Shown in pieces: positions 1 through 64,000 of a stretch of DNA of 64,000 bases. Origin of the DNA: Streptomyces sp. Je 1-369 (GTDB lineage Bacteria > Actinomycetota > Actinomycetes > Streptomycetales > Streptomycetaceae); contig NZ_CP101750.1 in assembly GCF_026810505.1 (NCBI RefSeq), positions 897,448-961,447 on the forward strand, given 5' to 3'. Position numbers and translations under genes: made by a program. The notes below the pieces were generated by a model. That model saw only the letters and a program-made list of their open reading frames with translations, ran no database searches and was not told where the DNA came from. Each line of letters begins with the position of its first letter. Position 1 is the stretch's first letter.

Positions 1-163
1 AGCGCTCCAGGAGCAGTTCGGTGGCGAGGCCCGAGCCGCAGCCGACGTCGGCGACGACGCCGCCTGCCGGGGCTTCGCAGATGTCGACCAGGCGCTGGGT
101 GACGTCGCCGTAGAGGGGGCGGCGCGACATCGCGTCGAACTCGTATCCGTGGACGAAGGTCAT
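1..163 (-). CDS. SAM-dependent methyltransferase, N-terminal 54 residues only
   Basis: This is the start of a class I methyltransferase cut by the left edge of the window. The visible protein opens MTFVHGYEFDAMSRRP and reaches the glycine-rich SAM-binding motif I, DVGCGSGLATE, at about residues 40-50. That motif is standard in Rossmann-fold methyltransferases; the substrate cannot be read from it. The ATG overlaps the stop of the upstream amidohydrolase in an ATGA, so it is probably translated by coupling as a late gene of the long minus-strand operon. It could methylate a sugar or the scaffold of the product that the operon makes, but that rests on context alone. The rest of the gene lies outside the window. 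Confidence 0.8.
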   Translation of the reverse strand, partial: MTFVHGYEFDAMSRRPLYGDVTQRLVDICEAPAGGVVADVGCGSGLATELLLER

Positions 164-1086
164 GACACCTCGAAACGTCGATTCGGGCGGGTCGGGCGGG
201 GGGCCGGCGCGGCGTGGGGTGCGGTGGAGGCGAGCAGTCGCGCCGCCGTGCCTCCCATGAGGGCCTCGTACTCGCGCGGCGAGAGCGGGTCGCTGCCGGC
301 CGGCCACGGCCCGGGGTCCCGGGCCAGTTCCGCCGTGCGGGCCACGGAGCCGGTCATGGACGCGAAGGGGAAGTCGGTGCCCCACAGGAGCCGGTCGAGG
401 ACGCCGCTGCCGCGGGCGTGGGCGAGGGCCTTGGCGACGATGGCGGGCGGCTGGTAGGAGCCGAAGATGGACAGGTCCGCGTACAGGTTGGCGTGCCGGG
501 CGAGGAGTTCGACGCAGGGGCCGGTCCAGGGGGTGCCGAGGTGGGCGAGGATCACTTTCAGGCCGGGGAAGTCCTTGGCCACCTGTTCGACGAGGAGCGG
601 GGAGAAGAACCGGGGGTCCGCTTGGCGGGAGGGCGTGTAGCCGGTGTGGATCAGGACCGGGATGTCCAGGTCGGCCGCGGTCTCGTACACGTCGTACCAC
701 CGGCGGTCGGCGGGTGACATGCGCAGGTAGCAGGGGGCCGTCTTGAGTCCGCGCAGGCCGAGGCCGGTGACGGCCTCGCGCAGGCGCTCGGCGGCGCCGG
801 GGGTGCCCGCGTCGACGGAGGCGAAGCCGGTCAGGCGGTCGGGGTGGCGGGCGCACAGATCGGCGACGAACTCGTTGGGCACCGAGAACCCTTCGACGCG
901 CCGCACGTCGAAGGCGAGCAGGAAGACGCGGTCGACGCCCGCGGCGTCCATCTCGGCGAGCAGCTTGTCCTCCGGCGCGGTGAGGTCCTCGGGCGCCAGG
1001 TCGGTGGTGGCCGTCATCTGCTCGGCGAAGCGGGCCGAGTAGTGGCGGTAGTACTCCCCCGCGTGTACGTGCGCGTCGATGATCAC
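160..1086 (-). CDS. amidohydrolase family metal-dependent hydrolase
   Basis: This 308-residue protein belongs to the amidohydrolase-2 TIM-barrel family. Visible metal and catalytic ligands are the N-terminal HxH (H6, H8 in DAHVHAG), H147 (IHTGYTP), H182 (ILAHLGTPW) and D238 (GTDFPF), all in the expected order. Family members hydrolyse or decarboxylate small cyclic or aromatic acids, lactones and amides; the exact substrate is not deducible. The start is a GTG overlapping the stop of the preceding glycosidase-like gene (GTGA), and its own stop overlaps the methyltransferase start, so it sits inside a translationally coupled operon. It may open or decarboxylate an intermediate of that pathway. 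The 23-residue tail after the barrel is rich in Pro, Ala and Arg and is probably disordered. Confidence 0.87.
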   Translation of the reverse strand: MIIDAHVHAGEYYRHYSARFAEQMTATTDLAPEDLTAPEDKLLAEMDAAGVDRVFLLAFDVRRVEGFSVPNEFVADLCARHPDRLTGFASVDAGTPGAAERLREAVTGLGLRGLKTAPCYLRMSPADRRWYDVYETAADLDIPVLIHTGYTPSRQADPRFFSPLLVEQVAKDFPGLKVILAHLGTPWTGPCVELLARHANLYADLSIFGSYQPPAIVAKALAHARGSGVLDRLLWGTDFPFASMTGSVARTAELARDPGPWPAGSDPLSPREYEALMGGTAARLLASTAPHAAPAPRPTRPNRRFEVS

Positions 1087-2984
1087 GGCTGCCGCCCCTC
1101 GGACAGCGCCGGGTCGTCGCCGTGCCAGAACAGCAGGCGTACGCCCTTGGGTTCGAGGCGCAGCAGCTTCTCGCTCTCCGGGGTGCCGTCCGCCGCGGGG
1201 CGCCGCAGGACCGTGTCCACCGGTTCGGGCGCGTGGTTGATGACCACGCCGCAGCGTTCGTCGCCGCGTCCGAGGACGGTGGTCTCCACCGACGGGTTGT
1301 CCGCGGTCAGCGGCGCGCGGACACCCGCGTCCTCGGCGACCGCCTCGTACAGCCGGTGCCAGTCGGCTTCCCGCAGCCGGTAGGGGGCGTTGAGCTGTGC
1401 TTCGAGGGGGGCGTTGAGGTAGTGGACGCTGCCGTCGCCGAGTCGGTGGCGGGTCAGGGCGGGCGAGCCGTCGGCGAACGCGGCCAAGGTCTCGGCGCCC
1501 GCCGTGTCGATCACCGGGATCGGTTCCGCGTCCCAGTGCAGCGGGAAGCGCACGCCCGCCCAGGTGAACTCGGCGTGGGTGTCGTCGGCCCGCGTGAAGT
1601 CCCGTACGCGGACGCCGAACAGTTCCTCGTCGCCGGCGGCGTCCAACAGGCTGCCGGTGGAGTACAGCAGCACTCCCCCGGAGGTGACGTACCGGGCCAG
1701 GCGGCGGCGGTCGGGCAGCGACAGCCGGCGCGCGGAGGGGACGATCACCAGCGCGTGCCGCGCCAGCTCCGTGTCGCGGCCCGTGAACTCGTAGGGCAGG
1801 TGCGCCTGTTGGAGGAGCAGGTGGGCGTAGAAGGCGGCGGGGGCGTCGCTGCCCGAGGGCGTCAGGTATCCGGCTTCCTCCTGCTCGTCGGAGTCGGGGA
1901 CGAAGACGCCCACCGGGGCGGGCAGCGGCCTGAACCCGGCGAGTTCACCGCTCACGCGCCGGGCGAACGCTTGGTATTCGGCGAGGGCGGGCTTCTCGCC
2001 GCCGTCCGCGTCGAGGAGACCCACGCGCCGTTCGTTGGGCCGCAGCGCGTACGGCTTGCGTTCGGTGGTGAAGTCCTGCCAGCACCAGACGGCCGTGCCG
2101 ACCGCGCCTGCCGCGAACGCGGAGTGGGTCGCCGCCCGCAGGTACTGCGCGGCCGTGGTGTCGTCGCAGCCGTAGCTGCCCAGCTCGTCGACGTACACGG
2201 GCCGGTGGGCGCTGCCGCGCCGCACCAGGTAGGGCAGGAAGGCGGTGGCCTTGCGGGCCGCGACGGACTCGATGTGGAACGGCGTCCACACCGGGAAGCC
2301 GTGCAGCCCCACCATGTCGAGGCTCTCCGCGTGCTCCGGGCGGAAGGCGTGGCCGCCGAGGACCGCGGAGGGCTCGTTGGCCTGGAGCACCAGGGCGTCC
2401 GGGTCGGCGTCGCGGATCGCCGACGCCAGCATCCCCCACCACGCGCGCACCTCCTCGGGGCCGAGGGCGGCGGACGACCTGGAGTCGACGTGGATCACCT
2501 CGTCGCCCAGGTCGTAGGCGAGGATGTTCGGCTCGTCCCGCAGCTCGGCGGCGATGTGGTGGACGAAGGCGCGCTGCCGCTCACGCAGGTCCGCGTCGCG
2601 CCACAGGTCACGGCCGTCGCGCCACGGCAGGTCGAACCGCTGGCCGTTCATCCAGATCGTCAGGAGCGAGGGGAGGCACAGGAGGCCGTGCCGCCCGGCG
2701 GTGCGGACCAGATCCCGCAGCCGGTCCGTCGTCGCGGAGTCGTAGACGCCTTCCTTGGGTTCGAAGTCGGCCCAGAAGACGAAGAAGCGGACGGTGTTCA
2801 GGCCCTCCGCGGCCATTCGCCGGAAGTCGTCGTCGATGCGGTCGCCGTCCCACTCACGCCAGTAGTCGCACCCCGTCGGCGAGGGATGGTAGTTGACGCC
2901 GACGCTGACGAACGGGTGCCCGTCGCGGTGGAGGGCCCCGTCGGTGAACGTGACGCGCCCGCCGTTCACGATGTCTCCGGCCAT
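1083..2984 (-). CDS. glycoside hydrolase-like protein (GH5/GH42-type barrel with C-terminal GATase-like domain)
   Basis: This 633-residue cytoplasmic-looking protein resembles clan GH-A glycosidases. The barrel covers about residues 20-345: it starts with SVGVNYHPSP, has a probable acid/base glutamate at E162 (AYDLGDEV) and a probable nucleophile at E267 (VYVDELGSYG). The residue before E162 is Asp where most GH-A enzymes have Asn, so activity is uncertain. A type-1 glutamine-amidotransferase-like domain (about 355-500, with ALVIVPSARRLSLPDR) and a small beta domain follow, as in GH42 beta-galactosidases. I chose the ATG at 2984 because the homologous sequence begins there; the longer open frame runs through the aminotransferase gene and is a shadow. 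It overlaps that gene by 19 bp. A glycosidase inside a sugar-attachment operon could remove a protecting sugar or trim the product. Confidence 0.78.
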   Translation of the reverse strand: MAGDIVNGGRVTFTDGALHRDGHPFVSVGVNYHPSPTGCDYWREWDGDRIDDDFRRMAAEGLNTVRFFVFWADFEPKEGVYDSATTDRLRDLVRTAGRHGLLCLPSLLTIWMNGQRFDLPWRDGRDLWRDADLRERQRAFVHHIAAELRDEPNILAYDLGDEVIHVDSRSSAALGPEEVRAWWGMLASAIRDADPDALVLQANEPSAVLGGHAFRPEHAESLDMVGLHGFPVWTPFHIESVAARKATAFLPYLVRRGSAHRPVYVDELGSYGCDDTTAAQYLRAATHSAFAAGAVGTAVWCWQDFTTERKPYALRPNERRVGLLDADGGEKPALAEYQAFARRVSGELAGFRPLPAPVGVFVPDSDEQEEAGYLTPSGSDAPAAFYAHLLLQQAHLPYEFTGRDTELARHALVIVPSARRLSLPDRRRLARYVTSGGVLLYSTGSLLDAAGDEELFGVRVRDFTRADDTHAEFTWAGVRFPLHWDAEPIPVIDTAGAETLAAFADGSPALTRHRLGDGSVHYLNAPLEAQLNAPYRLREADWHRLYEAVAEDAGVRAPLTADNPSVETTVLGRGDERCGVVINHAPEPVDTVLRRPAADGTPESEKLLRLEPKGVRLLFWHGDDPALSEGRQP

Positions 2985-4117
2985 GCGGCGCTCACCGCCT
3001 CGACGACCTGCCGCACCTCGTCCTTGCCGATGCCGGGGTGCAGCGGCAGGGAGAGCTGACGTGCCATCACGTCCTCGGTGACGGGGAGCCGGCACGGTCC
3101 TCCCCTGCTGCGCCGCTGGTAGGCGGAGAACAGGTGGGTGGGCGGATAGTGCACGCCGCTCTGGATCCGGGCGGCGCGCAGCCGGTCCTGGAGCGCGTCG
3201 CGGTCGGTGCCCGCCGGCAGCACCACCACGAACAGGTGGTGGGCGCTCTCCTCCACCGGCCGGTCGGCGTAGGGCACCGTGATGCCGGGCAGCGACGCCA
3301 GCTGCTCGCGGTACAGCGCGACCGCTTCCTGTCGGCGGACCTGCCCCGCGGGCAGCGCTTCGAGTTGTACGCGGCCGATGGCGCAACCGATCTCCGTTGG
3401 ACGGTAGTTGAGGCCCAGGGTGTCGACGTCGTACAGGGACGACCCGCCGTGGTGGCGCTGCTGGGCGCTGACGGTCAGGGCGTGCGAGCGCAGCCGCCGG
3501 ATGCGGTCGGCGACGGCGGGGTCGCGGGCGACGACCATGCCGCCCTCCCCCATGGCCAGGTTCTTCGTGGCGAAGAAGCTGAAGCAGCCGATGTCGCCGA
3601 CCGTGCCGAGCATGCCGTGGGCCGAGTCCGTGACGGGGGCGTGGGCGCAGTCCTCGATGAGGGCGAGGCCGTGCGTGCGGGCCAGGCGGGCGAGGGCGGT
3701 CAGGTCGGCGGGTTGGCCGCCGTAGTGCATGGTGACGATCGCGCGGGTGCGCGGGGTGATCCTGCGGGCGGCGTCCTCGGGGTCGATGGACAGGTCGTGC
3801 GGGCCCTTGACGTCGGCGAAGACCGGGGTGGCGCCGGACAGGGCGACGGTCGCGGCGGCCGACACGAAGTTCAGCGAGGGCAGGACGACCTCGTCGCCCG
3901 GACCGAGGTCCAGGCCAAGGACGGCCAGGTGCAGGGCGGCGGTGCCGCTGCTGACGGCGACCGCGGACCCGACGCCGAGCGCGGCCGCGAACCTGCCCTC
4001 GAAGTCCTCGGTGACCGGCCCGGACGACAGCCATCCGGAGCGCAGGACCTGGGTGACCGCCTCGATCTCGGCCTGCCCGATCTGCGGGCGGTACAGCGTG
4101 ATGTCGAACGCCGTCAT
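2966..4117 (-). CDS. DegT/DnrJ/EryC1/StrS-family sugar aminotransferase
   Basis: This 383-residue PLP enzyme is a clear member of the sugar aminotransferase family that converts keto groups on NDP-sugars to amines. Key features are SSGTAAL (56-62) for phosphate binding, the IEDCAHA stretch with the cofactor-binding D156, and the Schiff-base lysine K185 in FFATKNLAMGEGG. Length and fold order are normal. It starts with an ATG overlapping the stop of the nucleotidyltransferase (ATGA). With the NDP-sugar dehydrogenase, epimerase and nucleotidyltransferase upstream, it likely makes an amino sugar, possibly an amino-uronic derivative, that the GT4 enzyme transfers. Some family members instead aminate cyclitols, so an aminocyclitol is the main alternative. 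Confidence 0.93.
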   Translation of the reverse strand: MTAFDITLYRPQIGQAEIEAVTQVLRSGWLSSGPVTEDFEGRFAAALGVGSAVAVSSGTAALHLAVLGLDLGPGDEVVLPSLNFVSAAATVALSGATPVFADVKGPHDLSIDPEDAARRITPRTRAIVTMHYGGQPADLTALARLARTHGLALIEDCAHAPVTDSAHGMLGTVGDIGCFSFFATKNLAMGEGGMVVARDPAVADRIRRLRSHALTVSAQQRHHGGSSLYDVDTLGLNYRPTEIGCAIGRVQLEALPAGQVRRQEAVALYREQLASLPGITVPYADRPVEESAHHLFVVVLPAGTDRDALQDRLRAARIQSGVHYPPTHLFSAYQRRSRGGPCRLPVTEDVMARQLSLPLHPGIGKDEVRQVVEAVSAAWPETS

Positions 4118-4878
4118 CCGGACACCACCTCCTCGAAGGCGCCGGTGCCCGCGCCGAGGACCGCCGCGGCGCCGCGGCCCAGGTAGCGGGCGCGGTCGTT
4201 GCGCAAGGCCGCGGCGGCCCGGTTCAGCTGCTCGGGCGTGCCGATGTCGTGCCAGTCCCCTTCGATGACATGGCCCTCGACACGCTCGCCCTCGGCCCGC
4301 GCGCGGTCGAGGAGGGCGGGCATGTCGTCCCGGACGCGGGGCGTGAGCAGCCGCAGCAGGGACGGTTCGAGTACGTAGATGCCCCCGTTGACCAGGAAGC
4401 TCAGGCGCGGCTTCTCCTGGAAGTCGGTCACCCGGCGGTCGTCGTCGAGTTCCACCACGCCGTGCGCGATGTCGATGTACTGACGGGTGAGCGCGACGGT
4501 GGCGGCTGCCCGGGACTTCTTGTGGCGTGCCATCAGGTCGGCGAAGTCGATGTCGGTGAGCAGGTCCGCGTTCATCACGAGCGTGGAGTCCTCGAAAGGC
4601 GGCAGCAGCGCGAGCGGGCCCGCCGTGCCCAGTGGCTCCTCCTCCAGGAAGAAGTCCAGTTCGAGGCCGGCCCAGCGGTTCCCGCCGAAGCTCGCCTCGA
4701 TCATGTGGGCCTGGTGGCCGAGCGAGAGCGACACGTGGGTGAAACCGGCACTCCGCAGCTGCGCCAGGATGATGTGCAGGATCGGTGTGCCGTCGATGGG
4801 TACGAGGGGTTTGGGGATGGTCAGGGTGTGCGGCCGTAACCGCCGGCCCACACCTCCGGCCAGTACCACTGCTCTCAT
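4114..4878 (-). CDS. sugar-phosphate nucleotidyltransferase
   Basis: This 254-residue protein carries the N-terminal signature LAGGVGRRLRPHT followed by PKPLVPI, where the glycine-rich loop and lysine bind the nucleotide triphosphate. The NADLLTDID segment near residue 105 supplies the metal-binding aspartate. The family joins a sugar 1-phosphate to a nucleotide to form an NDP-sugar and pyrophosphate. It is compact, without a beta-helix acyltransferase domain. Sequence features do not distinguish glucose, mannose or heptose 1-phosphate as substrate, nor the nucleotide base. It is translationally coupled at both ends (ATGA overlaps) to the glycosyltransferase and aminotransferase genes, so it probably supplies the activated sugar for this operon. 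Confidence 0.91.
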   Translation of the reverse strand: MRAVVLAGGVGRRLRPHTLTIPKPLVPIDGTPILHIILAQLRSAGFTHVSLSLGHQAHMIEASFGGNRWAGLELDFFLEEEPLGTAGPLALLPPFEDSTLVMNADLLTDIDFADLMARHKKSRAAATVALTRQYIDIAHGVVELDDDRRVTDFQEKPRLSFLVNGGIYVLEPSLLRLLTPRVRDDMPALLDRARAEGERVEGHVIEGDWHDIGTPEQLNRAAAALRNDRARYLGRGAAAVLGAGTGAFEEVVSG

Positions 4879-5957
4879 CGGGCCTTCTCCGTTTGCTTCC
4901 GGGCGGCGGTCAGCGTGCGGTAGACGGTGTGGACCCGGTCGGCGACCGCGTCCCAGCCGAGTTCACGGCGCACCTTGTCGCGGCCGTGCTCTCCCATGGC
5001 GCGGCGTTCGGACGGGTCGGCGAGGAGCCGGTTGACCGCGTCGGCGACGGTTTGCGGGGTGGGGCGGACGAGCAGGCCGTCCCGTCCGTGGGCGATGATC
5101 TCCCCGCTGCCGAGGAACGTGGACGCGACGACGGGTTTGCCGCAGGCCCACGCCTCCACGTACACGAGCGGGAAGAGGTCGACGGTGGAGGGCACGCACA
5201 GCAGCTCGCAGGCGGCGAGGGCGCTGTGCTTGACGTCCTCGTCGACCATGCCGAGCTCGATGACGCGGGGTCCCGCGTACCGGGCGAAGTGTTCGGCGCA
5301 GTCGTCGTCCCAGCGCGGGCCCAGGAACACGAAGGACGTGTCGGGGTGGTCCCGCCAGATGTGCTCGGTGGCCTCCAGGAGCGTGACGTAGCCCTTGGAG
5401 CGCGTCTTGCGTCCGAGGAAGAGCACCATCGGCCCTTCGATGCCGTGTGCGCGGCGGAACCCTTCGGGGTCGGGGGTGCCGGGCAGATGCGGTCCCTGGC
5501 CGATGATGTGCAGCCTGCGTCCGTCGACGCCCGCGTCACGGAGCATGTCGCGCTCCGCCTCGGACAAGGCGAAGACGGCGTCCGCGTTCCTGCATCCGTT
5601 CAGTACGGTCTCGCGGTCGGGCCAGACGTCGGGGGCGGAGGCCGGGGTGACGGCGAACGGCACGTTCCAGGCGTGGGCGAGGTCGAGGCCTGCCGCGATG
5701 TCCTGCGGGTGGAACGCGTCGATGGCGTGGACCAGGTCGGCCCGGTCCGTGTCGTCGGGCGTGGCGGGCAGCGGCTGGATGCTCACGCCGGAGCTGCGCA
5801 TGAACGCCGCGGTGTCCTCGTCGACGGGGTTCGAGTACACCCCGGCCTCCCAGCCGAGGCGGCTCATCGACGCCGCGAGGTACTGCGTCATCAGTTCGGC
5901 TCCGGCGCGCGCCGGGAAGTAGCCGCGGTGGACGTACCGTACGCGCACGTCGCTCAC
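4875..5957 (-). CDS. GT4-family glycosyltransferase
   Basis: This 360-residue protein has the two-domain GT-B layout of family 4 retaining glycosyltransferases. The N-terminal domain begins VRYVHRGYFPARAGAELM; the C-terminal donor domain includes MVLFLGRKTRSKGY (basic residues that contact the donor phosphates) and the VYVEAWACGKPVVAS element with the conserved glutamate and helix. I chose the GTG at 5957 because it overlaps the epimerase stop as GTGA; the longer open frame upstream reads through the epimerase gene. No signal peptide or membrane segment is visible, so it acts in the cytoplasm. It likely transfers the sugar made by neighbouring enzymes to a small-molecule acceptor; a cell-surface glycan acceptor is possible. 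Confidence 0.9.
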   Translation of the reverse strand: MSDVRVRYVHRGYFPARAGAELMTQYLAASMSRLGWEAGVYSNPVDEDTAAFMRSSGVSIQPLPATPDDTDRADLVHAIDAFHPQDIAAGLDLAHAWNVPFAVTPASAPDVWPDRETVLNGCRNADAVFALSEAERDMLRDAGVDGRRLHIIGQGPHLPGTPDPEGFRRAHGIEGPMVLFLGRKTRSKGYVTLLEATEHIWRDHPDTSFVFLGPRWDDDCAEHFARYAGPRVIELGMVDEDVKHSALAACELLCVPSTVDLFPLVYVEAWACGKPVVASTFLGSGEIIAHGRDGLLVRPTPQTVADAVNRLLADPSERRAMGEHGRDKVRRELGWDAVADRVHTVYRTLTAARKQTEKAR

Positions 5958-6946
5958 GCTCCGCTTCCGCGGGCCGCGGCGGCCCTGGGGTGCCGGGCGT
6001 ACCACTCGCAGGTGCGGCGCAGCCCCTCGCTGAGCGGTACCGCCGGGCTGTATCCGGTCAGTTCGCGCAGCCGGGCGATGTCGGGGAGGCGGCGGGCCGG
6101 GGACAGCGGGGGCGCCGGGTGGACGTCGAGGACCGGGTGGCGGTCCAGGGCGTCGAAGACGTGCCGGGCCAGATCCCTGATGAGGATCTCCTCCTGGTCG
6201 TTGCCGACGTTGACCAGCAGCGGTTCCTTGGTGGGCAGGGCGGTCAGCGCGACGATGGCGTCGACCGCGTCGTCGACGTAGCAGAACGCGCGTGTCTGGT
6301 CGGCGCCGTGGATCGCGAAGGGGTCGGCGCCGCCGAGGAGCCGCTCGACGAACTGCGGGATCACGTGGTCGTACCCCATGCGCGGCCCGTAGACGTTGTG
6401 GAAGCGCACCATGCGCAGGGCGAAGCCGTGGGTGCGGGCGTACGTGCGGCACAGCAGCTCGCCGGTGATCTTGCTGAAGCCGTACGAGGAGCGGGGCACC
6501 GTCAGGTCGGGGACCATCAGCGGCACGTCCTCGTCCGTGGGGACGGACGCGATGCCGGCCTCGACGCTGCCCGCGTAGGCCTCGCTGGAGGAGGCGAAGC
6601 AGAGGGTGGCGCCGGTCAGTCCCGAGAACCAGTCGAGGAGGTGGACGGTGGTGAGCAGGTTGGTGCGCAGCACCCGCCGCGGGTTGTCGTTGGACTCGGC
6701 GACGCCGACGACGGCGGCCAGGTGGTACACCTCGGCGTAGTCGTCGCCGAGCAGCCCGTCGGGCACCGGGGTGGTCAGGTCGTGCTCGACGAGCTCCACG
6801 GTGCCGAGGAGTGCGGAGAGCTCCGCGTCGGACCGGCCCCTGCTGAAGTCGTCGAGCAGCGTGACGTCGCAGGTGGCGGCGGCACGGCGGGCCAGGTGCA
6901 GGCCGATGAAGCCCGCTCCTCCGGTGATCAGGATCTTCTTACGCAC
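5954..6946 (-). CDS. NAD-dependent sugar epimerase/dehydratase (extended SDR)
   Basis: This 330-residue extended short-chain dehydrogenase has the nucleotide-binding GGAGFIG (9-15) and the catalytic Tyr155-Lys159 pair in SYGFSKITGE, with an upstream serine pair near 120. It lies among UDP-galactose 4-epimerase, UDP-glucuronate decarboxylase and dTDP-glucose dehydratase relatives. Because the gene just upstream encodes an NDP-sugar dehydrogenase that makes uronic acids, a 4-epimerase or decarboxylase acting on an NDP-uronate is the most economical role. It starts with GTG and overlaps the dehydrogenase by 8 bp; its stop overlaps the glycosyltransferase start. The sequence alone does not decide which sugar reaction it performs. 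Confidence 0.9.
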   Translation of the reverse strand: MRKKILITGGAGFIGLHLARRAAATCDVTLLDDFSRGRSDAELSALLGTVELVEHDLTTPVPDGLLGDDYAEVYHLAAVVGVAESNDNPRRVLRTNLLTTVHLLDWFSGLTGATLCFASSSEAYAGSVEAGIASVPTDEDVPLMVPDLTVPRSSYGFSKITGELLCRTYARTHGFALRMVRFHNVYGPRMGYDHVIPQFVERLLGGADPFAIHGADQTRAFCYVDDAVDAIVALTALPTKEPLLVNVGNDQEEILIRDLARHVFDALDRHPVLDVHPAPPLSPARRLPDIARLRELTGYSPAVPLSEGLRRTCEWYARHPRAAAARGSGA

Positions 6947-8243
6947 GGCCGAGCCTCATCGCCTTCGTCGTGGGCGGGAGGACCCGCCAGGTGTCGTAGA
7001 CCAGCGCAGGGTCCGCCATGCGCGCCACCAGGTCGGCGGCGTCGACGTCGCCGTAGCGCACGTGGTCGTTCAGGAGGATCGCCGCGTGCGCTCCGGTGAA
7101 GCCCTCGGTGAGGTCGACGGGCCGGACGCCGAGCGACTCGATGCGGGCCGTCGGCACCACGAAGTCGTGGCCGACGATCTCCTTGACCCGGCCCTTGAGG
7201 AACGGCAGCAGCCGCTCGTAGGGCGCTCCGCGCAGGTCGTCGGTCTCGGGTCGGCCCTTGTAGGCGAACCCGGAGATCAGGATCCTGGCGTCGGCGGGGT
7301 CGATGCCCTGTTCCGACAGAGCGGCCAGAACGCGTTCGCCGACCCTGCGGGGCATGGACTCGTTGAGCGTGCGGGCGGCGGTGATCACCTGCGGGACGTG
7401 GTCGTACGCCGCGACCGAGTGCGCGAGCAGGTACGGGTCCTTGGTGAGGCAACTGCCGCCGACGAAGCCGGGCTTGTGGAGGTTGGGCCTCGGATAGTCG
7501 AGGTTGGCGGAGTCGATGACCTCCCGCGCGTCAAGACCCAGCTTCTCGGTGATGAGCGCGACCTCGTTGCCGAAGCCGTAGATCAGGTCGGTGTGGCAGT
7601 TGCACACCAACTTGACGAGTTCGGCTGCCTCCAGTGAGGAGACGGGTACGACCTGGTCGGAGAGCGTGCCGAAGAACTCGGCGGCCCGCTTGCCCGCGTC
7701 GTCGCTGAGTCCGCCGACGATCTGCGGCAGCGAGAGGATCTCCGCCAGCGCCTGGCCCTGAATGGTGCGCTCCGGGCAGTACGCGATCAGGGGCTCGGGG
7801 ATCCGCTCGCTCAGGACGGGCAGCACGAGGCTCCGTGAAGTACCGACCGGCACGGTGCTGCGCACGATGACGAGGGTGGTCTCGTCGATGCCTCCCGCGA
7901 TCGCCTCGGTGGCGGCCCGCAGGTGGCTGAGGTCGGGGGCGGTGCCGCCGGTCTCGATCGGTGTGCCGACGCAGATGATGACGACGGGCGGCAGCTTCTG
8001 CCCGCGCACGTCGGTGGTGACACCGAAGGCACCGCTCGCGGCCGCGCCCCTGATCTCCTCCTCGACGCCGGGTTCGGCCAATTCGAGTACGCCCTCGGCG
8101 AGTTCGGCCGCCACCTTCGGGTTGGTCTCGTAGCCGAGCACGCTTCTGCCGGTGGTCAGCAGCGCGGCGGTGAGGGTGACGCCGACATAGCCCTGCCCGA
8201 CGACGCACACGTCGTAGTCCTCGTACGGCCTGGTCGATGGCAT
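6939..8243 (-). CDS. UDP-glucose/UDP-ManNAc-type nucleotide-sugar dehydrogenase
   Basis: The product oxidises the C6 hydroxyl of a nucleotide sugar to a carboxylate with two NAD. It has the Rossmann motif VVGQGYVGV near residue 15, the ICVGTPIE loop, a central dimerisation domain and the catalytic cysteine in FVGGSCLTKDPY (C265 from the chosen start). Length, 434 residues, is normal. An ATG two codons earlier (8249) is possible, but an AGGGAG ribosome-binding site ends only 2 bases before it and 8 bases before the ATG at 8243, so I prefer the latter. It opens the sugar half of the operon after a 99-bp gap containing tandem repeats. Spacing around the catalytic loop resembles the WecC/TviB group more than plain UDP-glucose dehydrogenases, but that is an impression. 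Confidence 0.9.
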   Translation of the reverse strand: MPSTRPYEDYDVCVVGQGYVGVTLTAALLTTGRSVLGYETNPKVAAELAEGVLELAEPGVEEEIRGAAASGAFGVTTDVRGQKLPPVVIICVGTPIETGGTAPDLSHLRAATEAIAGGIDETTLVIVRSTVPVGTSRSLVLPVLSERIPEPLIAYCPERTIQGQALAEILSLPQIVGGLSDDAGKRAAEFFGTLSDQVVPVSSLEAAELVKLVCNCHTDLIYGFGNEVALITEKLGLDAREVIDSANLDYPRPNLHKPGFVGGSCLTKDPYLLAHSVAAYDHVPQVITAARTLNESMPRRVGERVLAALSEQGIDPADARILISGFAYKGRPETDDLRGAPYERLLPFLKGRVKEIVGHDFVVPTARIESLGVRPVDLTEGFTGAHAAILLNDHVRYGDVDAADLVARMADPALVYDTWRVLPPTTKAMRLGRA

Positions 8244-8285
8244 TGACATAGCTCCCTGGAGGTGCGGTTCATGCGGTCACGACTT

Positions 8286-8328
8286 CAGGTCTTCCGGTCT
8301 TTCAGGTCTTCCGGTCTTTCAGGTCTTC
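8286..8328. repeat. 17-bp tandem repeat, 2.5 copies
   Basis: The unit CAGGTCTTCCGGTCTTT occurs at 8286-8302 and 8303-8319 with no mismatch, followed by a partial third copy (CAGGTCTTC) at 8320-8328. It fills most of the gap between the creatininase-like gene and the sugar dehydrogenase gene, which are both on the minus strand. It is not coding. It could be a replication-slippage product, a regulator-binding array, or an RNA element separating the two halves of the operon. Confidence 0.9.
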
Positions 8329-8342
8329 GCTCAGTGATGTGT

Positions 8343-9122
8343 TCAGGAGTCCCGGGGCGGTTTGCCGAGGAGGTCCACGGCGCCGTCGACCAGGTGCCGG
8401 AACAGGCGCTCCCCCAGTTCCGCGGAGGCGCCGACGGCGGACGACAGCACCCCCTGGTCCGAGATCTCGTGCACGTCGACGGGGTGCCGGTAGACCCCCG
8501 CGGGCGGCGGCGCGTCGTGACTGGGGCGTGCCGCCCGGACGGTGTCGGGGCGGAGGTACATCATCAGGCTCGTCTCGGTCAGGCCCGCGTGCTCCGCGTG
8601 CCAGCCCGGGAAGTGCGGGATGTGCTCGCCGAGCCACTCCTCGGCGACCAGGCTCCACCAGCTGAAGGCGAGCACCTCGGTGTCCGGGAAGAGGGTGGCC
8701 TGGGCGCAGTCGTCGAGCGCCTCGAAGAGCAGGCCCTCGTTCTCGTAGTGCCCGTTGATGACGACGAGGCGGGCGGGCCCGAGGCGGGCGAGGGACGTCA
8801 GGCACTCCGTGAGGTAGTCGATGAACGTGCTGCCGCCGATGTGCACGGTGCCCGGGAAGTGCAGTCCGCCGCCGCTCTGCGGCAGCGACCTCGCCGAGAA
8901 CGGCTGGCCGGGCAGCAGCAGACCGCCGGCCTCCGCGACCACCTGGCGGGCCAGGGCGTCCGGGATGTCCATGTCGACCGAGAGCGGGAGATGAGGGCCG
9001 TGCTGTTCGAGGCCGCCCACCGGCCACACCAGAGTGGCGCCGTCCATGGCCTGCCGCACTTCCGCGCTGGTCAGGTCGCCGTAGCGCGGTACGTCCGTGG
9101 CGCGTTGCCGTATCACGTTCAC
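8343..9122 (-). CDS. creatininase-family amidohydrolase
   Basis: This 259-residue protein matches the creatinine amidohydrolase family. The metal-binding signature WPVGGLEQHGPHLPLSVDMD carries the Glu, His and Asp ligands, SLPQSGGGLHFPGT follows, then NGHYENE and HAEHAGLTETSLMM, in the same order as in Pseudomonas creatininase. The family opens cyclic amides and includes enzymes acting on creatinine, on formamidopyrimidines in flavin-type cofactor pathways, and mycofactocin MftE. The gene starts with GTG one base after the stop of the dihydroorotate-dehydrogenase-like gene, with AAGAAGG upstream. Neighbours that act on pyrimidine-like rings suggest a ring-opening step on a nucleobase-like or cyclic amide intermediate. 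I do not assign creatinine as the substrate. Confidence 0.85.
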   Translation of the reverse strand: MNVIRQRATDVPRYGDLTSAEVRQAMDGATLVWPVGGLEQHGPHLPLSVDMDIPDALARQVVAEAGGLLLPGQPFSARSLPQSGGGLHFPGTVHIGGSTFIDYLTECLTSLARLGPARLVVINGHYENEGLLFEALDDCAQATLFPDTEVLAFSWWSLVAEEWLGEHIPHFPGWHAEHAGLTETSLMMYLRPDTVRAARPSHDAPPPAGVYRHPVDVHEISDQGVLSSAVGASAELGERLFRHLVDGAVDLLGKPPRDS

Positions 9123-9123
9123 C

Positions 9124-10074
9124 TCATGCCTTCTTGATGCTGCGTCCCACCAGGTCCGCGACCGTGCCGCCGTGCGAGGCGAGCCAGTCGTCGAAGCCCT
9201 GGCGGATGGTGCGGAGCGTGGCGTGCATGTTGCGGTGCAGCACCGTGTAGACCTGCACGGCGTCGGCGCCGACGCTCAGGTACTCCGCCACGTCCGCGGC
9301 GTCGTTGACTCCGCCGCTCGCCATGACGGGCACGGTGAGGCCGTCGCGGCGCAGGCCGTAGATCTCGGCGAGCACGAGCGGTTTGATGCCGGGCCCCGAG
9401 TAGCCGAACGCTCCGCCCAGGCGCACCTCACCGGTGTCCGCGTCGACGGCGAGGCCGGAGATGGTGTCGCTCAGGGTGAGCGCGTCCGCGCCGGAGGCCG
9501 TGGCGGCGTCGATGCGCTCCCGCACCCGCTCCCCGATCGCCAGCTTGACGCTGAACGGCACCGAAGTGCGGCTCCGCACCGCCTCCGTGTACGCGGCGAC
9601 GCGCTGGGGAGTGTCCTCCAGAGCGCCGTCCTCCTCGTTCAGGCACGAGATGCCGAGTTCGAGTGCGGTACTGCCCGCCTCGGTCACGCGCTCGGCCAGG
9701 TCGGCGAGTTCGGTCGGCGTGTCCGCGTGCACGGACGTGATCACCGGCAGTTCGTCGTCGGCGAACCGGCGCAGCATCGCGCACCAGTCGTCCACCGAAC
9801 GGCGTGAGTACGTCGTGCTGTTGAGCATGCCGGTGGACAGGCGGAGCAGGCGTTCGTTGCCCGAAGGTCCCGGGCTCGGGTGGATGGTCTTGGTGACCAC
9901 AGCTCCCGCGCCGCCCGCGAGGAGCCGGCGGATGTTGCGTTCCTGGTCGGTGAGCAGGCCGGAGCCCACGACGACGGGGGACTTCAGGCGCAGGCCGAGG
10001 ACCTCCACCGGGGCCGCGGTGGCGGCGGTCTCGGGTGCCTCGGGCCGGTGCGTTCCGCCCTCGGCCGCCGTCAC
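9124..10074 (-). CDS. dihydroorotate dehydrogenase-like flavoprotein
   Basis: This 316-residue FMN-binding TIM-barrel protein resembles class 1 dihydroorotate dehydrogenases and the C-terminal half of dihydropyrimidine dehydrogenase. The FMN phosphate site is visible as VMASGGVNDAADV followed by GADAVQVYT. The usual NLSCPN substrate loop is altered to GISCLNEED, and MLNSTTYS replaces the common asparagine-rich active-site segment, so the substrate is probably not dihydroorotate. It starts with GTG overlapping the upstream stop (GTGA). The first 25 residues are Ala/Glu rich and poorly conserved. Position between a nucleoside-deoxyribosyltransferase-like gene and a creatininase-like gene supports a redox step on a pyrimidine-like or other cyclic amide ring. 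Confidence 0.82.
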   Translation of the reverse strand: MTAAEGGTHRPEAPETAATAAPVEVLGLRLKSPVVVGSGLLTDQERNIRRLLAGGAGAVVTKTIHPSPGPSGNERLLRLSTGMLNSTTYSRRSVDDWCAMLRRFADDELPVITSVHADTPTELADLAERVTEAGSTALELGISCLNEEDGALEDTPQRVAAYTEAVRSRTSVPFSVKLAIGERVRERIDAATASGADALTLSDTISGLAVDADTGEVRLGGAFGYSGPGIKPLVLAEIYGLRRDGLTVPVMASGGVNDAADVAEYLSVGADAVQVYTVLHRNMHATLRTIRQGFDDWLASHGGTVADLVGRSIKKA

Positions 10075-10616
10075 TGCGCCATCACTGCTTCCTGGCCCAG
10101 CTTCTCGAGCAGCCGGAGCAGATCGGTGGGGTCGGCCTGCGCCTCCACCAGGTCGACGACGGTGACGTCGGCGACGGACGGCAGGCCGCGCAGCAGGTGG
10201 CTCGCGTTGGGCGCCAAGGGCATCGGGGTGACGATGACGATGGGCTTGTTCAGGGCGGAGGCCCAGCCGAGTTCGACGTGGGTGCCGTCGGTGCGCATCA
10301 GTTCACCGGCCGCGTCCACGGGGAGCACCGGTACGAACACGTCGCAGCGGCGCATCCAGCCGATGTCGCGCACGCTGACCTGGTCCGGCGAGAACAGGGG
10401 CGTGTCGATGCCGAACTTCTCGGCCACGTGGGCGGAGAAGACCGTGCCGTGGGCGGCGGTGACGGCCTCGATGATGTCGCCGATCGCATGCTGCAACGGC
10501 TGGTGGAAGCCGTCGTCACGGATCGCGTGCTGGATGGGGCCGCCGACGAATACGTTGACTCCCGTCAGGTCGATGCCGTCCGTACCGTTGACGCGGACCA
10601 CCGTGCTGTCACTCAT
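10071..10616 (-). CDS. nucleoside 2-deoxyribosyltransferase-like protein
   Basis: This 181-residue protein looks like the small Rossmann-like nucleoside deoxyribosyltransferase family. The family nucleophile fits E115 in DGTHVELGWASALNK, and the upstream RRCDVFVPVLP strand and the N-terminal VNVFVGGPIQ strand match the fold. Family members cleave or exchange N-glycosidic bonds; BlsM and MilB, which hydrolyse CMP in nucleoside antibiotic pathways, belong to the same superfamily. I placed the start at the ATG at 10616, which overlaps the aldehyde dehydrogenase stop (ATGA); the longer open frame is a shadow of that gene. Free-base release from a nucleotide to feed the ring-modifying enzymes downstream is an attractive role, but it is inference. 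Confidence 0.75.
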   Translation of the reverse strand: MSDSTVVRVNGTDGIDLTGVNVFVGGPIQHAIRDDGFHQPLQHAIGDIIEAVTAAHGTVFSAHVAEKFGIDTPLFSPDQVSVRDIGWMRRCDVFVPVLPVDAAGELMRTDGTHVELGWASALNKPIVIVTPMPLAPNASHLLRGLPSVADVTVVDLVEAQADPTDLLRLLEKLGQEAVMAQ

Positions 10617-12073
10617 GACGTCTCCCGATCTGCTTGGCGAAGGCGAAGCGCGCTGTGGTGCACTTTGAGCTGCGTGTACTCGTTCAGACCCCATGCGCCG
10701 TACTCGACGCCGAGCCCGGAGTGCCGGTGCCCGCCGAACGGCACGTCGTGCCGGAGGGCGCCGTGGGTGTTGATCCACACGGTTCCGCACGCGGGCCGCC
10801 CGGCCAGTTCCCGCGCCCGGTCCTCGTCGCCCCACAGGGAGCAGCCGAGCCCGTAGGGCGAGGCGTTGACCCGGGCGAAGACCTGCTCCAGGTCGTCGTA
10901 GGGGATGACGGGGATCACCGGGCCGAACTGCTCCTCCTCTTCGAGGCGGCTGCCGGGCGGCAGGTCGGTGACGACGGTGGGGGGATAGAAGTGGCCCGGC
11001 ACGTCGAGGGCCCGGCCGCCGGCCAGGACGTCGGCTCCCGCCGCCACGGCATCGTCCACCAGGCTCGCGACCCACTCGAGCTGGGCGCGGTTGACGAGCG
11101 GACCGTACTCGGTGGCCGGATCGAGCCCGTCGCCCACGATCGCCGTCCTCGCCTTCTCCGCCAGGGCTTCGGCGAGTCGGCGGTACGTGGCACGGGGCGC
11201 GTAGATCCGCTTGACCGCGGCGCAGAACTGGCCGCTGTTGGTCATGGCCGCGGTGAACAGGTCCGGTGCGACGGACGAGACGTCGGTGCCGGACAGTACG
11301 ACGGCGGGGTCGTTGCCGCCGAGTTCGAGGACGACCCGTTTCAGGTCGGCCGCGGCCTGCCGGGCGATGGCGCGGCCCGCGCCGACCGACCCGGTGAAGG
11401 ACACCATCCGGACCGCGGGGTGGACGGTGAGCCGGGCGCCGAGCTCGACGTCGCCGTCCACGACCGCGAAGGTGCCCCGGGGCAGGACTTCACCGAGGAC
11501 CCGGCCCATCATCAGGCTGGACAGTGGCGTGTCCGGGGACGGCTTGAGCACCACGGTGTTGCCGGCCAGGAGCGCCGGGGCGATCTTGCAGACGGCCAGC
11601 AGGACAGGGAAGTTGGACGGCGCGATCGCGGCGACCACGCCGTACGGCACGCGTTCCACGTCGACCCGTGCATCGGCCTCGTCGACCAGCTGCTCCGGCG
11701 CGAGCCCCAGCTCAGCGGTGCGGGCGAACCACTCGGCGGCCAGGCCGACTTCGGCCCTGGCGTGTTTCAGGGGCTTGCCCTGTTCCCGGGTGAGCAGTTC
11801 GGCCATCGGGTCCACCGCGCCGAGCAGGGCGCGGTGGCACGAGCGGAGCCGCTCGCGGCGTTCCGCCAAGGGGGTCGCCGCCCAGCCGGGGAAGGCGCGG
11901 GCCGCTTCGTCGAGCACGTCGTCGAGCTGTTCGGGCGTACATCCCGGGGCTTCGGCGAATGCCTCGCCGAGTGCCGGATTCTCGACCGGGGTCGGTCCGT
12001 ACCGTACGGATCCGGGGGCGCCCGGGGGGAACTCGGCACGGGGGGAAGCGAGTTGATCAACAGATGAGGACAT
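10613..12073 (-). CDS. aldehyde dehydrogenase
   Basis: This 486-residue NAD(P)-dependent enzyme oxidises an aldehyde to the acid. The Rossmann FTGSVGAGR segment (about 226-234), the general base E250 (LELGGND) and the catalytic cysteine C284 (NSGQFCAAVKR) are all present, and length is normal for the family. It is the first gene of the long minus-strand operon; the start codon is an ATG at 12073 with only a weak ribosome-binding site. Its relatives include succinate-semialdehyde and betaine-aldehyde dehydrogenases, so the substrate is open. Being at the head of the operon and coupled to the next gene, it probably supplies or matures an acid in the pathway. Confidence 0.93.
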   Translation of the reverse strand: MSSSVDQLASPRAEFPPGAPGSVRYGPTPVENPALGEAFAEAPGCTPEQLDDVLDEAARAFPGWAATPLAERRERLRSCHRALLGAVDPMAELLTREQGKPLKHARAEVGLAAEWFARTAELGLAPEQLVDEADARVDVERVPYGVVAAIAPSNFPVLLAVCKIAPALLAGNTVVLKPSPDTPLSSLMMGRVLGEVLPRGTFAVVDGDVELGARLTVHPAVRMVSFTGSVGAGRAIARQAAADLKRVVLELGGNDPAVVLSGTDVSSVAPDLFTAAMTNSGQFCAAVKRIYAPRATYRRLAEALAEKARTAIVGDGLDPATEYGPLVNRAQLEWVASLVDDAVAAGADVLAGGRALDVPGHFYPPTVVTDLPPGSRLEEEEQFGPVIPVIPYDDLEQVFARVNASPYGLGCSLWGDEDRARELAGRPACGTVWINTHGALRHDVPFGGHRHSGLGVEYGAWGLNEYTQLKVHHSALRLRQADRETS

Positions 12074-12414
12074 GGGTTCCCGTCACGAGGGGGTCGCGTA
12101 GGGGCGGTTGTCGACTGTCGACTGCTGAAGAGAGCGCGGTCCTGCGGGGAGGGAGGGGGAGGAGCGGTGCGGGGTGGGAGCGGCGGAGTGGTGGGAGGGG
12201 TGCGTCCCGCTGCCGGGACTCCGCGTCTTCCGTGACCTGCGTGACCTGGGGAACAGTCTTGCCGGGTCCCCGGTGATCGAACACCCCCACTTTGGGCTAG
12301 GGTCATCCGGCTACTCCGAACGCCCGGCGTCCGGGCATGCCGAGGCGCCGGCCGTCGGCGGATCGCAGCCGGACGGTCGGCGCGCTTCGATGCGGCCCTG
12401 TGTGGCCCCGGTCC
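12074..12414. other. intergenic region upstream of the aldehyde dehydrogenase operon
   Basis: No convincing gene lies in these 341 bases. The region must hold the promoter of the minus-strand operon starting at 12073. Visible structure includes a tandem GTGACCTGC repeat at about 12232-12249 and an imperfect CCCCAC-TTT-GGG inverted element at about 12285-12296. Neither can be assigned to a known regulator. Convincing -35 and -10 boxes are not visible. Confidence 0.6.
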
Positions 12415-13836
12415 CTACGTGTTGGCGGGCGTGGTCCCCCCGGTGATGCCCACGGCGGCGGCCGGATCTGGCTCTTCCCCGGCACTCTCGGCGTACTCGA
12501 CCAGCAAACGCTCGATGTCGTAGAGGAACGAATGGACCTCGGACGGCGGGAGCGCCCGGTGGTCGGCGTTGAGCACCATGCGGATCCAGCCGGGGACCTC
12601 GTCGTCGATCACGATGAAGAAGGTCTCGCCCTCCTCGAACTCATCGGGAGCGACGACGGTGTCGGCCATCGCGGCCCGCAGCCCGCCGTCGGACACGGGA
12701 TCGCCGTCCTCGGCCGCGTCGGGCAGCGCCTGTTCCTCCCGTACGTCGTTGAAGCAGTACGAGAGGTCGACGGGTGCGCCGGGCCCACGGGCCGAGGCGA
12801 TCAGACGCGCCACGTCGTCGGGATCGTAGAGTCCGTTCGCGTACGCGGTCGTACACGCGGCGAGAGCCCCGCGCGCGACGTCCTCGTCACGGTCGCCCTC
12901 CAGGCCGATCGTCACCGGCACCTCCGAGTGCAGGTTGGCGACGGTCCCGCGCACGTCAGGGTCCGACCGGTTCGCCGTGAGCAGGCGCAGGGTGCACGAC
13001 GACACCCCCGCGCGGCGGCCCAGGAGTTGCGCGACGACGGTCAGCAGCACGACGGACGTGCTCACCCGCCAGCGCCGGGCCAGGACAGGCACCGCGAGTG
13101 CCACGGCGCGGGAGCTCATGCCGGCGCTGTAGCGGACCGGGCCCGCGGGGCCGCCCCGGTCCGGGAACAGGGTCGTGGGCGCGCTGTCGAGCTGGCGGCA
13201 CCAGTAGGCACGCGCGCGTGCTTGCAGGGCACGGCCCCGCGGTGAGTACTCCAACCGCGCCTGTTCGACGGGCTGTCGCGCGGGCACGGCGGGCGGCAGG
13301 GGCCGGCCGGCCGCACGCGCGTCATGGAGCCGGGTCATCTCGTCGGCCAGCATCCGCACCGACGTCAGGTCGACCGCGAGGTGGGACACACAGAACGCGG
13401 CGAGCACCGGAGCTCCGTCGACGACGGTCACCATGAACCGGATGAGCGGGGCCCGTGCCGGGTCGAAGGGAGTGTGCCGCATCCGGCGCTCCCACGCCTG
13501 ACGCACACCGTCCGGGTCGTCGTGCGCCGCGAGAGCCCACACCTCGGCCTCGAACTCGTCGGCGTCCACCACTTGTTGTACGAGGAAACCGTCCTCGTCC
13601 CGGTGGAATCCGGTGCGGAGCGACTCGTGGCGCCCGAGCAGCTCGGCGAAGGCGTCGAGCAGGTCCTGTGCGGTGCCGCGGCCGGGCAGGGCCACCCAGT
13701 AGCACACGTCGTAGAAGGCGGCGTCGGGTAGTTGCTCCTGCATCAGGTTCCAGATGTGCCGCTGGGCGCAGGTGGCCGGCGCGGTGACCGCCCGTCGTCC
13801 AGCGAAGGGGATACGGTGCCGGACGAATTCGGCCAC
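12415..13836 (-). CDS. free-standing condensation-domain protein (NRPS C-domain superfamily)
   Basis: This 473-residue protein is a single condensation-type acyltransferase domain with no adenylation or carrier domain. The N-terminal TCAQRHIWNLMQEQLP matches the first C-domain motif; RHESLRTGF matches the next; the catalytic His motif is SHLAVDL (H152, D156), where the usual HHxxxDG has Ser for the first His and Leu for the Gly. The second His and the Asp, which matter most for catalysis and structure, are kept. I chose the GTG at 13836 because GGA lies 8 bases upstream; the frame extends further to 14007 without a start signal. It may form an amide or ester between an activated acid and the product of the nearby operon, perhaps with the AMP-ligase at 19.2 kb. 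Confidence 0.8.
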   Translation of the reverse strand: MAEFVRHRIPFAGRRAVTAPATCAQRHIWNLMQEQLPDAAFYDVCYWVALPGRGTAQDLLDAFAELLGRHESLRTGFHRDEDGFLVQQVVDADEFEAEVWALAAHDDPDGVRQAWERRMRHTPFDPARAPLIRFMVTVVDGAPVLAAFCVSHLAVDLTSVRMLADEMTRLHDARAAGRPLPPAVPARQPVEQARLEYSPRGRALQARARAYWCRQLDSAPTTLFPDRGGPAGPVRYSAGMSSRAVALAVPVLARRWRVSTSVVLLTVVAQLLGRRAGVSSCTLRLLTANRSDPDVRGTVANLHSEVPVTIGLEGDRDEDVARGALAACTTAYANGLYDPDDVARLIASARGPGAPVDLSYCFNDVREEQALPDAAEDGDPVSDGGLRAAMADTVVAPDEFEEGETFFIVIDDEVPGWIRMVLNADHRALPPSEVHSFLYDIERLLVEYAESAGEEPDPAAAVGITGGTTPANT

Positions 13837-14174
13837 GGCTCGGTCCTTTCCAGCACGGTGAGGTGAGTTGGGACGCGCTGTTTCACGGTAACTCCGGCTT
13901 CGCGCGGGCGTCACCCGCGCTTTCGGGGCTGACCGTTCGGTCACCTCCGGACCGCTCGGGCTGCCCGATACGGCGCACCGAACGGCCGCCCAGTGGGGGC
14001 TTCCCACAACATTCGGGCACCGCGAGTATCGGGTGCATGCGAGTTATCCGACGCGTCGCGACGCACGGCATGCGGATTTCCGGATATCCGGGAAAGCCGG
14101 TACACGTGACGTAGGGCCTAACGGGCCCGACCCAGGGGCTTTCGGACCCGGCGTCGGGTCCTACAAAAAGAAGC
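13837..14174. other. intergenic region between condensation gene and LuxR terminator
   Basis: No gene is evident in these 338 bases. The region should contain the promoter of the minus-strand condensation-domain gene. The only strong structure is the palindrome at 14077-14095, listed separately. Confidence 0.6.
14077..14095. promoter_or_regulatory. candidate operator palindrome
   Basis: A perfect 12-bp palindrome, CCGGATATCCGG at 14080-14091, is flanked by TTT on the left and GAAA on the right, giving a nearly symmetric 19-bp element. It lies 241 bp upstream of the condensation-domain gene and just beyond the terminator of the LuxR-type regulator. It does not match the known PAS-LuxR box. 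A regulator-binding site is plausible; which protein binds is unknown. Confidence 0.4.
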
Positions 14175-14206
14175 GTCCCTGTCCGCCCGGTGGGACGGAC
14201 AGGGAC
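14175..14206 (-). terminator. rho-independent terminator of the LuxR-type gene
   Basis: GTCCCTGTCCG at 14175-14185 pairs perfectly with CGGACAGGGAC at 14196-14206 around a 10-base loop. Read on the minus strand the stem is followed by GCTTCTTTTTGTAG, a T-rich tract rare in this genome. It sits 12 bp after the regulator stop codon, so it should end that transcript. Confidence 0.85.
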
Positions 14207-14217
14207 ATGACGGCCCG

Positions 14218-14889
14218 TCAGGTGATCAGGCCGTTCTGTATGGCGGTGACCACTGCTGCCGTGCGGTTGGGCGCTCCGAGCTTGAGGAGCAGGCTGGCGA
14301 CGATGCGTTTGACGCCGTGGCTCGAGATGCCGAGGCGCCTGGCTATCTGTTTGTTGCTCAGCCCCTCGGCGAGCAGCGGCAGCACTTCGTTCTCACGGCC
14401 GGTGAGGTTGCCGACGCGGCGCCGGCGCTGCTGTTCCGGCTCCCGGACGCGCTGCAGAAGCGCCCGGGTGACGGAGGTGGGCATGGGCACCTCGCCCGCC
14501 ACTATCCCGTGGAGCGCGTCCTCGACCGCGGTGGCGGTCAACTCGTTCTCGACCAGGAATCCATCGGGTACCGAGGGAGCCGCGAGTATTTCTTCGGGAA
14601 CCTCGGTGGTGGTGAGCAGCAGGAGAATCTTCGGACGGCGCCGCCGCGCGTCCACGAGCACGCCTCGATCCGGGCTGTAGTCCTTCTCATGCAGGAACAG
14701 CACGTCGACCTGGTTACTGCCTAAGGTTTCCTCCACCTCGCCCCAGTCACCGCAGTGTCTGACGTCCCTGACCACGGGAGCCGTCGACAGCGCGGCCCGC
14801 AGCCCGAGCTGCAGGAAACCGTTGCGCACGAGAGTGGTCACCACGAGCTGTTCTCCTGGAAACGGGGGGTGGCACAGCGCCTGACTCAC
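14218..14889 (-). CDS. LuxR-family regulator with atypical receiver-like domain
   Basis: The protein (about 223 residues) has a C-terminal LuxR/GerE helix-turn-helix (about 160-220: LTGRENEVLPLLAEGLSNKQ, then ARRLGISSHGVKRIV). The N-terminal half resembles a response-regulator receiver, but the strand that normally ends in the phosphorylated Asp reads VDVLFLHEKD, with His at the phosphoacceptor place. It may therefore bind a ligand or act constitutively instead of receiving phosphate. Start choice is open: GGAGG is 7 bases before the GTG at 14889 (chosen), an ATG at 14895 is too close to it, and a downstream GTG at the VVTTLVRNGF segment also has AGGAGAA in front. It is probably the pathway-specific regulator of the flanking biosynthetic genes. 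Confidence 0.85.
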   Translation of the reverse strand: MSQALCHPPFPGEQLVVTTLVRNGFLQLGLRAALSTAPVVRDVRHCGDWGEVEETLGSNQVDVLFLHEKDYSPDRGVLVDARRRRPKILLLLTTTEVPEEILAAPSVPDGFLVENELTATAVEDALHGIVAGEVPMPTSVTRALLQRVREPEQQRRRRVGNLTGRENEVLPLLAEGLSNKQIARRLGISSHGVKRIVASLLLKLGAPNRTAAVVTAIQNGLIT

Positions 14890-15487
14890 TCGCATTCCTC
14901 CTCACTGTCGCCACGTGCCGTGCCGTGTCCGACGTGGGGGAATGACACCGCCCCGCGCCGTCCACCGGCAGGCCGCGGCCGGCTCACCACTGCGCACGCC
15001 CGCAATAGGTACGCAGTTGCAAGCGCTTTTCAGCACTGGACACTCATCACAGTACCCAGACGATTCAAGCGACTTCAACCATTCAACTTGACGCGACCCG
15101 TTCAGGCCGAGCGGCCCGAAAAAGACGTGCGCACACCACTCCCGCCGTTGATTTAATTTTCAACTCACAGCTATTCAGGTGGCCCGGAGGTGGACTTTCC
15201 TTTCGGGCTGAAAACCAGTAGCTTCCATGCCACGGCACGCCCCGACTCACCCACCGCCACCCCACGGCGCGCCGGGTGATCCGGTCACGCGGCCGCCTCC
15301 GGCGACACTCCCATTCCGGCCAGAACGAATTCACATTGGCGGCCGGAAAGCCCTGTGTGCCGCTCACCCACAAATTCGCTAAGTGATGGCCGAAAACCAT
15401 GCGTCGCTGTCTTTTCCGGACCTCCGGACCTCCGGACCCCTCCGGGCCCGGGGACGCTACGGCCCCCTACACGGAGAAGGAGCGCCG
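14890..15487. other. divergent intergenic region, LuxR gene / ABC exporter
   Basis: These 598 bases contain no supportable gene and are noticeably richer in A and T than their surroundings, especially 15000-15240. They separate the minus-strand regulator from the plus-strand exporter genes, so both promoters should be here. Three TTCAA motifs occur as direct repeats at 15064, 15074 and 15082. I cannot assign promoter boxes with confidence. Confidence 0.55.
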
Positions 15488-17326
15488 ATGACCGCCGAGA
15501 CCATGGCGGGCGCCACGGCAGCCGAAGACACCGACGACACGGGCGACCGGCGGAGCGTCCCGCGCTGGCTGCTCGCACAGATGCGGCCCTTCAGGCCCTA
15601 CATCGCCCTGTTCCTCCTTGGCAGCCTCGCCTGGCAGGCGCTGACCGCGGCGATCCCACTGGTCACCGGTCTGGCCTTCGACGCCGTTCTCGATCAGGAC
15701 GACGGATCGCCCGACTTCGGTTCGTTCCACGCCATCGTCGGCGGACTGCTCGCACTCGTCGTCGTCCGGGCGCTGGGCGGCATCATGTCCACGTACAGCC
15801 TGGAGTCCTTCGCCAGCGGGCTCGAACGCAACGCCCGCGCCCAGGTCTTCGCCAGTCTGTTGCGCAAGAGCCAGGGCTACTTCAACCGGCGGCGGGTCGG
15901 TGACCTGTCCGCACGGGCCACCGGCGACGCGGAGTCGCTGAACCTGATGGTGTCGCCGGGCTTCGACCTGGCCGTCGACCTCGCGCTGAACATCCTGATG
16001 CCGATCGTGTTCATCGCCCTGGTCGACCCGAGGCTGCTGGTCTCCCCCGTCGTCTTCGTCCTGCTGTTCGCCGTGGCGCTGGCCGAACACGGGCGGCGCC
16101 TGGAGCCCGTGTCCGACGCGGCACGTGAGCGGTTCGGCGACATGACGGCCCAGGCGTCGGAGAGCATCGCCGGGATCGAGGTGGTGGGGTCGACCGGTGG
16201 CGCCGACCAGGAACGCGCCCGGTTCACCGACCTCGCCCGGGAGTACCGGGATGCCTCCGTACGCCAGATCCGCACCCAGGCGCTGGCCCTGTCCCCGCTG
16301 CTGCTGGCCCTCGCCACCGTCGGCGCCCTGGTGCACTCCGTGATCCTGCTGCGCGACGGTTCCCTGAGCATCGGTGAACTCGTCGCCGTCCTGGGGCTGA
16401 TGGGCACCCTGCGCGCCCCCACCCAGCTGGCGTCCTTCAGCCTCGGGCTCATCTACCTCGGCATGGCGGGAGCGCAGCGCATCAAGGAGGTCGTCGACGA
16501 CCCCGAGGGCGAGGACGAGCGGGGCGGCAGTCACACCGCGCCCGTCGTCGGCGAAGTCGCCATGGAGAACGTCACGTTCGGCTACGAACCCGGCAAGCCG
16601 GTGCTGCGCGACGTGTCGTTCCGGGTGACCCCGGGCACCACCGTCGCCATCGTCGGCGCCACGGGCAGCGGCAAGACCACCCTGCTGCACCTGCTGAACC
16701 GCACCTACACACCGGACGACGGGCGCGTCCTGATCGACGGTGTCGCCACCACGGACTGGGACATCGGGGCGCTGCGCTCGCGCACCTCCGTCATCGAGCA
16801 GGACGTGATGCTCTTCTCCCGCACCATCGCGGAGAACCTCAGCCTCGGTTCGGACAACGGCACCGACCGCTCCCGCATCGAGGCCGCGGCCCGCATCGCG
16901 CAGGCCCACGACTTCATCATGGCGACCGAGAACGGCTACGACACCGTCGTCGGCGAACGCGGCGCCACCCTCTCCGGCGGGCAGCGCCAACGGGTCGCCA
17001 TCGCCCGCGCGTTGATCGCCGACCCGCGCATCCTCGCCGTGGACGACGCGACCAGTGCCGTCGACAGCGCCACCGAGTACGAGGTGCAGCGCGCCATGCG
17101 GCAGGCGTCGGACGGCCGCACCACGTTCCTCGTCACGCCCAGGCTGTCCCGCATCCGGGCGGCCGACCACATCCTCGTCCTGGACGCCGGCCGGATCGTC
17201 GACCAGGGCAGCCACGAACAGCTCCTGCGGGACTGTTCTCTCTACCGCAGGATCTTCGCGCCCTATCTGAGCACGCCGGCACCCGGCGGCCCCGATGCCG
17301 CGGGCGCCAAGGAGGAGAGCCACTGA
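15488..17326 (+). CDS. ABC exporter subunit 1 (degenerate ATP site)
   Basis: This 612-residue protein is a half-size ABC exporter: about six membrane helices (35-330) followed by a nucleotide-binding domain. Walker A is GATGSGKT (390-397) and the signature LSGGQ (495-499) is canonical. The Walker B strand ends LAVDD, with Asp520 where the catalytic Glu is expected, and the switch histidine is replaced by Pro551 (VTPRLS). These changes mark it as the non-hydrolysing partner of a heterodimer with the next gene, as in TM287/288-type exporters. I chose the ATG at 15488, preceded by GGAGAAGGAG, over an upstream in-frame ATG with no such site. It likely exports the product of the adjacent biosynthetic genes. 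Confidence 0.93.
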   Translation: MTAETMAGATAAEDTDDTGDRRSVPRWLLAQMRPFRPYIALFLLGSLAWQALTAAIPLVTGLAFDAVLDQDDGSPDFGSFHAIVGGLLALVVVRALGGIMSTYSLESFASGLERNARAQVFASLLRKSQGYFNRRRVGDLSARATGDAESLNLMVSPGFDLAVDLALNILMPIVFIALVDPRLLVSPVVFVLLFAVALAEHGRRLEPVSDAARERFGDMTAQASESIAGIEVVGSTGGADQERARFTDLAREYRDASVRQIRTQALALSPLLLALATVGALVHSVILLRDGSLSIGELVAVLGLMGTLRAPTQLASFSLGLIYLGMAGAQRIKEVVDDPEGEDERGGSHTAPVVGEVAMENVTFGYEPGKPVLRDVSFRVTPGTTVAIVGATGSGKTTLLHLLNRTYTPDDGRVLIDGVATTDWDIGALRSRTSVIEQDVMLFSRTIAENLSLGSDNGTDRSRIEAAARIAQAHDFIMATENGYDTVVGERGATLSGGQRQRVAIARALIADPRILAVDDATSAVDSATEYEVQRAMRQASDGRTTFLVTPRLSRIRAADHILVLDAGRIVDQGSHEQLLRDCSLYRRIFAPYLSTPAPGGPDAAGAKEESH

Positions 17327-19221
17327 TGGCGCATCTGCTGGAGGGCCTCGACCCGGAGGGCTACGACCGCCGCTACGGCGACCGCGAGCTGGCCCGCCGT
17401 ATCGCCCCGTACTTCCGCGGCAAGGGCCGCGCGGTGGTCTTCGTGACCGTCGCCGTGATCGTCGCCGCCACGGCGGGCAGCGCCGTGCCCCTGCTGCTGG
17501 CCCGCACCGTGGATTCGGCTCTGGAGGACGACGGCGACGGCCGCCTCGCGTGGCTGGTCGCGGCCATCCTCGTCGCCGGTATCGCCGCCTGGCTCCTGAC
17601 CGTCCTTCAGGAGCGCGCGGCCGGAACCATGGCCGGCGATGTCGTGCTAAAGCTGAGGGAGCGGGCGTTCGCGGCGGCCATGCGCCAGGACATGGCGTTC
17701 CACGACGCGCACCCCACCGGTGTGGTCGTCAGCCGCGTCACCAACGACACCCAGGCGTTCGCGACGCTGATCACCCTGATGCTGAGCCTGCTCGGCCAGG
17801 TCCTGATGATCCTGATCCTGCTGACCGCCCTCTTCGTCATCAACGTGCCGCTGGCCCTGGTGACGGCCTTCGTGGCGGCGGTCATCGTCGCCGTCAGCCT
17901 CGCCTTCCGGCGCGCGGCCCGCAGCGCCTCGCTGCGCCAGCAGCAGGCCCTCGCCGAGGTCAACGGATACGTGCAGGAGACGCTGCGGGGCATCGCCGTG
18001 GCGCGCAACCACAGCCACCAGCAGTCCGCGCAGACCGGCCTCGACGAGGTCAACCACCGCTGGTTCAAGGCCAGCGTGCGGCTGAACCGCCTGTTCAGCG
18101 GCATCTTCCCGCTGCTGATCTCCCTCACGGGACTCGGTACGGTCGCGGTGGTCCTGGTCGGCGGGCACGGCGTCGACTCGGGCTCCGTGTCGGCGGGCGA
18201 ATGGGTGCTGTTCCTGGAGGCCCTTGCACTGTTCTGGTCGCCGCTCACGAGCATCGCGTCCTTCTGGAGCCAGCTCCAGCAGGGCCTGGCCGCGGGCGAG
18301 CGGGTCTTCGCTCTCGTCGACCGCGAGTCGACGGTGCGGCAGCGCGACCGGATCCCGGTGCCGCGCCTGCGCGGTGAGATCACCCTGCGCGACATCCACT
18401 TCGGCTACGACGACGACCATCCCGTACTCGACAACGTGAGCCTCCATATCCCCGCGGGCCGCACCGTCGCACTCGTCGGCCACACCGGCGCCGGCAAGTC
18501 GAGCGTCGTACGGCTGATCATGCGCGCGTACGAGTTCCAGAAGGGCAGCATCGAGGTCGACGGCCTCGACGTGCGCACCCTGGACCTCGACCAGTACCGG
18601 CGCTGCCTCGGCGTCGTGACGCAGACGCCGTTCCTCTTCTCCGGGACGGTCGCGGAGAACATCGCCCGCGGCCGGCCGGGCGCCGGACGCGACGAGATCG
18701 AAGCCGCGGCGCGTGCGGTGGCGGGCGGCGACTGGCTGGAGCAGCTGTCGCAGGGGCTGGACACCCCCACCGACGAAGGCGGCCGGAATCTGTCGACCGG
18801 CCAGCGCCAGATCGTCTCGCTCGCCCGCGTCTTCCTCCAGGACGCGCCCGTCCTGATCCTCGACGAGGCCACCGCCAGCATCGACCCGTTGACGGAGGCA
18901 CAGATCCAGGAGGGCTTGGAGGCGCTCGCCGCGGACCGCACGACGATCGTCGTCGCGCACCGCCTGCCCACGGTCCGCAAGGCGGACACGATCGTCGTCG
19001 TCGACGACGGCCGCATCATCGAGGAGGGCGACCACGCCACGCTGCTCGGCCGGGGCGGGGCGTACCGACGCCTGTACGACCGCTACTTCCGGCACCAGCA
19101 ACCCGACCAAGACCCCGCAGACCCCGCAGACCCCGTGGAACCCGCAGACCCCGCGCACCCCGAGGTCCTCGCGAACCCCGCCGACCGAGAGGAGAGCGTG
19201 GTCGATGGCCACCGCGTCTGA
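17326..19221 (+). CDS. ABC exporter subunit 2 (catalytic ATP site)
   Basis: This 631-residue half transporter pairs with the upstream subunit; its ATG overlaps the preceding stop by one base. Six membrane helices (about 35-320) precede the nucleotide-binding domain with Walker A GHTGAGKS (385-392), Walker B ILDEATASID (catalytic E514) and switch H545 (VAHRLP). Its signature is LSTGQ (489-493) instead of LSGGQ. Thus the degenerate site of the dimer is built from subunit 1 Walker motifs plus this altered signature, and the working site from this Walker set plus subunit 1 LSGGQ, exactly the pattern of asymmetric exporters. The C-terminus carries an unusual Asp-Pro-Ala repeat tail (about 585-610), probably disordered. 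The last 17 bp overlap the ligase gene. Confidence 0.93.
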   Translation: MAHLLEGLDPEGYDRRYGDRELARRIAPYFRGKGRAVVFVTVAVIVAATAGSAVPLLLARTVDSALEDDGDGRLAWLVAAILVAGIAAWLLTVLQERAAGTMAGDVVLKLRERAFAAAMRQDMAFHDAHPTGVVVSRVTNDTQAFATLITLMLSLLGQVLMILILLTALFVINVPLALVTAFVAAVIVAVSLAFRRAARSASLRQQQALAEVNGYVQETLRGIAVARNHSHQQSAQTGLDEVNHRWFKASVRLNRLFSGIFPLLISLTGLGTVAVVLVGGHGVDSGSVSAGEWVLFLEALALFWSPLTSIASFWSQLQQGLAAGERVFALVDRESTVRQRDRIPVPRLRGEITLRDIHFGYDDDHPVLDNVSLHIPAGRTVALVGHTGAGKSSVVRLIMRAYEFQKGSIEVDGLDVRTLDLDQYRRCLGVVTQTPFLFSGTVAENIARGRPGAGRDEIEAAARAVAGGDWLEQLSQGLDTPTDEGGRNLSTGQRQIVSLARVFLQDAPVLILDEATASIDPLTEAQIQEGLEALAADRTTIVVAHRLPTVRKADTIVVVDDGRIIEEGDHATLLGRGGAYRRLYDRYFRHQQPDQDPADPADPVEPADPAHPEVLANPADREESVVDGHRV

Positions 19222-20746
19222 GAGCAGGACCGACGGGCCCGCCCGGCCCGCCCCGGCAACCCTCCACGAGCTGCTCGGCACCGCCGCCCGAGCCCGCCCC
19301 CACGCCGTCGCCGTACGCGGCGAGGACGCCGTCCTGACCTACGGCGAGCTGCACGACAAGGTGCGGGCCACCGCGCGCCGCTTCACCGCTCTGGGCGTCA
19401 CCGAACACGGCACGGCGGGGCTGCTCCTGGAGAACACCCCGGACTCGGTCGTCGCGCTCCTCGCGGCGGCCCGTCTCGGGCTGCGCGTCGTCCCCCTGGA
19501 ACCCGGCACCCCGCGCTCCCAACTCGTGGCGGCGTGCGAGAAGTTGGGCCCACTGTCCGTCGTAGGGCATGCCGCGCGGCTCGCCGCACTGGACGGCGCG
19601 AACGACCCGGACCCGCTCGACTGCGCGCTCGTCCCCGTGGAGGACCCGGGAGGCGACGCACCCTCCGGGGATGCCGAGAGCGACGACGTCACCGCGCCCG
19701 ACGCCCCCTTCCTCCACCAGTACACGTCCGGCTCGACCGGAGAGCCCAAGGTCGCCGTCCACACGCAGCGCAACCTCGTCAACGGCGGCGACATCTACGC
19801 CCGTTCCTACGGGATCACCGAGGACGACCGCATCCTGGCCGCCGTCCCCCTGCTGCACTCCTTCGGCCTGGTGGCCGGACTGGTCACCGCTCTGCGCGCC
19901 GGGGCGGAACTCGTCCTGCTCGGCCGCTTCACCCCCGCGCGGCTCCTGCGCGCCCTGGACGAGCACGCCTGCACGGTCCTGGTCGCCGCTCCCATGGCCT
20001 ACGAGCTGACGACGCGCGCGGCCGGCGCGACCTCGTCCGTGCCGCGCGCCCTCCGCCTGTGCCTGTCCTCGGGGGCCGCCCTGCCTGCTGCCGTGGCGCA
20101 GCGGGCCAAGGAGCGGCTCGGTCTGGACATCCAGCAGGTCTACGGCTGCACGGAGGCGGGGGTCATCGCCGCGCGACGCCCGGAGGACGGCGCCGGGGCC
20201 GACCTCGGCGTGGGCCGTCCCATGCCCGGCGTGCGGGTCCGTGTCGTCGACGAGCGGGGGGACGAGGTGCCGCACGGCGAGGAGGGGGCGCTGCTGGTAC
20301 GGACACCCGCGATGTTCACGCACTACCTCGGGCACGCCGACGCCACCCGGCGGGCCTTCGCCGACGGCTGGTACCTGACCGGTGACGTGGCCCGCCTCGG
20401 CCCCGAGGGCCATCTGCACCTGGTGGGGCGCAAGGACTCCTTCATCAACGTGGGCGGCAAGAAGGTGAACCCCCTCGAAGTGGAGCAGGTCCTGCTGGCC
20501 CACCCCTCGGTCGTCGAGGCCGTGGTCCGGGGCGAGACGACCGACGACGGCGGCGAGCGCGTACGGGCCTCCGTGGTGGCGCGGCCCCCGCTGTCCTCGA
20601 CGGAGCTGACGTCGCACTGCCGCGCCCGGCTCCTGCCCCATCAGGTCCCCGCCGAGGTCGACTTCGTCGCCTCACTGCCGAAGAGTCCGATGGGCAAGGT
20701 CCGGCGCGCCGCGGTGCGCGCCGCCCCTGCCGTCAGGCGGTCCTAG
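19205..20746 (+). CDS. AMP-forming acyl-CoA synthetase/ligase
   Basis: This 513-residue ANL-superfamily enzyme activates a carboxylic acid as the acyl-AMP. It shows the P-loop YTSGSTGEPK (about 176-185), the substrate and adenine motif YGCTEAG, the hinge region TGDVARLGPEGHLHLVGR and the C-terminal catalytic lysine in PKSPMGKVRR. Length is normal for acyl-CoA or aryl-acid ligases. It overlaps the ABC subunit by 17 bp, so it belongs to the exporter operon. No carrier protein gene is seen nearby, so the acyl group may go to CoA. It could feed the free-standing condensation protein at 12.4 kb. The substrate cannot be predicted by eye. Confidence 0.9.
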   Translation: MATASESRTDGPARPAPATLHELLGTAARARPHAVAVRGEDAVLTYGELHDKVRATARRFTALGVTEHGTAGLLLENTPDSVVALLAAARLGLRVVPLEPGTPRSQLVAACEKLGPLSVVGHAARLAALDGANDPDPLDCALVPVEDPGGDAPSGDAESDDVTAPDAPFLHQYTSGSTGEPKVAVHTQRNLVNGGDIYARSYGITEDDRILAAVPLLHSFGLVAGLVTALRAGAELVLLGRFTPARLLRALDEHACTVLVAAPMAYELTTRAAGATSSVPRALRLCLSSGAALPAAVAQRAKERLGLDIQQVYGCTEAGVIAARRPEDGAGADLGVGRPMPGVRVRVVDERGDEVPHGEEGALLVRTPAMFTHYLGHADATRRAFADGWYLTGDVARLGPEGHLHLVGRKDSFINVGGKKVNPLEVEQVLLAHPSVVEAVVRGETTDDGGERVRASVVARPPLSSTELTSHCRARLLPHQVPAEVDFVASLPKSPMGKVRRAAVRAAPAVRRS

Positions 20747-21152
20747 CCTGTTCGAGAGTGGGGTGACAGGGGATCACGGCGTCGAGGCCGATGAGCTGGA
20801 TGACGCGCAGCACGGACTCGCGGGGAGCGGCGATGCGCAGCCATCCCTGCGCGTCCTTGACGGTGTGGTGCGCGGCGATGAAGACGTTGATGCCGCTGGA
20901 GTCCATGAAGGTGACGTCGCTGAGGTCGACCACGGTCCGCGGCGGCGGCCCGCCGTCCTCGGGGATCAGGGCCTGGCTGAACTCGTCCTTGACGGCGTGG
21001 TCGATCTCGCCGTGCAGAGCGACGATGCGGACACCGTCGACCGCGGAGCGCACGACGGAAAGCCTGCCGTGCCGCGTCTGCCTGAACTGCTGGCTCTGCC
21101 TGGTCTGCTGGCTCTGCCTGCCGTATCGGCCGGGGTTCGGGGTGTCGGCCAC
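20733..21152 (-). CDS. STAS-domain anti-sigma factor antagonist
   Basis: The product (139 residues from the chosen start) is a STAS protein of the SpoIIAA/RsbV type. The phosphorylatable serine is in the segment VVDLSDVTFMDSSGINVF, and the preceding VALHGEIDHAV strand is characteristic. Such proteins bind anti-sigma kinases to free sigma factors of the sigma-B group. I chose the GTG at 21152, with GAGG 5 bases upstream, because the longer frame to 21287 would run through the promoter region of the divergent gene. A Gln/Arg-rich linker near the N-terminus is encoded by a 16-bp direct repeat (21088-21103, 21106-21121). Its 3' end overlaps the convergent ligase gene by 14 bp. Confidence 0.88.
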   Translation of the reverse strand: MADTPNPGRYGRQSQQTRQSQQFRQTRHGRLSVVRSAVDGVRIVALHGEIDHAVKDEFSQALIPEDGGPPPRTVVDLSDVTFMDSSGINVFIAAHHTVKDAQGWLRIAAPRESVLRVIQLIGLDAVIPCHPTLEQARTA

Positions 21153-21239
21153 AGTCTCCTCGACGATGCCTGGGTCGTTCCGTGTTCGGTCGTGCCGGAC
21201 CGAGTCTGCCCCATTTGCACCGGCCGATGCGGGGAATCC

Positions 21240-21263
21240 GGATGAAGTCCCTCCTACGGGTAT
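21240..21263 (+). promoter_or_regulatory. sigma-B-type promoter upstream of the aldo/keto reductase
   Basis: The sequence GGAT at 21240-21243, 14 bases, then GGGTAT at 21258-21263 fits the Streptomyces sigma-B-group consensus GNNT-N14-16-GGGTAY. The gene start is 40 bp downstream with GAAGG as ribosome-binding site. The fit is by eye; the divergent neighbour is an anti-sigma antagonist gene, which makes stress-sigma control more likely. Confidence 0.6.
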
Positions 21264-21302
21264 CCGTACCCGCAGAATGACGTGCATGAGGGAAGGCGAC
21301 GT

Positions 21303-22265
21303 ATGACTGCGCAGACCGACGTGACCTCAGGACGGCCGCTGTACGGGTGCATGGGGCTCGGCGGCACCTGGGACGACGCCCCGTACACCGCTGCGGACAT
21401 CGGCCACGCCGAAGCCGCCGTGGAGGCGGCGCTGGACATCGGCATCACGGCGTTCGACCACGCCGACATCTACCGGCGCGGCAAGTCGGAGGCCGTCTTC
21501 GGCGAACTCCTCGCCCGAGCGCCCGGGCTGCGGGAGCGGATCGTCCTGCAGACCAAGTGCGGCATCCGACAGGCCGACGGGCACCACCCCGGCATGTACG
21601 ACCTGCGGTCCCAGCACGTCGTCCGGTGCGTCGAGGAGAGCCTCACCCGTCTGCGCACCGACGTGATCGACGTACTGCTGCTGCACCGTCCCGATCCGCT
21701 GGCCGACCCGCAGGACACCGCGAAGGCGCTCACCTCGCTGCACGGGCAGGGGCTCGTGCGCCGCTTCGGCGTGTCCAACATGAGCGCCGCGCAGATCCAG
21801 CAGCTCCAGGCGTATCTCGACGTCCCGCTGGTCGCCGACCAGTTGGAGATGAGCCTCGGCAGCCGGGACTGGGTCGAGGCGGGCGTCCTCGTGAACACCG
21901 CGGCAGCGGCGGAGAACGGCTTCCCGCACGGGACCGTCGAGTACTGCCGGGCCCGCGGCATGCAGGTGCAGGCGTGGGGTGCCCTCGCCCAGGGCCGCTA
22001 CACCGGCCCCTCGAACGCGGCCGGCCCCCTGGACGCACCGGCCGCCGAGCTCGTCGCCGAACTCGCCGAGCGCAAGGGGACGACGCCGGAGACGATCCTG
22101 CTGTGGTGGCTACAGCGCCACCCGGCACACATCGCCCCGGTCATCGGCACGAGCCGTCCCGAGCGCATCCTCGCCTGCCGTGACGCCGTCGTCCGGGAAC
22201 CCGAACTCACCCACGAGGATTGGTACGGCCTGTGGGTCGCCGCCCGCGGCGCCCCCCTGCCCTGA
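21303..22265 (+). CDS. aldo/keto reductase
   Basis: This 320-residue NADPH-dependent oxidoreductase has the full aldo/keto reductase tetrad: D52 and Y57 in FDHADIYRRG, K85 in LQTKCGI and H128 in LLLHRPDP. The C-terminal cofactor segment PVIGTSRPERI is also present. It is of the YdhF type, in which a general aldehyde or ketone reduction is expected. I chose the ATG at 21303 with GAAGG upstream; a second in-frame ATG at 21282 falls inside the promoter spacer. It follows a sigma-B-like promoter and stands alone, so it is probably a general stress or detoxification reductase. Confidence 0.92.
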   Translation: MTAQTDVTSGRPLYGCMGLGGTWDDAPYTAADIGHAEAAVEAALDIGITAFDHADIYRRGKSEAVFGELLARAPGLRERIVLQTKCGIRQADGHHPGMYDLRSQHVVRCVEESLTRLRTDVIDVLLLHRPDPLADPQDTAKALTSLHGQGLVRRFGVSNMSAAQIQQLQAYLDVPLVADQLEMSLGSRDWVEAGVLVNTAAAAENGFPHGTVEYCRARGMQVQAWGALAQGRYTGPSNAAGPLDAPAAELVAELAERKGTTPETILLWWLQRHPAHIAPVIGTSRPERILACRDAVVREPELTHEDWYGLWVAARGAPLP

Positions 22266-22352
22266 CCGCCGCGCAGCGGGAGCGGGTGGGCGGGAGCGGG
22301 CGGGCGGCGGCGGGAGCGGGTGGGATCGCGGCCGCCGCGGTAGGGATGCACC

Positions 22353-22823
22353 GTGCAGACCTTCCTCCCGTACCCCGAATTCACCCGGTCCGCCGCGGCC
22401 CTCGACCAGGCCCGCCTGGGCAAACAGCGCGTCGAGGCCCTCCAAGTGCTGCGCGGCCTGACCGTGCCCGGCTACGGCTGGCGGCACCACCCCGCGGTCC
22501 GCATGTGGACCGGCTACGAAGAGGCCCTCGTCCGCTACGGCCTCGACGTGTGCGCGGTGTGGGTGGCGGAGGGCCGCACCGACACCTGCGCCACCACCCT
22601 GGTCACCGACTTCACCCAGCACCGTCCGGGCACCCCCGTACGTGCCCAGGAAGAGCTCGCCGACGAGGGCGAGCTGCCGCCCTGGCTCGGCGACCCGGCG
22701 TTCCACCGCAGCCACCAGTCGGCGCTGGTGCGCAAGGCGCCGGAGGTCTACGCCCCGCTCTTCCCCGGCGTCCCCGACGACCTGCCCTACCTGTGGCCGT
22801 CCTCCGACCGGTCCGCCGCGTAG
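22353..22823 (+). CDS. MSMEG_6728-family protein (pyrimidine-dimer glycosylase-like)
   Basis: This 156-residue protein opens MQTFLPYPEFTRSAAALD and continues with LGKQRVEALQVLRGL, features I recognise from the conserved actinobacterial MSMEG_6728 family, which is linked to the T4 endonuclease V (pyrimidine dimer DNA glycosylase) fold. Strong conserved residues include Arg and His in YGWRHHPAVRMW. Enzymatic activity of this branch is not established to my knowledge. The start is GTG at 22353 with TAGGGATG upstream. The last 37 bp overlap the convergent molybdenum hydroxylase gene. It is monocistronic. Confidence 0.8.
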   Translation: MQTFLPYPEFTRSAAALDQARLGKQRVEALQVLRGLTVPGYGWRHHPAVRMWTGYEEALVRYGLDVCAVWVAEGRTDTCATTLVTDFTQHRPGTPVRAQEELADEGELPPWLGDPAFHRSHQSALVRKAPEVYAPLFPGVPDDLPYLWPSSDRSAA

Positions 22824-25576
22824 TCCACCGCCCCCTGCCGGTCCATGGCCAGCCAGACGCGGTCCCGGGTGATCGGTGTCTCGGTGAACCGGATGCCGGT
22901 GGCGTCGCGCAGGGCGTTGGCGAAGGCGGGGGCCACCGGGTTGAAGGGGCTCTCGCTCATCGACTTGGCTCCGAGCGGGCCGATCGCGTCGGTCGTCGCC
23001 GCGAAGTGGACCTCGGTGCGCGGCACGTCGGCGAAGTGCGGGAGGCGGTAGCGGCGGAGGGCGGCCGTGGTGACCTCGCCGCGCCCGTCGAGCCGTACGG
23101 CCTCGAAGAGCGTGGCGCCCAGCGCCTGGGCGACCGCGCCCTCGACCTGTCCGCGGCACTGCAGGGGGTTCAGGACCCGGCCCGCGTCCGCGGCGTGCAC
23201 GCTGCGCAGGATGCGCAGCTCGCCGGTGTCCGGGTCGACGGCGATCCGGAACCACTGAACGTTGAAGGCGACGGAGCGGGGGCTGCCGTCCCAGTGCCCC
23301 TCCCCCGCCAGCTCCCCCTGGGCTCCCTCAGCACGGGCCGCCTCGTACAGCGCTGTCAGCGGGACGCCGCGCCCCGCGCAGTCGACCGCGTCCGCACCGA
23401 GCGCGCAGCGGTGGCGGGCCGCCCCCGTGTGCCGTGCCGCGAGAACCTCGATGCGCCCGGCCAGGGCCTCCGCGGCGAGCAGGACCGCCTTGCCGGCGAC
23501 GACCGTACCGGCCGAACCGAAGACGCCGGTGTCGTGAGGAACGAGGTCGGTGTCCGACTGGCGTACGCCGATGCGGTCCACGGTCGTACCGAGGGCCGTG
23601 ACGGCGATCTGTCCGTGGACGGTGGTGGTGCCGTTGCCGAGTTCCGCCGTGCCGACGGCCACGTCGTACGTCCCGTCGGCGAGGAGGCGGACGCGCGCGT
23701 CGGCGTGGTGCCCGCCGGGCAGCCCGGTGGCGATCATCGAGACCGCCGCGCCCTGGCCGGTCAGCCATCCCTCCGGCACATCGTCGACGCTCGGGTCGTC
23801 CGCGACGGCATCACGGACGACCGCCAGACACTGGTCGAGACCGTACGAGCCGATGTGCAGGTCCTCGTCCTCGCCGGTCGGCCCGGTCAGCCGGTCGTCG
23901 GGGCCGATGAGGTTCCGCTCGCGGAAGTCGAGCGGGTCCATGCCGAGGCGGCGTGCCGTCTCGTCCATGGCGGACTCGACGGCGAAGGTGACCTGCCCCA
24001 GGCCGTACCCGCGGAAGGAGCCCGAGGGAACACTGTTGGTGTAGACGGCGTAGGCGTCGACCTTCTTGTGCGGCGCCCGGTAGAGGGCGAACGGTTCCGT
24101 GACGCTGTGGAGCAGCACGGCGGGCCCGTGGTTGCCGTACGCGCCGGTGTCGGAGACCACGCGCATCTGGAGGGCGGTGAGGCTGCCGTCGGCGCGGGCG
24201 CCGACCTTGACGCGGATCGTGAACGGGTGCCGGGTGGTGGCGCCGTGGAACTGCTCGGCGCGGGTGTACTCGAGCTTGACGGGGCGGCGCAGCCTGAGCG
24301 CGGCGAGGACGACGACGTCCTCGGTCAGCATCTCCTGCTTGCCGCCGAAGCCGCCGCCGACCCGCCCCGTGACGACGCGGACGGCGTCCTCCGGAAGGCC
24401 GTACAGGGCGCACAGGGCGCGGCGGGTCAGGAAGGGGGTCTGAGTGCTGGAACGAACGGTGAGGCGCTCCGTCCCGCGCTCCTCCCCGCCCTCCCCTTCG
24501 AAGGAGGCGAGGCAGCCGTGCGTCTCCAGGCTCGCGTGCTGGACGCGCTGGGTGCGGTAGGTGCCCTCGTGGACGACCGCGGCCTCGGCGAACCCGTCGT
24601 CGACGCTGCCCGTCTCCGCGTGCACCTCGCCGGCCACGTTGTTCTCGATGCGGGCGATCCGTGCCTCCGGCCCCTTCCCGGCGTGGATGACGGGAGCGCC
24701 CGTGCGCATCGCCTCCTCCGGGTCGGTGACGTAGGGCAGTTGCTCGTACGTCACGTCGATGTGCCGGCAGGCTTCCTCCGCCGCCTGCTCGCTGTCGGCG
24801 ACGACGGCGGCGACGCGCTGGCCGACGTACCGGACGACGTCGTCCAGGACGCGGGTGTCGGCCGGGTCGTCGGTGGGGTCCTCGTGGCGGGCGCTGGAGT
24901 ACAGCGTCGCGGGGGCGTCCTCGTGGGTGAGCACGGCGTGCACGCCGGGGACGCGGAGCGCCGCTGAGCTGTCGACGGCGACGACGCGGGCGTGCGGGTG
25001 CGGGGAGCGGAGCAGCTTCATGTGGAGCAGCCCGGGCACCTCGACGTCGAAGGTGTACCGGGCGGTGCCGGTGACGATGTCGTGGCCGGCGGGGGCGCCG
25101 GTGCTCGCGCCGACGGCCTGCCCGGCCCGAGGGGTCTCGGTGTGCCGCACACCGCGGACGGCGTCCTCGATGGCGCGGTATCCGGTGCAGCGACAGATGT
25201 TGCCTTTGAGGAGGTGCGGCAGGTCGTCCAGCGCGCCCTCGATGGCGACGGTGGTCATGAGGAACCCGGCGGTGCAGAACCCGCACTGAAAACCTTGAGC
25301 ATCGAGGAAGTCCTGCTGTACGGGGTGGAGTTCACCGTCCTCGGAGGCCAGGCCCTCCACCGTGGTGACGGACCGCCCCCGAGCCCGCACCGCGGGATAG
25401 AGGCAGCTGTGCACGGGCTCGCCGTCCACATGGACCGTGCAGGCGCCGCAGTCGCCCGCGTCGCACCCCTTCTTCACTCCGAACCAGCCGTGTTCGCGCA
25501 GATAGGTACGCAGACACTGGCCGGGCCGCGGCTCGGCGTCGTACGCCTGCTCGTTGATCCGAACCGAGAAGGTCAT
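22787..25576 (-). CDS. xanthine dehydrogenase-family protein, fused iron-sulfur and molybdenum subunits
   Basis: This 929-residue protein combines two normally separate subunits of molybdenum hydroxylases. Residues 1-150 form the 2x[2Fe-2S] domain: C38, C43, C46, C58 for the first cluster and C98, C101, C128, C130 for the second. After a short linker the molybdopterin-binding domains run to the C-terminus, with the catalytic glutamate probably E875 in GAKSMSESPFNP and the VGGGFGGKQEM motif in between. It oxidises purines or aldehydes, with electrons passing to the FAD subunit encoded just upstream and coupled by an ATGA overlap. Purine, aldehyde or other heterocycle substrates are all possible. 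The fusion order (Fe-S then Mo, FAD separate) is known in actinobacteria but less common than three genes. Confidence 0.9.
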   Translation of the reverse strand: MTFSVRINEQAYDAEPRPGQCLRTYLREHGWFGVKKGCDAGDCGACTVHVDGEPVHSCLYPAVRARGRSVTTVEGLASEDGELHPVQQDFLDAQGFQCGFCTAGFLMTTVAIEGALDDLPHLLKGNICRCTGYRAIEDAVRGVRHTETPRAGQAVGASTGAPAGHDIVTGTARYTFDVEVPGLLHMKLLRSPHPHARVVAVDSSAALRVPGVHAVLTHEDAPATLYSSARHEDPTDDPADTRVLDDVVRYVGQRVAAVVADSEQAAEEACRHIDVTYEQLPYVTDPEEAMRTGAPVIHAGKGPEARIARIENNVAGEVHAETGSVDDGFAEAAVVHEGTYRTQRVQHASLETHGCLASFEGEGGEERGTERLTVRSSTQTPFLTRRALCALYGLPEDAVRVVTGRVGGGFGGKQEMLTEDVVVLAALRLRRPVKLEYTRAEQFHGATTRHPFTIRVKVGARADGSLTALQMRVVSDTGAYGNHGPAVLLHSVTEPFALYRAPHKKVDAYAVYTNSVPSGSFRGYGLGQVTFAVESAMDETARRLGMDPLDFRERNLIGPDDRLTGPTGEDEDLHIGSYGLDQCLAVVRDAVADDPSVDDVPEGWLTGQGAAVSMIATGLPGGHHADARVRLLADGTYDVAVGTAELGNGTTTVHGQIAVTALGTTVDRIGVRQSDTDLVPHDTGVFGSAGTVVAGKAVLLAAEALAGRIEVLAARHTGAARHRCALGADAVDCAGRGVPLTALYEAARAEGAQGELAGEGHWDGSPRSVAFNVQWFRIAVDPDTGELRILRSVHAADAGRVLNPLQCRGQVEGAVAQALGATLFEAVRLDGRGEVTTAALRRYRLPHFADVPRTEVHFAATTDAIGPLGAKSMSESPFNPVAPAFANALRDATGIRFTETPITRDRVWLAMDRQGAVDYAADRSEDGHR

Positions 25577-26397
25577 CGCGCACCCTTCTGGGTGAGTTCA
25601 CGGCGGATCTGCTCGGCGAGGCGGAGGGTCATGTGCCGCCGCCACTCGGGCAGCCCGTGGATGTCGTCGAACCAGTCGGAGTCGGCGACGGCCGAGACGA
25701 TCGCCTCGTGCAACTCTCCCTGAGCCGGGGGCTGCGGGAACGACAGCCGGAACGGCCGACGGGTCGCGGCCGTGATGGTCAGGGCCAGCGAACCGTCCGC
25801 CGGATCGATCGTCCCGATGAGCAGAGCGCCGGAACGCCCGAGGCGGTACAGCGACACTTGCCGGAACGCCGTACGGCATCGCAGGGCGCGGCCGGACACG
25901 GTCACCGAGCGCAGCAGCTCACCTTCGGCGAGGTCGTTGCTGCCGTCCCCGGTGACGAGGTCCACCGTGCGCACGTTCCTATGCGAACCGTCCTGGGCCC
26001 GCAGTGAGCACGCGCCGTCGAGGGCGGCGGTGAGGGAGATCATCGGCCCGGCGGGCAGGGCATGGCAGAGGTTCCCGCCGACGGTCGCCATGTTCCAGAT
26101 CTTGAACGAGGCGAGGAAGGCGCGGCAGCACTGTTCGAAGAGAGGGGCGGCCGGCGCGTCGAGCGTCCGCCCGAACCGGGAGAGCTGCGCGATCGTGCAG
26201 GTGGCGGAGATCCGTACCCCGCCGTCCGGCAGCGTACGGAGCGGCTCCCAGCCCATCCGGCTCAGATCCACCAGGCGCCGCAGCCGCGGCTGGGGTTCGG
26301 AGAAGAGGTACGTTCCGCCGCCGAGCCACGCGTCGCCCGGCTGCCAGGGCCCGCGACGCCGGGCGTCGCACACGTCGAGAACCGTGTTCAGATCCAT
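25573..26397 (-). CDS. FAD-binding subunit of molybdenum hydroxylase
   Basis: This 274-residue protein is the medium subunit of a xanthine dehydrogenase-type complex. FAD-binding motifs are WLGGGTYLFSEP near residue 28 and MATVGGNLCHA near 105. It passes electrons from the iron-sulfur clusters of the coupled downstream protein to NAD or oxygen. I chose the ATG at 26397, which has GGTGGGA just upstream; a GTG three codons earlier (26406) is an alternative. The gene overlaps the large subunit by 4 bp and heads a two-gene operon. I see no molybdenum-cofactor insertion (XdhC-like) gene in the window. Confidence 0.9.
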   Translation of the reverse strand: MDLNTVLDVCDARRRGPWQPGDAWLGGGTYLFSEPQPRLRRLVDLSRMGWEPLRTLPDGGVRISATCTIAQLSRFGRTLDAPAAPLFEQCCRAFLASFKIWNMATVGGNLCHALPAGPMISLTAALDGACSLRAQDGSHRNVRTVDLVTGDGSNDLAEGELLRSVTVSGRALRCRTAFRQVSLYRLGRSGALLIGTIDPADGSLALTITAATRRPFRLSFPQPPAQGELHEAIVSAVADSDWFDDIHGLPEWRRHMTLRLAEQIRRELTQKGAR

Positions 26398-26509
26398 GTC
26401 TCCCACCGCGTCGTAGCATCCCCCCTTGATTCAACGCGCCCTGCGCAGAGGGGATGTGCGCCGCCGCGCCCATTTGCCAGAAGCCGCGCACGGTCACAAC
26501 AATGATCGA

Positions 26510-27130
26510 ATGACAAACAGGGGGCGCATGCTCAAGATCACCGCCGCGCTGACGCTGTCGACACTCGCGCTGACCGGCTTCACGACGGGCCGGGGCCACG
26601 GCGGCGGCAGCCGTCACAGCGACGGGGGCGGCGGAGGCGGCGGCTGCAGCAACTCGAGCCAGGACCACGACAGTTCGTCGTCGAACAGCTCGGGAACGTC
26701 CGGATCGTCGACGTCCGGTTCGGGCTACGACGACGATGACGACATGTACGGCAGCGGCGACAGCAGCAGCGACAGGGACAGTGGCGGCACGCGCAGGCGA
26801 CTGCCGACCAACGACTCCACGGAATCGAGCTCTTCCGGTTCAGGGGGCAAGCGCACGGAGGACGCGACGGCGAAGCTGGTGCGCTGCGCGACGAAGGCGG
26901 CCCCGTACGCGACGGTCAAGGTCACGAACAAGAACGACAAGGCGGGCCGATTCTGGGTCTCGGTCACGTTCGTGGACGCCGACGGCATCACGGTCGTGTC
27001 GCAGTCCGAGAAGGTGAAGGTCCCCGGAAACGGCAAGACGACGGCCCGGGTGGAGGTCGGCGGCAGCGGTCTTGCCCATTTGGTGGAGCACTGCGAGGTG
27101 GATCCGCAGGCGCAGCCGGTTTCCGCCTGA
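26510..27130 (+). CDS. secreted Ser/Gly/Asp-rich hypothetical protein
   Basis: This 206-residue protein is not recognised. It starts with a signal-peptide-like segment (basic start then LKITAALTLSTLALTGF). Residues 25-115 are low complexity: glycine, histidine, then long serine, aspartate and threonine stretches, including six consecutive glycines followed by one cysteine. The C-terminal 85 residues form a compact beta-rich domain (VRCATKAAPYATVKVTNKND and following), resembling small extracellular immunoglobulin-like domains. It has no lipobox with the right spacing. An ATG at 26528 with GGGGG just upstream is an alternative start. It is the lone plus-strand gene here and ends before a bidirectional hairpin. 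It may be a cell-surface or secreted protein of unknown role. Confidence 0.7.
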   Translation: MTNRGRMLKITAALTLSTLALTGFTTGRGHGGGSRHSDGGGGGGGCSNSSQDHDSSSSNSSGTSGSSTSGSGYDDDDDMYGSGDSSSDRDSGGTRRRLPTNDSTESSSSGSGGKRTEDATAKLVRCATKAAPYATVKVTNKNDKAGRFWVSVTFVDADGITVVSQSEKVKVPGNGKTTARVEVGGSGLAHLVEHCEVDPQAQPVSA

Positions 27131-27210
27131 AGGGTTGGTGGCGCTCCGCCCACTGCCCTTTCGACCTGGGGCGCTTCTCCCCTCAGAATCCGATCGGTAG
27201 CCGAGGACGT

Positions 27211-27243
27211 GCCGAGTGCAGCGGTGGCGCCGCTGCACTCGGC
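27211..27243. terminator. bidirectional hairpin terminator
   Basis: GCCGAGTGCAGCGG at 27211-27224 and CCGCTGCACTCGGC at 27230-27243 form a perfect 14-bp stem with a 5-base loop. It lies between two convergent genes (ending at 27130 and 27299), the usual place for a shared terminator in Streptomyces, where a U-tract is often missing. Confidence 0.85.
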
Positions 27244-27298
27244 GCTCGATCGGACATCAGCGGCGCGGCTCGATCTTCAGTACCGCCGTCCCGGTACC

Positions 27299-28795
27299 TC
27301 AAGCTCGGGCGCACGAGGTGTCGTGCGCCGGACGCTGCCCCGTGGCCAGGAAGCGGGACACCGTCCGATCGCCGCACGCGTTTCCGTTGGCGAGGTAGGC
27401 GTCGTGACCGGTGGCGTCGACCGTCACCATGACGGCACGGCGGCCGAGCGCCTCACGCAGCTTCAGGGCGCCGCTCAGCGGGGTGTTGGGGTCGCGCTCG
27501 TTCTGGACGAGGAGGATGTTGGACGGGCCCCGGTCGGTGATGCGTGTGGCCTGCTTCGCCCGGTAGGGCCAGGCGGCGCAGAGCATCGCGTTCCTGGGCA
27601 TGCCGGCGGTCAGCGGATACTTGGCGCGGCTCTCGGTGACGCCCTTCTGGTACGCGGCAGGTGACGTGGGCCACGCGACGTCGTTGCAGAGGGTCGCGGA
27701 GCCGACGGCGACGGCGTTCTGGACCGGCTTCTCGGGCGGGGCCGGGGGCGCGGGCGGCAGGTCACCCTTCAGGGCGCCGCGCATCAGGCGGGCGAGGCCG
27801 GGGAAGTCGTCGGGATCGTCCATCGCGTTGAGCATGGTCTGCCGCAGCACATCGCCGTTCAGTACGGCCGGGTTGGCGTCGGGCCAGGGGATCGGTTCGC
27901 GGTCCAGGCGGGCGGCGAGGCGGAGGAAGAGCGGACGTACCTCGACCGCCGTCTCCGCGATGCGGTCCTCGTTCTCCGGCGCGGAGGCCCACTCGGCAAA
28001 CTCCGGAAAGGTGTCCTCGACACCCCGCTCGTGCGCCGCAAGCCAACCGCGGCCGACCCGGCGGGGGTCGGGATCGTCGTTGCTGTCGAGCACGATCCGA
28101 TCGGTGCGGTGCGGGAACAGCTGGCTGTAGACGGCGCCCACGTACGTTCCGTACGAGACGGCCCAGGCCGAGAGTCTCTCCTCGCCGAGCGCGGCCCGGA
28201 TGCGGTCGATGTCGCGGGCGTTGTCGGTCGTGCTGATGTGGCGGATGAGTTCACCGCCGTTGCGTGCGCAGGCGTCGGAGAGGCGTTTCGCCGTGACCAT
28301 GTTCTCGGTTACGGAACCATCGGGGGCGGGCCAGGGGCGCAGGGCGGACGGCGCGAGGTCGGCGGGTTCGAGGCCGCAGTCGACCGGCGTGGAGCGGCTG
28401 AGGCCGCGGGGTTCGAAGCCGATCAGGTCGTAGGCGTCCCGCACGCTCTGCGGCAGCTTCTGCCCCTTGCCGGAGGGGTCGTCGATGCTGGATCCGCCGG
28501 GCCCGCCGGGGATCAGGAACAGGGCGCCCCGGCGGGCCCCGGGCTTCTCGCTGGGTATGCGGGAGACCGCGATCTCGATCTCCTTGCCTTCGGGGTGGGC
28601 GTGGTCCATCGGCACGGCGAGCGTCGCGCACTCCTGGCGCGTGCCCGCCCCCCGGCCCTCGCACGTCGTCCAGTCGAGCGTCGCGGTCGCGGTCGCAGGA
28701 GCAGTCGGCGCGGTGGACGCGGTGGCCGGCCCGGTGAGGGTGAGGACCGCGGCGGAGGCGGTGAGCAGGACGGTGTTCCGCTTGATCTTCGTCAT
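27299..28795 (-). CDS. secreted alpha/beta-hydrolase, S33 tripeptidyl aminopeptidase family
   Basis: This 498-residue protein has a signal peptide (MTKIKRNTVL, then a hydrophobic stretch ending ATAS), the oxyanion segment FLIPGGPGGSS, the nucleophile S214 in AVSYGTYVG, the acid in QNERDPNTP and the base in DATGHDAYL. The TAP-like C-terminal domain is characteristic of Streptomyces secreted tripeptidyl aminopeptidases and SlpD/SlpE-type proteases, which trim N-terminal peptides outside the cell. I chose the ATG at 28795 because it starts the signal peptide; the frame extends 15 codons further without one. It is monocistronic, ending at the shared terminator. Confidence 0.9.
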   Translation of the reverse strand: MTKIKRNTVLLTASAAVLTLTGPATASTAPTAPATATATLDWTTCEGRGAGTRQECATLAVPMDHAHPEGKEIEIAVSRIPSEKPGARRGALFLIPGGPGGSSIDDPSGKGQKLPQSVRDAYDLIGFEPRGLSRSTPVDCGLEPADLAPSALRPWPAPDGSVTENMVTAKRLSDACARNGGELIRHISTTDNARDIDRIRAALGEERLSAWAVSYGTYVGAVYSQLFPHRTDRIVLDSNDDPDPRRVGRGWLAAHERGVEDTFPEFAEWASAPENEDRIAETAVEVRPLFLRLAARLDREPIPWPDANPAVLNGDVLRQTMLNAMDDPDDFPGLARLMRGALKGDLPPAPPAPPEKPVQNAVAVGSATLCNDVAWPTSPAAYQKGVTESRAKYPLTAGMPRNAMLCAAWPYRAKQATRITDRGPSNILLVQNERDPNTPLSGALKLREALGRRAVMVTVDATGHDAYLANGNACGDRTVSRFLATGQRPAHDTSCARA

Positions 28796-29054
28796 ACGGA
28801 GGATCTTCGCCGTCGGGGCGGGGTGGCCACATCCTCCCAACTGGCCGTCACAATTGGGGGTTTACCCTGACCTGCCACCTAAGGGCCGTGAGGGGGCGCC
28901 CAGAAAGGCTTCTCGCCCACGGATGCAAGCCCCCGCGCTGTATCGCGGCCGCCCACGCCGCAGGCGCGACCGTCAGCCTCAGGCGCTCGCGATGTCAGAC
29001 CCGCGTGCGAGCGTGATGTGTGCAGTGCCTGCGACGCGATATGGGAGGGCTGGT

Positions 29055-29738
29055 GTGGCAGCGATGAGTGATGGCTGGGCCGGTATGGGCTGGGACTGGA
29101 CCAATGTCGACGACGTGCGTCGGCGCCTCGACGAGGGTGCAGACCCGGAGAAATGGGGCGGAGGTGTGCCCCTGCATCGTGCAGCGGTGTTCGGGTCTCC
29201 GGAGGTCGTCGCCGAACTGGCCGGTCGGGTCGCGGATGTGGACGTACTGGAGCACGGCGTGACGGCACTCTGGGAGGCCGTCGTGGCCAAGAAGCCGGAG
29301 AACGCACGAGCGCTCGCCGATGCCGGGGCTGATCCTTGGCGGCCTGCTCTCGGTGGCTGGTCGCCGGGACGACTGAGCCTGGCCGGGCCCACGCCGGACC
29401 TGTTCCAGGTGCCGGAGGGAGTGCGCCTGACCCACGCGGAACGTGCAGCGGCGGACGAGGCCGCGCGCCTCACCTCGGCACTGGGCACCTTTCACTACGA
29501 CGGAACGGGGTTGGCCTGCGTGGCCGGCATCGACGCAGCCGAGGCGATTCGCCGTCTGCAAGCGGCGCCGGTGGGTGACGACGGCGTCGAGGAGTTGCTG
29601 GAGGATCCGTTCGAGTACGACATGGACGAGAGTCTGCGGATCATCGGCGTGACCTCTGTACCGGGCGGCTGCGTCTTGACACAGCCGTGGGGGTACGCGC
29701 CACAAATGCCGGGCGTGCTGACCCGGTTGTCTGCTGGC
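29055..29738 (+). pseudogene. ankyrin-repeat protein, 3'-truncated
   Basis: The frame starting at GTG 29055 (GGGAGGG 5 bases upstream) encodes an ankyrin-like protein: VPLHRAAVFGSPEVVAELA and ALWEAVVAKKPENARALADA are clear ankyrin units, followed by a conserved region ending GGCVLTQPWGYAPQMP and LTRLSAG. In the Streptomyces family I recall, that point is followed by a further 70 or so residues. Here the similarity stops at about 29738 and the frame continues without a natural end, reading as low-complexity arginine-rich sequence. The gene is therefore judged broken at its 3' end; the frame beyond is not counted. Confidence 0.6.
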
Positions 29739-29746
29739 ATCACTGA

Positions 29747-30115
29747 TCCCGACTCAGGACGACGCGGAAGGCCTCGCTCCCGGGCGACGGCGTGGTGTAC
29801 CTGCCGCTCCGGCGGCGCATCTGGTCCATGGCCCATCCGTGGGCCGCACGCGGTCTGCACGACGTGGGGCTCGACCGGAGCCCGGCTGCCTCGCACACCC
29901 TGTACGGAACGGAAGTCGCCGCCGAGCGTCTGCGCGTCCGGATGCTCTCGCAGAGCCGCATCGTGGCGGTCGGCGATCCGCCAGGACAGCCACGGGACCG
30001 GGATCCGCGGGAGCGGACGAAGAGACAGGTCCTTGCGGACCACTTCGAGAAGTGCCGGGTCTTGCGCCCTCAGGGGGCGCACATCACTCTGTACGCCCGC
30101 CCGGGCCACTGCTGA
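29747..30115 (+). pseudogene. C-terminal fragment, probably of a GT39-type membrane mannosyltransferase
   Basis: In a different frame from the preceding fragment, 29747-30115 stays open with protein-like sequence: PGDGVVYLPLRRRIWSMAHP, HTLYGTEVAAERLRVRMLSQ, RIVAVGDPPGQP and a final HITLYARPGHC before the stop. This resembles the extracytoplasmic C-terminal tail of polytopic mannosyltransferase-like glycosyltransferases of actinobacteria, from memory. No membrane-helix part of such a gene exists upstream, and no start or ribosome-binding site is evident. It is best read as a remnant joined to the ankyrin remnant by a deletion. The identity is moderate; that it is a fragment of coding sequence is more certain. 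Confidence 0.45.
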
Positions 30116-30179
30116 AGCGTCGGCCTCCGGCCGTCGGCCACCAGCGGCCGACATGGCCCCCGGGGCCCGGCGGGTCAGG

Positions 30180-30401
30180 TCACGCTCCGTCGCCGTCCAG
30201 CACCCGCTGAACCGCCTGCTGGGCCGCGTAGAAGTCCGTGTCGGAGACCTGGGGGTCGTTCTCGACGCTGTCGAGCCAGTCGGCGATCTCGTCGGGCGTC
30301 CAGAGGTCGAACCCCTTTGGAATGTCGAGCGTCGTGGTGTCGGCGCGCAGCTGTTCGGCGGCGGCTGCTTCCTTGACGCTGCGTGTGCTCACTTCGATCA
30401 T
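30180..30401 (-). CDS. small hypothetical protein, 73 residues
   Basis: I do not recognise this protein. It begins MIEVSTRSVKEAAAAEQLRA and has an acidic helical C-terminal half (TPDEIADWLDSVENDPQVSD and following). No cysteine, signal or membrane segment is seen. GGGGAG lies 8 bases upstream of the ATG, and codon use fits neighbouring genes, so it is likely real. It is separate from the sirtuin gene 97 bp upstream on the same strand. Confidence 0.65.
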   Translation of the reverse strand: MIEVSTRSVKEAAAAEQLRADTTTLDIPKGFDLWTPDEIADWLDSVENDPQVSDTDFYAAQQAVQRVLDGDGA

Positions 30402-30497
30402 CGTGGTTCTCCCCTCGGGTCGGGTGACGGACGGGCGACGTTGCCAGAGGTGGGGGCGGGATGTCCAACCGTCGCCGATGTCGTGCCCGGACTCGTG

Positions 30498-31397
30498 TTA
30501 CGAGGGTGGGAGGGTCCGCGACACGACGGTGGTCAGCGCGGGGCCCAGGGGGAGGTCGATGCGGGTGGCGTGGCGGTCGCCGCGGGTGGGGCCCTGGTTC
30601 ACGATCAGGACCGGGGTGCCGGACCGGGCGGCCTGGCGGACGAAGCGGAGGCCGGACATCACCGTCAGGGACGAGCCGAGGACCAGCAGGGTGGTCGCTC
30701 CGTCGACGAGGCTTCGGCGGGCGGCCACCCGCTCCGGCGGGACGTTCTCGCCGAAGAACACCACGTCCGGCTTGAGCACGCCGGTGCCGCAGGCCGTGCA
30801 CGCCACCGTCCTGAATCCGCTGACCGCCTCGGCGGGCAGATCCACGTCGCCGTCCGGGTTCACCTGTGCCGCGCGGTTGCGGGCGGCGACCGCCTCGAAG
30901 CCGGGGTTCGCCGCGCGCAGGCGGTCGTCGAGCGTCGCGCGGTCTTCCGCCGCGCCGCAGTCCAGACAGATGACGCGGTCGAGGCTGCCGTGGAGCTCCA
31001 CCACGTCCCGCGCTCCGGCGGCCTGCTGCAGCCCGTCGACGTTCTGGGTGATCACTCCGGTGACGAGACCCGCTTCCGTCAGGGCCGCCACGGCGCGGTG
31101 ACCGGCGTTCGGGCGGGCCGCCGCCATGGCCCTGCGGCCCAGCTGGCTCCGGGCCCAGTACCGTCGGCGCGCTTCGTCGCCACCGGTGAACTCCTGGAAC
31201 GTCATCGGCACGTGGTTGCGGCGGAACGAGCCGTGCTCCCCTCGGTAGTCCGGGATGCCGGACTCCGTCGAGAGGCCCGCTCCGCTGAGCACGACGACGC
31301 CTCCCGCGCGCACCGCGGCGACGACCGCCGAGAGGTCGGTCGAGGCCGGAGGCAGGTCGCCCTGCGGCTCCCAGGTCAACGTGGGTCGCGTCCGCAT
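30498..31397 (-). CDS. Sir2-family NAD-dependent protein deacylase
   Basis: This 299-residue sirtuin removes acyl groups from lysine using NAD. Visible motifs are VLSGAGLSTESGIPDYRG (36-53), the catalytic TQNVDGLQ and LHGSL histidine, and four zinc cysteines in two CxxC pairs (CLDCG and CTACG). The GSSLTV cofactor loop follows. Length and order are normal for the bacterial class related to SIRT4 or SIRT5. It starts at an ATG at 31397 and is probably monocistronic. Targets are unknown; acyl-CoA synthetases are common sirtuin targets in bacteria. Confidence 0.94.
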   Translation of the reverse strand: MRTRPTLTWEPQGDLPPASTDLSAVVAAVRAGGVVVLSGAGLSTESGIPDYRGEHGSFRRNHVPMTFQEFTGGDEARRRYWARSQLGRRAMAAARPNAGHRAVAALTEAGLVTGVITQNVDGLQQAAGARDVVELHGSLDRVICLDCGAAEDRATLDDRLRAANPGFEAVAARNRAAQVNPDGDVDLPAEAVSGFRTVACTACGTGVLKPDVVFFGENVPPERVAARRSLVDGATTLLVLGSSLTVMSGLRFVRQAARSGTPVLIVNQGPTRGDRHATRIDLPLGPALTTVVSRTLPPS

Positions 31398-31439
31398 GTC
31401 CTTCAGCTTAGGGCCGGGCTCCGACAGTGATCGGCCGCC

Positions 31440-32699
31440 TCAGGCGTCCGCCGTGTCCTGGAGCACGTCGCAGGTGTTCTGGAACTCCTCCATCAGGCGG
31501 GTGGCCTCGACGATGAGGACGCCGTACGGGCGGGACGCGTCGGCCAGCGGCAGCCCGTACTCCTGCGCCACGTCGAGGACCTTCTGGAGCGCCTCCTGAG
31601 CGGTCCCTGCGAGGCCGCACATCTCCTGGGCCTGGTCGGACAGCTTGTCGGAGTCGAGTTCGACGAGGACGTGCACGACGTCGCGCAGGGCCGCGGCGAA
31701 GTCGGCGTAGGCCTCCAGTGCCGGGGTGTAGGTGTACGTGTCCTCCGTGTCGCGCCAACGGCCGAGGCTGCGGGTCAGCGAGGCCAGCTGGTGGACCGCG
31801 CGTTCCATGGCGGCCAGTGCCTGCCGGTAGCGGTCGAACCTGAGGTAGCCCCGGTGGGCGGGGAGCAGGCGGCGCGGGTTGAAAGGCACGCTGTTCTCCG
31901 CCGTGCTGAGCCCGGCCCGCGCCTGGCCCACCGCGTCCTGCACGCGCTCACCGGCATGGAGCCACTGATCGGCCCGGTCGGCGTCCACGTCGCCGCTGCA
32001 GAGACCGTCGGCCATGTCGTCGAGCAGGTACTCCATCTCCGCGGCCAGGGCACGCAGGCCCTGCTCGGCGCTGCGGTAGCGCAGCGGCGGCGCGATGCAG
32101 AGGTTGACGGCCAGGCCGATGCCGCAGCCGATGAGGACGAGGAGGATGATCTGTCCGAGCTGGAGGGCGCGGTCGGCGTTCGTGGCGGCGGCGGAGTACG
32201 TGGAGAAGGCGAAGAAGGCGGCGGTGGCGACCTGGGAGCGCTGTTCGCCGAGCGCCGTCCACTGGCCGAGGCTGAGCGCGATGGCGGCGACCACGACGAA
32301 GGCGAAGAGGTCGGGTCCCGCGGTGAAGCCGATCGCCGACTGTACGGCTACGCCGACGACGACCGCGGCGACGTAGCGCAGCGTCTGCCACACCGACTGC
32401 TGGAGCGTGACGTTCATGATCAGCACCGCGGAGAACGGTGCGAACGCCGGGGACGTGGCGTTCAGGAAGTCGTGCGCGATCCACCACGACAGCGTCGCCG
32501 CCAGCACACGTTTCGCGACGAGGAGCACCGTGTGGCGCTCGTGCCCGGACGAGCCCCACGCTCGCGCCCACCAGGCTCTGCCCTTACGCAACCGCTCCAC
32601 CACGCGCTCCGACCGCCCTTTTCGTGCTCGGTCCCGACCGTCGGGGACTTCAGAGACTGTGTAACCCGCATCGATCGCTTGAATCGGGGTCGTCGTCAC
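31440..32699 (-). CDS. FUSC/aromatic acid exporter-family membrane protein
   Basis: This 419-residue protein has about six membrane helices between residues 62 and 205 (for example LAATLSWWIAHDFLNATSPA, YVAAVVVGVAVQSAIGF and ILLVLIGCGIGLAVNLCIAP), then a long soluble helical C-terminal domain with probable coiled coils (215-419). That layout matches half-size FUSC/YccS-like proteins, which are linked to efflux of aromatic acids, though transport has been shown for few. The GTG start at 32699 lacks a clear ribosome-binding site; an internal GTG pair in ERVVERLRKG (after a GGAG) is another possibility. It is a single gene. Confidence 0.85.
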   Translation of the reverse strand: MTTTPIQAIDAGYTVSEVPDGRDRARKGRSERVVERLRKGRAWWARAWGSSGHERHTVLLVAKRVLAATLSWWIAHDFLNATSPAFAPFSAVLIMNVTLQQSVWQTLRYVAAVVVGVAVQSAIGFTAGPDLFAFVVVAAIALSLGQWTALGEQRSQVATAAFFAFSTYSAAATNADRALQLGQIILLVLIGCGIGLAVNLCIAPPLRYRSAEQGLRALAAEMEYLLDDMADGLCSGDVDADRADQWLHAGERVQDAVGQARAGLSTAENSVPFNPRRLLPAHRGYLRFDRYRQALAAMERAVHQLASLTRSLGRWRDTEDTYTYTPALEAYADFAAALRDVVHVLVELDSDKLSDQAQEMCGLAGTAQEALQKVLDVAQEYGLPLADASRPYGVLIVEATRLMEEFQNTCDVLQDTADA

Positions 32700-32809
32700 A
32701 ATGCTGTCGAGGCCACCATGCGTCTGAGCAGGGCGTCATCCCAGGAAGCGCGGCGTACGACGGACAAACGGGCCGCTGATGCACCAGGGCCGTCGGCGTG
32801 CGGGACGAG

Positions 32810-32845
32810 CGAAGGCCCGGACCACCTCGGTGGTCCGGGCCTTCG
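32810..32845 (-). terminator. terminator downstream of the SRPBCC gene
   Basis: CGAAGGCCCGGACCACC at 32810-32826 pairs without mismatch with GGTGGTCCGGGCCTTCG at 32829-32845, a 17-bp arm with a very small loop. It lies 22 bp after the stop of the minus-strand SRPBCC gene and before the FUSC gene, so it should end the former transcript. Confidence 0.88.
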
Positions 32846-32867
32846 TCGCGTCTCGTGCCGTGCTGCG

Positions 32868-33320
32868 TCACACCTCGCCGCGCCAGGCGCCCGTTTCCGC
32901 GCCGCCGCGCTTCTCGATGAACTGCTTGAACCGGCCCAGGTCACCGGTGACCTGCCGCTTGACGAAGCCGAGCTTGTCGCCGACCGTCTCGGCGAGGCCG
33001 TCCGGGTCGTACCGCATCTGCAGCATGACCTTGGTGCGCGACTCGTCGAGGCGGTGGAAGGTGACGACGCCGGCCTGTTTGGCCTGGCCCTCCACCGTGG
33101 TCCACGCCACGCGCTCGTCCGGAATCTGCTCGGTGATCCTGGCGTCGAACGTGCGCTCCACGCCGTCGATCTTCGTCACCCAGTGGGTGAGCTTGTCGCT
33201 GCGCTGCTCGATCCGCTGGACACCCTGCATGAACTCGGGGAACGTCTCGAACTGGGTCCACTGGTTGTACGCCGCGCGGACCGGGACGTCGACCTCGATG
33301 GACTCTTCGACCTGCGACAC
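32868..33320 (-). CDS. SRPBCC (START-like) family protein
   Basis: This 150-residue protein is a polyketide-cyclase/START-fold member: VEESIEVDVPVRAAYNQWTQ, the FPEFMQGVQRIEQ segment and a long C-terminal helix (LGRFKQFIEKRG) delimit a hydrophobic cavity fold. Similar small proteins are widespread in actinobacteria as putative lipid- or stress-related proteins; the ligand is unknown. I chose the GTG at 33320 with AAAGGTGG upstream; a GTG three codons earlier is also possible, and the longer frame lacks homology. It ends at a strong hairpin, so it is monocistronic. Confidence 0.82.
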   Translation of the reverse strand: MSQVEESIEVDVPVRAAYNQWTQFETFPEFMQGVQRIEQRSDKLTHWVTKIDGVERTFDARITEQIPDERVAWTTVEGQAKQAGVVTFHRLDESRTKVMLQMRYDPDGLAETVGDKLGFVKRQVTGDLGRFKQFIEKRGGAETGAWRGEV

Positions 33321-33471
33321 GGATGCCACCTTTCCTCGCGTACCTCCTGGTGCGACCACACGGCCGACCACATGCCGTGCGGCCGGGCGGTGCACCTCTC
33401 TCTTCACTCGCGAGTGCCCGGGACATCCGCTTTCACTCACGGGTTCCGCAGATCACGGATGGCTGCGGCCG

Positions 33472-34710
33472 TCAGATCGCCGCGGCCCTCGCCCGCCGCG
33501 CGATCGTGCGCCGCACCTGTTCCCGCATGGGTTCGGTGAGCAGTGGATTGCTCTTGAGGACGCCGTTGAACTGGGCCAGGAGCCGGAAGACCGCGACGGG
33601 GGCCGCCGTGCCACGGTCCGGGTGCGTCAGGGGCGGCAGCGGCATGGGGCGCTTGGCGGGCGGCCGACGCGTCCGCACCGCGGTGCGCCAGAGCGGTTCG
33701 AAGTACGCCGCTTCGCCGTCCAGGGCGGAGACCAGCTCCCGCACGGTCTCCCACTCCAGCACCGCGGCGCTCTTCAGCATGGCGGTGATTTGATGAGTCG
33801 TCAGTTGAGCGCTGGCCGCGGCGAGTTGAGCCGGGTCGGGGTGTCCGGCGCGGCGGTGGAGGTAGCGCAGCGCCGCGTGCAGCGAGGGTGGAGTGTCTCC
33901 CTTCGTGCCTCGGCGGGTCAGGGCGTTGTCCCACAGCGGCCGGAGCTGGGCCGGGGAGGCGCCGCAGGCGCGTGCCAGGCGGCAGACGACGGACCAGGAG
34001 GGCAGGCGTTCGCCGGCGATGATGCGCGAGACGTAGCCCGGCGAGAGGCGGGCCTGCTCGGCGACCGACCGCAGCGTACGTCCGCTGGCGCGGTGCAGGG
34101 CGGCCAGGGCAGGAGCCAGCTCCTCGGCGCAGACGACGACGTCCGCGCCCTCCTCGTCGGCGTGCTGGCCGAACGTGCCGGTGATCATGTAGCGGACGGG
34201 GCCGGGCCCTGGGCCGTCGTCGGGCGCCGCGGGTCTGCGCGGCGTGGGTCCCGTCGGGCGCTGGGTACGCGGGGCGCGCTTGCGCTGGTAACGGTCCATG
34301 GCGGTGGCGTACTTGTGGCGGACCGTGTCCGGGGTGAGGTTCATGGCCCCGCCGACGTCCGGCCAGCTGGCGCCGCGGGCCCGGGCGCGGCCGACGAGGC
34401 CGATGGTGACGGCGTCCAGGCGCTGCTGGATGCGCACCAGGACGCGCAGGGGGTCTTCGGGCGGCGCTCCGGAGTAGTCGAGGGAGCCGAGCAGTTCCTC
34501 GACCTCGTCCTGGATCGCGCGGAAGTCCTGGAGGAGCTGTTCGTCGACGAGCCGGGTGTCGGGAGGTTCCGGGCGGCTCTTTCTGCTTTCGCGGTTGGCC
34601 GCCTGGCGGCACTTGGTGCCGCAATAGGTGCCCGGGCGTCCGGCTCCTTGGGATATCCAGGTCTTGCCGCACTGCGGGCAGACCCTTTCTCCCATATTCG
34701 GCTGGATCAT
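33472..34710 (-). CDS. XRE-family regulator with zinc-ribbon-like N-terminus
   Basis: This 412-residue protein combines three recognisable parts. An N-terminal four-cysteine knot (C11, C14, C30, C34 in VCPQCGKTW and TYCGTKCRQ) looks like a zinc ribbon. Residues 60-160 include a sigma-like helix-turn-helix (WPDVGGAMNLTPDTVRHKY). A central XRE helix-turn-helix (TLRSVAEQARLSPGYVSRII) follows, then an Arg-rich helical C-terminus. I chose the ATG at 34710, with AAGGGA 7 bases upstream; upstream sequence in the open frame looks non-coding. It stands alone, so target genes are unknown. Two DNA-binding helices plus a zinc knot in one protein is uncommon. Confidence 0.8.
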   Translation of the reverse strand: MIQPNMGERVCPQCGKTWISQGAGRPGTYCGTKCRQAANRESRKSRPEPPDTRLVDEQLLQDFRAIQDEVEELLGSLDYSGAPPEDPLRVLVRIQQRLDAVTIGLVGRARARGASWPDVGGAMNLTPDTVRHKYATAMDRYQRKRAPRTQRPTGPTPRRPAAPDDGPGPGPVRYMITGTFGQHADEEGADVVVCAEELAPALAALHRASGRTLRSVAEQARLSPGYVSRIIAGERLPSWSVVCRLARACGASPAQLRPLWDNALTRRGTKGDTPPSLHAALRYLHRRAGHPDPAQLAAASAQLTTHQITAMLKSAAVLEWETVRELVSALDGEAAYFEPLWRTAVRTRRPPAKRPMPLPPLTHPDRGTAAPVAVFRLLAQFNGVLKSNPLLTEPMREQVRRTIARRARAAAI

Positions 34711-34892
34711 ACTGTGTCCCTTCCTGGCATATGCGGTGGTCACGGGCTCAATTGCGTGGAGGCCCGGACCACCCGACCGCTTCGACCGTGCATTCCGTGA
34801 CAGGAGCCGGTGATCCAATCCCCTTTCGTCGGGAACTGGAGCACCGGCGTGGCACCGGAGGCCATCAGGAATGGTCGGCCTCCGGTGGTCCG

Positions 34893-35078
34893 TCAGTTCT
34901 GTCCGGCACGGCCGAGCAGATACACCCCACCCATCCACACAGCGGCCATGACGAGGGACGCTGCGGTCTCGGGGAGGCTCGGATCGCCGTGGAACACGAT
35001 CAACGGCGGCGCTTGCAGGGCCGTGACCAGCGGGTTGCCAGGTTTGTTGCCTGCCGGGTGTTCGGTGTTGCCCGTCAT
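34893..35078 (-). CDS. small single-pass membrane protein, hypothetical
   Basis: A 61-residue frame starts MTGNTEHPAGNKPGNP and ends with a predicted membrane helix, AASLVMAAVWMGGVYLLG, and a short polar tail. Codon use is plausible, but no ribosome-binding site is seen before the ATG at 35078. The flanking bases 34711-34892 hold nothing else I can support. I would treat it as possible only. Confidence 0.35.
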   Translation of the reverse strand: MTGNTEHPAGNKPGNPLVTALQAPPLIVFHGDPSLPETAASLVMAAVWMGGVYLLGRAGQN

Positions 35079-35440
35079 ATACGGGGCGACCGGTGCGCTG
35101 TTATGGTCGGGACCGGTTCGGCGCCGTGCGTGCCGGAACCGGAAGCGGCCAGGAAAACGGGGCATGTGTCGCGTCCTCTTTCTTGGTTTGCATTCATCAA
35201 GAGCGCGAGCCCGGGACCCCGCGAAGAGAACGGGCTCGCGCTCGGTGAGCGTAGTGACACGGTATGCGCAAAGCTATTCGGACATTTGCCCCCAACTGCA
35301 GTGCATTTTCGGGCCGATCGGACACTTTCGTAGACCGCCTGCGGCCTCTTTGCATCCACTACTCCGAACAATCCCGCACCCTCGAATTGCTTCTGCTATA
35401 GGCGGATGCGACGGCGTGCACCGGATGGCGGGACGGGAAC
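35079..35440. other. gene-poor, AT-richer intergenic region
   Basis: These 362 bases carry no supportable gene. They hold a strong stem-loop (35201-35243, listed separately) and an unusually AT-rich stretch around 35260-35400 for this chromosome, including several ATTGC and TTTGC runs. This may be the promoter area of the small membrane protein or an old insertion site; no direct sign of either is seen. Confidence 0.5.
35201..35243 (-). terminator. stem-loop downstream of the sigma-factor operon
   Basis: GAGCGCGAGCCCG at 35201-35213 pairs perfectly with CGGGCTCGCGCTC at 35231-35243 around a 17-base loop. It lies about 200 bp beyond the end of the minus-strand operon of the sigma factor and its partner, so a terminator role is plausible, although the distance and large loop leave other RNA functions open. 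Confidence 0.5.
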
Positions 35441-36133
35441 TCACCGGCTCACCGCGAGCGCCACGTCGTCCGTCTTCATGAAGGCGCGCAGCACCGTGTC
35501 GTTGCCCCCGAGCAGCTCCCGCGCGCCGGAGTCGTCGTACGACGGAGCACTCCGCTCCAGGCGCGGCAGGTGACGCTCGGCGAAGCCGAGGAGGCGGGAG
35601 AACGCCCGCCACACGCGGGCCTCCGGAACCGTCCCGACGGCCGCGTGGTGCGCCTCCAGGAGATGGGCGGCCAGCGGGTCGCCCGCGCCTGCCGCGAACC
35701 GCCACCAGAACAGTGCGCCTTCGCGCCGGTCGAGCACGTAGAGCAGACAGGCGAACGTCCGCGCCCCGGCCTCGTCGTAGTCGTCGGCGAAGTCGGCCAG
35801 CGAGTCGATGTGCGCGGAACTCACCACTTGTCTGCACAGGCCGCGGACGTGTTCGAGGACCGCCTCCGGCGCGGCCGCGGGGTCCGGTGGGCAGAGCGGC
35901 GTGGGGCGGCGGCGCGCCCCGCGGCGCGAGCGGGCCCGCGAGGCGCCCGTACGGCGCGCGGGTGCCAGTGCCTCCTTGGCGACGGCGGCGGGGCCGCCGT
36001 TCTGGACACGCGGCGGCAGAGAGGCGTCCTGGGTGATCCGGACGGCGAGGCGATGCATGAAGGCGTCGCTGTCATGGGCGTCGAATTGAAGCTCCAGTTC
36101 CTGCGCGCTGTTGCGCAGGATGTCTTCCAGCAT
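35441..36133 (-). CDS. hypothetical protein coupled to an ECF-type sigma factor
   Basis: This 230-residue protein is of unknown function. The N-terminal part is helical (MLEDILRNSAQELELQFDAH), the centre is Arg/Ala/Pro rich (about 65-90), and the C-terminal half contains a helical repeat-like segment, ALFWWRFAAGAGDPLAAHLL, a pattern I associate with Streptomyces proteins accompanying small sigma factors. Its ATG overlaps the sigma-factor stop by one base (TGATG), so translation is coupled. It may regulate or sense for that sigma factor, but it has no typical anti-sigma motif (no HxxxCxxC) and no membrane helix. I chose the coupled ATG because the open frame upstream lies inside the sigma gene. 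Confidence 0.8.
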   Translation of the reverse strand: MLEDILRNSAQELELQFDAHDSDAFMHRLAVRITQDASLPPRVQNGGPAAVAKEALAPARRTGASRARSRRGARRRPTPLCPPDPAAAPEAVLEHVRGLCRQVVSSAHIDSLADFADDYDEAGARTFACLLYVLDRREGALFWWRFAAGAGDPLAAHLLEAHHAAVGTVPEARVWRAFSRLLGFAERHLPRLERSAPSYDDSGARELLGGNDTVLRAFMKTDDVALAVSR

Positions 36134-36702
36134 CAGGAATCTCCTTTTCCCCGAGTGGGGAGATCCATGAGGGATTGAAGGTCTTTGAGGCCTCTGCACA
36201 CGTGCACCTTGACGCAGTCCGGGCTGATCTCCAGCCGTTCCCCGACCTCGTGGTTGGTCAGTCCGCACAGGAACCGCAGCCGTATGCAGGCCGCCCGCAC
36301 GGGCGCGCGTTCGTCCAGGCGCTCCAGGGCCCGGTCGAGTTCCTCGTGCTCCCCGAGGGCGAGGAGGTCGTCGCCGGTCGGGACGTCCGCGAAGAGCAAC
36401 TCCCCGTAGGACGTCTCCCGGTCGGTGATCCGGGCCTGCTTCCGGAAGAAGGTGGCCATCTCCCAGTTGAGGATCTGGTGGGCGTACGCGACCGGGTTCG
36501 CGTGCGCCCGAATGCGCGGCCACTTGCGGTAGATGCGGACGCCCGCACTGAGGACCACCTCCTCGGCATCGTGCACATTGCGCACCCGTGCCGCCGCCGC
36601 CTTCAGGAACTCCTTCTTGTGACCCCGGAAGAACGTCTCGAAGTCGGCCGTCAGCTCGGCAGGATCGATCAGGTGGTGCTCCTGCTCGGACGGTTCAGTC
36701 AC
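36133..36702 (-). CDS. sigma-70 family (ECF-type) RNA polymerase sigma factor
   Basis: This 189-residue protein has the two-domain ECF layout: region 2 around residues 20-90 (KEFLKAAAARVRNVHDAEEV, then AYAHQILNWEMATFF) and region 4 with a helix-turn-helix (LTNHEVGERLEISPDCVKVH) near 150-180. It directs RNA polymerase to a regulon that cannot be deduced. The start is probably the GTG at 36702, with GAAGGGGG about 8 bases upstream; a GTG at 36711 is an alternative. It is followed by an overlapping partner gene of unknown function, and no recognisable anti-sigma gene is adjacent. Confidence 0.88.
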   Translation of the reverse strand: MTEPSEQEHHLIDPAELTADFETFFRGHKKEFLKAAAARVRNVHDAEEVVLSAGVRIYRKWPRIRAHANPVAYAHQILNWEMATFFRKQARITDRETSYGELLFADVPTGDDLLALGEHEELDRALERLDERAPVRAACIRLRFLCGLTNHEVGERLEISPDCVKVHVCRGLKDLQSLMDLPTRGKGDS

Positions 36703-36930
36703 CCTCCGCACCCCCTTCGGCAGGATGCCAGGCCCATTGAGGCCTCACGGACTGCTCCTTTCCCGTTCAACTGGCGGGCCGGAGTGCCACGTTGCGCACC
36801 CGGGAGGACATCGTCCTCGCCCCTACATCGCGCCGCCGCGCGCGCCTGGTTAACCGAGTGGGCCAACTTCTTTGCGGAATGAGGGATTCCATCGGCCGTG
36901 GACTGTGCCACCTGCACATACCCGAATCGC

Positions 36931-36946
36931 TGTGACGCACGTCACT
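36931..36946. promoter_or_regulatory. CRP/FNR-like palindromic site
   Basis: TGTGACGCACGTCACT contains the perfect inverted repeat GTGACG-CA-CGTCAC (36932-36945). It is one base from the classical CRP consensus TGTGA-N6-TCACA. Placed in the divergent region between the sigma-factor gene and the nuclease-like gene, it could serve either. Whether the Streptomyces Crp protein binds it is untested. Confidence 0.5.
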
Positions 36947-37021
36947 GCGTGGGGCGCAGGGGGTCGGCGCTCCTTTTGGCCGTGCCGATCTTGGGCAACC
37001 GGAAGAAGTGATCTTCGTTCC

Positions 37022-37065
37022 CGTCCACCGCCGGTCCACCGCCGGTCCACCACCGGTCCACCGCC
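37022..37065. repeat. 11-bp tandem repeat in the leader of the Mrr-like gene
   Basis: Four consecutive 11-bp units related to GGTCCACCGCC occupy 37022-37032, 37033-37043, 37044-37054 and 37055-37065; only the first base of unit 1 and one base of unit 3 differ. The array ends directly before the ribosome-binding site AGGGAG and the ATG at 37076, so it would lie in the 5' leader or overlap the promoter. Confidence 0.9.
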
Positions 37066-37075
37066 AGGGAGAGCA

Positions 37076-37918
37076 ATGACCGTATCCTCGCGCCCGGTTC
37101 GGCGGACGAACCGCGAGCGGCGCTTCGATCTGCGCACGACCGCCCTGTTCTTCCTCTTCGTCGCGATCCTGCTGTGCGGCACGGCGGCTCTGGTGCGCGC
37201 CGCGGCCCACATGGTCGAGAGCCGTCCGCTGTGGATCGGCTCGCTCGCCGTCGTGGGCGTCGCGGCCGCCTGCCTCGGCAGGTCCAGGTGGCGGCGCGTC
37301 TCGGCGGCGAGGTACGCGCGGCGTGCGGCCGAGGTGCTTGAGGAGGCGGCCGAGCGGGCGTCCGAGAGCCTTGAGGGCACGAAGACGCCCACGCCCGCCA
37401 CGACGGTCGCCGCCCCGGTGGTGCCCGCCGTCGCGGGGGACGGCTTCGTTGCGGAACCCACTCTCGTACTGGAACCGGAGGATGCCACGACCGTCGTCCT
37501 GGACGCACCGGCCGCCTACGTCGACTACACCGAACTCGACGCCGACGCCTTCGAGCAGGCCGTGGCCGACCTCTGCGCCCGCGACGCCTGCCAGGAGGTC
37601 GAAGTCGTGGGCGGTGCCTGCGACTTGGGAGCGGACGTCCTGGCGGTGGCGCCCGACGGACGGCGGCTCGTCATCCAGTGCAAACGGTACGGCGAGGACA
37701 ACAAGGTCGGCTCGCAGGACCTGCAGCGCTTCGGGGGCACGTGCTTCACGGTCCACGAGGCGGATGTCGCCGCGCTGGTGACGACGAGCGACTTCACCGC
37801 TCCCGCCCTCGAGTACGCGCAGCAGTGCGGCATAGTCTGCGTGAACGGCGCCGAGTTGCAGGCCTGGTGCGACGGTACGGGGCCGAGCCCGTGGGACCTG
37901 GTGGTCGTCGAAGCCTGA
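37076..37918 (+). CDS. membrane-anchored Mrr-like restriction endonuclease-fold protein
   Basis: This 280-residue protein has two N-terminal membrane helices (about 22-42 and 52-67), an alanine- and proline-rich linker, and a C-terminal nuclease-like domain of the Mrr_cat/PD-(D/E)xK type. Active-site candidates are E159 (DAFEQAVADL), D187 (DLGADVLAVA) and Q201-x-K203 (VIQCKRYG), matching the E-D-QxK form of Mrr-type enzymes. Such membrane-tethered Mrr proteins occur widely in actinobacteria; some are proposed to act in defence or DNA turnover, but few are characterised. The ATG at 37076 has AGGGAG upstream; the longer open frame covers the repeat array and is non-coding. No modification methylase is nearby, which argues against a classical restriction system. 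Confidence 0.85.
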   Translation: MTVSSRPVRRTNRERRFDLRTTALFFLFVAILLCGTAALVRAAAHMVESRPLWIGSLAVVGVAAACLGRSRWRRVSAARYARRAAEVLEEAAERASESLEGTKTPTPATTVAAPVVPAVAGDGFVAEPTLVLEPEDATTVVLDAPAAYVDYTELDADAFEQAVADLCARDACQEVEVVGGACDLGADVLAVAPDGRRLVIQCKRYGEDNKVGSQDLQRFGGTCFTVHEADVAALVTTSDFTAPALEYAQQCGIVCVNGAELQAWCDGTGPSPWDLVVVEA

Positions 37919-37953
37919 CCGCGGCGGCGTCCTCGGCTCTCCAACGTGCGGAT

Positions 37954-37980
37954 CGTACGGAGCGTACGGATCGTACGGGT
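37954..37980. repeat. 9-bp tandem repeat with CGTACGG core
   Basis: The heptamer CGTACGG recurs at 37954, 37963 and 37972 with a strict 9-bp period, immediately before the end of the convergent MMPL gene. The core is itself the palindrome CGTACG. It could be a slippage product or form part of the shared transcript end; it does not form a strong terminator stem. Confidence 0.7.
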
Positions 37981-40214
37981 CAGACCTTCGCCGGTGCCCG
38001 TCGTGCCGCAGGCGCCGGATCGCCCTCGCTCAGCCCGAACCGCGCGTGGAACGTGCGCAGCGGCCCCGGCGCGTACCAGGCGGAGCGCCCGAGCAGCCGC
38101 ATCGCGGCCGGGACGAGGATGCCGCGCACGGCGATCGCGTCGATGAGGATGGCAAGACCGCTGCCCAGGCCGAAGAGTTGCATGAAGCTGATCTCCGCCG
38201 TGCCGAAGGCGAAGAAGCTCACCGCGATCAGCGCGGCCGCCGCGCTGACGATGCCTCCGGTGTGGCCGAGGCCACCCGTCACGGCGGACTCGTTGTCCTC
38301 GCCGAGCTCGTGCAGTTCCTTGATGCGGCTGGTGACGAACACTTCGTAGTCCATCGAGAGCCCGAAGGCGACGCAGAACATCAGCACCGTCATCGACGTC
38401 TCCATCGGCTGTGCGGTGAAGCCGAGCACCCCGGAGAGGTAGCCGTCCTGGAAGATCCAGGTCATGACGCCGATGGTCGCGCCCAGGCTGACCGCGTTGA
38501 GGACGAGGGCCCGCAGCGGCTGCACGACGCTGCCGGTGAAGAGGAAGAGCAGCAGGAACGTGGTGACGACGATGAGGCCCACGGCGAGCGGCAGCCGTCC
38601 CGCGATGGAGTCGTTGGAGTCGACGAGTTCGGCGTCGCCGCCGCCGACCAGCGGGTGCGTGCCGGAGGGCGGGGTGGCTGTCCTGACCTCGTCGACGAGG
38701 TCCTTCGCCGCGTCGGATTTCGGTGTCAGGGTGCTGACGACGTTGAGCTGCTGCGCGGTGGGGCGGCCGAGCGCCGGGTTGCCGGGGCCGGTCGGCCCGG
38801 TCCTGCCGTCGGCGTAGGTGCCCGTACTGGTATCGACGCGGGCGACACCGTCGAGCCCGGACAGGCGTGCCGCGTAGGACGCCAGCGGGGCCTTGTTCAC
38901 GGACCCGTCGATGACTACGTGCAGAGCCGCCGCGTCGTTTCCGTTGAAGTTCTCCCGCAGGGACACGGAGACCTCACGGCTCTTGGCGTCCTCGGGCAGT
39001 ACGCGTTCGTCGGCGGTGCCGAAGGTGATGCCGAGGAGCGGGCTCGCCGCGAGGAGCAGGACCGCGAGCACGGGCAGCGCGGTGAGCGCGGGGCGGCGCA
39101 TGGCGGTGCGGGCGAGGCGTCCCCACACCGACGTCGGGGTCCCGGCGCCCGACACCGATGCCGGGGTCCCGGCGCGCGCCCGCCTCGCCCACGGCATGCG
39201 GCCGCTGTTCACGCGGTGGCCCAGCACGTTGAGCAGGGCGGGCATCACGAACAGCGAGGCGAGGGCCGCGATGACGACGACGCCGACACCGGAGTAGCCG
39301 AACGAGCGGAGGAAGTACTGCGGGAACACCATGAGCGCGGCGAGGGCCGCCGCCACGGTCGCCGCGGAGAACGCGACGGTACGGCCCGCCGTGCTCATCG
39401 TCGTGCGGACGGCGTCCTCCACACTCGCGCCCGCCGCGAGCTGCTCCCGGAACCGGCTGATCATCAACAGGGCGTAGTCGACGCCGAGTCCGAGGCCGAG
39501 TGCCGTGGTCAGGTTGATCGCGAAGATGGAGACGTCGGTGACGCTGCCGACCACGTACAGCTCCGCGAAGACGCCCACGATGGCGATCAGCGCGATGGCG
39601 AGCGGCAGCAGCGCGGAGACGACGGTGCCGAAGACGACGAGGAGCAGCAGGAGGATCAGCGGGACGGCGATGGTCTCGGCGAGGACGAGGTCCTTCTCGG
39701 TCTGCGGCCCCATCTCGTAGCTGACGCCGGCGCTGCCGCCCGCCTTGACGGTGAGCGTGTCCTCGTACGTTCCCGCGTAGTGGTCGATGACGCCCTCGGC
39801 GTTCTCCTGCTGCGCCATGTCGCGGCCCTTCACGCGGGCGAGCACGAGGGCCTCGCGGCCGTCCTTGGAGCGCAGGTCGGGGCTTTTCGTGTCCCAGTAC
39901 GAGACGACGTTCGCCAGGTCCTTCTCCTTCTTCAGGTCCGAGACCAGTGCCTGGCCGCTCCGCCGTGCGGCGGGGGCGTCGATGCGGCCTTCGGAGGCGC
40001 GGACGAGGAGGACCAGGTTCGTCTCTCCGCCGAGCTTCTCGTCGATGACGTTCCTGGCCCGGGAGGACTGGGAGGCCGGATCGTCGAAACCGCCCCCCAG
40101 CAGCTTCCCGAACGCACCGGCTCCCAGGGCGCCCATGAGGGCCACGACCACTACGGCGACGATGAGTACCAGCCGCGACCGGCGGATCGCCAGCTCGGCT
40201 ATGCGTTCGAACAC
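37980..40214 (-). CDS. MMPL/RND-family exporter
   Basis: This 744-residue membrane protein has the duplicated RND layout: one helix (about 12-32), a large extracytoplasmic loop, six helices (about 175-370), a second loop and a final set of six helices (about 540-715). It resembles actinobacterial MMPL transporters that export lipids, pigments or drugs by proton exchange; the conserved polar residues in GLGLGVDYALLMISRFRE and AFGLSMDYEVFVTSRIKE fit the proton-relay helices. It starts with GTG, AAGGAG 6 bases upstream. A divergent TetR gene starts 160 bp away, which is the usual repressor arrangement. Substrate is unknown. Confidence 0.92.
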   Translation of the reverse strand: MFERIAELAIRRSRLVLIVAVVVVALMGALGAGAFGKLLGGGFDDPASQSSRARNVIDEKLGGETNLVLLVRASEGRIDAPAARRSGQALVSDLKKEKDLANVVSYWDTKSPDLRSKDGREALVLARVKGRDMAQQENAEGVIDHYAGTYEDTLTVKAGGSAGVSYEMGPQTEKDLVLAETIAVPLILLLLLVVFGTVVSALLPLAIALIAIVGVFAELYVVGSVTDVSIFAINLTTALGLGLGVDYALLMISRFREQLAAGASVEDAVRTTMSTAGRTVAFSAATVAAALAALMVFPQYFLRSFGYSGVGVVVIAALASLFVMPALLNVLGHRVNSGRMPWARRARAGTPASVSGAGTPTSVWGRLARTAMRRPALTALPVLAVLLLAASPLLGITFGTADERVLPEDAKSREVSVSLRENFNGNDAAALHVVIDGSVNKAPLASYAARLSGLDGVARVDTSTGTYADGRTGPTGPGNPALGRPTAQQLNVVSTLTPKSDAAKDLVDEVRTATPPSGTHPLVGGGDAELVDSNDSIAGRLPLAVGLIVVTTFLLLFLFTGSVVQPLRALVLNAVSLGATIGVMTWIFQDGYLSGVLGFTAQPMETSMTVLMFCVAFGLSMDYEVFVTSRIKELHELGEDNESAVTGGLGHTGGIVSAAAALIAVSFFAFGTAEISFMQLFGLGSGLAILIDAIAVRGILVPAAMRLLGRSAWYAPGPLRTFHARFGLSEGDPAPAARRAPAKV

Positions 40215-40289
40215 GCGCTGTCTCCTTCATGTACGGGTGGTGCTAAGGCGGGTAGTGCGGTGACGGGCGCAGCCGACGCTAGCGGGGCA

Positions 40290-40316
40290 CAACAAAATTG
40301 AGCAGTGTTAGATTTT
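40290..40316. promoter_or_regulatory. candidate operator/promoter between MMPL and TetR genes
   Basis: Within the 160-bp divergent gap, 40290-40316 is a conspicuous AT-rich patch containing AAAATTGAGCAGTGTTAGAT. The flanking AAAAT and ATTTT are inverted copies, but the centre is only weakly symmetric. It is the best candidate for a TetR-family operator or overlapping promoter here. The assignment is low confidence because the half-sites do not match well. Confidence 0.3.
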
Positions 40317-40374
40317 CTTCACGGGATGCCCGATTCCGGCCCCGGGGCGAGGGAGGGCGACGTACGGTCGCCGT

Positions 40375-41109
40375 ATGTCCACCTACGAAGTCCCCGCGCC
40401 CCGGCCCTCGTTGCGTGAGCGTCGCCGAGCGGTCGCCGTCGACGAGATCGTGAGCACGGCCGAGACGCACATAGCCGAACACGGCCCGCACGCCCTGTCG
40501 TTGCGCGCGGTGGCCCGCAGCCTCGGCATGACCGTGCAGGCGCTGTACCACTACTTCCCTAGCCGGGACGACCTCGTGACGGCGCTCATCACCAAGGCGT
40601 ACGACGACTTGGCGGACGCGGTGCAGGCCGCGACCGAGGCCGGGCCGGACGACCCGGACGTACCGGGGATGATCGTCGCGGCGGAGGGCTACCGGCGGTG
40701 GGCGATCGGGAATCCCGAGCGGTTCCAACTCCTCTACGGAGCACCGCTCCCCCACTACCACGCGCCTCTGGACGGCCCCACGACGGAGGCGAACCGCCGG
40801 ATGAGCGCGGTGTTCGAGCGGGAACTGTTCCGGGGGTTCACACCGGAACAGCTGGCGGCGGCCGACACGCGGTCGCTGTCCCCCGAGTTCCTGGACCACC
40901 TCGCGCGGCAGGCGCCCCCGAGCGGCACCGCCCTGCCGCCGTCCGCGACGGCCCTGTTGTTGAGCGTGTGGGGCTATGTGCACGGCATGGTCGCCCTGGA
41001 GGTGTTCGGGCACACCGGTTTCCTCGGCGCCCACCAGTCCGAGCTCTACCGCATGGCGATGCGCAACCTGTACGACGACGTGCGTCGGCGGGTCCCGCGG
41101 CAGCCGTGA
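40375..41109 (+). CDS. TetR-family transcriptional regulator
   Basis: This 244-residue regulator has an N-terminal TetR helix-turn-helix (ALSLRAVARSLGMTVQALYH, residues 41-60, then the YF pair of the motif) and an all-helical ligand domain of the WHG group, recognised by VWGYVHGMVALEVFGH near the C-terminus. It is divergent from the MMPL exporter and probably represses it and itself until an exporter substrate is bound. The ATG at 40375 has no strong ribosome-binding site, so a leaderless or short-leader message is possible. Confidence 0.92.
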   Translation: MSTYEVPAPRPSLRERRRAVAVDEIVSTAETHIAEHGPHALSLRAVARSLGMTVQALYHYFPSRDDLVTALITKAYDDLADAVQAATEAGPDDPDVPGMIVAAEGYRRWAIGNPERFQLLYGAPLPHYHAPLDGPTTEANRRMSAVFERELFRGFTPEQLAAADTRSLSPEFLDHLARQAPPSGTALPPSATALLLSVWGYVHGMVALEVFGHTGFLGAHQSELYRMAMRNLYDDVRRRVPRQP

Positions 41110-41134
41110 TCCGCGGGCCCGCCCTCCGCCGGTG

Positions 41135-42793
41135 TCAGCGTGTGACCTGGTGGCGTTCGTTCGGCACGCAGTGGGTCATCGTCAGGCCGGAGACGTCGCG
41201 CGGCGCGTTGTTCCCCAGCCGCAGGAGGCGGCTGCGGTCCTCGTCGGTCAGCGTCTGGCCCTGCAGCGGTTCGAGGTGGGAGACGTCGTCGGGGCGGATG
41301 CCGAGGCCTTCGCCGACGCGCAGGCCGAGGTCGTTCTCGACCAGCAGGAAGTGCCAGACCATGCGCTCCTGCACCTTCCGGTCGCACTGGGAGATGAGGT
41401 CCACGAAGTTGCCGACGAGGTCGTCCCGCTCCCAGTCCTCCAGGAGCAGGTAGCGCTGCCCGGCCTGGAGGTAGTCGTTGGTGAGCGGGATCCGCTTGCG
41501 GGTGAGACGGCCACAGACCTCCGGCCCCTGTTCGTCGTGGGTGGGGTACTGGTCCTCGCGCAGGCCGCCCGTGATCGACGGCTCGTAGTTGACCTCGGGG
41601 TTCTCGTTCGCCGCGCGGTTGTCGTACGCCATCGAGCCGTCGCGCTGGTTGGTGCGCACGTCCGCGTTCTTGGCCTGGTTCACCGGTAGTTGCAGGTAGT
41701 TCGGGCCGACGCGGTAGCGCTGGGTGTCGCTGTAGGAGAAGGTCCGCCCGACGAGCATCTTGTCGTCGGAGAAGTCGAGGCCGTCGACCAGGACGCCGGT
41801 GCCGAACGCGATCTGCTCGTTCTCCCCGAAGTAGTCGTCGACCGTGCGGTCGAGCACCATGCGGCCGACGGCCTTGGGCGGGAAGTCCTGCTCCGGCCAG
41901 GTCTTGGTGTCGTCCAGCGGGTCGAAGTCGAGCTCCGGATGGTCGCCGTCCTCCATGACCTGCACGAGCAGCTCCCACTCGGGGAAGTCGCCCCGGCGGA
42001 TCGCCTCGTACAGGTCCTTGGTGGCGTGACCGAGCTCGCCGGCCTGCACGTTCGCCGCGTCCTCTTCGGTCATGCTGCGCACGCCCTGCTTGGGCATCCA
42101 GTGGTACTTGACGAGGACGGTGCCGCCCTCCGCGTCGACCCACTTGTAGGTGTTCACGCCGAAGCCCTGCATGTGCCGGTAGTCGGCGGGGATGCCCCGG
42201 GGGCTGAAGAGGTTGACCAGCATGTGCATGCTCTCCGGGGTCTGCGACATGAAGTCGAAGATCCGGGCGGGCTTCTGCTCGTGCGAGACGGGGTCGGGCT
42301 TCAGAGCGTGGATGACGTCGGGAAACTTCACGGCGTCCCGGATGAAGAAGACACCGAGGTTGTTGCCGACCAGGTCCCAGTTGCCGTCCTCCGTGTAGAA
42401 CTTGACGGCGAAGCCGCGCGGGTCGCGGGCGGCCTCGGAGGAGTCGCGGCCGCCGATGACGGTGGAGAAGCGCAGGGCTACGTCGGTGCGCTTGCCGCGC
42501 TCCTGGAACAGCTTGGCGCGGGTGTACCGGCTGATGGGCTCGTCGCCCCAGGTGCCGTACGCCTCGAAGTAGCCGTAAGCGGTGGCACCCCGTGCGTGGA
42601 CGACGCGCTCCGGAATCCGCTCCCTGTCGAAGTGGCTGATCTTCTCCAGGAAGTGGTAGTTCTCCAGCGTGGCGGGGCCCCGCGCGCCGACCGTGCGCTG
42701 GTTCTGGTTGTCGTAGACGGGGTGGCCCTGCCGGTCGGTCAGTACCGGCCGGGAGTCGTCCGCGGGTGAACCCATGCTCGATACGTCCGTCAT
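41135..42793 (-). CDS. catalase (haem-dependent, clade 3-like)
   Basis: This 552-residue protein breaks down hydrogen peroxide. The catalytic His is H66 in [14 protein letters not shown], the distal Asn lies in [11 protein letters not shown] (144-145), and the haem-ligand Tyr is in the [14 protein letters not shown] segment. Length exceeds many small-subunit catalases by about 50 residues, mainly from an extended N-terminus and C-terminal segment. The ATG at 42793 follows AAGGAG at good distance; the longer frame adds 34 residues without homology. It is monocistronic and lies downstream of the convergent TetR gene. A second catalase at 58.4 kb is only distantly similar, so the two are not a recent duplication. 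Confidence 0.95.
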
Positions 42794-43086
42794 GACCGTC
42801 GGCTCCTTGACGAGTGACCGTGTGCGCGGAGCTGCGTTCCGGCACGCGTGCGGACCGGACGGTTGGCCTCCGGTGCCCGGCCCGTCCACGATCACACAGA
42901 TGCGCCGGGGTCGCCGCGCCAGGCGTCCGGGGTTCCGCCGTTCAGCTCCGTTTCCGCTCGCGCCGCAGGGTTACCTGTTGCGGAGGCGCTCGCCCGGGCG
43001 AACCCGTCCTGATGAGGCGCGAAGGCCTGCGACACGGTTCAGTGGAGGTTGCGGTGGTTCATGACACTCGAAGGGAAGGCACCGGC

Positions 43087-43653
43087 GTGCGACGTATCAG
43101 GGGAGCCTTTCGGCGTGCGGGCGGGGCCTACTCCTCCGGTCCCTCCGGCTCCTCCGACCCCTCCGGCTCCTCCGGCTCCTCCGGCTCCTCCGGGGAGGAA
43201 CACCGGCTCGCCGGTCACTTCGGCGCCCTGGTCGCGTTCGGCGCTTACACGGTGGCCTGGGGTGCGGCCGTCCGGATGCGGAAGGTCCCGCTTCCTGAGC
43301 GTCCCGAGCCATGGGACGTCCTGTTCGCGGCGGCGGCCACCTTCCGGCTCGGCCGACTGCTCAGCAAGGGATCGGTGACCAGCCCGCTGCGGGCGCCGTT
43401 CACCCGCTACGAGGCGGCGTCCGGGCCCGCGGAGGTGAGCGAGAGCCCACGGGGAGACGGCGTCAAAGCGACCGTGGGCGAGCTCGTCACCTGCCCGTTC
43501 TGCCTGAGCGTCTGGTTGACCACCACCGTCACCGGCGCCGCCCTGCTGTGGCCGAAGGCCACGCGCACGGTGACGGGCGGCCTCTCCGTACTGGCGGCCG
43601 CCGACGCGATGCAGCTGGGCTACGACTGCCTGCTGCAGGAGAACGCCGAGTAG
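43087..43653 (+). CDS. DUF1360-family membrane protein
   Basis: This 188-residue protein carries the DUF1360 signature GELVTCPFCLSVWLTT, with two or three membrane helices around it (AHFGALVAFGAYT-like helix near 45-60 and VTGAALLWPKA near 140-155). Function is unknown; the family occurs in spore-forming bacteria and actinobacteria. The start is the GTG at 43087 with GGAAGG upstream. Residues 15-36 form a Ser/Gly/Pro repeat encoded by 9-bp tandem units (43131-43193), probably a disordered leader. A G-rich tract follows the stop codon. Confidence 0.82.
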   Translation: MRRIRGAFRRAGGAYSSGPSGSSDPSGSSGSSGSSGEEHRLAGHFGALVAFGAYTVAWGAAVRMRKVPLPERPEPWDVLFAAAATFRLGRLLSKGSVTSPLRAPFTRYEAASGPAEVSESPRGDGVKATVGELVTCPFCLSVWLTTTVTGAALLWPKATRTVTGGLSVLAAADAMQLGYDCLLQENAE

Positions 43654-43670
43654 GCCGGAGGCGGGAGACA

Positions 43671-43708
43671 GGGGGCAGGGGGCAGGGGGCAGGGGGGCAG
43701 GGGGGCAG
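43671..43708 (+). repeat. G-rich tandem repeat, potential G-quadruplex
   Basis: Five guanine runs of 5, 5, 5, 6 and 6 bases, separated by CA, occupy 43671-43705 on the plus strand. It lies in the 175-bp gap after the DUF1360 gene and before the sugar dehydrogenase gene. This is enough to form intramolecular G-quadruplexes in the RNA or the non-template strand. A transcription-blocking or attenuating role is possible. Confidence 0.9.
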
Positions 43709-43828
43709 AAGAAGCAGACGAATGACGTCCTTGGTCTACACCAAGCGCCCCGGCCCCAGTACTCTCGTCCGTGGCCAGCAGCACACCATGGTGACCTCCC
43801 CCCTTTCGCCGCCTCCAGGAGGATCACG

Positions 43829-44959
43829 GTGAACGTCCGCACCAGAAGCTCTGCGATCGTCGGCGCTCTCTGCCTCGTCACGTCCCTCGCCTTCACCTCG
43901 GCGTCCGCCTCCTCCCGCGAAGACGCGGCCGGGGTGGCGCTCACCAAGGTGGCCACGGCCAAGAATCCGTCCGCCGGCACCGCGGGTCCCGGCGGCGCCG
44001 TCTGGATCGCCGAACGCGCCGGCACCGTACGCGTGTTGGGCAAGCAGGGGCTCGGTGAGCCCGTGCTCGACATCTCCGCCGAGACCACCACCGACGGCGA
44101 ACGCGGCCTGCTGGGCATCGCGTTCTCCAACGACTTCAAGTACTTCTACGTCTCGTTCACGGACCTCGAAGGCACGAGCACCGTGGACGAGTTCGCCGTG
44201 CGCAAGGGCAAGCTGCGGCCGGAGACCCGGCGCACCGTCCTGACGCAGACGCAGCCGTACCCGAACCACAACGGCGGCGACATCAAGTTCGGCCGCGACG
44301 GCTACCTCTACATCGCGTTCGGCGACGGCGGCGCGGGCGGCGACCCGCACGGCAACGGGCAGAACCTCGACACGCTCCTCGGCAAGCTGCTGCGCATCGA
44401 CCCGCGGGGCGGCAAGCCGTACGCGATCCCGCCGGGCAACCCGTTCGTCGGTGACCCGAAGGCGAAGGACGAGATCTGGGCGTACGGACTGCGCAATCCG
44501 TGGCGGTTCTCGTTCGACAAGGGCACGGGTGACCTGTTCATCGGTGATGTCGGGCAGAGCGCCTGGGAGGAGATCGACCGGGCTCCGGCGTCCAGCAAGG
44601 GCGGTGAGAACTACGGCTGGTCGCAGATGGAGGGCACCCATCCCTTCCGCGAGGGCACGGAGCCCGCGAACCACGTCCCGCCGGTCCACGAGTACGACCG
44701 CACCGGCCTCGGCTGCTCTGTGACCGGCGGGTTCGTGTACCGCGGGAAGGCGATCCCCGAGCTCAGAGGCCAGTACCTGTTCAGCGACTACTGCGACGGC
44801 ACCGTCCGTGCCCTGAAGATGAAGGACGGCAAGGTGACCGGGGTGAGCGATCTGGGCGTCAACGGCGGCGAGGTCGTGTCGTTCGTCCAGGGCGGCAAGG
44901 GCGAGCTGTACGTGCTCGACCTGGGCGGGCCGGTGTCGCGCATCGACCCGGCGGCATAG
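43829..44959 (+). CDS. secreted PQQ-dependent sugar dehydrogenase-like beta-propeller
   Basis: This 376-residue protein has a signal peptide (NVRTRSSAIVGALCLVTSLA, cleaved near SASA) and a six-bladed propeller of the glucose/sorbosone dehydrogenase family. Recognisable parts are GGAVWIAERAGTVRVL, ERGLLGIAFSNDFK, NHNGGDIKFGRDGYLYIAFG and WAYGLRNPWRFSFD, the last carrying a pocket arginine. Streptomyces does not normally make PQQ, and no PQQ genes are visible, so the cofactor, if any, would be taken up; HIP-like relatives bind other ligands. GTG start, AGGAGG upstream. The neighbouring 45.9-kb gene contains a similar propeller domain. Confidence 0.9.
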   Translation: MNVRTRSSAIVGALCLVTSLAFTSASASSREDAAGVALTKVATAKNPSAGTAGPGGAVWIAERAGTVRVLGKQGLGEPVLDISAETTTDGERGLLGIAFSNDFKYFYVSFTDLEGTSTVDEFAVRKGKLRPETRRTVLTQTQPYPNHNGGDIKFGRDGYLYIAFGDGGAGGDPHGNGQNLDTLLGKLLRIDPRGGKPYAIPPGNPFVGDPKAKDEIWAYGLRNPWRFSFDKGTGDLFIGDVGQSAWEEIDRAPASSKGGENYGWSQMEGTHPFREGTEPANHVPPVHEYDRTGLGCSVTGGFVYRGKAIPELRGQYLFSDYCDGTVRALKMKDGKVTGVSDLGVNGGEVVSFVQGGKGELYVLDLGGPVSRIDPAA

Positions 44960-45010
44960 GGCTCGCGGCGCGGGCCGGGCAGCGCAAGTCCGGCCGCGCG
45001 AGGGGCACTC

Positions 45011-45685
45011 TCACCGTCCGTTGGCCGAGAAGTGCTGGTAGTCCGGGGCCCGCCACCGCCCTCCCCACTGCCAGCCCACCTCGCGCATCGTCGTCGTGAT
45101 GACGTCACCGTTCTTGATCATGCCCTTGGCGGTGCGTCGCCTGTCCAGGAAGGCGGCGCCCGCCGCGGGGTAGACGTGTCCGTTCCGGTCCACGTACGGG
45201 TTCTCCAGCGTATTGATGTCCACCGCGTCCCCGTACGAGTGCTGCGAGAGCCGCGCCGGATCGCCCGTGACGGTGCGGCAGTTGAACGCCGAGGTGTTGT
45301 CCTCCTTCATCGCCGCGAGGTCGTTGCCGCCGTACGCCGCCATCGTCCGCATCCGGCGGACGGGGAACCGGGCGTCGAAGGCGCGGCCGAAGACGCGCAG
45401 CATGGGCCGCACGGCCTCCTTGCGCACGACGAGCTCACCGGCGTGCACGCGGCCGTCGAACCCCCAGTGGTTCATCCGGATGAGCCGCAGGCCGGAGGGC
45501 GCGACCGGGCACCCCGGATGCCAGCTGCGGCCCAGGTCGCGCGCGGAGACGGCGCTGACCCGTGCGTCGAGGGCGGGTGCTCGCTGGGTTCCGGCGACGG
45601 CAGGGGCCGGGTCGCCGAGGGTGGTGAGGAGGACTGCGGCCGGGGTGGTGAGTGCGAGGAACGCACGGACTCGAAGTGTGATCAC
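45011..45685 (-). CDS. M15-family peptidase (D-Ala-D-Ala carboxypeptidase/endolysin-like)
   Basis: This 224-residue protein has a signal peptide (ending near AVAGT) and an M15 zinc-peptidase domain. Zinc ligands are H149 and D156 in SQHSYGDAVDIN and H218 in DYQHFSANGR, the classic HxxxxxxD...H pattern of VanY-type enzymes. It likely cleaves peptidoglycan stem peptides outside the membrane, in cell-wall remodelling. The start is the GTG at 45685 with only a weak ribosome-binding site. It lies convergent to the sugar dehydrogenase-like gene. Confidence 0.9.
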   Translation of the reverse strand: MITLRVRAFLALTTPAAVLLTTLGDPAPAVAGTQRAPALDARVSAVSARDLGRSWHPGCPVAPSGLRLIRMNHWGFDGRVHAGELVVRKEAVRPMLRVFGRAFDARFPVRRMRTMAAYGGNDLAAMKEDNTSAFNCRTVTGDPARLSQHSYGDAVDINTLENPYVDRNGHVYPAAGAAFLDRRRTAKGMIKNGDVITTTMREVGWQWGGRWRAPDYQHFSANGR

Positions 45686-45828
45686 CCCACAGACATAACG
45701 CGCCCCCGCGGCCCCGCCCGGTCCGCACAGCCGACCGTCGGGTGCCGTTCGCCCGATTGGTGGGGACCCTCAGGCACCGGAGGCTGCTCCTCAGCACCTC
45801 CCCGTTTTTCCTTTCTCTGGACAAAGTG

Positions 45829-45857
45829 TGGACGTCCTCCGACGCCGTCCCTACGCT
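45829..45857 (+). promoter_or_regulatory. probable vegetative promoter of the four-domain secreted protein
   Basis: TGGACG at 45829-45834, 17 bases, then TACGCT at 45852-45857 fits a housekeeping-type Streptomyces promoter reasonably. Transcription would begin near 45864 and leave a leader of about 53 bases ending in AGGAGGA before the GTG start at 45917. The -35 box is only a partial match. Confidence 0.45.
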
Positions 45858-45916
45858 GAGCGTCGCTCTGCCACAGAGATCTGCGTAACCCACGACGGAA
45901 CCACGCAGGAGGAAGA

Positions 45917-48900
45917 GTGAAGCCTCACCGCAAAGCCCGAAGATCCACGGGACTGCTGCTCGCCGCCTTCATCGGAGCCGGTCTGCTCGCGCCCGGCGCG
46001 GTCGCGGACGACGATCCGCGGCCGTTCGCGGACCTACCGCCCCAGGAACCCGGCGTCACCCTGCGCGTGTTCGACGTGCGGACCCCGCTGGAGAAGCTGT
46101 GCACCCTCAAGCCGGCCCAGACGCCCAACGTCGACAAGCTGATCCCGACGGCCGACTGGACGTCGACCGACGGCTTCGGCTTCAGCGACAACTTCGTGTC
46201 GCAGATCATCGGGAACCTGAACGTGCCGGAAGCGGGCGCGTACGACTTCCGGCTGATCAGCGACGACGGTTCGCGGCTCCTCCTCGGCGGACAGCAGGTC
46301 ATCGACCACGACGGGCTGCACGGCGCCGAGCCCAAGGACGGGAGCATTACCCTCAACGCCGGGTACCAGTCGCTGCGCATCGATCACTTCGACCGGGGCG
46401 GGGGTCAGCAGGTCACCCTCCAGTGGAAGCCGCCCGGCGCGGGTGAGTTCACGACCGTGCCGAACTCCGTGCTCAGCACGGACGCCGACGTCGTACGGGT
46501 CACCGCGCCCGGCCGCAAGGAGTGCGAGGGGACGTACGACACACCGGGCGACGGCCTGCCGCTCACCGAGGTCAACCCGGGCTACGAGCTGACCGACCTG
46601 CGCCCCAAGGGCTTCGAGCCGCAGGTGTCCGCGATGGACTGGCTGCCCGACGGGCGGCTCGCGATCTCCACGTGGGGCGGCAGCACCGAGACGAAGGGCG
46701 AGGTGTATCTGCTCGACCACGTCACCGGTGAGACGAGCCCCGAGAAGGTCACGTACAAGAAGGTCGCCGACGGGCTCAGGGAGCCGATGGGCATCAAGTA
46801 CGTGGACGGGAAGCTGTACGTGTCGGAGAAGCACCAGCTGACCGAGTTGAACGACACGAACGGCGACGACGTCACCGACGAGAAGCGGAAGATCGCCGAG
46901 TGGCCGTACGGCAAGAACTTCCACGAGTTCGCGTTCGGCCTGCTCTACGAGAAGGGCGACTTCTACCTGAACCTCTCCGTCGCCATCAACTACGGCGGCG
47001 CGACCACCGACCCGCAGCCCGCCCCGAACCGCGGCACGACCATCAAGGTCAACAAGGCGACGGGCAAGGTGAGTTACCTCGCCGGGGGCCTGCGCACCCC
47101 GAACGGCATCGGGCGCGGCCCGGGCAACGACCTGTTCGTCACGGACAACCAGGGCGGCTGGCTGCCCGCGTCCAAGCTGGTCCACATCAAACAGGACCGG
47201 TTCTTCAACCACTACATGAACCCCGACGGGCCCTACGACGACAAGCCCGTCACCAAGCCCGCGCTCTGGCTTCCGCAGAACGAGATAGCCAACTCCCCCA
47301 GCACGCCCATGCAGTTGAAGAAGGGGCCGTTCGCCGGGCAGATGGTGTTCGGCGACGTCACGTACGGCGGACTGCAGCGCGCGGCCCTGGAGAAGGTCGC
47401 CGGTGAGTACCAGGGCGCGGTCTTCCGGCACACGCAGGGCCTGGAGGCCGGCATCTCGCGGATCAGCCAGGGTCCCGACGGCGCGATCTACACCGGCGGC
47501 CTGGGCGCGGACGGCAACTGGGGCCAGGAGGGAAAGCTCCGCTTCGGCCTGCAGAAGCTGACGCCGAACGGGAAGACCGCCTTCGACATCAAGACGATGC
47601 GCGCCACCCGTGACGGCTTCGACCTCACCTACACCAAGCCCCTCTCCGAGGAGACCGCGGCCGAGCTCACGGAGGGCGCGTACGCGGTGGAGCAGTGGCG
47701 GTACGTTCCCACGCCGGACTACGGCGGCCCGAAGGTCGACGAGGAGTCGCTGCCGGTCGCGTCGGCGAAGCTCTCGGACGACCGGCGCACGGTGCGGCTC
47801 ACCATCCCCGGCCTGAAGCCCGACCGGGTCGTGCACGTCCGCTCGCCCCGCCCGTTCTCGTCCGCCGGTGGCGAGGAGCTGTGGTCCACCGAGGCCTGGT
47901 ACACCCTGAACGCCAAGCCGGGCCCGCAGGAGCCCGTCACGACGTACGACGCCGAGTCCGCGAAGCTGTCCGGCGGCGCGGACATCGACAAGGAGCACGC
48001 CGGATTCACCGGCGGCGGGTTCGTCGACGGCTTCGGTGACAAGGGCGCGAAGGCGACCTTCGACGTCGTGGTCGACAGGACGGGCGCGTACGACGTGGGG
48101 CTGCGCTACGCCAACGGCCCGCACCCGGCCCCCGGCACCAAGACGGTCGGCGTCAGCGTGAACGGCGGCGCGGCGCGACAGACGAGCCTGCCGTCCACGG
48201 TCGCGTGGAACCGCTGGTCCACGAAGACCGAACGGCTCTCCCTGCGCAAGGGCCACAACACGATCACGTACGCCGTGGGCGCCGATGACACCGGTCATGT
48301 GAACCTCGACGCGCTCGACGTGCGCAGGCCGGGCGCGAGGATCGACCTGTTCTCCGGCGGCAGCGTCTCCACCGCCTGGCAGCACAGTGACGGCCGCAGC
48401 GCCGAGTGGCCGCACACCGCCGAGAAGTCCATGGAGGTCTGCTGCGGCGACCTGCGCACGAAACAGCACTTCGGGGACTTCGAGCTGCACGTCGAGTTCC
48501 GGGTGCCGAAGCTGCCGGACGACGTGACGGGGCAGGACCGCGGCAACAGCGGGGTCTACCTCCAGGAGCGGTACGAGGTGCAGATCCTCGACTCGTACGG
48601 CGTGGCGAAGCTCGCGGACAACGAGGCGGGGGCGATCTACCAGAAGAAAGCCGCCGACCTCAACGCGTCGAAGGCGCCGGAGACCTGGCAGACGTACGAC
48701 ATCACCTTCCGTGCCGCCCGCTTCGACGCGGACGGCGGAAAGACGTCGGACGCGCGGGTCACCGTCGTCTGGAACGGCAAGAAGGTCCACGACGACGTGG
48801 CCGTGGACGGTCCGACCGGTGCGGGTGACGCCGAGTCCGCGGCGGCCGGCGCGATCCGGTTGCAGGACCACGGCAACAAGGTCCGCTTCCGCAATGTGTG

Positions 48901-48925
48901 GGTGGAGCCGGTGCCCGTGTCCTGA
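45917..48925 (+). CDS. secreted four-domain protein: PA14, beta-propeller, CBM6/35-like, DUF1080
   Basis: This 1002-residue secreted protein has a signal peptide (RRSTGLLLAAFIGAGLLAPG), then four domains. A PA14 carbohydrate-binding domain (about 45-190) contains AYDFRLISDDGSRLLLGG. A sorbosone-dehydrogenase-like propeller (about 215-570) includes RTPNGIGRGPGNDLFVTDNQ. A CBM6/35-like module (about 675-810) includes ANGPHPAPGTKTVGVSVNGG. A C-terminal DUF1080 domain, the 3-keto-disaccharide hydrolase/laminarinase-like fold (about 815-1000), includes GNSGVYLQERYEVQILDSYG. Such DUF1080 domains act on 3-keto sugars or glycans; the architecture suggests glycan binding and oxidation/hydrolysis at the cell surface. 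GTG start with AGGAGGA 5 bases upstream. It is monocistronic. A PQQ cofactor is not assured. Confidence 0.9.
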   Translation: MKPHRKARRSTGLLLAAFIGAGLLAPGAVADDDPRPFADLPPQEPGVTLRVFDVRTPLEKLCTLKPAQTPNVDKLIPTADWTSTDGFGFSDNFVSQIIGNLNVPEAGAYDFRLISDDGSRLLLGGQQVIDHDGLHGAEPKDGSITLNAGYQSLRIDHFDRGGGQQVTLQWKPPGAGEFTTVPNSVLSTDADVVRVTAPGRKECEGTYDTPGDGLPLTEVNPGYELTDLRPKGFEPQVSAMDWLPDGRLAISTWGGSTETKGEVYLLDHVTGETSPEKVTYKKVADGLREPMGIKYVDGKLYVSEKHQLTELNDTNGDDVTDEKRKIAEWPYGKNFHEFAFGLLYEKGDFYLNLSVAINYGGATTDPQPAPNRGTTIKVNKATGKVSYLAGGLRTPNGIGRGPGNDLFVTDNQGGWLPASKLVHIKQDRFFNHYMNPDGPYDDKPVTKPALWLPQNEIANSPSTPMQLKKGPFAGQMVFGDVTYGGLQRAALEKVAGEYQGAVFRHTQGLEAGISRISQGPDGAIYTGGLGADGNWGQEGKLRFGLQKLTPNGKTAFDIKTMRATRDGFDLTYTKPLSEETAAELTEGAYAVEQWRYVPTPDYGGPKVDEESLPVASAKLSDDRRTVRLTIPGLKPDRVVHVRSPRPFSSAGGEELWSTEAWYTLNAKPGPQEPVTTYDAESAKLSGGADIDKEHAGFTGGGFVDGFGDKGAKATFDVVVDRTGAYDVGLRYANGPHPAPGTKTVGVSVNGGAARQTSLPSTVAWNRWSTKTERLSLRKGHNTITYAVGADDTGHVNLDALDVRRPGARIDLFSGGSVSTAWQHSDGRSAEWPHTAEKSMEVCCGDLRTKQHFGDFELHVEFRVPKLPDDVTGQDRGNSGVYLQERYEVQILDSYGVAKLADNEAGAIYQKKAADLNASKAPETWQTYDITFRAARFDADGGKTSDARVTVVWNGKKVHDDVAVDGPTGAGDAESAAAGAIRLQDHGNKVRFRNVWVEPVPVS

Positions 48926-48929
48926 CCTG

Positions 48930-49370
48930 TCACCCCCCGGCGAAGAGCGTGGTGCCGTCGGGGCCGAGCGCCTCCACGCGTGCGCCGTGTTCGACGGTGC
49001 GGCTGACCGTGCAGTACTTCTCGTGCGTCAGCCGGATGGCGCGCTCCAGCGCCTCCGCGGCGCGGGTGTCGCCCTCGGGCAGGTCGAGTTCGTAGGAGAC
49101 CCGGACGACGCCGACGCGGCCGTCGTCCTCGGGCCGGGAGACCGACTCGACGACGACGCGCAGCGCGTCGTGTTCGACGGTGCGGGCGGTGCGGTCCACG
49201 ACGAGTCCGCCGCAGCCGCCGAGTGCGGCGAGGAGGAGTTCGACGGGGGTGAAGGAGGGCTGGGCGTCGGGGTTGTCGGCGGCGGCGACGCGGACCTCGG
49301 CCCCGCGGTCGTTGCGGGCGGTCCAGTCGCGTTCGCCGTTGCGTACGGTCTCGATGCGGTAGTCGGCCAT
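48930..49370 (-). CDS. OsmC-family peroxiredoxin-like protein
   Basis: This 146-residue protein has the two reactive cysteines of the OsmC/Ohr superfamily: one in LAALGGCGGLVVDRTA and one in LTHEKYCTVSRTV. Such proteins reduce organic peroxides or fatty-acid hydroperoxides with dihydrolipoyl partners. The start is the ATG at 49370, since the longer frame has no homology; a strong ribosome-binding site is not visible. The gene ends only four bases from the convergent four-domain gene. It is probably a stress-protection protein. Confidence 0.88.
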   Translation of the reverse strand: MADYRIETVRNGERDWTARNDRGAEVRVAAADNPDAQPSFTPVELLLAALGGCGGLVVDRTARTVEHDALRVVVESVSRPEDDGRVGVVRVSYELDLPEGDTRAAEALERAIRLTHEKYCTVSRTVEHGARVEALGPDGTTLFAGG

Positions 49371-49589
49371 GGCGGAACGGTAACCAGGGCCGGGCCCGGT
49401 ACGACACAGACTCTCAGGGGGCCTGTCGCACGTCTCCCCGGGTGGAGGAGGCGACAAGGTCTCGGCGACGGTGGCGGGCTGGGGCTACCGGACAGTGGGC
49501 ACGGCGTTCGAGGACACGGTGCCGTCGGCTTGACGGGGACGGGGACGGGGACGGGGCGCGAGCGGCGGGAGGGGTGCGAAGACCGGCTT

Positions 49590-51635
49590 TCAGGCGTCGG
49601 GTACGGCGAAGTCGCACCAGACCGCTTTGCCTTCGCCGCGCGGCTCGACGCCCCAGCAGGAGGCGACCGCCTCCACGAGGAGCAGCCCGCGCCCGGAAGT
49701 GGCGGTCTCCGCGGGTGACCTTCTGCGGGGGCGGGCGCTGGAGCGGTCCTTCACCCACAGGCGGACACGTCGCGGCGGCCCAGAGAGCACCTCCAGAGTG
49801 AGGATGGCGCCTCCGTCGGTGTGGACGAGGGCGTTGACGAGGAGTTCACCGGCCGCCACTTCCACGTCGTCGGCGACCGTGCCGAACCCCCACGAGGCGA
49901 GGTGTTCGCGCAGGGCGGCCCGCGCGTCGGCGAGCCCTTCCGGGTCGGCCTGATGGACGTACCGGTGGATGCGCGGCTCCTGGAGGGTCCCTGGGTCGGG
50001 CAGCCTGCGCAGGACGAGCAGCGCCACGTCGTCGCTCGTGCCCCATCTCTCCCACAGCGCGTGCGAGAGGTGGTCCGCCAGGGCCTCGGCGCGTTCGGGG
50101 CCCTGGCGCATCACCTCGGCGAGGTTGCGCATGCCGGTGTCGACGTCGAGGGCGGCGTCCTCCACGAGCCCGTCGGTGCAGAGCACCATGGTCTCGCCGG
50201 GCACGAGGTCGAGGCGGACCTCGGGGAAGTCCTCCATGCCGAATTCGGTGGCCAGGCCGAGCGGCAGTCCGCCGGGGACCCGGGGCACGCCAACCCGTTT
50301 GTCCACGTGGCGCACGAGGGGCGGCAGGTGTCCGGCGCGGACCGCGCGCACGATGCCGCTGGCGGGGTCGAACTGGGCGTACGTACAGGTGGCGAACCGC
50401 TCGGTGTCGAGCTCGGCGAGGAAGCGGGAGGCACGGGAGAGCACCGTGCCCGGCGGGTGGCCCTCGCCCGCGAAGGCGCGCAGGGCGATGCGCAGCTGGC
50501 CCATGATGGCCGCGGCGTGGGTGTCGTGCCCTTGTACGTCGCCCACGACCAGGCCGATGCGGCCGCGCGGCAGGGCGACGACGTCGTAGAAGTCGCCGCC
50601 GACGTCGCGGCCGCCCCACGCCGCGTGGTAGCGCACGGCGACCTCGCAGTCCGCGACGGCGGGCACCCCGCGCGGCAGCATGGTGGCCTGGAGGCTCTTG
50701 GCGAGGTCCCGTTCCTCGTCGAAGAGCATGGCGCGCTGCAGCGACTGGGCGACGATGCCGGAGAGCCCGATGCAGAGGTTGCGGTCCGCGTCGGTGAAGT
50801 CCTTGCGGCCGCGGTAGAAGAGGCCGAGTCCGCCGATGGCACGGTCCTGGGCGACCAGCGGCAGGAACGCCGCCGAGTCGAGGCGCATGTGCTCGATGTA
50901 GGGCCGCAGGCGGGTGAAGCGGCGCGCGAGGTCGGGCAGTGAGGCGACGAAGCGGGGCTGCCGTGTCATGACGGCTTCGGCGAGCGGCTGTGACTCGTCG
51001 ACCTTGTGCAGCTTGAGTTCGTCGAGGGCCTGCATCGTCTGGCCCACGAGGGCGATCAGCTTCAGCTTGTCCCCCTCGACGAGACCGAGGACGAGTCCGT
51101 CGGCGGCGAACCGGTCGAGGCCGCTCGCGCCGGACAGGACGGCGACCACGTCGTCGACCGTGACGGCCCGGGAGAGTGCCTGCGTGGTGCCCTGCACCAT
51201 CAGGGCGATGCCCTGGCGGCGTTCCTCCCTGGGATCGATGGCGGCGAGTTCCGCCCCGTCCTCGGACGCCGAACGCAGGATGCCGAGTACGCGCACGGCC
51301 CGGCCCTCGCCGTCGCGGACGATGCGTCCGCGCGCGTGGCCGAGGTGGATCGTGCCGTCCCTGCGCCGGGCCCGGAAGTAGACGCCGTACCCGTCGGCTC
51401 CGGAGGCGACGGCCTCGGTGACGGCGTAGTTGATGCGGACGGCCTCCTCCGGGGGGATGCGCCCCTGGAGCGAGGTCACCAGGCCGTTGAATTCCTCGGG
51501 GCGCAGGTCGAGCACCGCGAGGGAGCCGGCGTCGAGACCGAGCGCGCCGGTCCTCAGGTCCCAGTCGAAGCCGCCCACGCCGGTGAGGAGCAGGCACTGT
51601 TCCACATCGACGGATGTCTTCTTCGCTGACGTCAT
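49590..51635 (-). CDS. PAS-GAF-SpoIIE phosphatase-HATPase signalling protein
   Basis: This 681-residue protein is a typical large Streptomyces regulator of anti-sigma pathways. Order: PAS-like domain (10-125), GAF (140-305, with QRAMLFDEERDLAKSLQ at its end), PP2C/SpoIIE phosphatase (320-540; metal ligands in GRDVGGDFYDV, GLVVGDVQGHD, CTDGLVED and GTSDDVALLV), and a C-terminal HATPase_c kinase-like domain (550-680; AAGELLVNALVHTDGG). It likely dephosphorylates or phosphorylates STAS antagonists such as the one encoded at 20.7 kb, linking signals sensed by PAS/GAF to stress sigma activity; the pairing is inference. It begins at an ATG at 51635. Confidence 0.9.
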   Translation of the reverse strand: MTSAKKTSVDVEQCLLLTGVGGFDWDLRTGALGLDAGSLAVLDLRPEEFNGLVTSLQGRIPPEEAVRINYAVTEAVASGADGYGVYFRARRRDGTIHLGHARGRIVRDGEGRAVRVLGILRSASEDGAELAAIDPREERRQGIALMVQGTTQALSRAVTVDDVVAVLSGASGLDRFAADGLVLGLVEGDKLKLIALVGQTMQALDELKLHKVDESQPLAEAVMTRQPRFVASLPDLARRFTRLRPYIEHMRLDSAAFLPLVAQDRAIGGLGLFYRGRKDFTDADRNLCIGLSGIVAQSLQRAMLFDEERDLAKSLQATMLPRGVPAVADCEVAVRYHAAWGGRDVGGDFYDVVALPRGRIGLVVGDVQGHDTHAAAIMGQLRIALRAFAGEGHPPGTVLSRASRFLAELDTERFATCTYAQFDPASGIVRAVRAGHLPPLVRHVDKRVGVPRVPGGLPLGLATEFGMEDFPEVRLDLVPGETMVLCTDGLVEDAALDVDTGMRNLAEVMRQGPERAEALADHLSHALWERWGTSDDVALLVLRRLPDPGTLQEPRIHRYVHQADPEGLADARAALREHLASWGFGTVADDVEVAAGELLVNALVHTDGGAILTLEVLSGPPRRVRLWVKDRSSARPRRRSPAETATSGRGLLLVEAVASCWGVEPRGEGKAVWCDFAVPDA

Positions 51636-51823
51636 GGTGGTCTCCGGTATGCCGCTCGGCCACCATATGCTCCGCGCGCGTCACCCGCCCGCCGGAGTCC
51701 GGCGTGCCGATGGTCCCGTGAAACGTGACCTTGGTCCTGTGTGAGTCGTCATCGTCGGGACATTCGCTCTGTGTCGGCCTGGAGCTCCAGCGCCGACCGG
51801 AGCACAAAGAGAGGAACGTTCTC

Positions 51824-52084
51824 GTGGGCATCATCGCCTGGATCCTGATCGGTCTCATCGCGGGAGCCATCGCCAAGGCCCTCACCCCCGGCAAGGACCC
51901 GGGAGGCTGCCTGGTGACCATGGTGATCGGCATCGTGGGCGGGCTGCTCGGCGGCTGGCTGGGCAAGGTGATCTTCGGCGTCCACTCGATCAACGGGTTC
52001 TTCCACCTGTCGACGTGGATCGCCGCCATCATCGGCTCCGTGATCGTTCTGTTCGCCTACCGCATGATCGCGGGGAAGCGGTAG
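51824..52084 (+). CDS. GlsB/YeaQ/YmgE-family stress response membrane protein
   Basis: This 86-residue protein has three predicted membrane helices with short glycine-rich turns (GIIAWILIGLIAGAIAKALT, then VTMVIGIVGGLLGGWLGKV, then AAIIGSVIVLFAYRMI). The layout and glycine pattern match the small transglycosylase-associated/GlsB family that is induced by stress. Function is not established. GTG start at 51824 with GAGAGG 9 bases upstream; the longer frame contains no plausible start signal. It ends 17 bp before a strong terminator, so it is monocistronic. Confidence 0.88.
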   Translation: MGIIAWILIGLIAGAIAKALTPGKDPGGCLVTMVIGIVGGLLGGWLGKVIFGVHSINGFFHLSTWIAAIIGSVIVLFAYRMIAGKR

Positions 52085-52101
52085 GACCCACCCACAGATC
52101 C

Positions 52102-52141
52102 CCTCGGGGGCGCGCATCCGGACGGATGCGCGCCCCCGAGG
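52102..52141 (+). terminator. strong hairpin terminator
   Basis: Bases 52102-52119 pair with 52124-52141 in an 18-bp perfect stem (core GGGGGCGCGCATCC) with a 4-base loop. It follows the small membrane protein gene by 17 bp and precedes the AlkB-like gene. There is no U-tract, as is common here. Confidence 0.92.
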
Positions 52142-52215
52142 CGTTTCCGGCCTTACGAGGTGTGCCGAACCTTTCGAATTAGCTCACGTGTTCGAATGGC
52201 GCTTACACTGACGGC

Positions 52216-52845
52216 ATGACAACCCACCAGCTCCAGGGATCGCTCTTCGACCAGAGCGACGACGTACGCCTCGGCTCCCTGGCCGGAATCCGCCGGACGG
52301 TCCTCGGCGACGGCGCGTGGATCGACCTGCTGCCGGGCTGGCTGAGCGGCGCAGACGCCCTGTTCGAGCGGCTGGCCACGGAGGTCCCGTGGAAGGCCGA
52401 ACAACGCCAGATGTACGAGCGGGTCGTGGCCGTGCCGCGCCTGCTCGCCTTCTACGGCGCGGGCGAACGGCTCCCCCACCTCGTCCTCGACGAGGCCAGG
52501 CAGGCCCTCTCCGAACGCTACGCCGCCGAGCTCGGCGAGGCGTTCACGACGGCGGGCCTGTGCCACTACCGGGACGGGCGCGACAGCGTGGCCTGGCACG
52601 GCGACCGGATCGGCCGGGGCGCCCGTGAGAACACGATGGTCGCCATCCTCTCCGTGGGAGCCCCCCGCGACCTGCTGCTCCGTCCGCGGCGCGGCGGCGC
52701 CACCGTCCGGCAGCCGCTCGGGCACGGCGATCTGATCGTGATGGGCGGCTCCTGCCAGCGCACCTGGGAGCACGCCGTCCCCAAGTCCGCCCGCGCCTCC
52801 GGTGGACGCATCAGCATCCAGTTCCGGCCGCACGGCGTGCGGTGA
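52216..52845 (+). CDS. AlkB-like 2-oxoglutarate/Fe(II) dioxygenase
   Basis: This 209-residue protein resembles AlkB demethylases, which repair alkylated bases in DNA or RNA. Iron ligands are H128 and D130 in AWHGDRIG and H186 in RTWEHAVPK; the 2-oxoglutarate-binding arginines are in GGRISIQFRPHG (R198 and R204). Residues 60-80 contain the usual MYERVVAVPRL substrate lid. It is monocistronic. Its 3' end overlaps a small remnant on the other strand. It probably repairs methyl lesions, although relatives act on proteins or RNA. Confidence 0.9.
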   Translation: MTTHQLQGSLFDQSDDVRLGSLAGIRRTVLGDGAWIDLLPGWLSGADALFERLATEVPWKAEQRQMYERVVAVPRLLAFYGAGERLPHLVLDEARQALSERYAAELGEAFTTAGLCHYRDGRDSVAWHGDRIGRGARENTMVAILSVGAPRDLLLRPRRGGATVRQPLGHGDLIVMGGSCQRTWEHAVPKSARASGGRISIQFRPHGVR

Positions 52846-52945
52846 GGGCGAACAGCCGGGTGAGCGGGTGGAAGCGGTAGCACCCGGGAGCCCGGGACTC
52901 CAGGAGCTGCACGTCGACCACCTGCTCCAGGATCACCTCCGTCGC
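52811..52945 (-). pseudogene. C-terminal remnant of an AfsR/SARP-type regulator
   Basis: On the minus strand the 135 bases to the stop at 52811 read EVILEQVVDVQLLESRAPGC, then YRFHPLTRLFAL. This matches the well-known end of the NB-ARC/TPR-linked helix of AfsR-type SARP regulators (LVDVQLLESPAPGRYRFHDL type), as I recall it. No start codon, SARP DNA-binding domain or NB-ARC domain is present; the rest of the frame upstream lies inside the flavoprotein gene and is a shadow. The fragment overlaps the 3' end of the AlkB-like gene by 35 bp. It is a decayed gene end, showing past loss of a pathway regulator here. Confidence 0.55.
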
Positions 52946-54294
52946 GTGAGCGCGTGGCGTACCACTTTGGCGACGACGGTCGGGCGGAACAGCAGCGCGG
53001 GCGGTGACGTCATGTTCAGGACCCGTACGAACCGCGCCCACACGCTGGGGTCGTGCACGGCGAGCGCGAAGACCTGCTGGTTGTACCAGTGGGCGAAGCG
53101 TGCGGGCAGCGGGTGACCGCCGGGTGCCCACATGAGGTCCGAGCTGGTGGCCATGGTCCACGGGACCTGGATGACGCGGGCCGCGGCACGCTGGTAGGCG
53201 CGGCTGAGCCCGTCGAGGCCACCGGCCCGGTGGCGGTTCAGGAGGCGGCCGAGCAGCTGCGCTTCGAGTGCGGCGACGGTGAGTCCCTGCCCGTACACGG
53301 GGTTGAAGACGCAGAGCGCGTCGCCGACCGCGACGAGGCGTTCGGGCCAGCGGGTGTTCTTGTGGTGCAGGCGCCATTCGTTGCCGTTGTTCGTGTAGCG
53401 GCGGATGTCCCCCTCGCGGGTGCCGCGCTTGATCTGTTCGGCGAGGCGCGGGGTGCCGAGGCTCTGGGCGAAGTCGAGGTAGCCCTCGTCGTCGGTGGGC
53501 GGCACGTGTTCGTCGACGCCGAACAGCGAGCACATCCAGCGGTCGCGTTCCACGGCGAGGACGACGCCGCCGCGCGGTACGTCGGGCGCGAAGGCCATCT
53601 GGTAGGCGACGTCGAAGTCCTGCTCGTCCTGCGGCGGGCGTACGTAGCACGCGGAGGTATAGGTGATCTTCGCTTTGATGACGTTCCTGGGGGACGCGGG
53701 CAGGTGCGCGTCGGTGAGCCAGCGGTCGACGGATGTGGTGCGGCCCGACGCGTCGACGACCAGGTCGGCGGTGACCTCGGTGGGTTCCTCGCCCTCGGTG
53801 CGGTACCTGACCCGGTCCAGGCGGCCTGGCGCGCTCGCGGTGACCGTCTCGCAGCGGGCGGCCGGGACGACGCGCACCGCGGGGAGCGCCGAGATCCGTT
53901 GCCGCAGCCGGCGCTCCAGCTCGTCGCGCGTGAAGGTCTGGATGCGGACGCCCACCGGGTCGGTCGGCGCGTATCCGGTGGGCAGGAGGAAGCTGATCCG
54001 CTCGCCGTAGTCGAAGACGGGCGCGCCCTCCTCGGCGAGCTCCGCCCGCAGCCCGGGGAAGAGGGTTTCCAGGACCTCGCCGCCGCGGGCGAGCAGGGCG
54101 TGCGCGTGGTAGCCCTGCGGGACGTGCGGGTGGACGCCGGTGTCGGGCAGCACCGGGTCGCGTTCCAGGACCAGCACCTCGCCGAAGTGGTCGGCCAGGA
54201 CCCGTGCCGTCACGAGACCGGCGTATCCGCCGCCTACGACGACGGCCCGCTCCCAGCGGGCGGCGGGCGGCGAGCTGTGCTGGTTGTCCGGCAT
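52933..54294 (-). CDS. FAD-dependent monooxygenase/epoxidase-like flavoprotein
   Basis: This 453-residue protein has the FAD-binding VVVGGGYAGLVTARVLADHF (18-37) and the second flavin motif RLVAVGDALCVFNPVYGQG (about 327-345), characteristic of the group that includes squalene-type and polyether epoxidases (LasC/MonCI-like). Substrate is unknown; it could be a hydroxylase or epoxidase of a secondary metabolite or a lipid. The ATG at 54294 has GGGAGGGG 8 bases upstream, so I preferred it to an in-frame ATG at 54336 with no such site. It is monocistronic, and a SARP remnant lies at its 3' end. Confidence 0.88.
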   Translation of the reverse strand: MPDNQHSSPPAARWERAVVVGGGYAGLVTARVLADHFGEVLVLERDPVLPDTGVHPHVPQGYHAHALLARGGEVLETLFPGLRAELAEEGAPVFDYGERISFLLPTGYAPTDPVGVRIQTFTRDELERRLRQRISALPAVRVVPAARCETVTASAPGRLDRVRYRTEGEEPTEVTADLVVDASGRTTSVDRWLTDAHLPASPRNVIKAKITYTSACYVRPPQDEQDFDVAYQMAFAPDVPRGGVVLAVERDRWMCSLFGVDEHVPPTDDEGYLDFAQSLGTPRLAEQIKRGTREGDIRRYTNNGNEWRLHHKNTRWPERLVAVGDALCVFNPVYGQGLTVAALEAQLLGRLLNRHRAGGLDGLSRAYQRAAARVIQVPWTMATSSDLMWAPGGHPLPARFAHWYNQQVFALAVHDPSVWARFVRVLNMTSPPALLFRPTVVAKVVRHALTRRR

Positions 54295-54403
54295 GGCCGG
54301 GCCCCTCCCTGTCGGCGCAACGTCCCACCACTCCACCGTGGAGCGCCCCGCTTCTCAAGACCCCCCGGGGAGCGCACGGAAGCACTTGATCTTCCGCCTC
54401 CGC

Positions 54404-54428
54404 GTCTCACGCCGAAGATCTCGGGTAC
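54404..54428 (+). promoter_or_regulatory. sigma-B-type promoter of the stress module
   Basis: GTCT at 54404-54407, 15 bases, then GGGTAC at 54423-54428 is a full match to the Streptomyces sigma-B-group consensus GNNT-N14-16-GGGTAY. The small gene it would drive starts at 54532, leaving a leader of about 95 bases. A downstream stress operon with catalase supports this reading. It has not been tested. Confidence 0.7.
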
Positions 54429-54531
54429 TCGTCACAGGCCGCGATCGCCCGTGTGGCGGACCGGCGAACTGTGTGGGCACCGTGGGAGGGGCCCACACCG
54501 GCCAGATGTCACCCAGCTGAAAGAGCACACC

Positions 54532-54858
54532 ATGCCCGCAGGATCGAATCGCAAGAGGGAACGGCAGTACGAGCACATCAAGGAGAGTGCGAAGGACCGC
54601 GGCGAGTCCACGGGCCGCGCGGAGGAGATCGCCGCCCGCACGGTCAACAAGGAGCGCGCGCGCTCCGGTGAGTCCCGCACGATGAGCCGCACCTCCACGA
54701 AGGACCCGAAGTCCGCGTCGCAGCGCGGCGGCGAGCGTTCTCACCAGGGCTCGCAGGGTCCGACGAAGGACCAGCTCTACGCCGAGGCCCAGAAGAAGAA
54801 CGTCAAGGGCCGCTCGTCGATGAACAAGTCGGAGCTGGCCCGCGCCGTCGGGCGCTGA
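54532..54858 (+). CDS. small basic protein, 'plasmid stabilization'/Rho-N-like family
   Basis: This 108-residue protein has two conserved parts. The N-terminal half begins SNRKRERQYEHIKESAKDRG and continues with RAEEIAARTVNKERARSGE, a family often annotated as plasmid stabilization in Streptomyces. The C-terminal half, TKDQLYAEAQKKNVKGRSSM, then NKSELARAV, resembles the Rho termination factor N-terminal fold. It is highly charged and probably binds nucleic acid. There is no toxin partner, so the plasmid label is doubtful. A sigma-B-like promoter lies upstream and a hairpin follows, so it is likely a stress-induced protein. Confidence 0.82.
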   Translation: MPAGSNRKRERQYEHIKESAKDRGESTGRAEEIAARTVNKERARSGESRTMSRTSTKDPKSASQRGGERSHQGSQGPTKDQLYAEAQKKNVKGRSSMNKSELARAVGR

Positions 54859-54879
54859 AGTCGGCTCCCCCGTTCACCT

Positions 54880-54902
54880 GCGCGGGCCCGCCGGGCCCGC
54901 GC
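54880..54902 (+). terminator. hairpin between the small basic protein and the dehydrogenase operon
   Basis: GCGCGGGCCC at 54880-54889 pairs with GGGCCCGCGC at 54893-54902 in a 10-bp GC-only stem with a 3-base loop. It lies 22 bp after one stop codon and 26 bp before the next start. It may terminate fully or only partly; the lack of a visible promoter downstream suggests read-through. Confidence 0.75.
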
Positions 54903-54927
54903 GGGCCGAGCAGAAAGGTGCGTCCCC

Positions 54928-56112
54928 ATGCGTGCTCTGACCTGGCAAGGCAAGCGCGACGTGCGTGTCGACGAAGTGCCCGACCCTCGCATCGAGAAGC
55001 CCGACGACGTGATCGTCCAGGTGACGTCGACCGGCATCTGCGGCTCCGACCTGCACCTCTACGAGGTCTTCGGGCCCTATCTGGACGCGGGCGACATCCT
55101 CGGCCACGAGGCCATGGGTGTCATCGCGGAGACGGGCCCCGACGTCACCGAGGTGGCCGTGGGCGACCGCGTGGTGATTCCGTTCAACGTCTCGTGCAAC
55201 ACCTGCTGGATGTGCAACCAGGGGCTGCAGTCGCAGTGCGAGACGACGCAGGTCAAGTCCATGGGCAGCGGCGCCTCGCTGTTCGGCTTCACCAAGCTGT
55301 ACGGGCAGGTGCCCGGCGGTCAGGCGGAGCTGCTGCGGGTGCCCTTCGGCAACACGCTGCCCATCAAGGTGCCGCACGGCCCGCCGGACGACCGGTTCGT
55401 GTACCTGTCCGACGTGCTGCCCACGGCGTGGCAGGGCGTGGAGTACGCCGACATCCCGCAGGGCGGCAGCGTCACGGTGTTCGGCCTCGGGCCCATCGGT
55501 GACATGGCCACCCGCATCGCGCGGCTGCGCGGCGCCGATCTTGTCATCGGTGTCGACCTCGTCGACGCCCGCCTGGAGCGCGCCCGCCGCAACGGCGTCA
55601 CGGCCCTCGACCTGCGCGAGCACGGCAAGGACCTGGGCGACGCCATCCGTGACCTCACGGACGGCCGCGGCACGGACGCCGTGATCGACGCGGTCGGCCT
55701 GGAGGCACACGGTTCGCCGGTGGCGACGGCGGCCCAGCGCGCCACCGCGCTCCTGCCCGACAAGCTGGCCCGCCCGCTGATGGAGAAGGCGGGCATCGAC
55801 TGCCTGACCGCTCTCCACGCGGGCATCGACGCGGTCCGGCGCGGCGGCACCCTGTCCATCAGCGGCGTCTACGGCGGAGCCGCGAGCCCCATGCCGCTCC
55901 TCACCATGTTCGACAAGCAGATCCAGCTGCGCATGGGCCAGGCCAACGTATGGCGCTGGATCGAGGACATCCGCCCGCACCTGACGGACGACGACCCGCT
56001 GGGCGTCGACACGTTCGCCACGCACCACCTGCCGCTCAAGGACGCCCCTTCGGCCTACGCGACCTTCCAGGCCAAGGAGGACGGCATGATCAAGACGCTT
56101 CTGCAGCCATGA
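54928..56112 (+). CDS. zinc-dependent alcohol dehydrogenase, formaldehyde dehydrogenase-like
   Basis: This 394-residue enzyme is a medium-chain dehydrogenase of the glutathione-independent formaldehyde dehydrogenase type. Catalytic zinc ligands are C38 (GICGSD) and H60-E61 (LGHEAMG); the structural zinc lobe has C90, C93, C96 and C104 (CNTCWMCNQGLQSQC). The cofactor motif is VFGLGPIGDMATRIA. The long C-terminal insertion separates this branch from simple alcohol dehydrogenases. It probably oxidises formaldehyde or another small aldehyde or alcohol with NAD. It heads a three-gene operon coupled by ATGA overlaps. Confidence 0.92.
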   Translation: MRALTWQGKRDVRVDEVPDPRIEKPDDVIVQVTSTGICGSDLHLYEVFGPYLDAGDILGHEAMGVIAETGPDVTEVAVGDRVVIPFNVSCNTCWMCNQGLQSQCETTQVKSMGSGASLFGFTKLYGQVPGGQAELLRVPFGNTLPIKVPHGPPDDRFVYLSDVLPTAWQGVEYADIPQGGSVTVFGLGPIGDMATRIARLRGADLVIGVDLVDARLERARRNGVTALDLREHGKDLGDAIRDLTDGRGTDAVIDAVGLEAHGSPVATAAQRATALLPDKLARPLMEKAGIDCLTALHAGIDAVRRGGTLSISGVYGGAASPMPLLTMFDKQIQLRMGQANVWRWIEDIRPHLTDDDPLGVDTFATHHLPLKDAPSAYATFQAKEDGMIKTLLQP

Positions 56113-56684
56113 GCGCGGAGCACGACGACGGTCCCGGCGCCCTGATCGTGATCGACATGATCAACACGTACGACCACGAGGACGCCGAGCAGCTGCTGCC
56201 GTCGGTGCGCGAGGTCGTGCCGGTCATCACGGACCTCCTCGCCGCGGCCCGGGAGAGCGGGGCGCCGGTGATCTACGTCAACGACAACTTCGGCCAGTGG
56301 CGCTCCCACCACGGGGAGCTGGTCGACGCCGCCATGGAGGGGCCGCACGCGGACCTGGTCGGTCCCGTGCGGCCGGACGACGACTCGCTGTTCGTCGTGA
56401 AGGCCCGGCACTCGATCTTCTACGAGACGCCGCTGACCTATCTGCTGTGGGAGCTGGGCGTCCGCAAGGTGACGCTGTGCGGCCAGGTGACCGAGCAGTG
56501 CGTGCTGTACTCGGCGCTCGACGCCCACATCCGGCACCTCGACGTGACGGTGGTCGCCGACGCGGTCGCCCACATCCACCCGCACCTCGCGGAGGCAGCC
56601 CTGGAGATGATGCGTATCAACCTCGGAGCCCGGATCGCCAACGGCAAGGACATCGAGTTCGACGGGGGCGGCACAGACACATGA
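56109..56684 (+). CDS. isochorismatase-like cysteine hydrolase
   Basis: This 191-residue hydrolase carries the isochorismatase-fold triad: D16 (IVIDMINT), K98 (VVKARHS) and C131 (TEQCVLYS). The non-prolyl cis peptide region GQVTEQ is present. The family hydrolyses isochorismate, nicotinamide, carbamoyl compounds or peroxide-like amides; the substrate is not clear, and isochorismate itself is unlikely without a siderophore locus here. The ATG overlaps the dehydrogenase stop, so I used it over an upstream frame. It may hydrolyse a toxic amide produced under stress. Confidence 0.9.
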   Translation: MSAEHDDGPGALIVIDMINTYDHEDAEQLLPSVREVVPVITDLLAAARESGAPVIYVNDNFGQWRSHHGELVDAAMEGPHADLVGPVRPDDDSLFVVKARHSIFYETPLTYLLWELGVRKVTLCGQVTEQCVLYSALDAHIRHLDVTVVADAVAHIHPHLAEAALEMMRINLGARIANGKDIEFDGGGTDT

Positions 56685-58390
56685 CGCGCTTTGTCATAGT
56701 CGGCGCGCTGCTCGCCTGCGCGGCCTGCGGTGTGGTGCTCGCCGTGCTGACGTCGCCCTGGTGGTGGGCGGCCGCGGGACCGCTCGTGGCCGTGGCGCTG
56801 ACCGGTGTCCACGACCTCGTGCAGCGACGGCACTCCGTGCTGCGGAACTATCCCGTCCTCGGCCATCTGCGGTTCCTCCTGGAGGCGCTGCGGCCGGAGC
56901 TGCAGCAGTACTTCGTGGAGCGCAACTACGACGGCAGGCCCTTCGACCGCGACACCCGCAGCATCGTCTACGAACGGGCCAAAGGGGTCGCCGCCGAGGA
57001 GCCGTTCGGCAGCGAGCGCGACATGGACAACAGGGGGTACGAGTTCCTCGTGCCGTCGATGGCGCCCGCGCCGGTGCCGAAGGAGCCGCCTCGCGTCCGG
57101 GTCGGCGGGCCCGACTGCACGCAGCCGTACGACATGGCCCTCCTCAACGTCTCGGCGATGAGCTTCGGCTCCCTCTCCGCCCACGCGATCGTCGCGCTGA
57201 ACACGGGAGCGGCGCGGGGCGGGTTCGCGCACGACACCGGGGAGGGCGGCCTCTCCGACCACCATCTGCGGCCCGGCGGCGACCTCGTCTGGGAGATCGG
57301 GACGGGTTACTTCGGCTGCCGCACCCGGGACGGCGCGTTCGACCCCGAGCAGTTCGCCGAGAAGGCCGCCCATCCGGCCGTGCGCTGCGTGTCGCTCAAG
57401 CTGTCGCAGGGTGCGAAGCCGGGCATCGGCGGCGTGCTGCCCGGCAGCAAGGTCAACGCCGAGATCGCCTCCGTACGCGGCGTACCGCAGGGCGAGACCG
57501 TCATCTCACCGCCGTACCACCGGGTCTTCTCCACGCCCCGCGAACTCGTCCGGTTCCTGGCCCGGATGCGGGATCTCGCGCACGGCAAGCCGGTGGGGTT
57601 CAAGCTCTGCCCCGGGTCACGGACCCAGTTCCTCGCCGTGTGCAAGGCCATGGCGGCGGAGGGGATCACCCCGGACTTCATCATCGTCGACGGCGCGGAG
57701 GGCGGGACGGGCGCGGCGCCGCTGGAGTTCGCCGACCACCTCGGCATGCCGCTCACCGACGGGCTCATCACGGTGCACAGCGCCCTCACCGGGGCGGGGC
57801 TGCGGGACCGTATCCGCATCGGTGCGAGCGGCAAGGTGGCGACGGGCTCCGACATCGTCAAGCGCCTGGCCATGGGCGCCGACTACACCAACGCGGCCCG
57901 CGCGATGATGTTCGCCGTCGGCTGCATCCAGGCCCAGCGCTGCCACACCAACCGCTGCCCGACGGGTGTCACCACGGTGGACCCGCGCCGTGCCCGCGCC
58001 CTCGACATCGGGGACAAGTCGGCACGCGTCACCCGGTTCCAGCAGGCCACGGTCCAGAGCGCGCTGCAGATCATGGCCGCGATGGGGGTGCGCGACGCCG
58101 CCGACCTGGGCCCGCACCTCGTGCGGCGCCGCGAGGACAACGGGAGGTTCCGGTCCTACGCCGAGCTGTACGACTGGCTCTCCCCCGGTGAGCTGCTCGC
58201 CGCGCCGCCCGAGACCTGGGCCGCCGACTGGCACGCGGCGGATCCGGACAGCTTCGTCCCCATGACGGGCGCGTTTGGATCACGCGGACCCGGAAACAGG
58301 AGGGACGCCACGTATCGCCCGCGACAACGCGGGCACCCGGACCGTGACCAGTCGCAGGACGGGAACGCCGACCATGGAAGGCACACGTAG
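56681..58390 (+). CDS. FMN-binding glutamate synthase-family flavoprotein
   Basis: This 569-residue protein resembles the alpha/beta-barrel FMN domain of glutamate synthase. A hydrophobic N-terminal helix pair (VIVGALLACAACGVVL and WWWAAAGPLVAVALTGV) suggests a membrane anchor. The barrel contains the FMN segments VIVDGAEGGTGAAP-like and GASGKVATGSDIVKRLAMGA and the 3Fe-4S cysteines in VGCIQAQRCHTNRCPTG. It lacks the glutaminase domain, so it is not a complete glutamate synthase; relatives act as quinone-linked or unknown oxidoreductases. Overlap with the preceding gene is ATGA. Its C-terminal 35 residues are Arg-rich and probably disordered. It may take electrons from the dehydrogenase in the same operon. 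Confidence 0.88.
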   Translation: MTRFVIVGALLACAACGVVLAVLTSPWWWAAAGPLVAVALTGVHDLVQRRHSVLRNYPVLGHLRFLLEALRPELQQYFVERNYDGRPFDRDTRSIVYERAKGVAAEEPFGSERDMDNRGYEFLVPSMAPAPVPKEPPRVRVGGPDCTQPYDMALLNVSAMSFGSLSAHAIVALNTGAARGGFAHDTGEGGLSDHHLRPGGDLVWEIGTGYFGCRTRDGAFDPEQFAEKAAHPAVRCVSLKLSQGAKPGIGGVLPGSKVNAEIASVRGVPQGETVISPPYHRVFSTPRELVRFLARMRDLAHGKPVGFKLCPGSRTQFLAVCKAMAAEGITPDFIIVDGAEGGTGAAPLEFADHLGMPLTDGLITVHSALTGAGLRDRIRIGASGKVATGSDIVKRLAMGADYTNAARAMMFAVGCIQAQRCHTNRCPTGVTTVDPRRARALDIGDKSARVTRFQQATVQSALQIMAAMGVRDAADLGPHLVRRREDNGRFRSYAELYDWLSPGELLAAPPETWAADWHAADPDSFVPMTGAFGSRGPGNRRDATYRPRQRGHPDRDQSQDGNADHGRHT

Positions 58391-58393
58391 CTG

Positions 58394-59917
58394 ATGAACC
58401 ACGTCACAGGCAAGGCGACCACCACCGACGCCGGCGTACCGGTCGAGAGTGACGAACACTCGCTCACCGTCGGCGCCGGCGGCCCGATCCTCCTCCAGGA
58501 CTCCTATCTGATCGAACAGATGGCGCAGTTCAACCGGGAGCGCATCCCCGAGCGGCAGCCGCACGCCAAGGGCAGCGGCGCCTTCGGCCACTTCGAGGTC
58601 ACCGGGGATGTCAGCCGCTACACGAAGGCGGCACTCTTTCAGCCCGGCGCACGGACCGATCTGGTCATCCGGTTCTCGACGGTGGCCGGTGAGCGCGGCA
58701 GCCCGGACACGTGGCGCGACCCGCGCGGCTTCGCGGTGAAGTTCTACACCAGCGAGGGCAACTACGACATGGTCGGGAACAACACCCCGGTCTTCTTCGT
58801 GAAGGACCCGATGAAGTTCCAGCACTTCATCCGGTCGCAGAAGCGCCGCGCGGACAACAACCTCCGCGACCACGACATGCAGTGGGACTTCTGGACCCTC
58901 TCGCCGGAGTCGGCCCACCAGGTCACGTGGCTGATGGGCGACCGCGGCATCCCGCGCAGCTGGCGCCACATGAACGGCTACTCGTCGCACACCTACATGT
59001 GGATCAACGAGCAGGGTGAGCGGTTCTGGGTGAAGTACCACTTCAAGACCGACCAGGGCGTCGAGAACTTCACGCAGCACGAGGGCGACCAGATGGCCGC
59101 GGCCGACACGGACTACCACACCCGTGATCTCTTCGAGCACATCCGGGACGGGGACTACCCGAGCTGGACGCTGTACGTGCAGGTCATGCCGTACGACGAC
59201 GCGGCCACGTACCGGTTCAACCCGTTCGACCTGACGAAGGTGTGGCCGCACGGCGACTACCCGCTGGTCGAGGTCGGCAGGATGACCCTGGACCGCAACC
59301 CGACGGACAACCACGCCGAGATCGAGCAGGCGGCGTTCCAGCCCAACAACCTGGTTCCTGGCATCGGCCCGAGCCCCGACCGCATGCTGCTGGGCAGGCT
59401 GTTCTCGTACGCCGACGCGCACCGTCACCGGATCGGCGGCAACTACCAGCAGCTGCCGGTCAACGCCCCCATCGTGCCCGTCAACACGTACTCCAAGGAC
59501 GGGGCGATGGCCATCCGCAAGACGGAGGACCCGGTCTACGCGCCGAACTCCAAGGGCGGCCCGGCCGCCGACACGGCCCGCCACGGCTCCCCGCCCAGCT
59601 GGTACGCGGACGGCGACATCACCCGCTCGGCCTACGTGGACCACGCGGAGGATGACGACTGGGGCCAGCCCGGCACCATGGTCCGCGAGGTGCTCAACGA
59701 CGCCGAGCGCGACCGTCTGGTGGACAACGTCGTCGGGCACCTGCTCAACGGCGTGACAGAGCCCGTGCTCGTCCGCGCCTTCGAGTACTGGTCGAACATC
59801 GACAAGTCGATCGGTGAGCGCATCGAGCAAGGGGTGCGCGCCAAGGCGGGCGAGAAGGACCCGAAGGCCGCGGAGCAGGCCAACCCGGCGCGCAGCAGCA
59901 TGCAGGACAAGGCCTGA
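58394..59917 (+). CDS. catalase
   Basis: This 507-residue haem catalase has H57 ([14 protein letters not shown]), the distal Asn in [11 protein letters not shown], and the proximal tyrosine in [16 protein letters not shown]. Length is typical for small-subunit clade 3. It begins four bases after the upstream stop and is probably co-transcribed with the dehydrogenase-hydrolase-flavoprotein operon. It differs clearly from the catalase at 41.1 kb. Its position at the end of an oxidoreductase operon suggests it removes peroxide made by the flavoprotein or by the stress itself. Confidence 0.95.
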
Positions 59918-59933
59918 CCGCTCCCCCCTTCGT

Positions 59934-61352
59934 CTATCTCCTGGGCTGGGTCCTCGGCAGTCTCGTCGCCCCCGCGGCGGCGAGCAGGCAGAAGCCGAGG
60001 ACCCACCAGAAGGTGTCGGCGAACGCCGAGGAGATGTCGGGGCCCCGGTCGGCGAGCCGGTTCTCCAGGACCACGGCGAGTGCGGCCGTGCCGACCGAAC
60101 CGCCCACCGTGTTGAGCAGGTTGAGTGCTCCCGCCGCGCGCGGGAGCTGTTCGGGTTCGATGCGGCTGTAGACGATGTTCATCACGGGTGCGCCGATCAT
60201 CGCCATGCCGATGCCGCGGACCGCGAGCGCCGCGATGATCACCGCGTCCGGGGGTTCATGACCCAGCTGGGTGAACGGGGCCGTCCCGGCCAGGATCAGG
60301 ACGATGCCCGCGACGACCAGGGTCCGCGGCGCGACCTTGTCGATGGTGCGGTTGACCAGGACGGAACCGGCCGCCGCGCCGACGCCCTGCGGGGCGAGCA
60401 GCAGCCCGGCCTCCCACGCGGAGAGGCCGCGGCCGCTCTGGAAGTACAGCGGCAGCAGGAACGTCGTGCCGAACACCGACGCGCCGAGGACGACCAGCGC
60501 GAGGGCCGCGGCCCCGAAGGGCGGCCGGGCGAACAGCCGCGGGTCGACCAGCGGGGTGGCGCGGGTCCGCAGGCCGTGCACGGCGAAGCCCGCCAGCATC
60601 GCGAGACCCGCCGTCACACCGAGCACCGCGGGCAGGTCACGGCCGTGGGCGACCTCGGTCAGCCCGTACACCAGGACGGCGAGACCGGGCGAGAGCAGCA
60701 GGGCGCCCCGCAGGTCGAAGGCCGTGCGCCGGGGTGCCGGGGGCACCGCGGGCACGTAGCGGCGGGCGAGGACGGCAGCGACCACGCCGATCGGCAGGTT
60801 GACGAGGAACAGCCACGGCCAGGACGCCGTGCTGAGGATGGCGCCGCCGACCAGCGGGCCGAACACCGGTGACAGCAGCGGGACGACGGCGACGACGCTG
60901 ATCACACGGCCGGTGCGGTTGCGGCCCGCGACGCGGGCGAGCAGCGCCTGGCCGGTCGCGGGCAGCAGCCCGCCGCCGAGCCCCTGGATCACCCGGAACA
61001 CGATGAGGCTGGTCGCCGACCAGGCGAGCGCGCACAGCACCGAGCCGACCAGGAACACGCCCACCGCGGCGAGCCAGGTGCGCCGGCCGCCGAAGCGGTC
61101 GGCCAGCCAGCCGGAGGCGGGCACGGCCGCGACGACGGCAAGGAGGTAGGCGGTGCTGACCCACTGGATGTCGGCCACCGAGGCGTCGAAATCCTCGGTG
61201 AGGCGGTCGATGCCGACGCTGACGATGGTGGCGTCCAGCGTGGCCATGAAGGTGCCCAGGACCAGGATGAACGCGACGCGCAGCAGCTGCCGGTCCACGC
61301 GGTCGGACGGTGGCGCGGCCGCCGCGGTCCGCCCCTGCGGAGCGCTGGTCAT
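59934..61352 (-). CDS. MFS drug exporter, DHA2/EmrB-QacA type
   Basis: This 472-residue transporter has 13 or 14 predicted helices and the family motif C (FVLGPLVGG-like segment SPVFGPLVGGAIL) plus motif A (GWLADRFGGRRTW). It is a proton-coupled multidrug exporter of the 14-helix DHA2 group. Its ATG overlaps the NRPS stop codon (ATGA), so it is in the same operon and probably exports the peptide product or gives self-resistance. The gene ends 17 bp from the convergent catalase. Confidence 0.92.
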   Translation of the reverse strand: MTSAPQGRTAAAAPPSDRVDRQLLRVAFILVLGTFMATLDATIVSVGIDRLTEDFDASVADIQWVSTAYLLAVVAAVPASGWLADRFGGRRTWLAAVGVFLVGSVLCALAWSATSLIVFRVIQGLGGGLLPATGQALLARVAGRNRTGRVISVVAVVPLLSPVFGPLVGGAILSTASWPWLFLVNLPIGVVAAVLARRYVPAVPPAPRRTAFDLRGALLLSPGLAVLVYGLTEVAHGRDLPAVLGVTAGLAMLAGFAVHGLRTRATPLVDPRLFARPPFGAAALALVVLGASVFGTTFLLPLYFQSGRGLSAWEAGLLLAPQGVGAAAGSVLVNRTIDKVAPRTLVVAGIVLILAGTAPFTQLGHEPPDAVIIAALAVRGIGMAMIGAPVMNIVYSRIEPEQLPRAAGALNLLNTVGGSVGTAALAVVLENRLADRGPDISSAFADTFWWVLGFCLLAAAGATRLPRTQPRR

Positions 61353-64000
61353 CGGCCCTCCAGGAGGTCGCGGACGTCGCGGTCGAGGTGCTCGTCCAAG
61401 GTGCGGAGCAGGGCGAGGAGTTCATCGGCGAGGCCGTCGACGCGCACCCCGGCGCGGTGGGCGAACACACCGGTCCATCCTTCGCCGTCCGGCATGACCG
61501 TCAGGGTCACCGGGTGGTGCGTGGACTCACGGAAGCGGGTGCCGACGACCGTGAGCCCGGGGGCGGGTTCGCGGAGGCGGTCCGGGTCGACCGGGTAGTT
61601 CTCGAAGACCACCAGGCTGTCGAAGAGCCTGCGCCGCCCGGTCAGCCGCTCCAGGTCGGAGAGGGCGACGTGGTGGTGCTCGACCAGTGCGCGCTGCCCG
61701 GCCTGGAGGCCGGCGAGCGTCTCTGCGAGGGTGCCCGCGAGCCGTGCGCGGACCGGGACGGTGTTGGCGAGGAGGCCGACGATCTCCTCGACGCCCGCGA
61801 GCTCCGGGGGACGGCAGGCGACCATGGCGCCGAAGCAGACGTCCGCGCGGCCGGAGCGGCGCGCGAGCAGCACCGACCAGGCGCCCTGCACCAGCGTGTT
61901 GCGGGTCAGGCCGCGGCGCGCGGCGAGGCGGGCGAGGGCGTCGACCAGGTCCGCGTCGAACGTGATGAGCGTGGGTTCCTGCCAGGCGGGGCCCGGTTCG
62001 CCGCTGCTCAGGTAGTCGCCTTCGGGCAGCCCGGCGAGCTCGGCGGCCCAGAGGTCGAGGTCCGGTTCGTGGTCGGCGCGCCAGCGCAGGTAGTCGCCGA
62101 ACGGGACGGGGGCGGGCAGGTCGGGGGCGACGCCGCGGGTGCGCGCCGTGTAGAGGTCGAACAGCTCGGTGAGGATGCGCGGGGCCGACCAGCCGTCGGA
62201 GAGGACGTGGTGGCTGGTCATGACGAGGTGGGACCGGTCGGCGCCGTCGCGGATCACGGTCAGGCGCAGGAGCGGTCCTTCGGCGAGGTCGAACGGCTCG
62301 GCCAGGTCGGCCGCGAGGGCCTCGTCGGCGGGTCCTTCGACGACGCGGAAGTCCGGCCGCGGCGACTTGGGCAGCACCGCGAGATCGGCGGGGAACACCG
62401 CGCCGAGGTTCGGGTGTCGTGCCATCAGGTCGGCGCCCGCCGCGCGCAGGGCGTCGAGGTCGAGCGGGCCTTCGAGGGTGAACGTCGACTGCACGGTGTA
62501 CGGGTCGGGGCGTTCGGTGCGCGAGTGCCGGAGCATCACTTCCTGGAGCGGGGTCAGCGGCTGGATCTCGGCGACGGGCCCGCCGCCGTCGAGTGCGCTG
62601 ATCTCCGGCGCGGCGGCGAGTTCGAGGAGTGCCGTGCGCAGGCACTCGGCCAGCTCCTCCGCCTCGGCGGCGGTGAGCAGGGCCGCGGGCCAGGTGATGC
62701 GGACCCCGAGCGCGTCGTCGCGTACCAGGGCGTTGACCATCAGGCTGTGCGGCAGGGGCAGGTCGTCGGTGCCGCCGGAGCCGAGCGGGTCGGCGTCCGG
62801 TGACGGCTGCCACGGCGTCTCGTCGGTGGGTGCGCCGGGGAACTGGCCCAGGTAGTTCCAGGCGATCTCCGGCGTGGCGGGGTCGAGGAGTCCCGCCGAG
62901 ATGAGGATGCCGTGTCCGAGTCCGTCGCCCTGGGCGCGCAGCCGTTCCTTGACCGCCTGCACGTCGTCGCCCGCGTCGAGGCGTACGGGGTGGACGGCGG
63001 TGAACCAGCCGACGGTCTGGGAGAGGTCGACGTGCTGCGGGCGGCCGTGGCTCTCCAGTGCGACCAGGACCTCCGGGGTTCCGCGCCAGGCCCGTACGGC
63101 GCGGGCGAGCGCCGTGAGCAGTACGGCGTCCGGCGTGCTGCGGTGGGCGGCGGGCAGGGTCGTGATCAGCGCGCGGGTCGCGTCGGTGTCGAGGTGGATC
63201 TCGTGGTGCCGTGCGGTGGCGACGGTGTCCCTGGCGGGGTCGAGCGGTGCGGTGAGGGCCGGGGTGGCGGTCATCCGCTGCCAGTGCGGGAGTTCGGCCC
63301 TGCGGTCGGCCTCGCGCAGGGCCAGTGCCCAGCCGAGGAAGGACTGTCCGTGCCGGGTCAACTCGCCGCCCGAGTAGGCGTGTTCGACGTCGTCGAGGAG
63401 GACGCGCCAGGACACGCCGTCGGCGACCAGGTGGTGGGCGACGAGGACGAGCCTGCCCGGCCTGTCGGGTCCGGCGTCCACCCACAGGGCGCGCAGCAGC
63501 GGTCCGGTGCGCGGGTCCATCGCGTCCCGGATGCCGGTGACGCAGGCGTCGATCAGGGTGCGCGGGTCGCCGTCGGCGGCGCGGACGACGGTGAGGATGT
63601 CGGCGCCGGTGACCGCGCCGGCCTGCGGGATGTGCAGCACGTCGGTGCCGAGGCGGGCCCGCAGCACGTCGTGCCGGGCGAGCAGCGCGTCGAGTACGGC
63701 CTGCCACTCCCCCGCGTCGCCGCCCGGCGGGACGCAGATCTCCACCCACTGGCAGAAGCCGTCGGCGGCGGTGCCCGCGCGGCGCAGCAGATCGCGCATG
63801 ATCGGGGTGAGCGGCGCGTCGCCGGTCGCGGGTGCGTCGCCGCCGTCGAGGGTGCGGGCGCGGGCCGCGATGCCGGCGACCGTCGCTCCCTCGAAGACGT
63901 CACGCGCGGTCAGGCCGAGGCCCTGGCGGCGGGCGCGGGAGACGACTTGCAGCGACACGATGCTGTCGCCGCCGATGGCGAAGAAGTCGTCGTCGGGTCC
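61349..64000 (-). CDS. non-ribosomal peptide synthetase, C-terminal part: PCP - epimerization - condensation
   Basis: The visible 883 residues are the end of an NRPS whose start is past the right edge. A carrier protein is seen first: DDDFFAIGGDSI, with the phosphopantetheine serine at about residue 13. An epimerization domain follows (about 50-490): VLVAHHLVADGVSW and GWFTAVHP are its His and conserved motifs. Then a condensation domain (about 500-883): PLTPLQEVMLRHSRTE start motif and TSHHVLSDGWS catalytic motif. There is no adenylation or thioesterase domain after it. This terminal condensation domain either passes the chain to a separate module, or releases or cyclises it. It incorporates a D-residue just before. 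The stop overlaps the exporter start. Confidence 0.95.
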   Translation of the reverse strand, partial: GPDDDFFAIGGDSIVSLQVVSRARRQGLGLTARDVFEGATVAGIAARARTLDGGDAPATGDAPLTPIMRDLLRRAGTAADGFCQWVEICVPPGGDAGEWQAVLDALLARHDVLRARLGTDVLHIPQAGAVTGADILTVVRAADGDPRTLIDACVTGIRDAMDPRTGPLLRALWVDAGPDRPGRLVLVAHHLVADGVSWRVLLDDVEHAYSGGELTRHGQSFLGWALALREADRRAELPHWQRMTATPALTAPLDPARDTVATARHHEIHLDTDATRALITTLPAAHRSTPDAVLLTALARAVRAWRGTPEVLVALESHGRPQHVDLSQTVGWFTAVHPVRLDAGDDVQAVKERLRAQGDGLGHGILISAGLLDPATPEIAWNYLGQFPGAPTDETPWQPSPDADPLGSGGTDDLPLPHSLMVNALVRDDALGVRITWPAALLTAAEAEELAECLRTALLELAAAPEISALDGGGPVAEIQPLTPLQEVMLRHSRTERPDPYTVQSTFTLEGPLDLDALRAAGADLMARHPNLGAVFPADLAVLPKSPRPDFRVVEGPADEALAADLAEPFDLAEGPLLRLTVIRDGADRSHLVMTSHHVLSDGWSAPRILTELFDLYTARTRGVAPDLPAPVPFGDYLRWRADHEPDLDLWAAELAGLPEGDYLSSGEPGPAWQEPTLITFDADLVDALARLAARRGLTRNTLVQGAWSVLLARRSGRADVCFGAMVACRPPELAGVEEIVGLLANTVPVRARLAGTLAETLAGLQAGQRALVEHHHVALSDLERLTGRRRLFDSLVVFENYPVDPDRLREPAPGLTVVGTRFRESTHHPVTLTVMPDGEGWTGVFAHRAGVRVDGLADELLALLRTLDEHLDRDVRDLLEGR

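Follow-up and report, generated by a model that had tools for sequence, protein, structure and literature searches.

Identification of the gene row

The window, by which we mean the whole stretch of 64,000 nucleotides analysed here, contains at its left end a row of twelve minus-strand genes, and the question is what such a row would make. The preliminary description took it for a specialised-metabolite cluster that joins nucleobase-processing and amino/uronic-sugar enzymes, and expected a glycosylated product. The first part of this interpretation stands, but the second most likely does not. The row very probably forms the middle of a gene cluster for a pyrrolamide (congocidine/distamycin/anthelvencin family). 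The chromosome is Streptomyces-like, and within the family the cluster most likely falls in the anthelvencin branch. The sugar enzymes resemble those of a route to a pyrrole precursor, and the assembly line probably consists of stand-alone NRPS proteins. This assigns an apparently unknown operon to a named antibiotic class and allows the strain to be screened for rediscovery.

Organization and extent of the cluster

Coordinates and Pfam domains place all twelve genes in the order claimed before, and the tight coupling is real: nine of the eleven junctions overlap (seven by 4 bp, one by 8 bp and one by 19 bp), the others being those between the dihydroorotate dehydrogenase (DHODH)-like and creatininase-like genes (+1 bp) and between the creatininase-like and sugar dehydrogenase genes (+93 bp). 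The methyltransferase gene crosses the left edge of the window and same-strand genes go on beyond it, in agreement with the proposed leftward continuation. In the extension to the left that had been called for, 20 kb of the same chromosome, the cluster continues with a condensation-protein gene on the same strand (16-bp overlap with the methyltransferase gene), an alcohol dehydrogenase (ADH) gene (4-bp overlap) and, after a gap of 68 bp, a carrier-protein gene; an ATP-grasp protein and an ectoine-synthase paralogue also belong to this left arm. The right arm, at window positions 12,415-20,746 and missed in the preliminary description, comprises a second condensation protein, a LuxR regulator, two ABC transporters and an AMP-binding enzyme. 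The whole cluster of 22 genes spans ∼26 kb, from about −5,260 to 20,746, with the twelve-gene row as its middle. Its gene order is kept in other Streptomyces, from which it follows that the arrangement is not due to chance. The Pfam domains of three genes were called on their longest open frames (983, 525 and 334 aa), inside which the true starts lie.

The cluster can be followed directly in its gene content, order, conservation, motifs and module co-occurrence. Sugar-type pyrrole genes stand beside genes for stand-alone condensation (C) and carrier (PCP) proteins in a conserved order, and the amidohydrolase, LuxR regulator, ABC exporter pair and AMP-binding enzyme of a pyrrolamide cluster are all there.

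Proposed formation of the pyrrole and amidine units

The reactions and products proposed below are each derived from knowledge of the enzyme families; all genes up to position 14895 are on the minus strand. The pyrrole would originate from UDP-GlcNAc, which may be oxidised at C6 by the NDP-sugar 6-dehydrogenase (6939..8249), a protein with three UDPG_MGDP_dh domains and a GGSCLTKD motif that passes the NCBIfam 'nucleotide sugar dehydrogenase' cut-off. The NAD-dependent SDR (5954..6946; Epimerase, 1.7e-41) has no NCBIfam model over cut-off; among solved structures it stands nearest to UDP-glucuronate decarboxylases (4lk3, 2b69, 4gll and 4m55 being its four top PDB matches), and it would remove C6 to give a 4-keto sugar. 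An amine, the likely source of the pyrrole nitrogen, would be added at C4 by the DegT-type C4-aminotransferase (2966..4117; DegT, 5e-110), whose top-scoring NCBIfam models (PseC and UDP-4-amino-arabinose aminotransferase) fall short of their cut-offs. The row also includes a sugar-1-phosphate nucleotidyltransferase (4114..4878; NTP_transferase, 2e-35; one TTA codon). The GT4 glycosyltransferase (4875..5957; Glycos_transf_1, 2e-27) and the GH42/GH5-like glycoside hydrolase (GH; 1083..2984; Pfam GH42M/GH42), whose start was placed at the ATG that gives the 19-bp overlap with the DegT gene, could together yield the free sugar, the hydrolase releasing the modified form. Closure of the C4 amine on C1 would then produce a pyrrole carrying the C2 acetamido group, and oxidation of C5 to the carboxylate by ADH and the aldehyde dehydrogenase (ALDH; 10613..12073; Aldedh, 1.9e-134; motifs ELGGND and GQFCAA), the latter acting last, would lead to 4-acetamidopyrrole-2-carboxylate. 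The GlcNAc origin of the pyrrole was reportedly described by Lautru in 2012. Five loci contain the pyrrole genes without the nucleobase genes (megasporus, H27-S2, PR69, CBMA123 and G060), and no ALDH homolog was found in them, the last three being covered over 15-22 kb only; this weakens the assignment of ALDH to the pyrrole route.

The amidine tail would be supplied by a trio of enzymes. The first is a CMP N-glycosidase-like protein of the nucleoside deoxyribosyltransferase (NDT) family (10071..10616). CMP N-glycosidases/BlsM account for six of the seven PDB sequences that it matches to E 0.1, and the seventh, at E 0.061, looks like chance. The GTHxExGWAxA region of CMP N-glycosidases (MilB/BlsM) is found in 12 of 13 NDT-like sequences, but not in that of S. 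atriruber as written. Judged by its nearest solved relatives and the motif region, the protein is a predicted CMP N-glycosidase that would release cytosine from CMP. The second enzyme, a DHODH/dihydropyrimidine dehydrogenase-like flavoenzyme (9124..10074; DHO_dh, 4.8e-27), has PyrD-B (1ep1) and DPD (1gt8) among its PDB matches and the motif ELGISC[LI]N in 13 of 13 sequences, and may reduce cytosine to dihydrocytosine. The third (8343..9122; Creatininase, 5.1e-55) scores 195.6 bits against an NCBIfam creatininase cut-off of 235 and is therefore placed in the creatininase family rather than called a creatininase. Its motifs EQHGPHLPLSVD (EQHGPHLP...D) and HAGxTET occur in all 13 sequences; in this family EQHGPHLP...D and HAGxTE presumably form the metal site. 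Hydrolytic opening of dihydrocytosine at C2 by this enzyme, with loss of CO2, would give 3-aminopropionamidine. A literature search around 3-aminopropionamidine and amidinomycin, a weak test for the trio in print, returned a single article concerned with pyrrolamides, as far as its accessible part goes (PMC4047045). The trio can be used as a probe for other amidine natural products.

Putative cap genes

In the PDB the ectoine-synthase (EctC-like) paralogue has a match to L-ectoine synthase (5onn; 5.6e-25), with NHxE and the Tyr/His region conserved; the ectC family search gave matches in none of 14 control genomes. An ordinary ectoine operon was considered and rejected, as the paralogue is flanked by a desaturase-family gene and the ATP-grasp gene, and a higher-scoring ectC lies elsewhere in the genome, at C1:2,143,032 (174.7 vs 111.3 bits). 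The paralogue may cyclise glutamine to 5-amino-3,4-dihydropyrrole-2-carboxylate; a connection between ectoine synthase and glutamine is said to have been reported by Witt in 2011. This cyclic-amidine cap would be coupled to the carrier-bound aminopyrrole by the ATP-grasp protein. With the latter as a single query the PDB gave nothing to E 0.1, and Pfam only a match under cut-off; a six-sequence profile matched, among PDB sequences, the peptide ligase PGM1 (3.9e-22) and also the 'ATP-grasp peptide ligase' 8ynd. The AlphaFold2 model of the S. atriruber ortholog, built from a two-sequence alignment, is poor (mean pLDDT 47.8).

The desaturase/hydroxylase-family gene (−6,500 to −5,448) encodes 350 aa with three His boxes. 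Pfam assigns a fatty-acid desaturase (5.1e-37), and the closest NCBIfam model is an amino-acid hydroxylase, far under cut-off. The gene is head-to-head with the ectoine-synthase paralogue in all three anthelvencin-type loci. In the 392-genome sample, matches to its product at E 1e-60 are confined to the two genomes in which the ATP-grasp match is strong. Collinearity between S. atriruber and the window extends far outside the cluster, so that only S. melanogenes lends independent support to this link. The anthelvencin structure gives no known role to the gene. Tentatively, and with the odds rather against it, anthelvencin-type clusters might carry an undescribed oxidation step. The substrate of the enzyme would be glutamine or the cyclic-amidine cap, which would be hydroxylated or desaturated, and the resulting oxidised cap would differ from that of the known anthelvencins. 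The Pfam call itself counts against this reading.

Proposed assembly, tailoring and export

The units would be strung together by the AMP-binding enzyme, the carrier protein, the two condensation proteins and the amidohydrolase, and released with the amidine. The AMP-binding acyl-CoA synthetase/adenylation enzyme (19205..20746, plus strand; AMP-binding, 5.9e-74; TSGSTGEPK; 62% identical in S. netropsis) is presumably Cgc22-like and may activate the pyrrole. Published models, in the part of the account available, assign pyrrole loading to an A-PCP-C protein (PMC4047045). This protein is missing from the three anthelvencin-type clusters, which leaves the stand-alone AMP-binding enzyme as the only pyrrole-activating candidate inside the cluster. 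The carrier-protein Ser motif is present in six of six sequences. In the Cgc2-like stand-alone condensation protein (12415..13842; GTG start; Condensation, 1.4e-20; S. netropsis 59%), SHxxxDL replaces HHxxxDG in five of five sequences. The Cgc14-like amidohydrolase (160..1086; Amidohydro_2, 5.4e-38; S. netropsis 79%) may, by analogy with Pya25/Cgc14, deacetylate the acetamidopyrrole, a role proposed in the accessible text of PMC4047045. N-methylation of the pyrrole would fall to the methyltransferase (1..163, continuing to −643; SAM-binding motif VADVGCGSG), which is matched in five of ten named loci (S. netropsis 74%). Export would involve two plus-strand ABC half-transporters, the first (15488..17326; S. 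netropsis 72%) starting at an ATG downstream of a ribosome-binding site in a frame open from 15383, the longer frame showing ABC_membrane and ABC_tran, and the second at 17326..19221 (S. netropsis 76%). The Cgc1-like LuxR-type protein (14218..14895; GerE, 6.3e-15; one TTA codon; S. netropsis 69%) is the putative regulator.

Conservation in other genomes and alternative interpretations

The 22 cluster proteins were compared with ten named loci, with identities taken over the best tblastn segment. S. atriruber NRRL B-24165 contains 22 of the 22 genes (79-94% identity), S. melanogenes JCM 4398 21, and S. coffeae and S. netropsis 20 each. With so many genes common to S. netropsis, a cluster of the congocidine or distamycin type instead of the anthelvencin type might be considered, but this is very unlikely. 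S. netropsis, S. coffeae and G175 have a protein of 1,021-1,084 aa between ADH and PCP, identified as A-PCP-C by its domains as read for S. netropsis only, and also share, at one same place, an extra gene for 352-377 aa. The window cluster lacks this extra gene, and the S. netropsis extra protein had no match in the genome of the window (a search without positive control). No A-PCP-C (Cgc18) gene, the mark of the congocidine subtype, lies between ADH and PCP in the window cluster, S. atriruber or S. melanogenes; these three loci have the ectC/ATP-grasp pair instead, and it is this combination that points to the anthelvencin branch.

Even less credible is a glycosylated nucleobase- or lactam-derived product, for which an amino or uronic sugar would be made and transferred onto a modified nucleobase. 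The cluster does contain GT4, nucleotidyltransferase, DegT and sugar dehydrogenase genes, and the NDT-like protein resembles a CMP N-glycosidase such as that of mildiomycin, as far as the source is accessible (PMC11784345). However, the same gene order occurs in S. netropsis, a pyrrolamide-producing species, and the row is flanked by condensation proteins, a carrier protein and an AMP-binding enzyme. Moreover, besides the five loci with pyrrole genes but no trio, stretches read from six other genomes contain the trio but no sugar genes, a separation that fits two precursor routes and not one glycoside. A mildiomycin/blasticidin-like nucleoside cluster was dropped, since no tested enzyme apart from the NDT-like one suggests it, and a glycosylated lactam was dropped as well.

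A housekeeping glycan or cell-wall locus, the outcome named beforehand as refuting a specialised cluster and suggested by the sugar-nucleotide gene families, is practically excluded and was dropped for rarity, since 7 of 392 genomes in the genus and 5 of 293 in the order have the GH marker (own genome included in both counts), the latter all in this genus out of nine sampled. The genomes G050, G209, G425 and G591 carry the marker, and some of them may be genomes of the named loci.

For the pyrrolamide cluster, comparison across loci shows interchangeable parts: pyrrole, amidine tail and cap. Pyrrole and amidine genes are both present in S. uncialis, where no AMP-binding match exceeds 39% and the 22 kb examined gave no match to the methyltransferase, the amidohydrolase, the carrier protein or the condensation proteins. 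The S. melanogenes locus is without the second condensation protein, which was not found elsewhere in S. melanogenes or S. uncialis at E ≤ 1e-60 (no positive control).

Comparison with known pyrrolamide systems

The locus had been called uncharacterised, a label that does not hold given the 20 shared genes in S. netropsis CECT 3265 and the pyrrolamide clusters published for another strain, S. netropsis CGMCC 4.1650 (PMC4047045, available in part). The same partial source gives the species as a congocidine/distamycin producer and 297 nm as the UV wavelength for pyrrolamides. In CECT 3265 the common genes are 59-81% identical and in the same order except for ALDH, which lies beyond the A-PCP-C gene on the opposite strand; the locus has an extra 377-aa protein of no Pfam family and lacks ectC and the ATP-grasp gene. 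The main cluster of CGMCC 4.1650 is reported, in the accessible part, without cgc14 (PMC4047045), whereas in CECT 3265 the amidohydrolase (79%) is inside the cluster.

The congocidine (netropsin) cluster of S. ambofaciens has been published (Juguet 2009, as cited; PMC4047045, PMC11195616, PMC11784345). According to the accessible parts of these sources it has 22 CDS and a LuxR-type regulator, Cgc1; PMC4047045 adds the amidohydrolase Cgc14, the stand-alone C proteins Cgc2 and Cgc16 and the PCP Cgc19, with two common pyrrolamide precursors and proposed roles for the amidohydrolase, stand-alone C and PCP proteins. The available text of PMC8410849 describes congocidine as a ligand of A-T pairs in the DNA minor groove, and that of PMC10949845 mentions an anthelvencin cluster. 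The window cluster has the same gene kinds as that of S. ambofaciens, with the sequences compared only through S. netropsis, but differs from it in the absence of a Cgc18-like A-PCP-C protein and the presence of the ectoine-synthase paralogue, the ATP-grasp protein and the desaturase-family neighbour. S. atriruber and S. melanogenes share this cluster type, including all three.

The anthelvencin label is used because of a cluster that Aubry et al. reportedly described in 2020 from S. venezuelae ATCC 14583, to which the likeness is one of described gene content and not of sequence. That cluster reportedly combines stand-alone NRPS domains with the ATP-grasp ligase Ant23 and a cyclic amidine cap derived from glutamine. 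We take an ATP-grasp ligase together with a cyclic-amidine-forming ectoine-synthase paralogue to define the anthelvencin subtype, and genes of both kinds are present in the window cluster.

Organization of the gene cluster

The gene cluster belongs to a known class, the pyrrolamides, and comprises 22 genes in about 26 kb across the left edge of the window (G000:C1:897,448-961,447, on a single-contig chromosome of 8.82 Mb). Re-reading of coordinates and families upholds the row of twelve minus-strand genes of the preliminary description at the positions given there, as well as their coupling, with overlaps at nine of the eleven junctions. From left to right the row encodes a methyltransferase identified by motif (-643 to 163; negative positions lie left of the window), an amidohydrolase (160-1086), the glycosidase-like protein (1083-2984), a DegT protein (2966-4117), a nucleotidyltransferase (4114-4878), a GT4 protein (4875-5957), an SDR (5954-6946), an NDP-sugar dehydrogenase (6939-8249), the creatininase-like (8343-9122), DHODH-like (9124-10074) and NDT-like (10071-10616) proteins, together forming the amidine trio, and an aldehyde dehydrogenase (10613-12073). 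The row was correctly expected to extend past the left edge: the methyltransferase gene reaches -643, and further same-strand genes encode a condensation protein (-1962 to -628), then a zinc alcohol dehydrogenase (-3005 to -1959) and finally a carrier protein (-3415 to -3074). Pointing away from them, on the plus strand, lie the genes of an ATP-grasp protein (-4842 to -3499) and an ectoine-synthase paralogue (ectC-like; -5259 to -4882), followed by a minus-strand desaturase-family gene (-6500 to -5448; 13500-14552 of the fetched locus L007). To the right of the row, the gene at 12415-13842 encodes a second condensation protein and that at 14218-14895 a LuxR regulator; two ABC half-transporters (15488-19221) precede an AMP-binding enzyme (19205-20746). 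The nucleotidyltransferase and LuxR genes contain one TTA codon each, and the other 20 frames counted contain none.

Proposed amidine and pyrrole routes

Seven PDB sequences match the NDT-like protein to an E-value of 0.1, six of which carry the names CMP N-glycosidase, CMP/hydroxymethyl CMP hydrolase or blasticidin M, while the seventh looks like a chance match. The DHODH-like protein is closest to PyrD-B and then to dihydropyrimidine dehydrogenase in the same type of search; its ELGISC[LI]N motif is kept in 13 of 13 sequences, as are the creatininase motifs (13/13). Hydrolysis of dihydrocytosine at C2 with loss of CO2 would yield 3-aminopropionamidine, in which case the three enzymes would be enough.

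The SDR is closest to UDP-glucuronate decarboxylases (PDB sequence search) and the DegT protein to C4-aminotransferases (NCBIfam models). In the route proposed here, sugar C6 would be lost, the C4 amine would become the ring nitrogen, C1-C4 would provide the ring carbons and C5 the carboxyl group, which would explain where these carbons of 4-acetamidopyrrole-2-carboxylate come from. In 2012 Lautru reportedly described a GlcNAc origin of the pyrrole. The carrier protein retains its Ser motif and the left condensation protein its HHxxxDA motif in all six sequences of each, and the right condensation protein shows SHxxxDL or a close variant in 5/5.

Putative cap genes and the desaturase-family neighbour

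The ectC-like protein, encoded by the second ectC copy of its genome, matches ectoine synthase 5onn (5.6e-25, PDB sequence search) and retains NHxE and GMxYA...H in all three sequences. Ectoine synthase is able to cyclise glutamine to a cyclic amidine. As a single sequence the ATP-grasp protein matches nothing in the PDB to E 0.1; a profile (A1) of six sequences, including distant relatives from genome G178 and loci L056 and L057, matches PGM1 (3.9e-22), 8ynd, which is named an 'ATP-grasp peptide ligase' (6.9e-17), and the amino-acid ligase 8yi6 (8.8e-8). The FA_desaturase-family gene stands head-to-head with the ectoine-synthase paralogue in all three anthelvencin-type loci. For its protein the PDB gives no match to E 0.1, and the nearest NCBIfam model is an amino-acid hydroxylase (54.9 bits versus a cut-off of 380).

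Distribution and module content

Two samples were searched, one of the genus (392 genomes including the window's own) and one of the order (293 genomes, nine genera). At E <= 1e-60 the glycosidase-like marker occurs in seven genus genomes, own counted, the creatininase in ten and the desaturase-family gene in two. These two, the own genome and G088, are also the ones with a strong ATP-grasp match among the three found at E <= 1e-30; the third, G178, matches at 39%. The G088 matches have the same contig number and places as those in G001, the genome of the S. atriruber locus. The G178 relative (L061:7523-8875) has a different setting, with PhyH-like and haem-oxygenase-like neighbours. In the order sample the marker is present in five genomes, the window's own among them, and all five belong to this genus.

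Among the loci compared, pyrrole genes and amidine trio occur together in the window, S. atriruber, S. melanogenes, S. coffeae, S. netropsis, S. niphimycinicus, S. uncialis and G175; pyrrole genes with no trio in the stretch seen occur in S. megasporus, H27-S2, PR69, CBMA123 and G060. Absences are partial for S. niphimycinicus, with a 19 kb contig, and for S. uncialis, PR69 and CBMA123, represented by the locus without added flanks. In S. uncialis no assembly genes accompany the pyrrole and amidine genes within the 22 kb seen. The ectC/ATP-grasp pair is limited to the window, S. atriruber and S. melanogenes, in which no A-PCP-C gene lies between the alcohol dehydrogenase and carrier protein genes. 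Such a gene is found there in S. netropsis (Pfam domain order) and in S. coffeae and G175 (length and condensation-domain similarity). The latter three also encode, judged by place and length, an extra protein of 352-377 residues in the creatininase/sugar dehydrogenase interval; that of S. netropsis (L013:3569-4702) has no Pfam family and, in a search without positive control, no match in the window's genome. Uncommon as it is, this set of genes can be accounted for, save for the desaturase-family gene and for the lack of the aldehyde dehydrogenase in pyrrole-only loci.

In S. megasporus (L014/L039/L040) and Streptomyces sp. H27-S2 (L016/L041/L042), the pyrrole-precursor genes lie amid several large condensation-domain-like genes and the trio is absent; these loci possibly direct other pyrrole-containing nonribosomal peptides.

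Conversely, six of the 392 genomes have the trio, adjacent in every case, and none of them shows pyrrole genes within the 11.5-15 kb retrieved. The single short GH match, in L053, is to a GH42 beta-galactosidase. Four of these loci (L053, L054, L055 and L058, from G269, G140, G030 and G067) share the trio, a luciferase-like monooxygenase and an MFS transporter, the latter two named by Pfam in L053 and traced by blastp in the others. L053 also has a flavin reductase-like gene, with relatives in L054 and L058 (blastp), and L055 an FMN reductase-family gene. The four possibly represent a small, undescribed amidine-derived cluster. L056 and L057 (G356 and G182) combine the trio with ATP-grasp, MFS, class III aminotransferase, carrier protein, FabA-like and ketosynthase genes (Pfam names for L056, counterparts in L057 by blastp), a cluster that may be amidinomycin-like.

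Comparison with known pyrrolamide clusters

One scan of genome contigs with the glycosidase-like protein gave ten loci, all from Streptomyces; extra flanks were taken for six, followed by tblastn of the 22 cluster proteins. All 22 are matched in S. atriruber, 21 in S. melanogenes, where the second condensation protein is missing, and 20 each in S. coffeae and S. netropsis, which lack ectC and ATP-grasp. In S. melanogenes (L015/L034, near position 187.1 kb) the methyltransferase and alcohol dehydrogenase genes overlap, with no second condensation protein between them, and a search without positive control found none elsewhere in the genome at E <= 1e-60. The S. melanogenes product may be one amide bond shorter.

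The cluster was initially considered uncharacterised and the best candidate for an undescribed system, a view that does not hold given these 20 to 22 shared genes and a published producer in the species S. netropsis. S. netropsis CGMCC 4.1650 is described as a producer of both congocidine and distamycin that has a congocidine-like cluster, and its main cluster is without a cgc14 homolog (PMC4047045). Unlike that main cluster, the S. netropsis CECT 3265 locus contains a cgc14-type homolog (79%).
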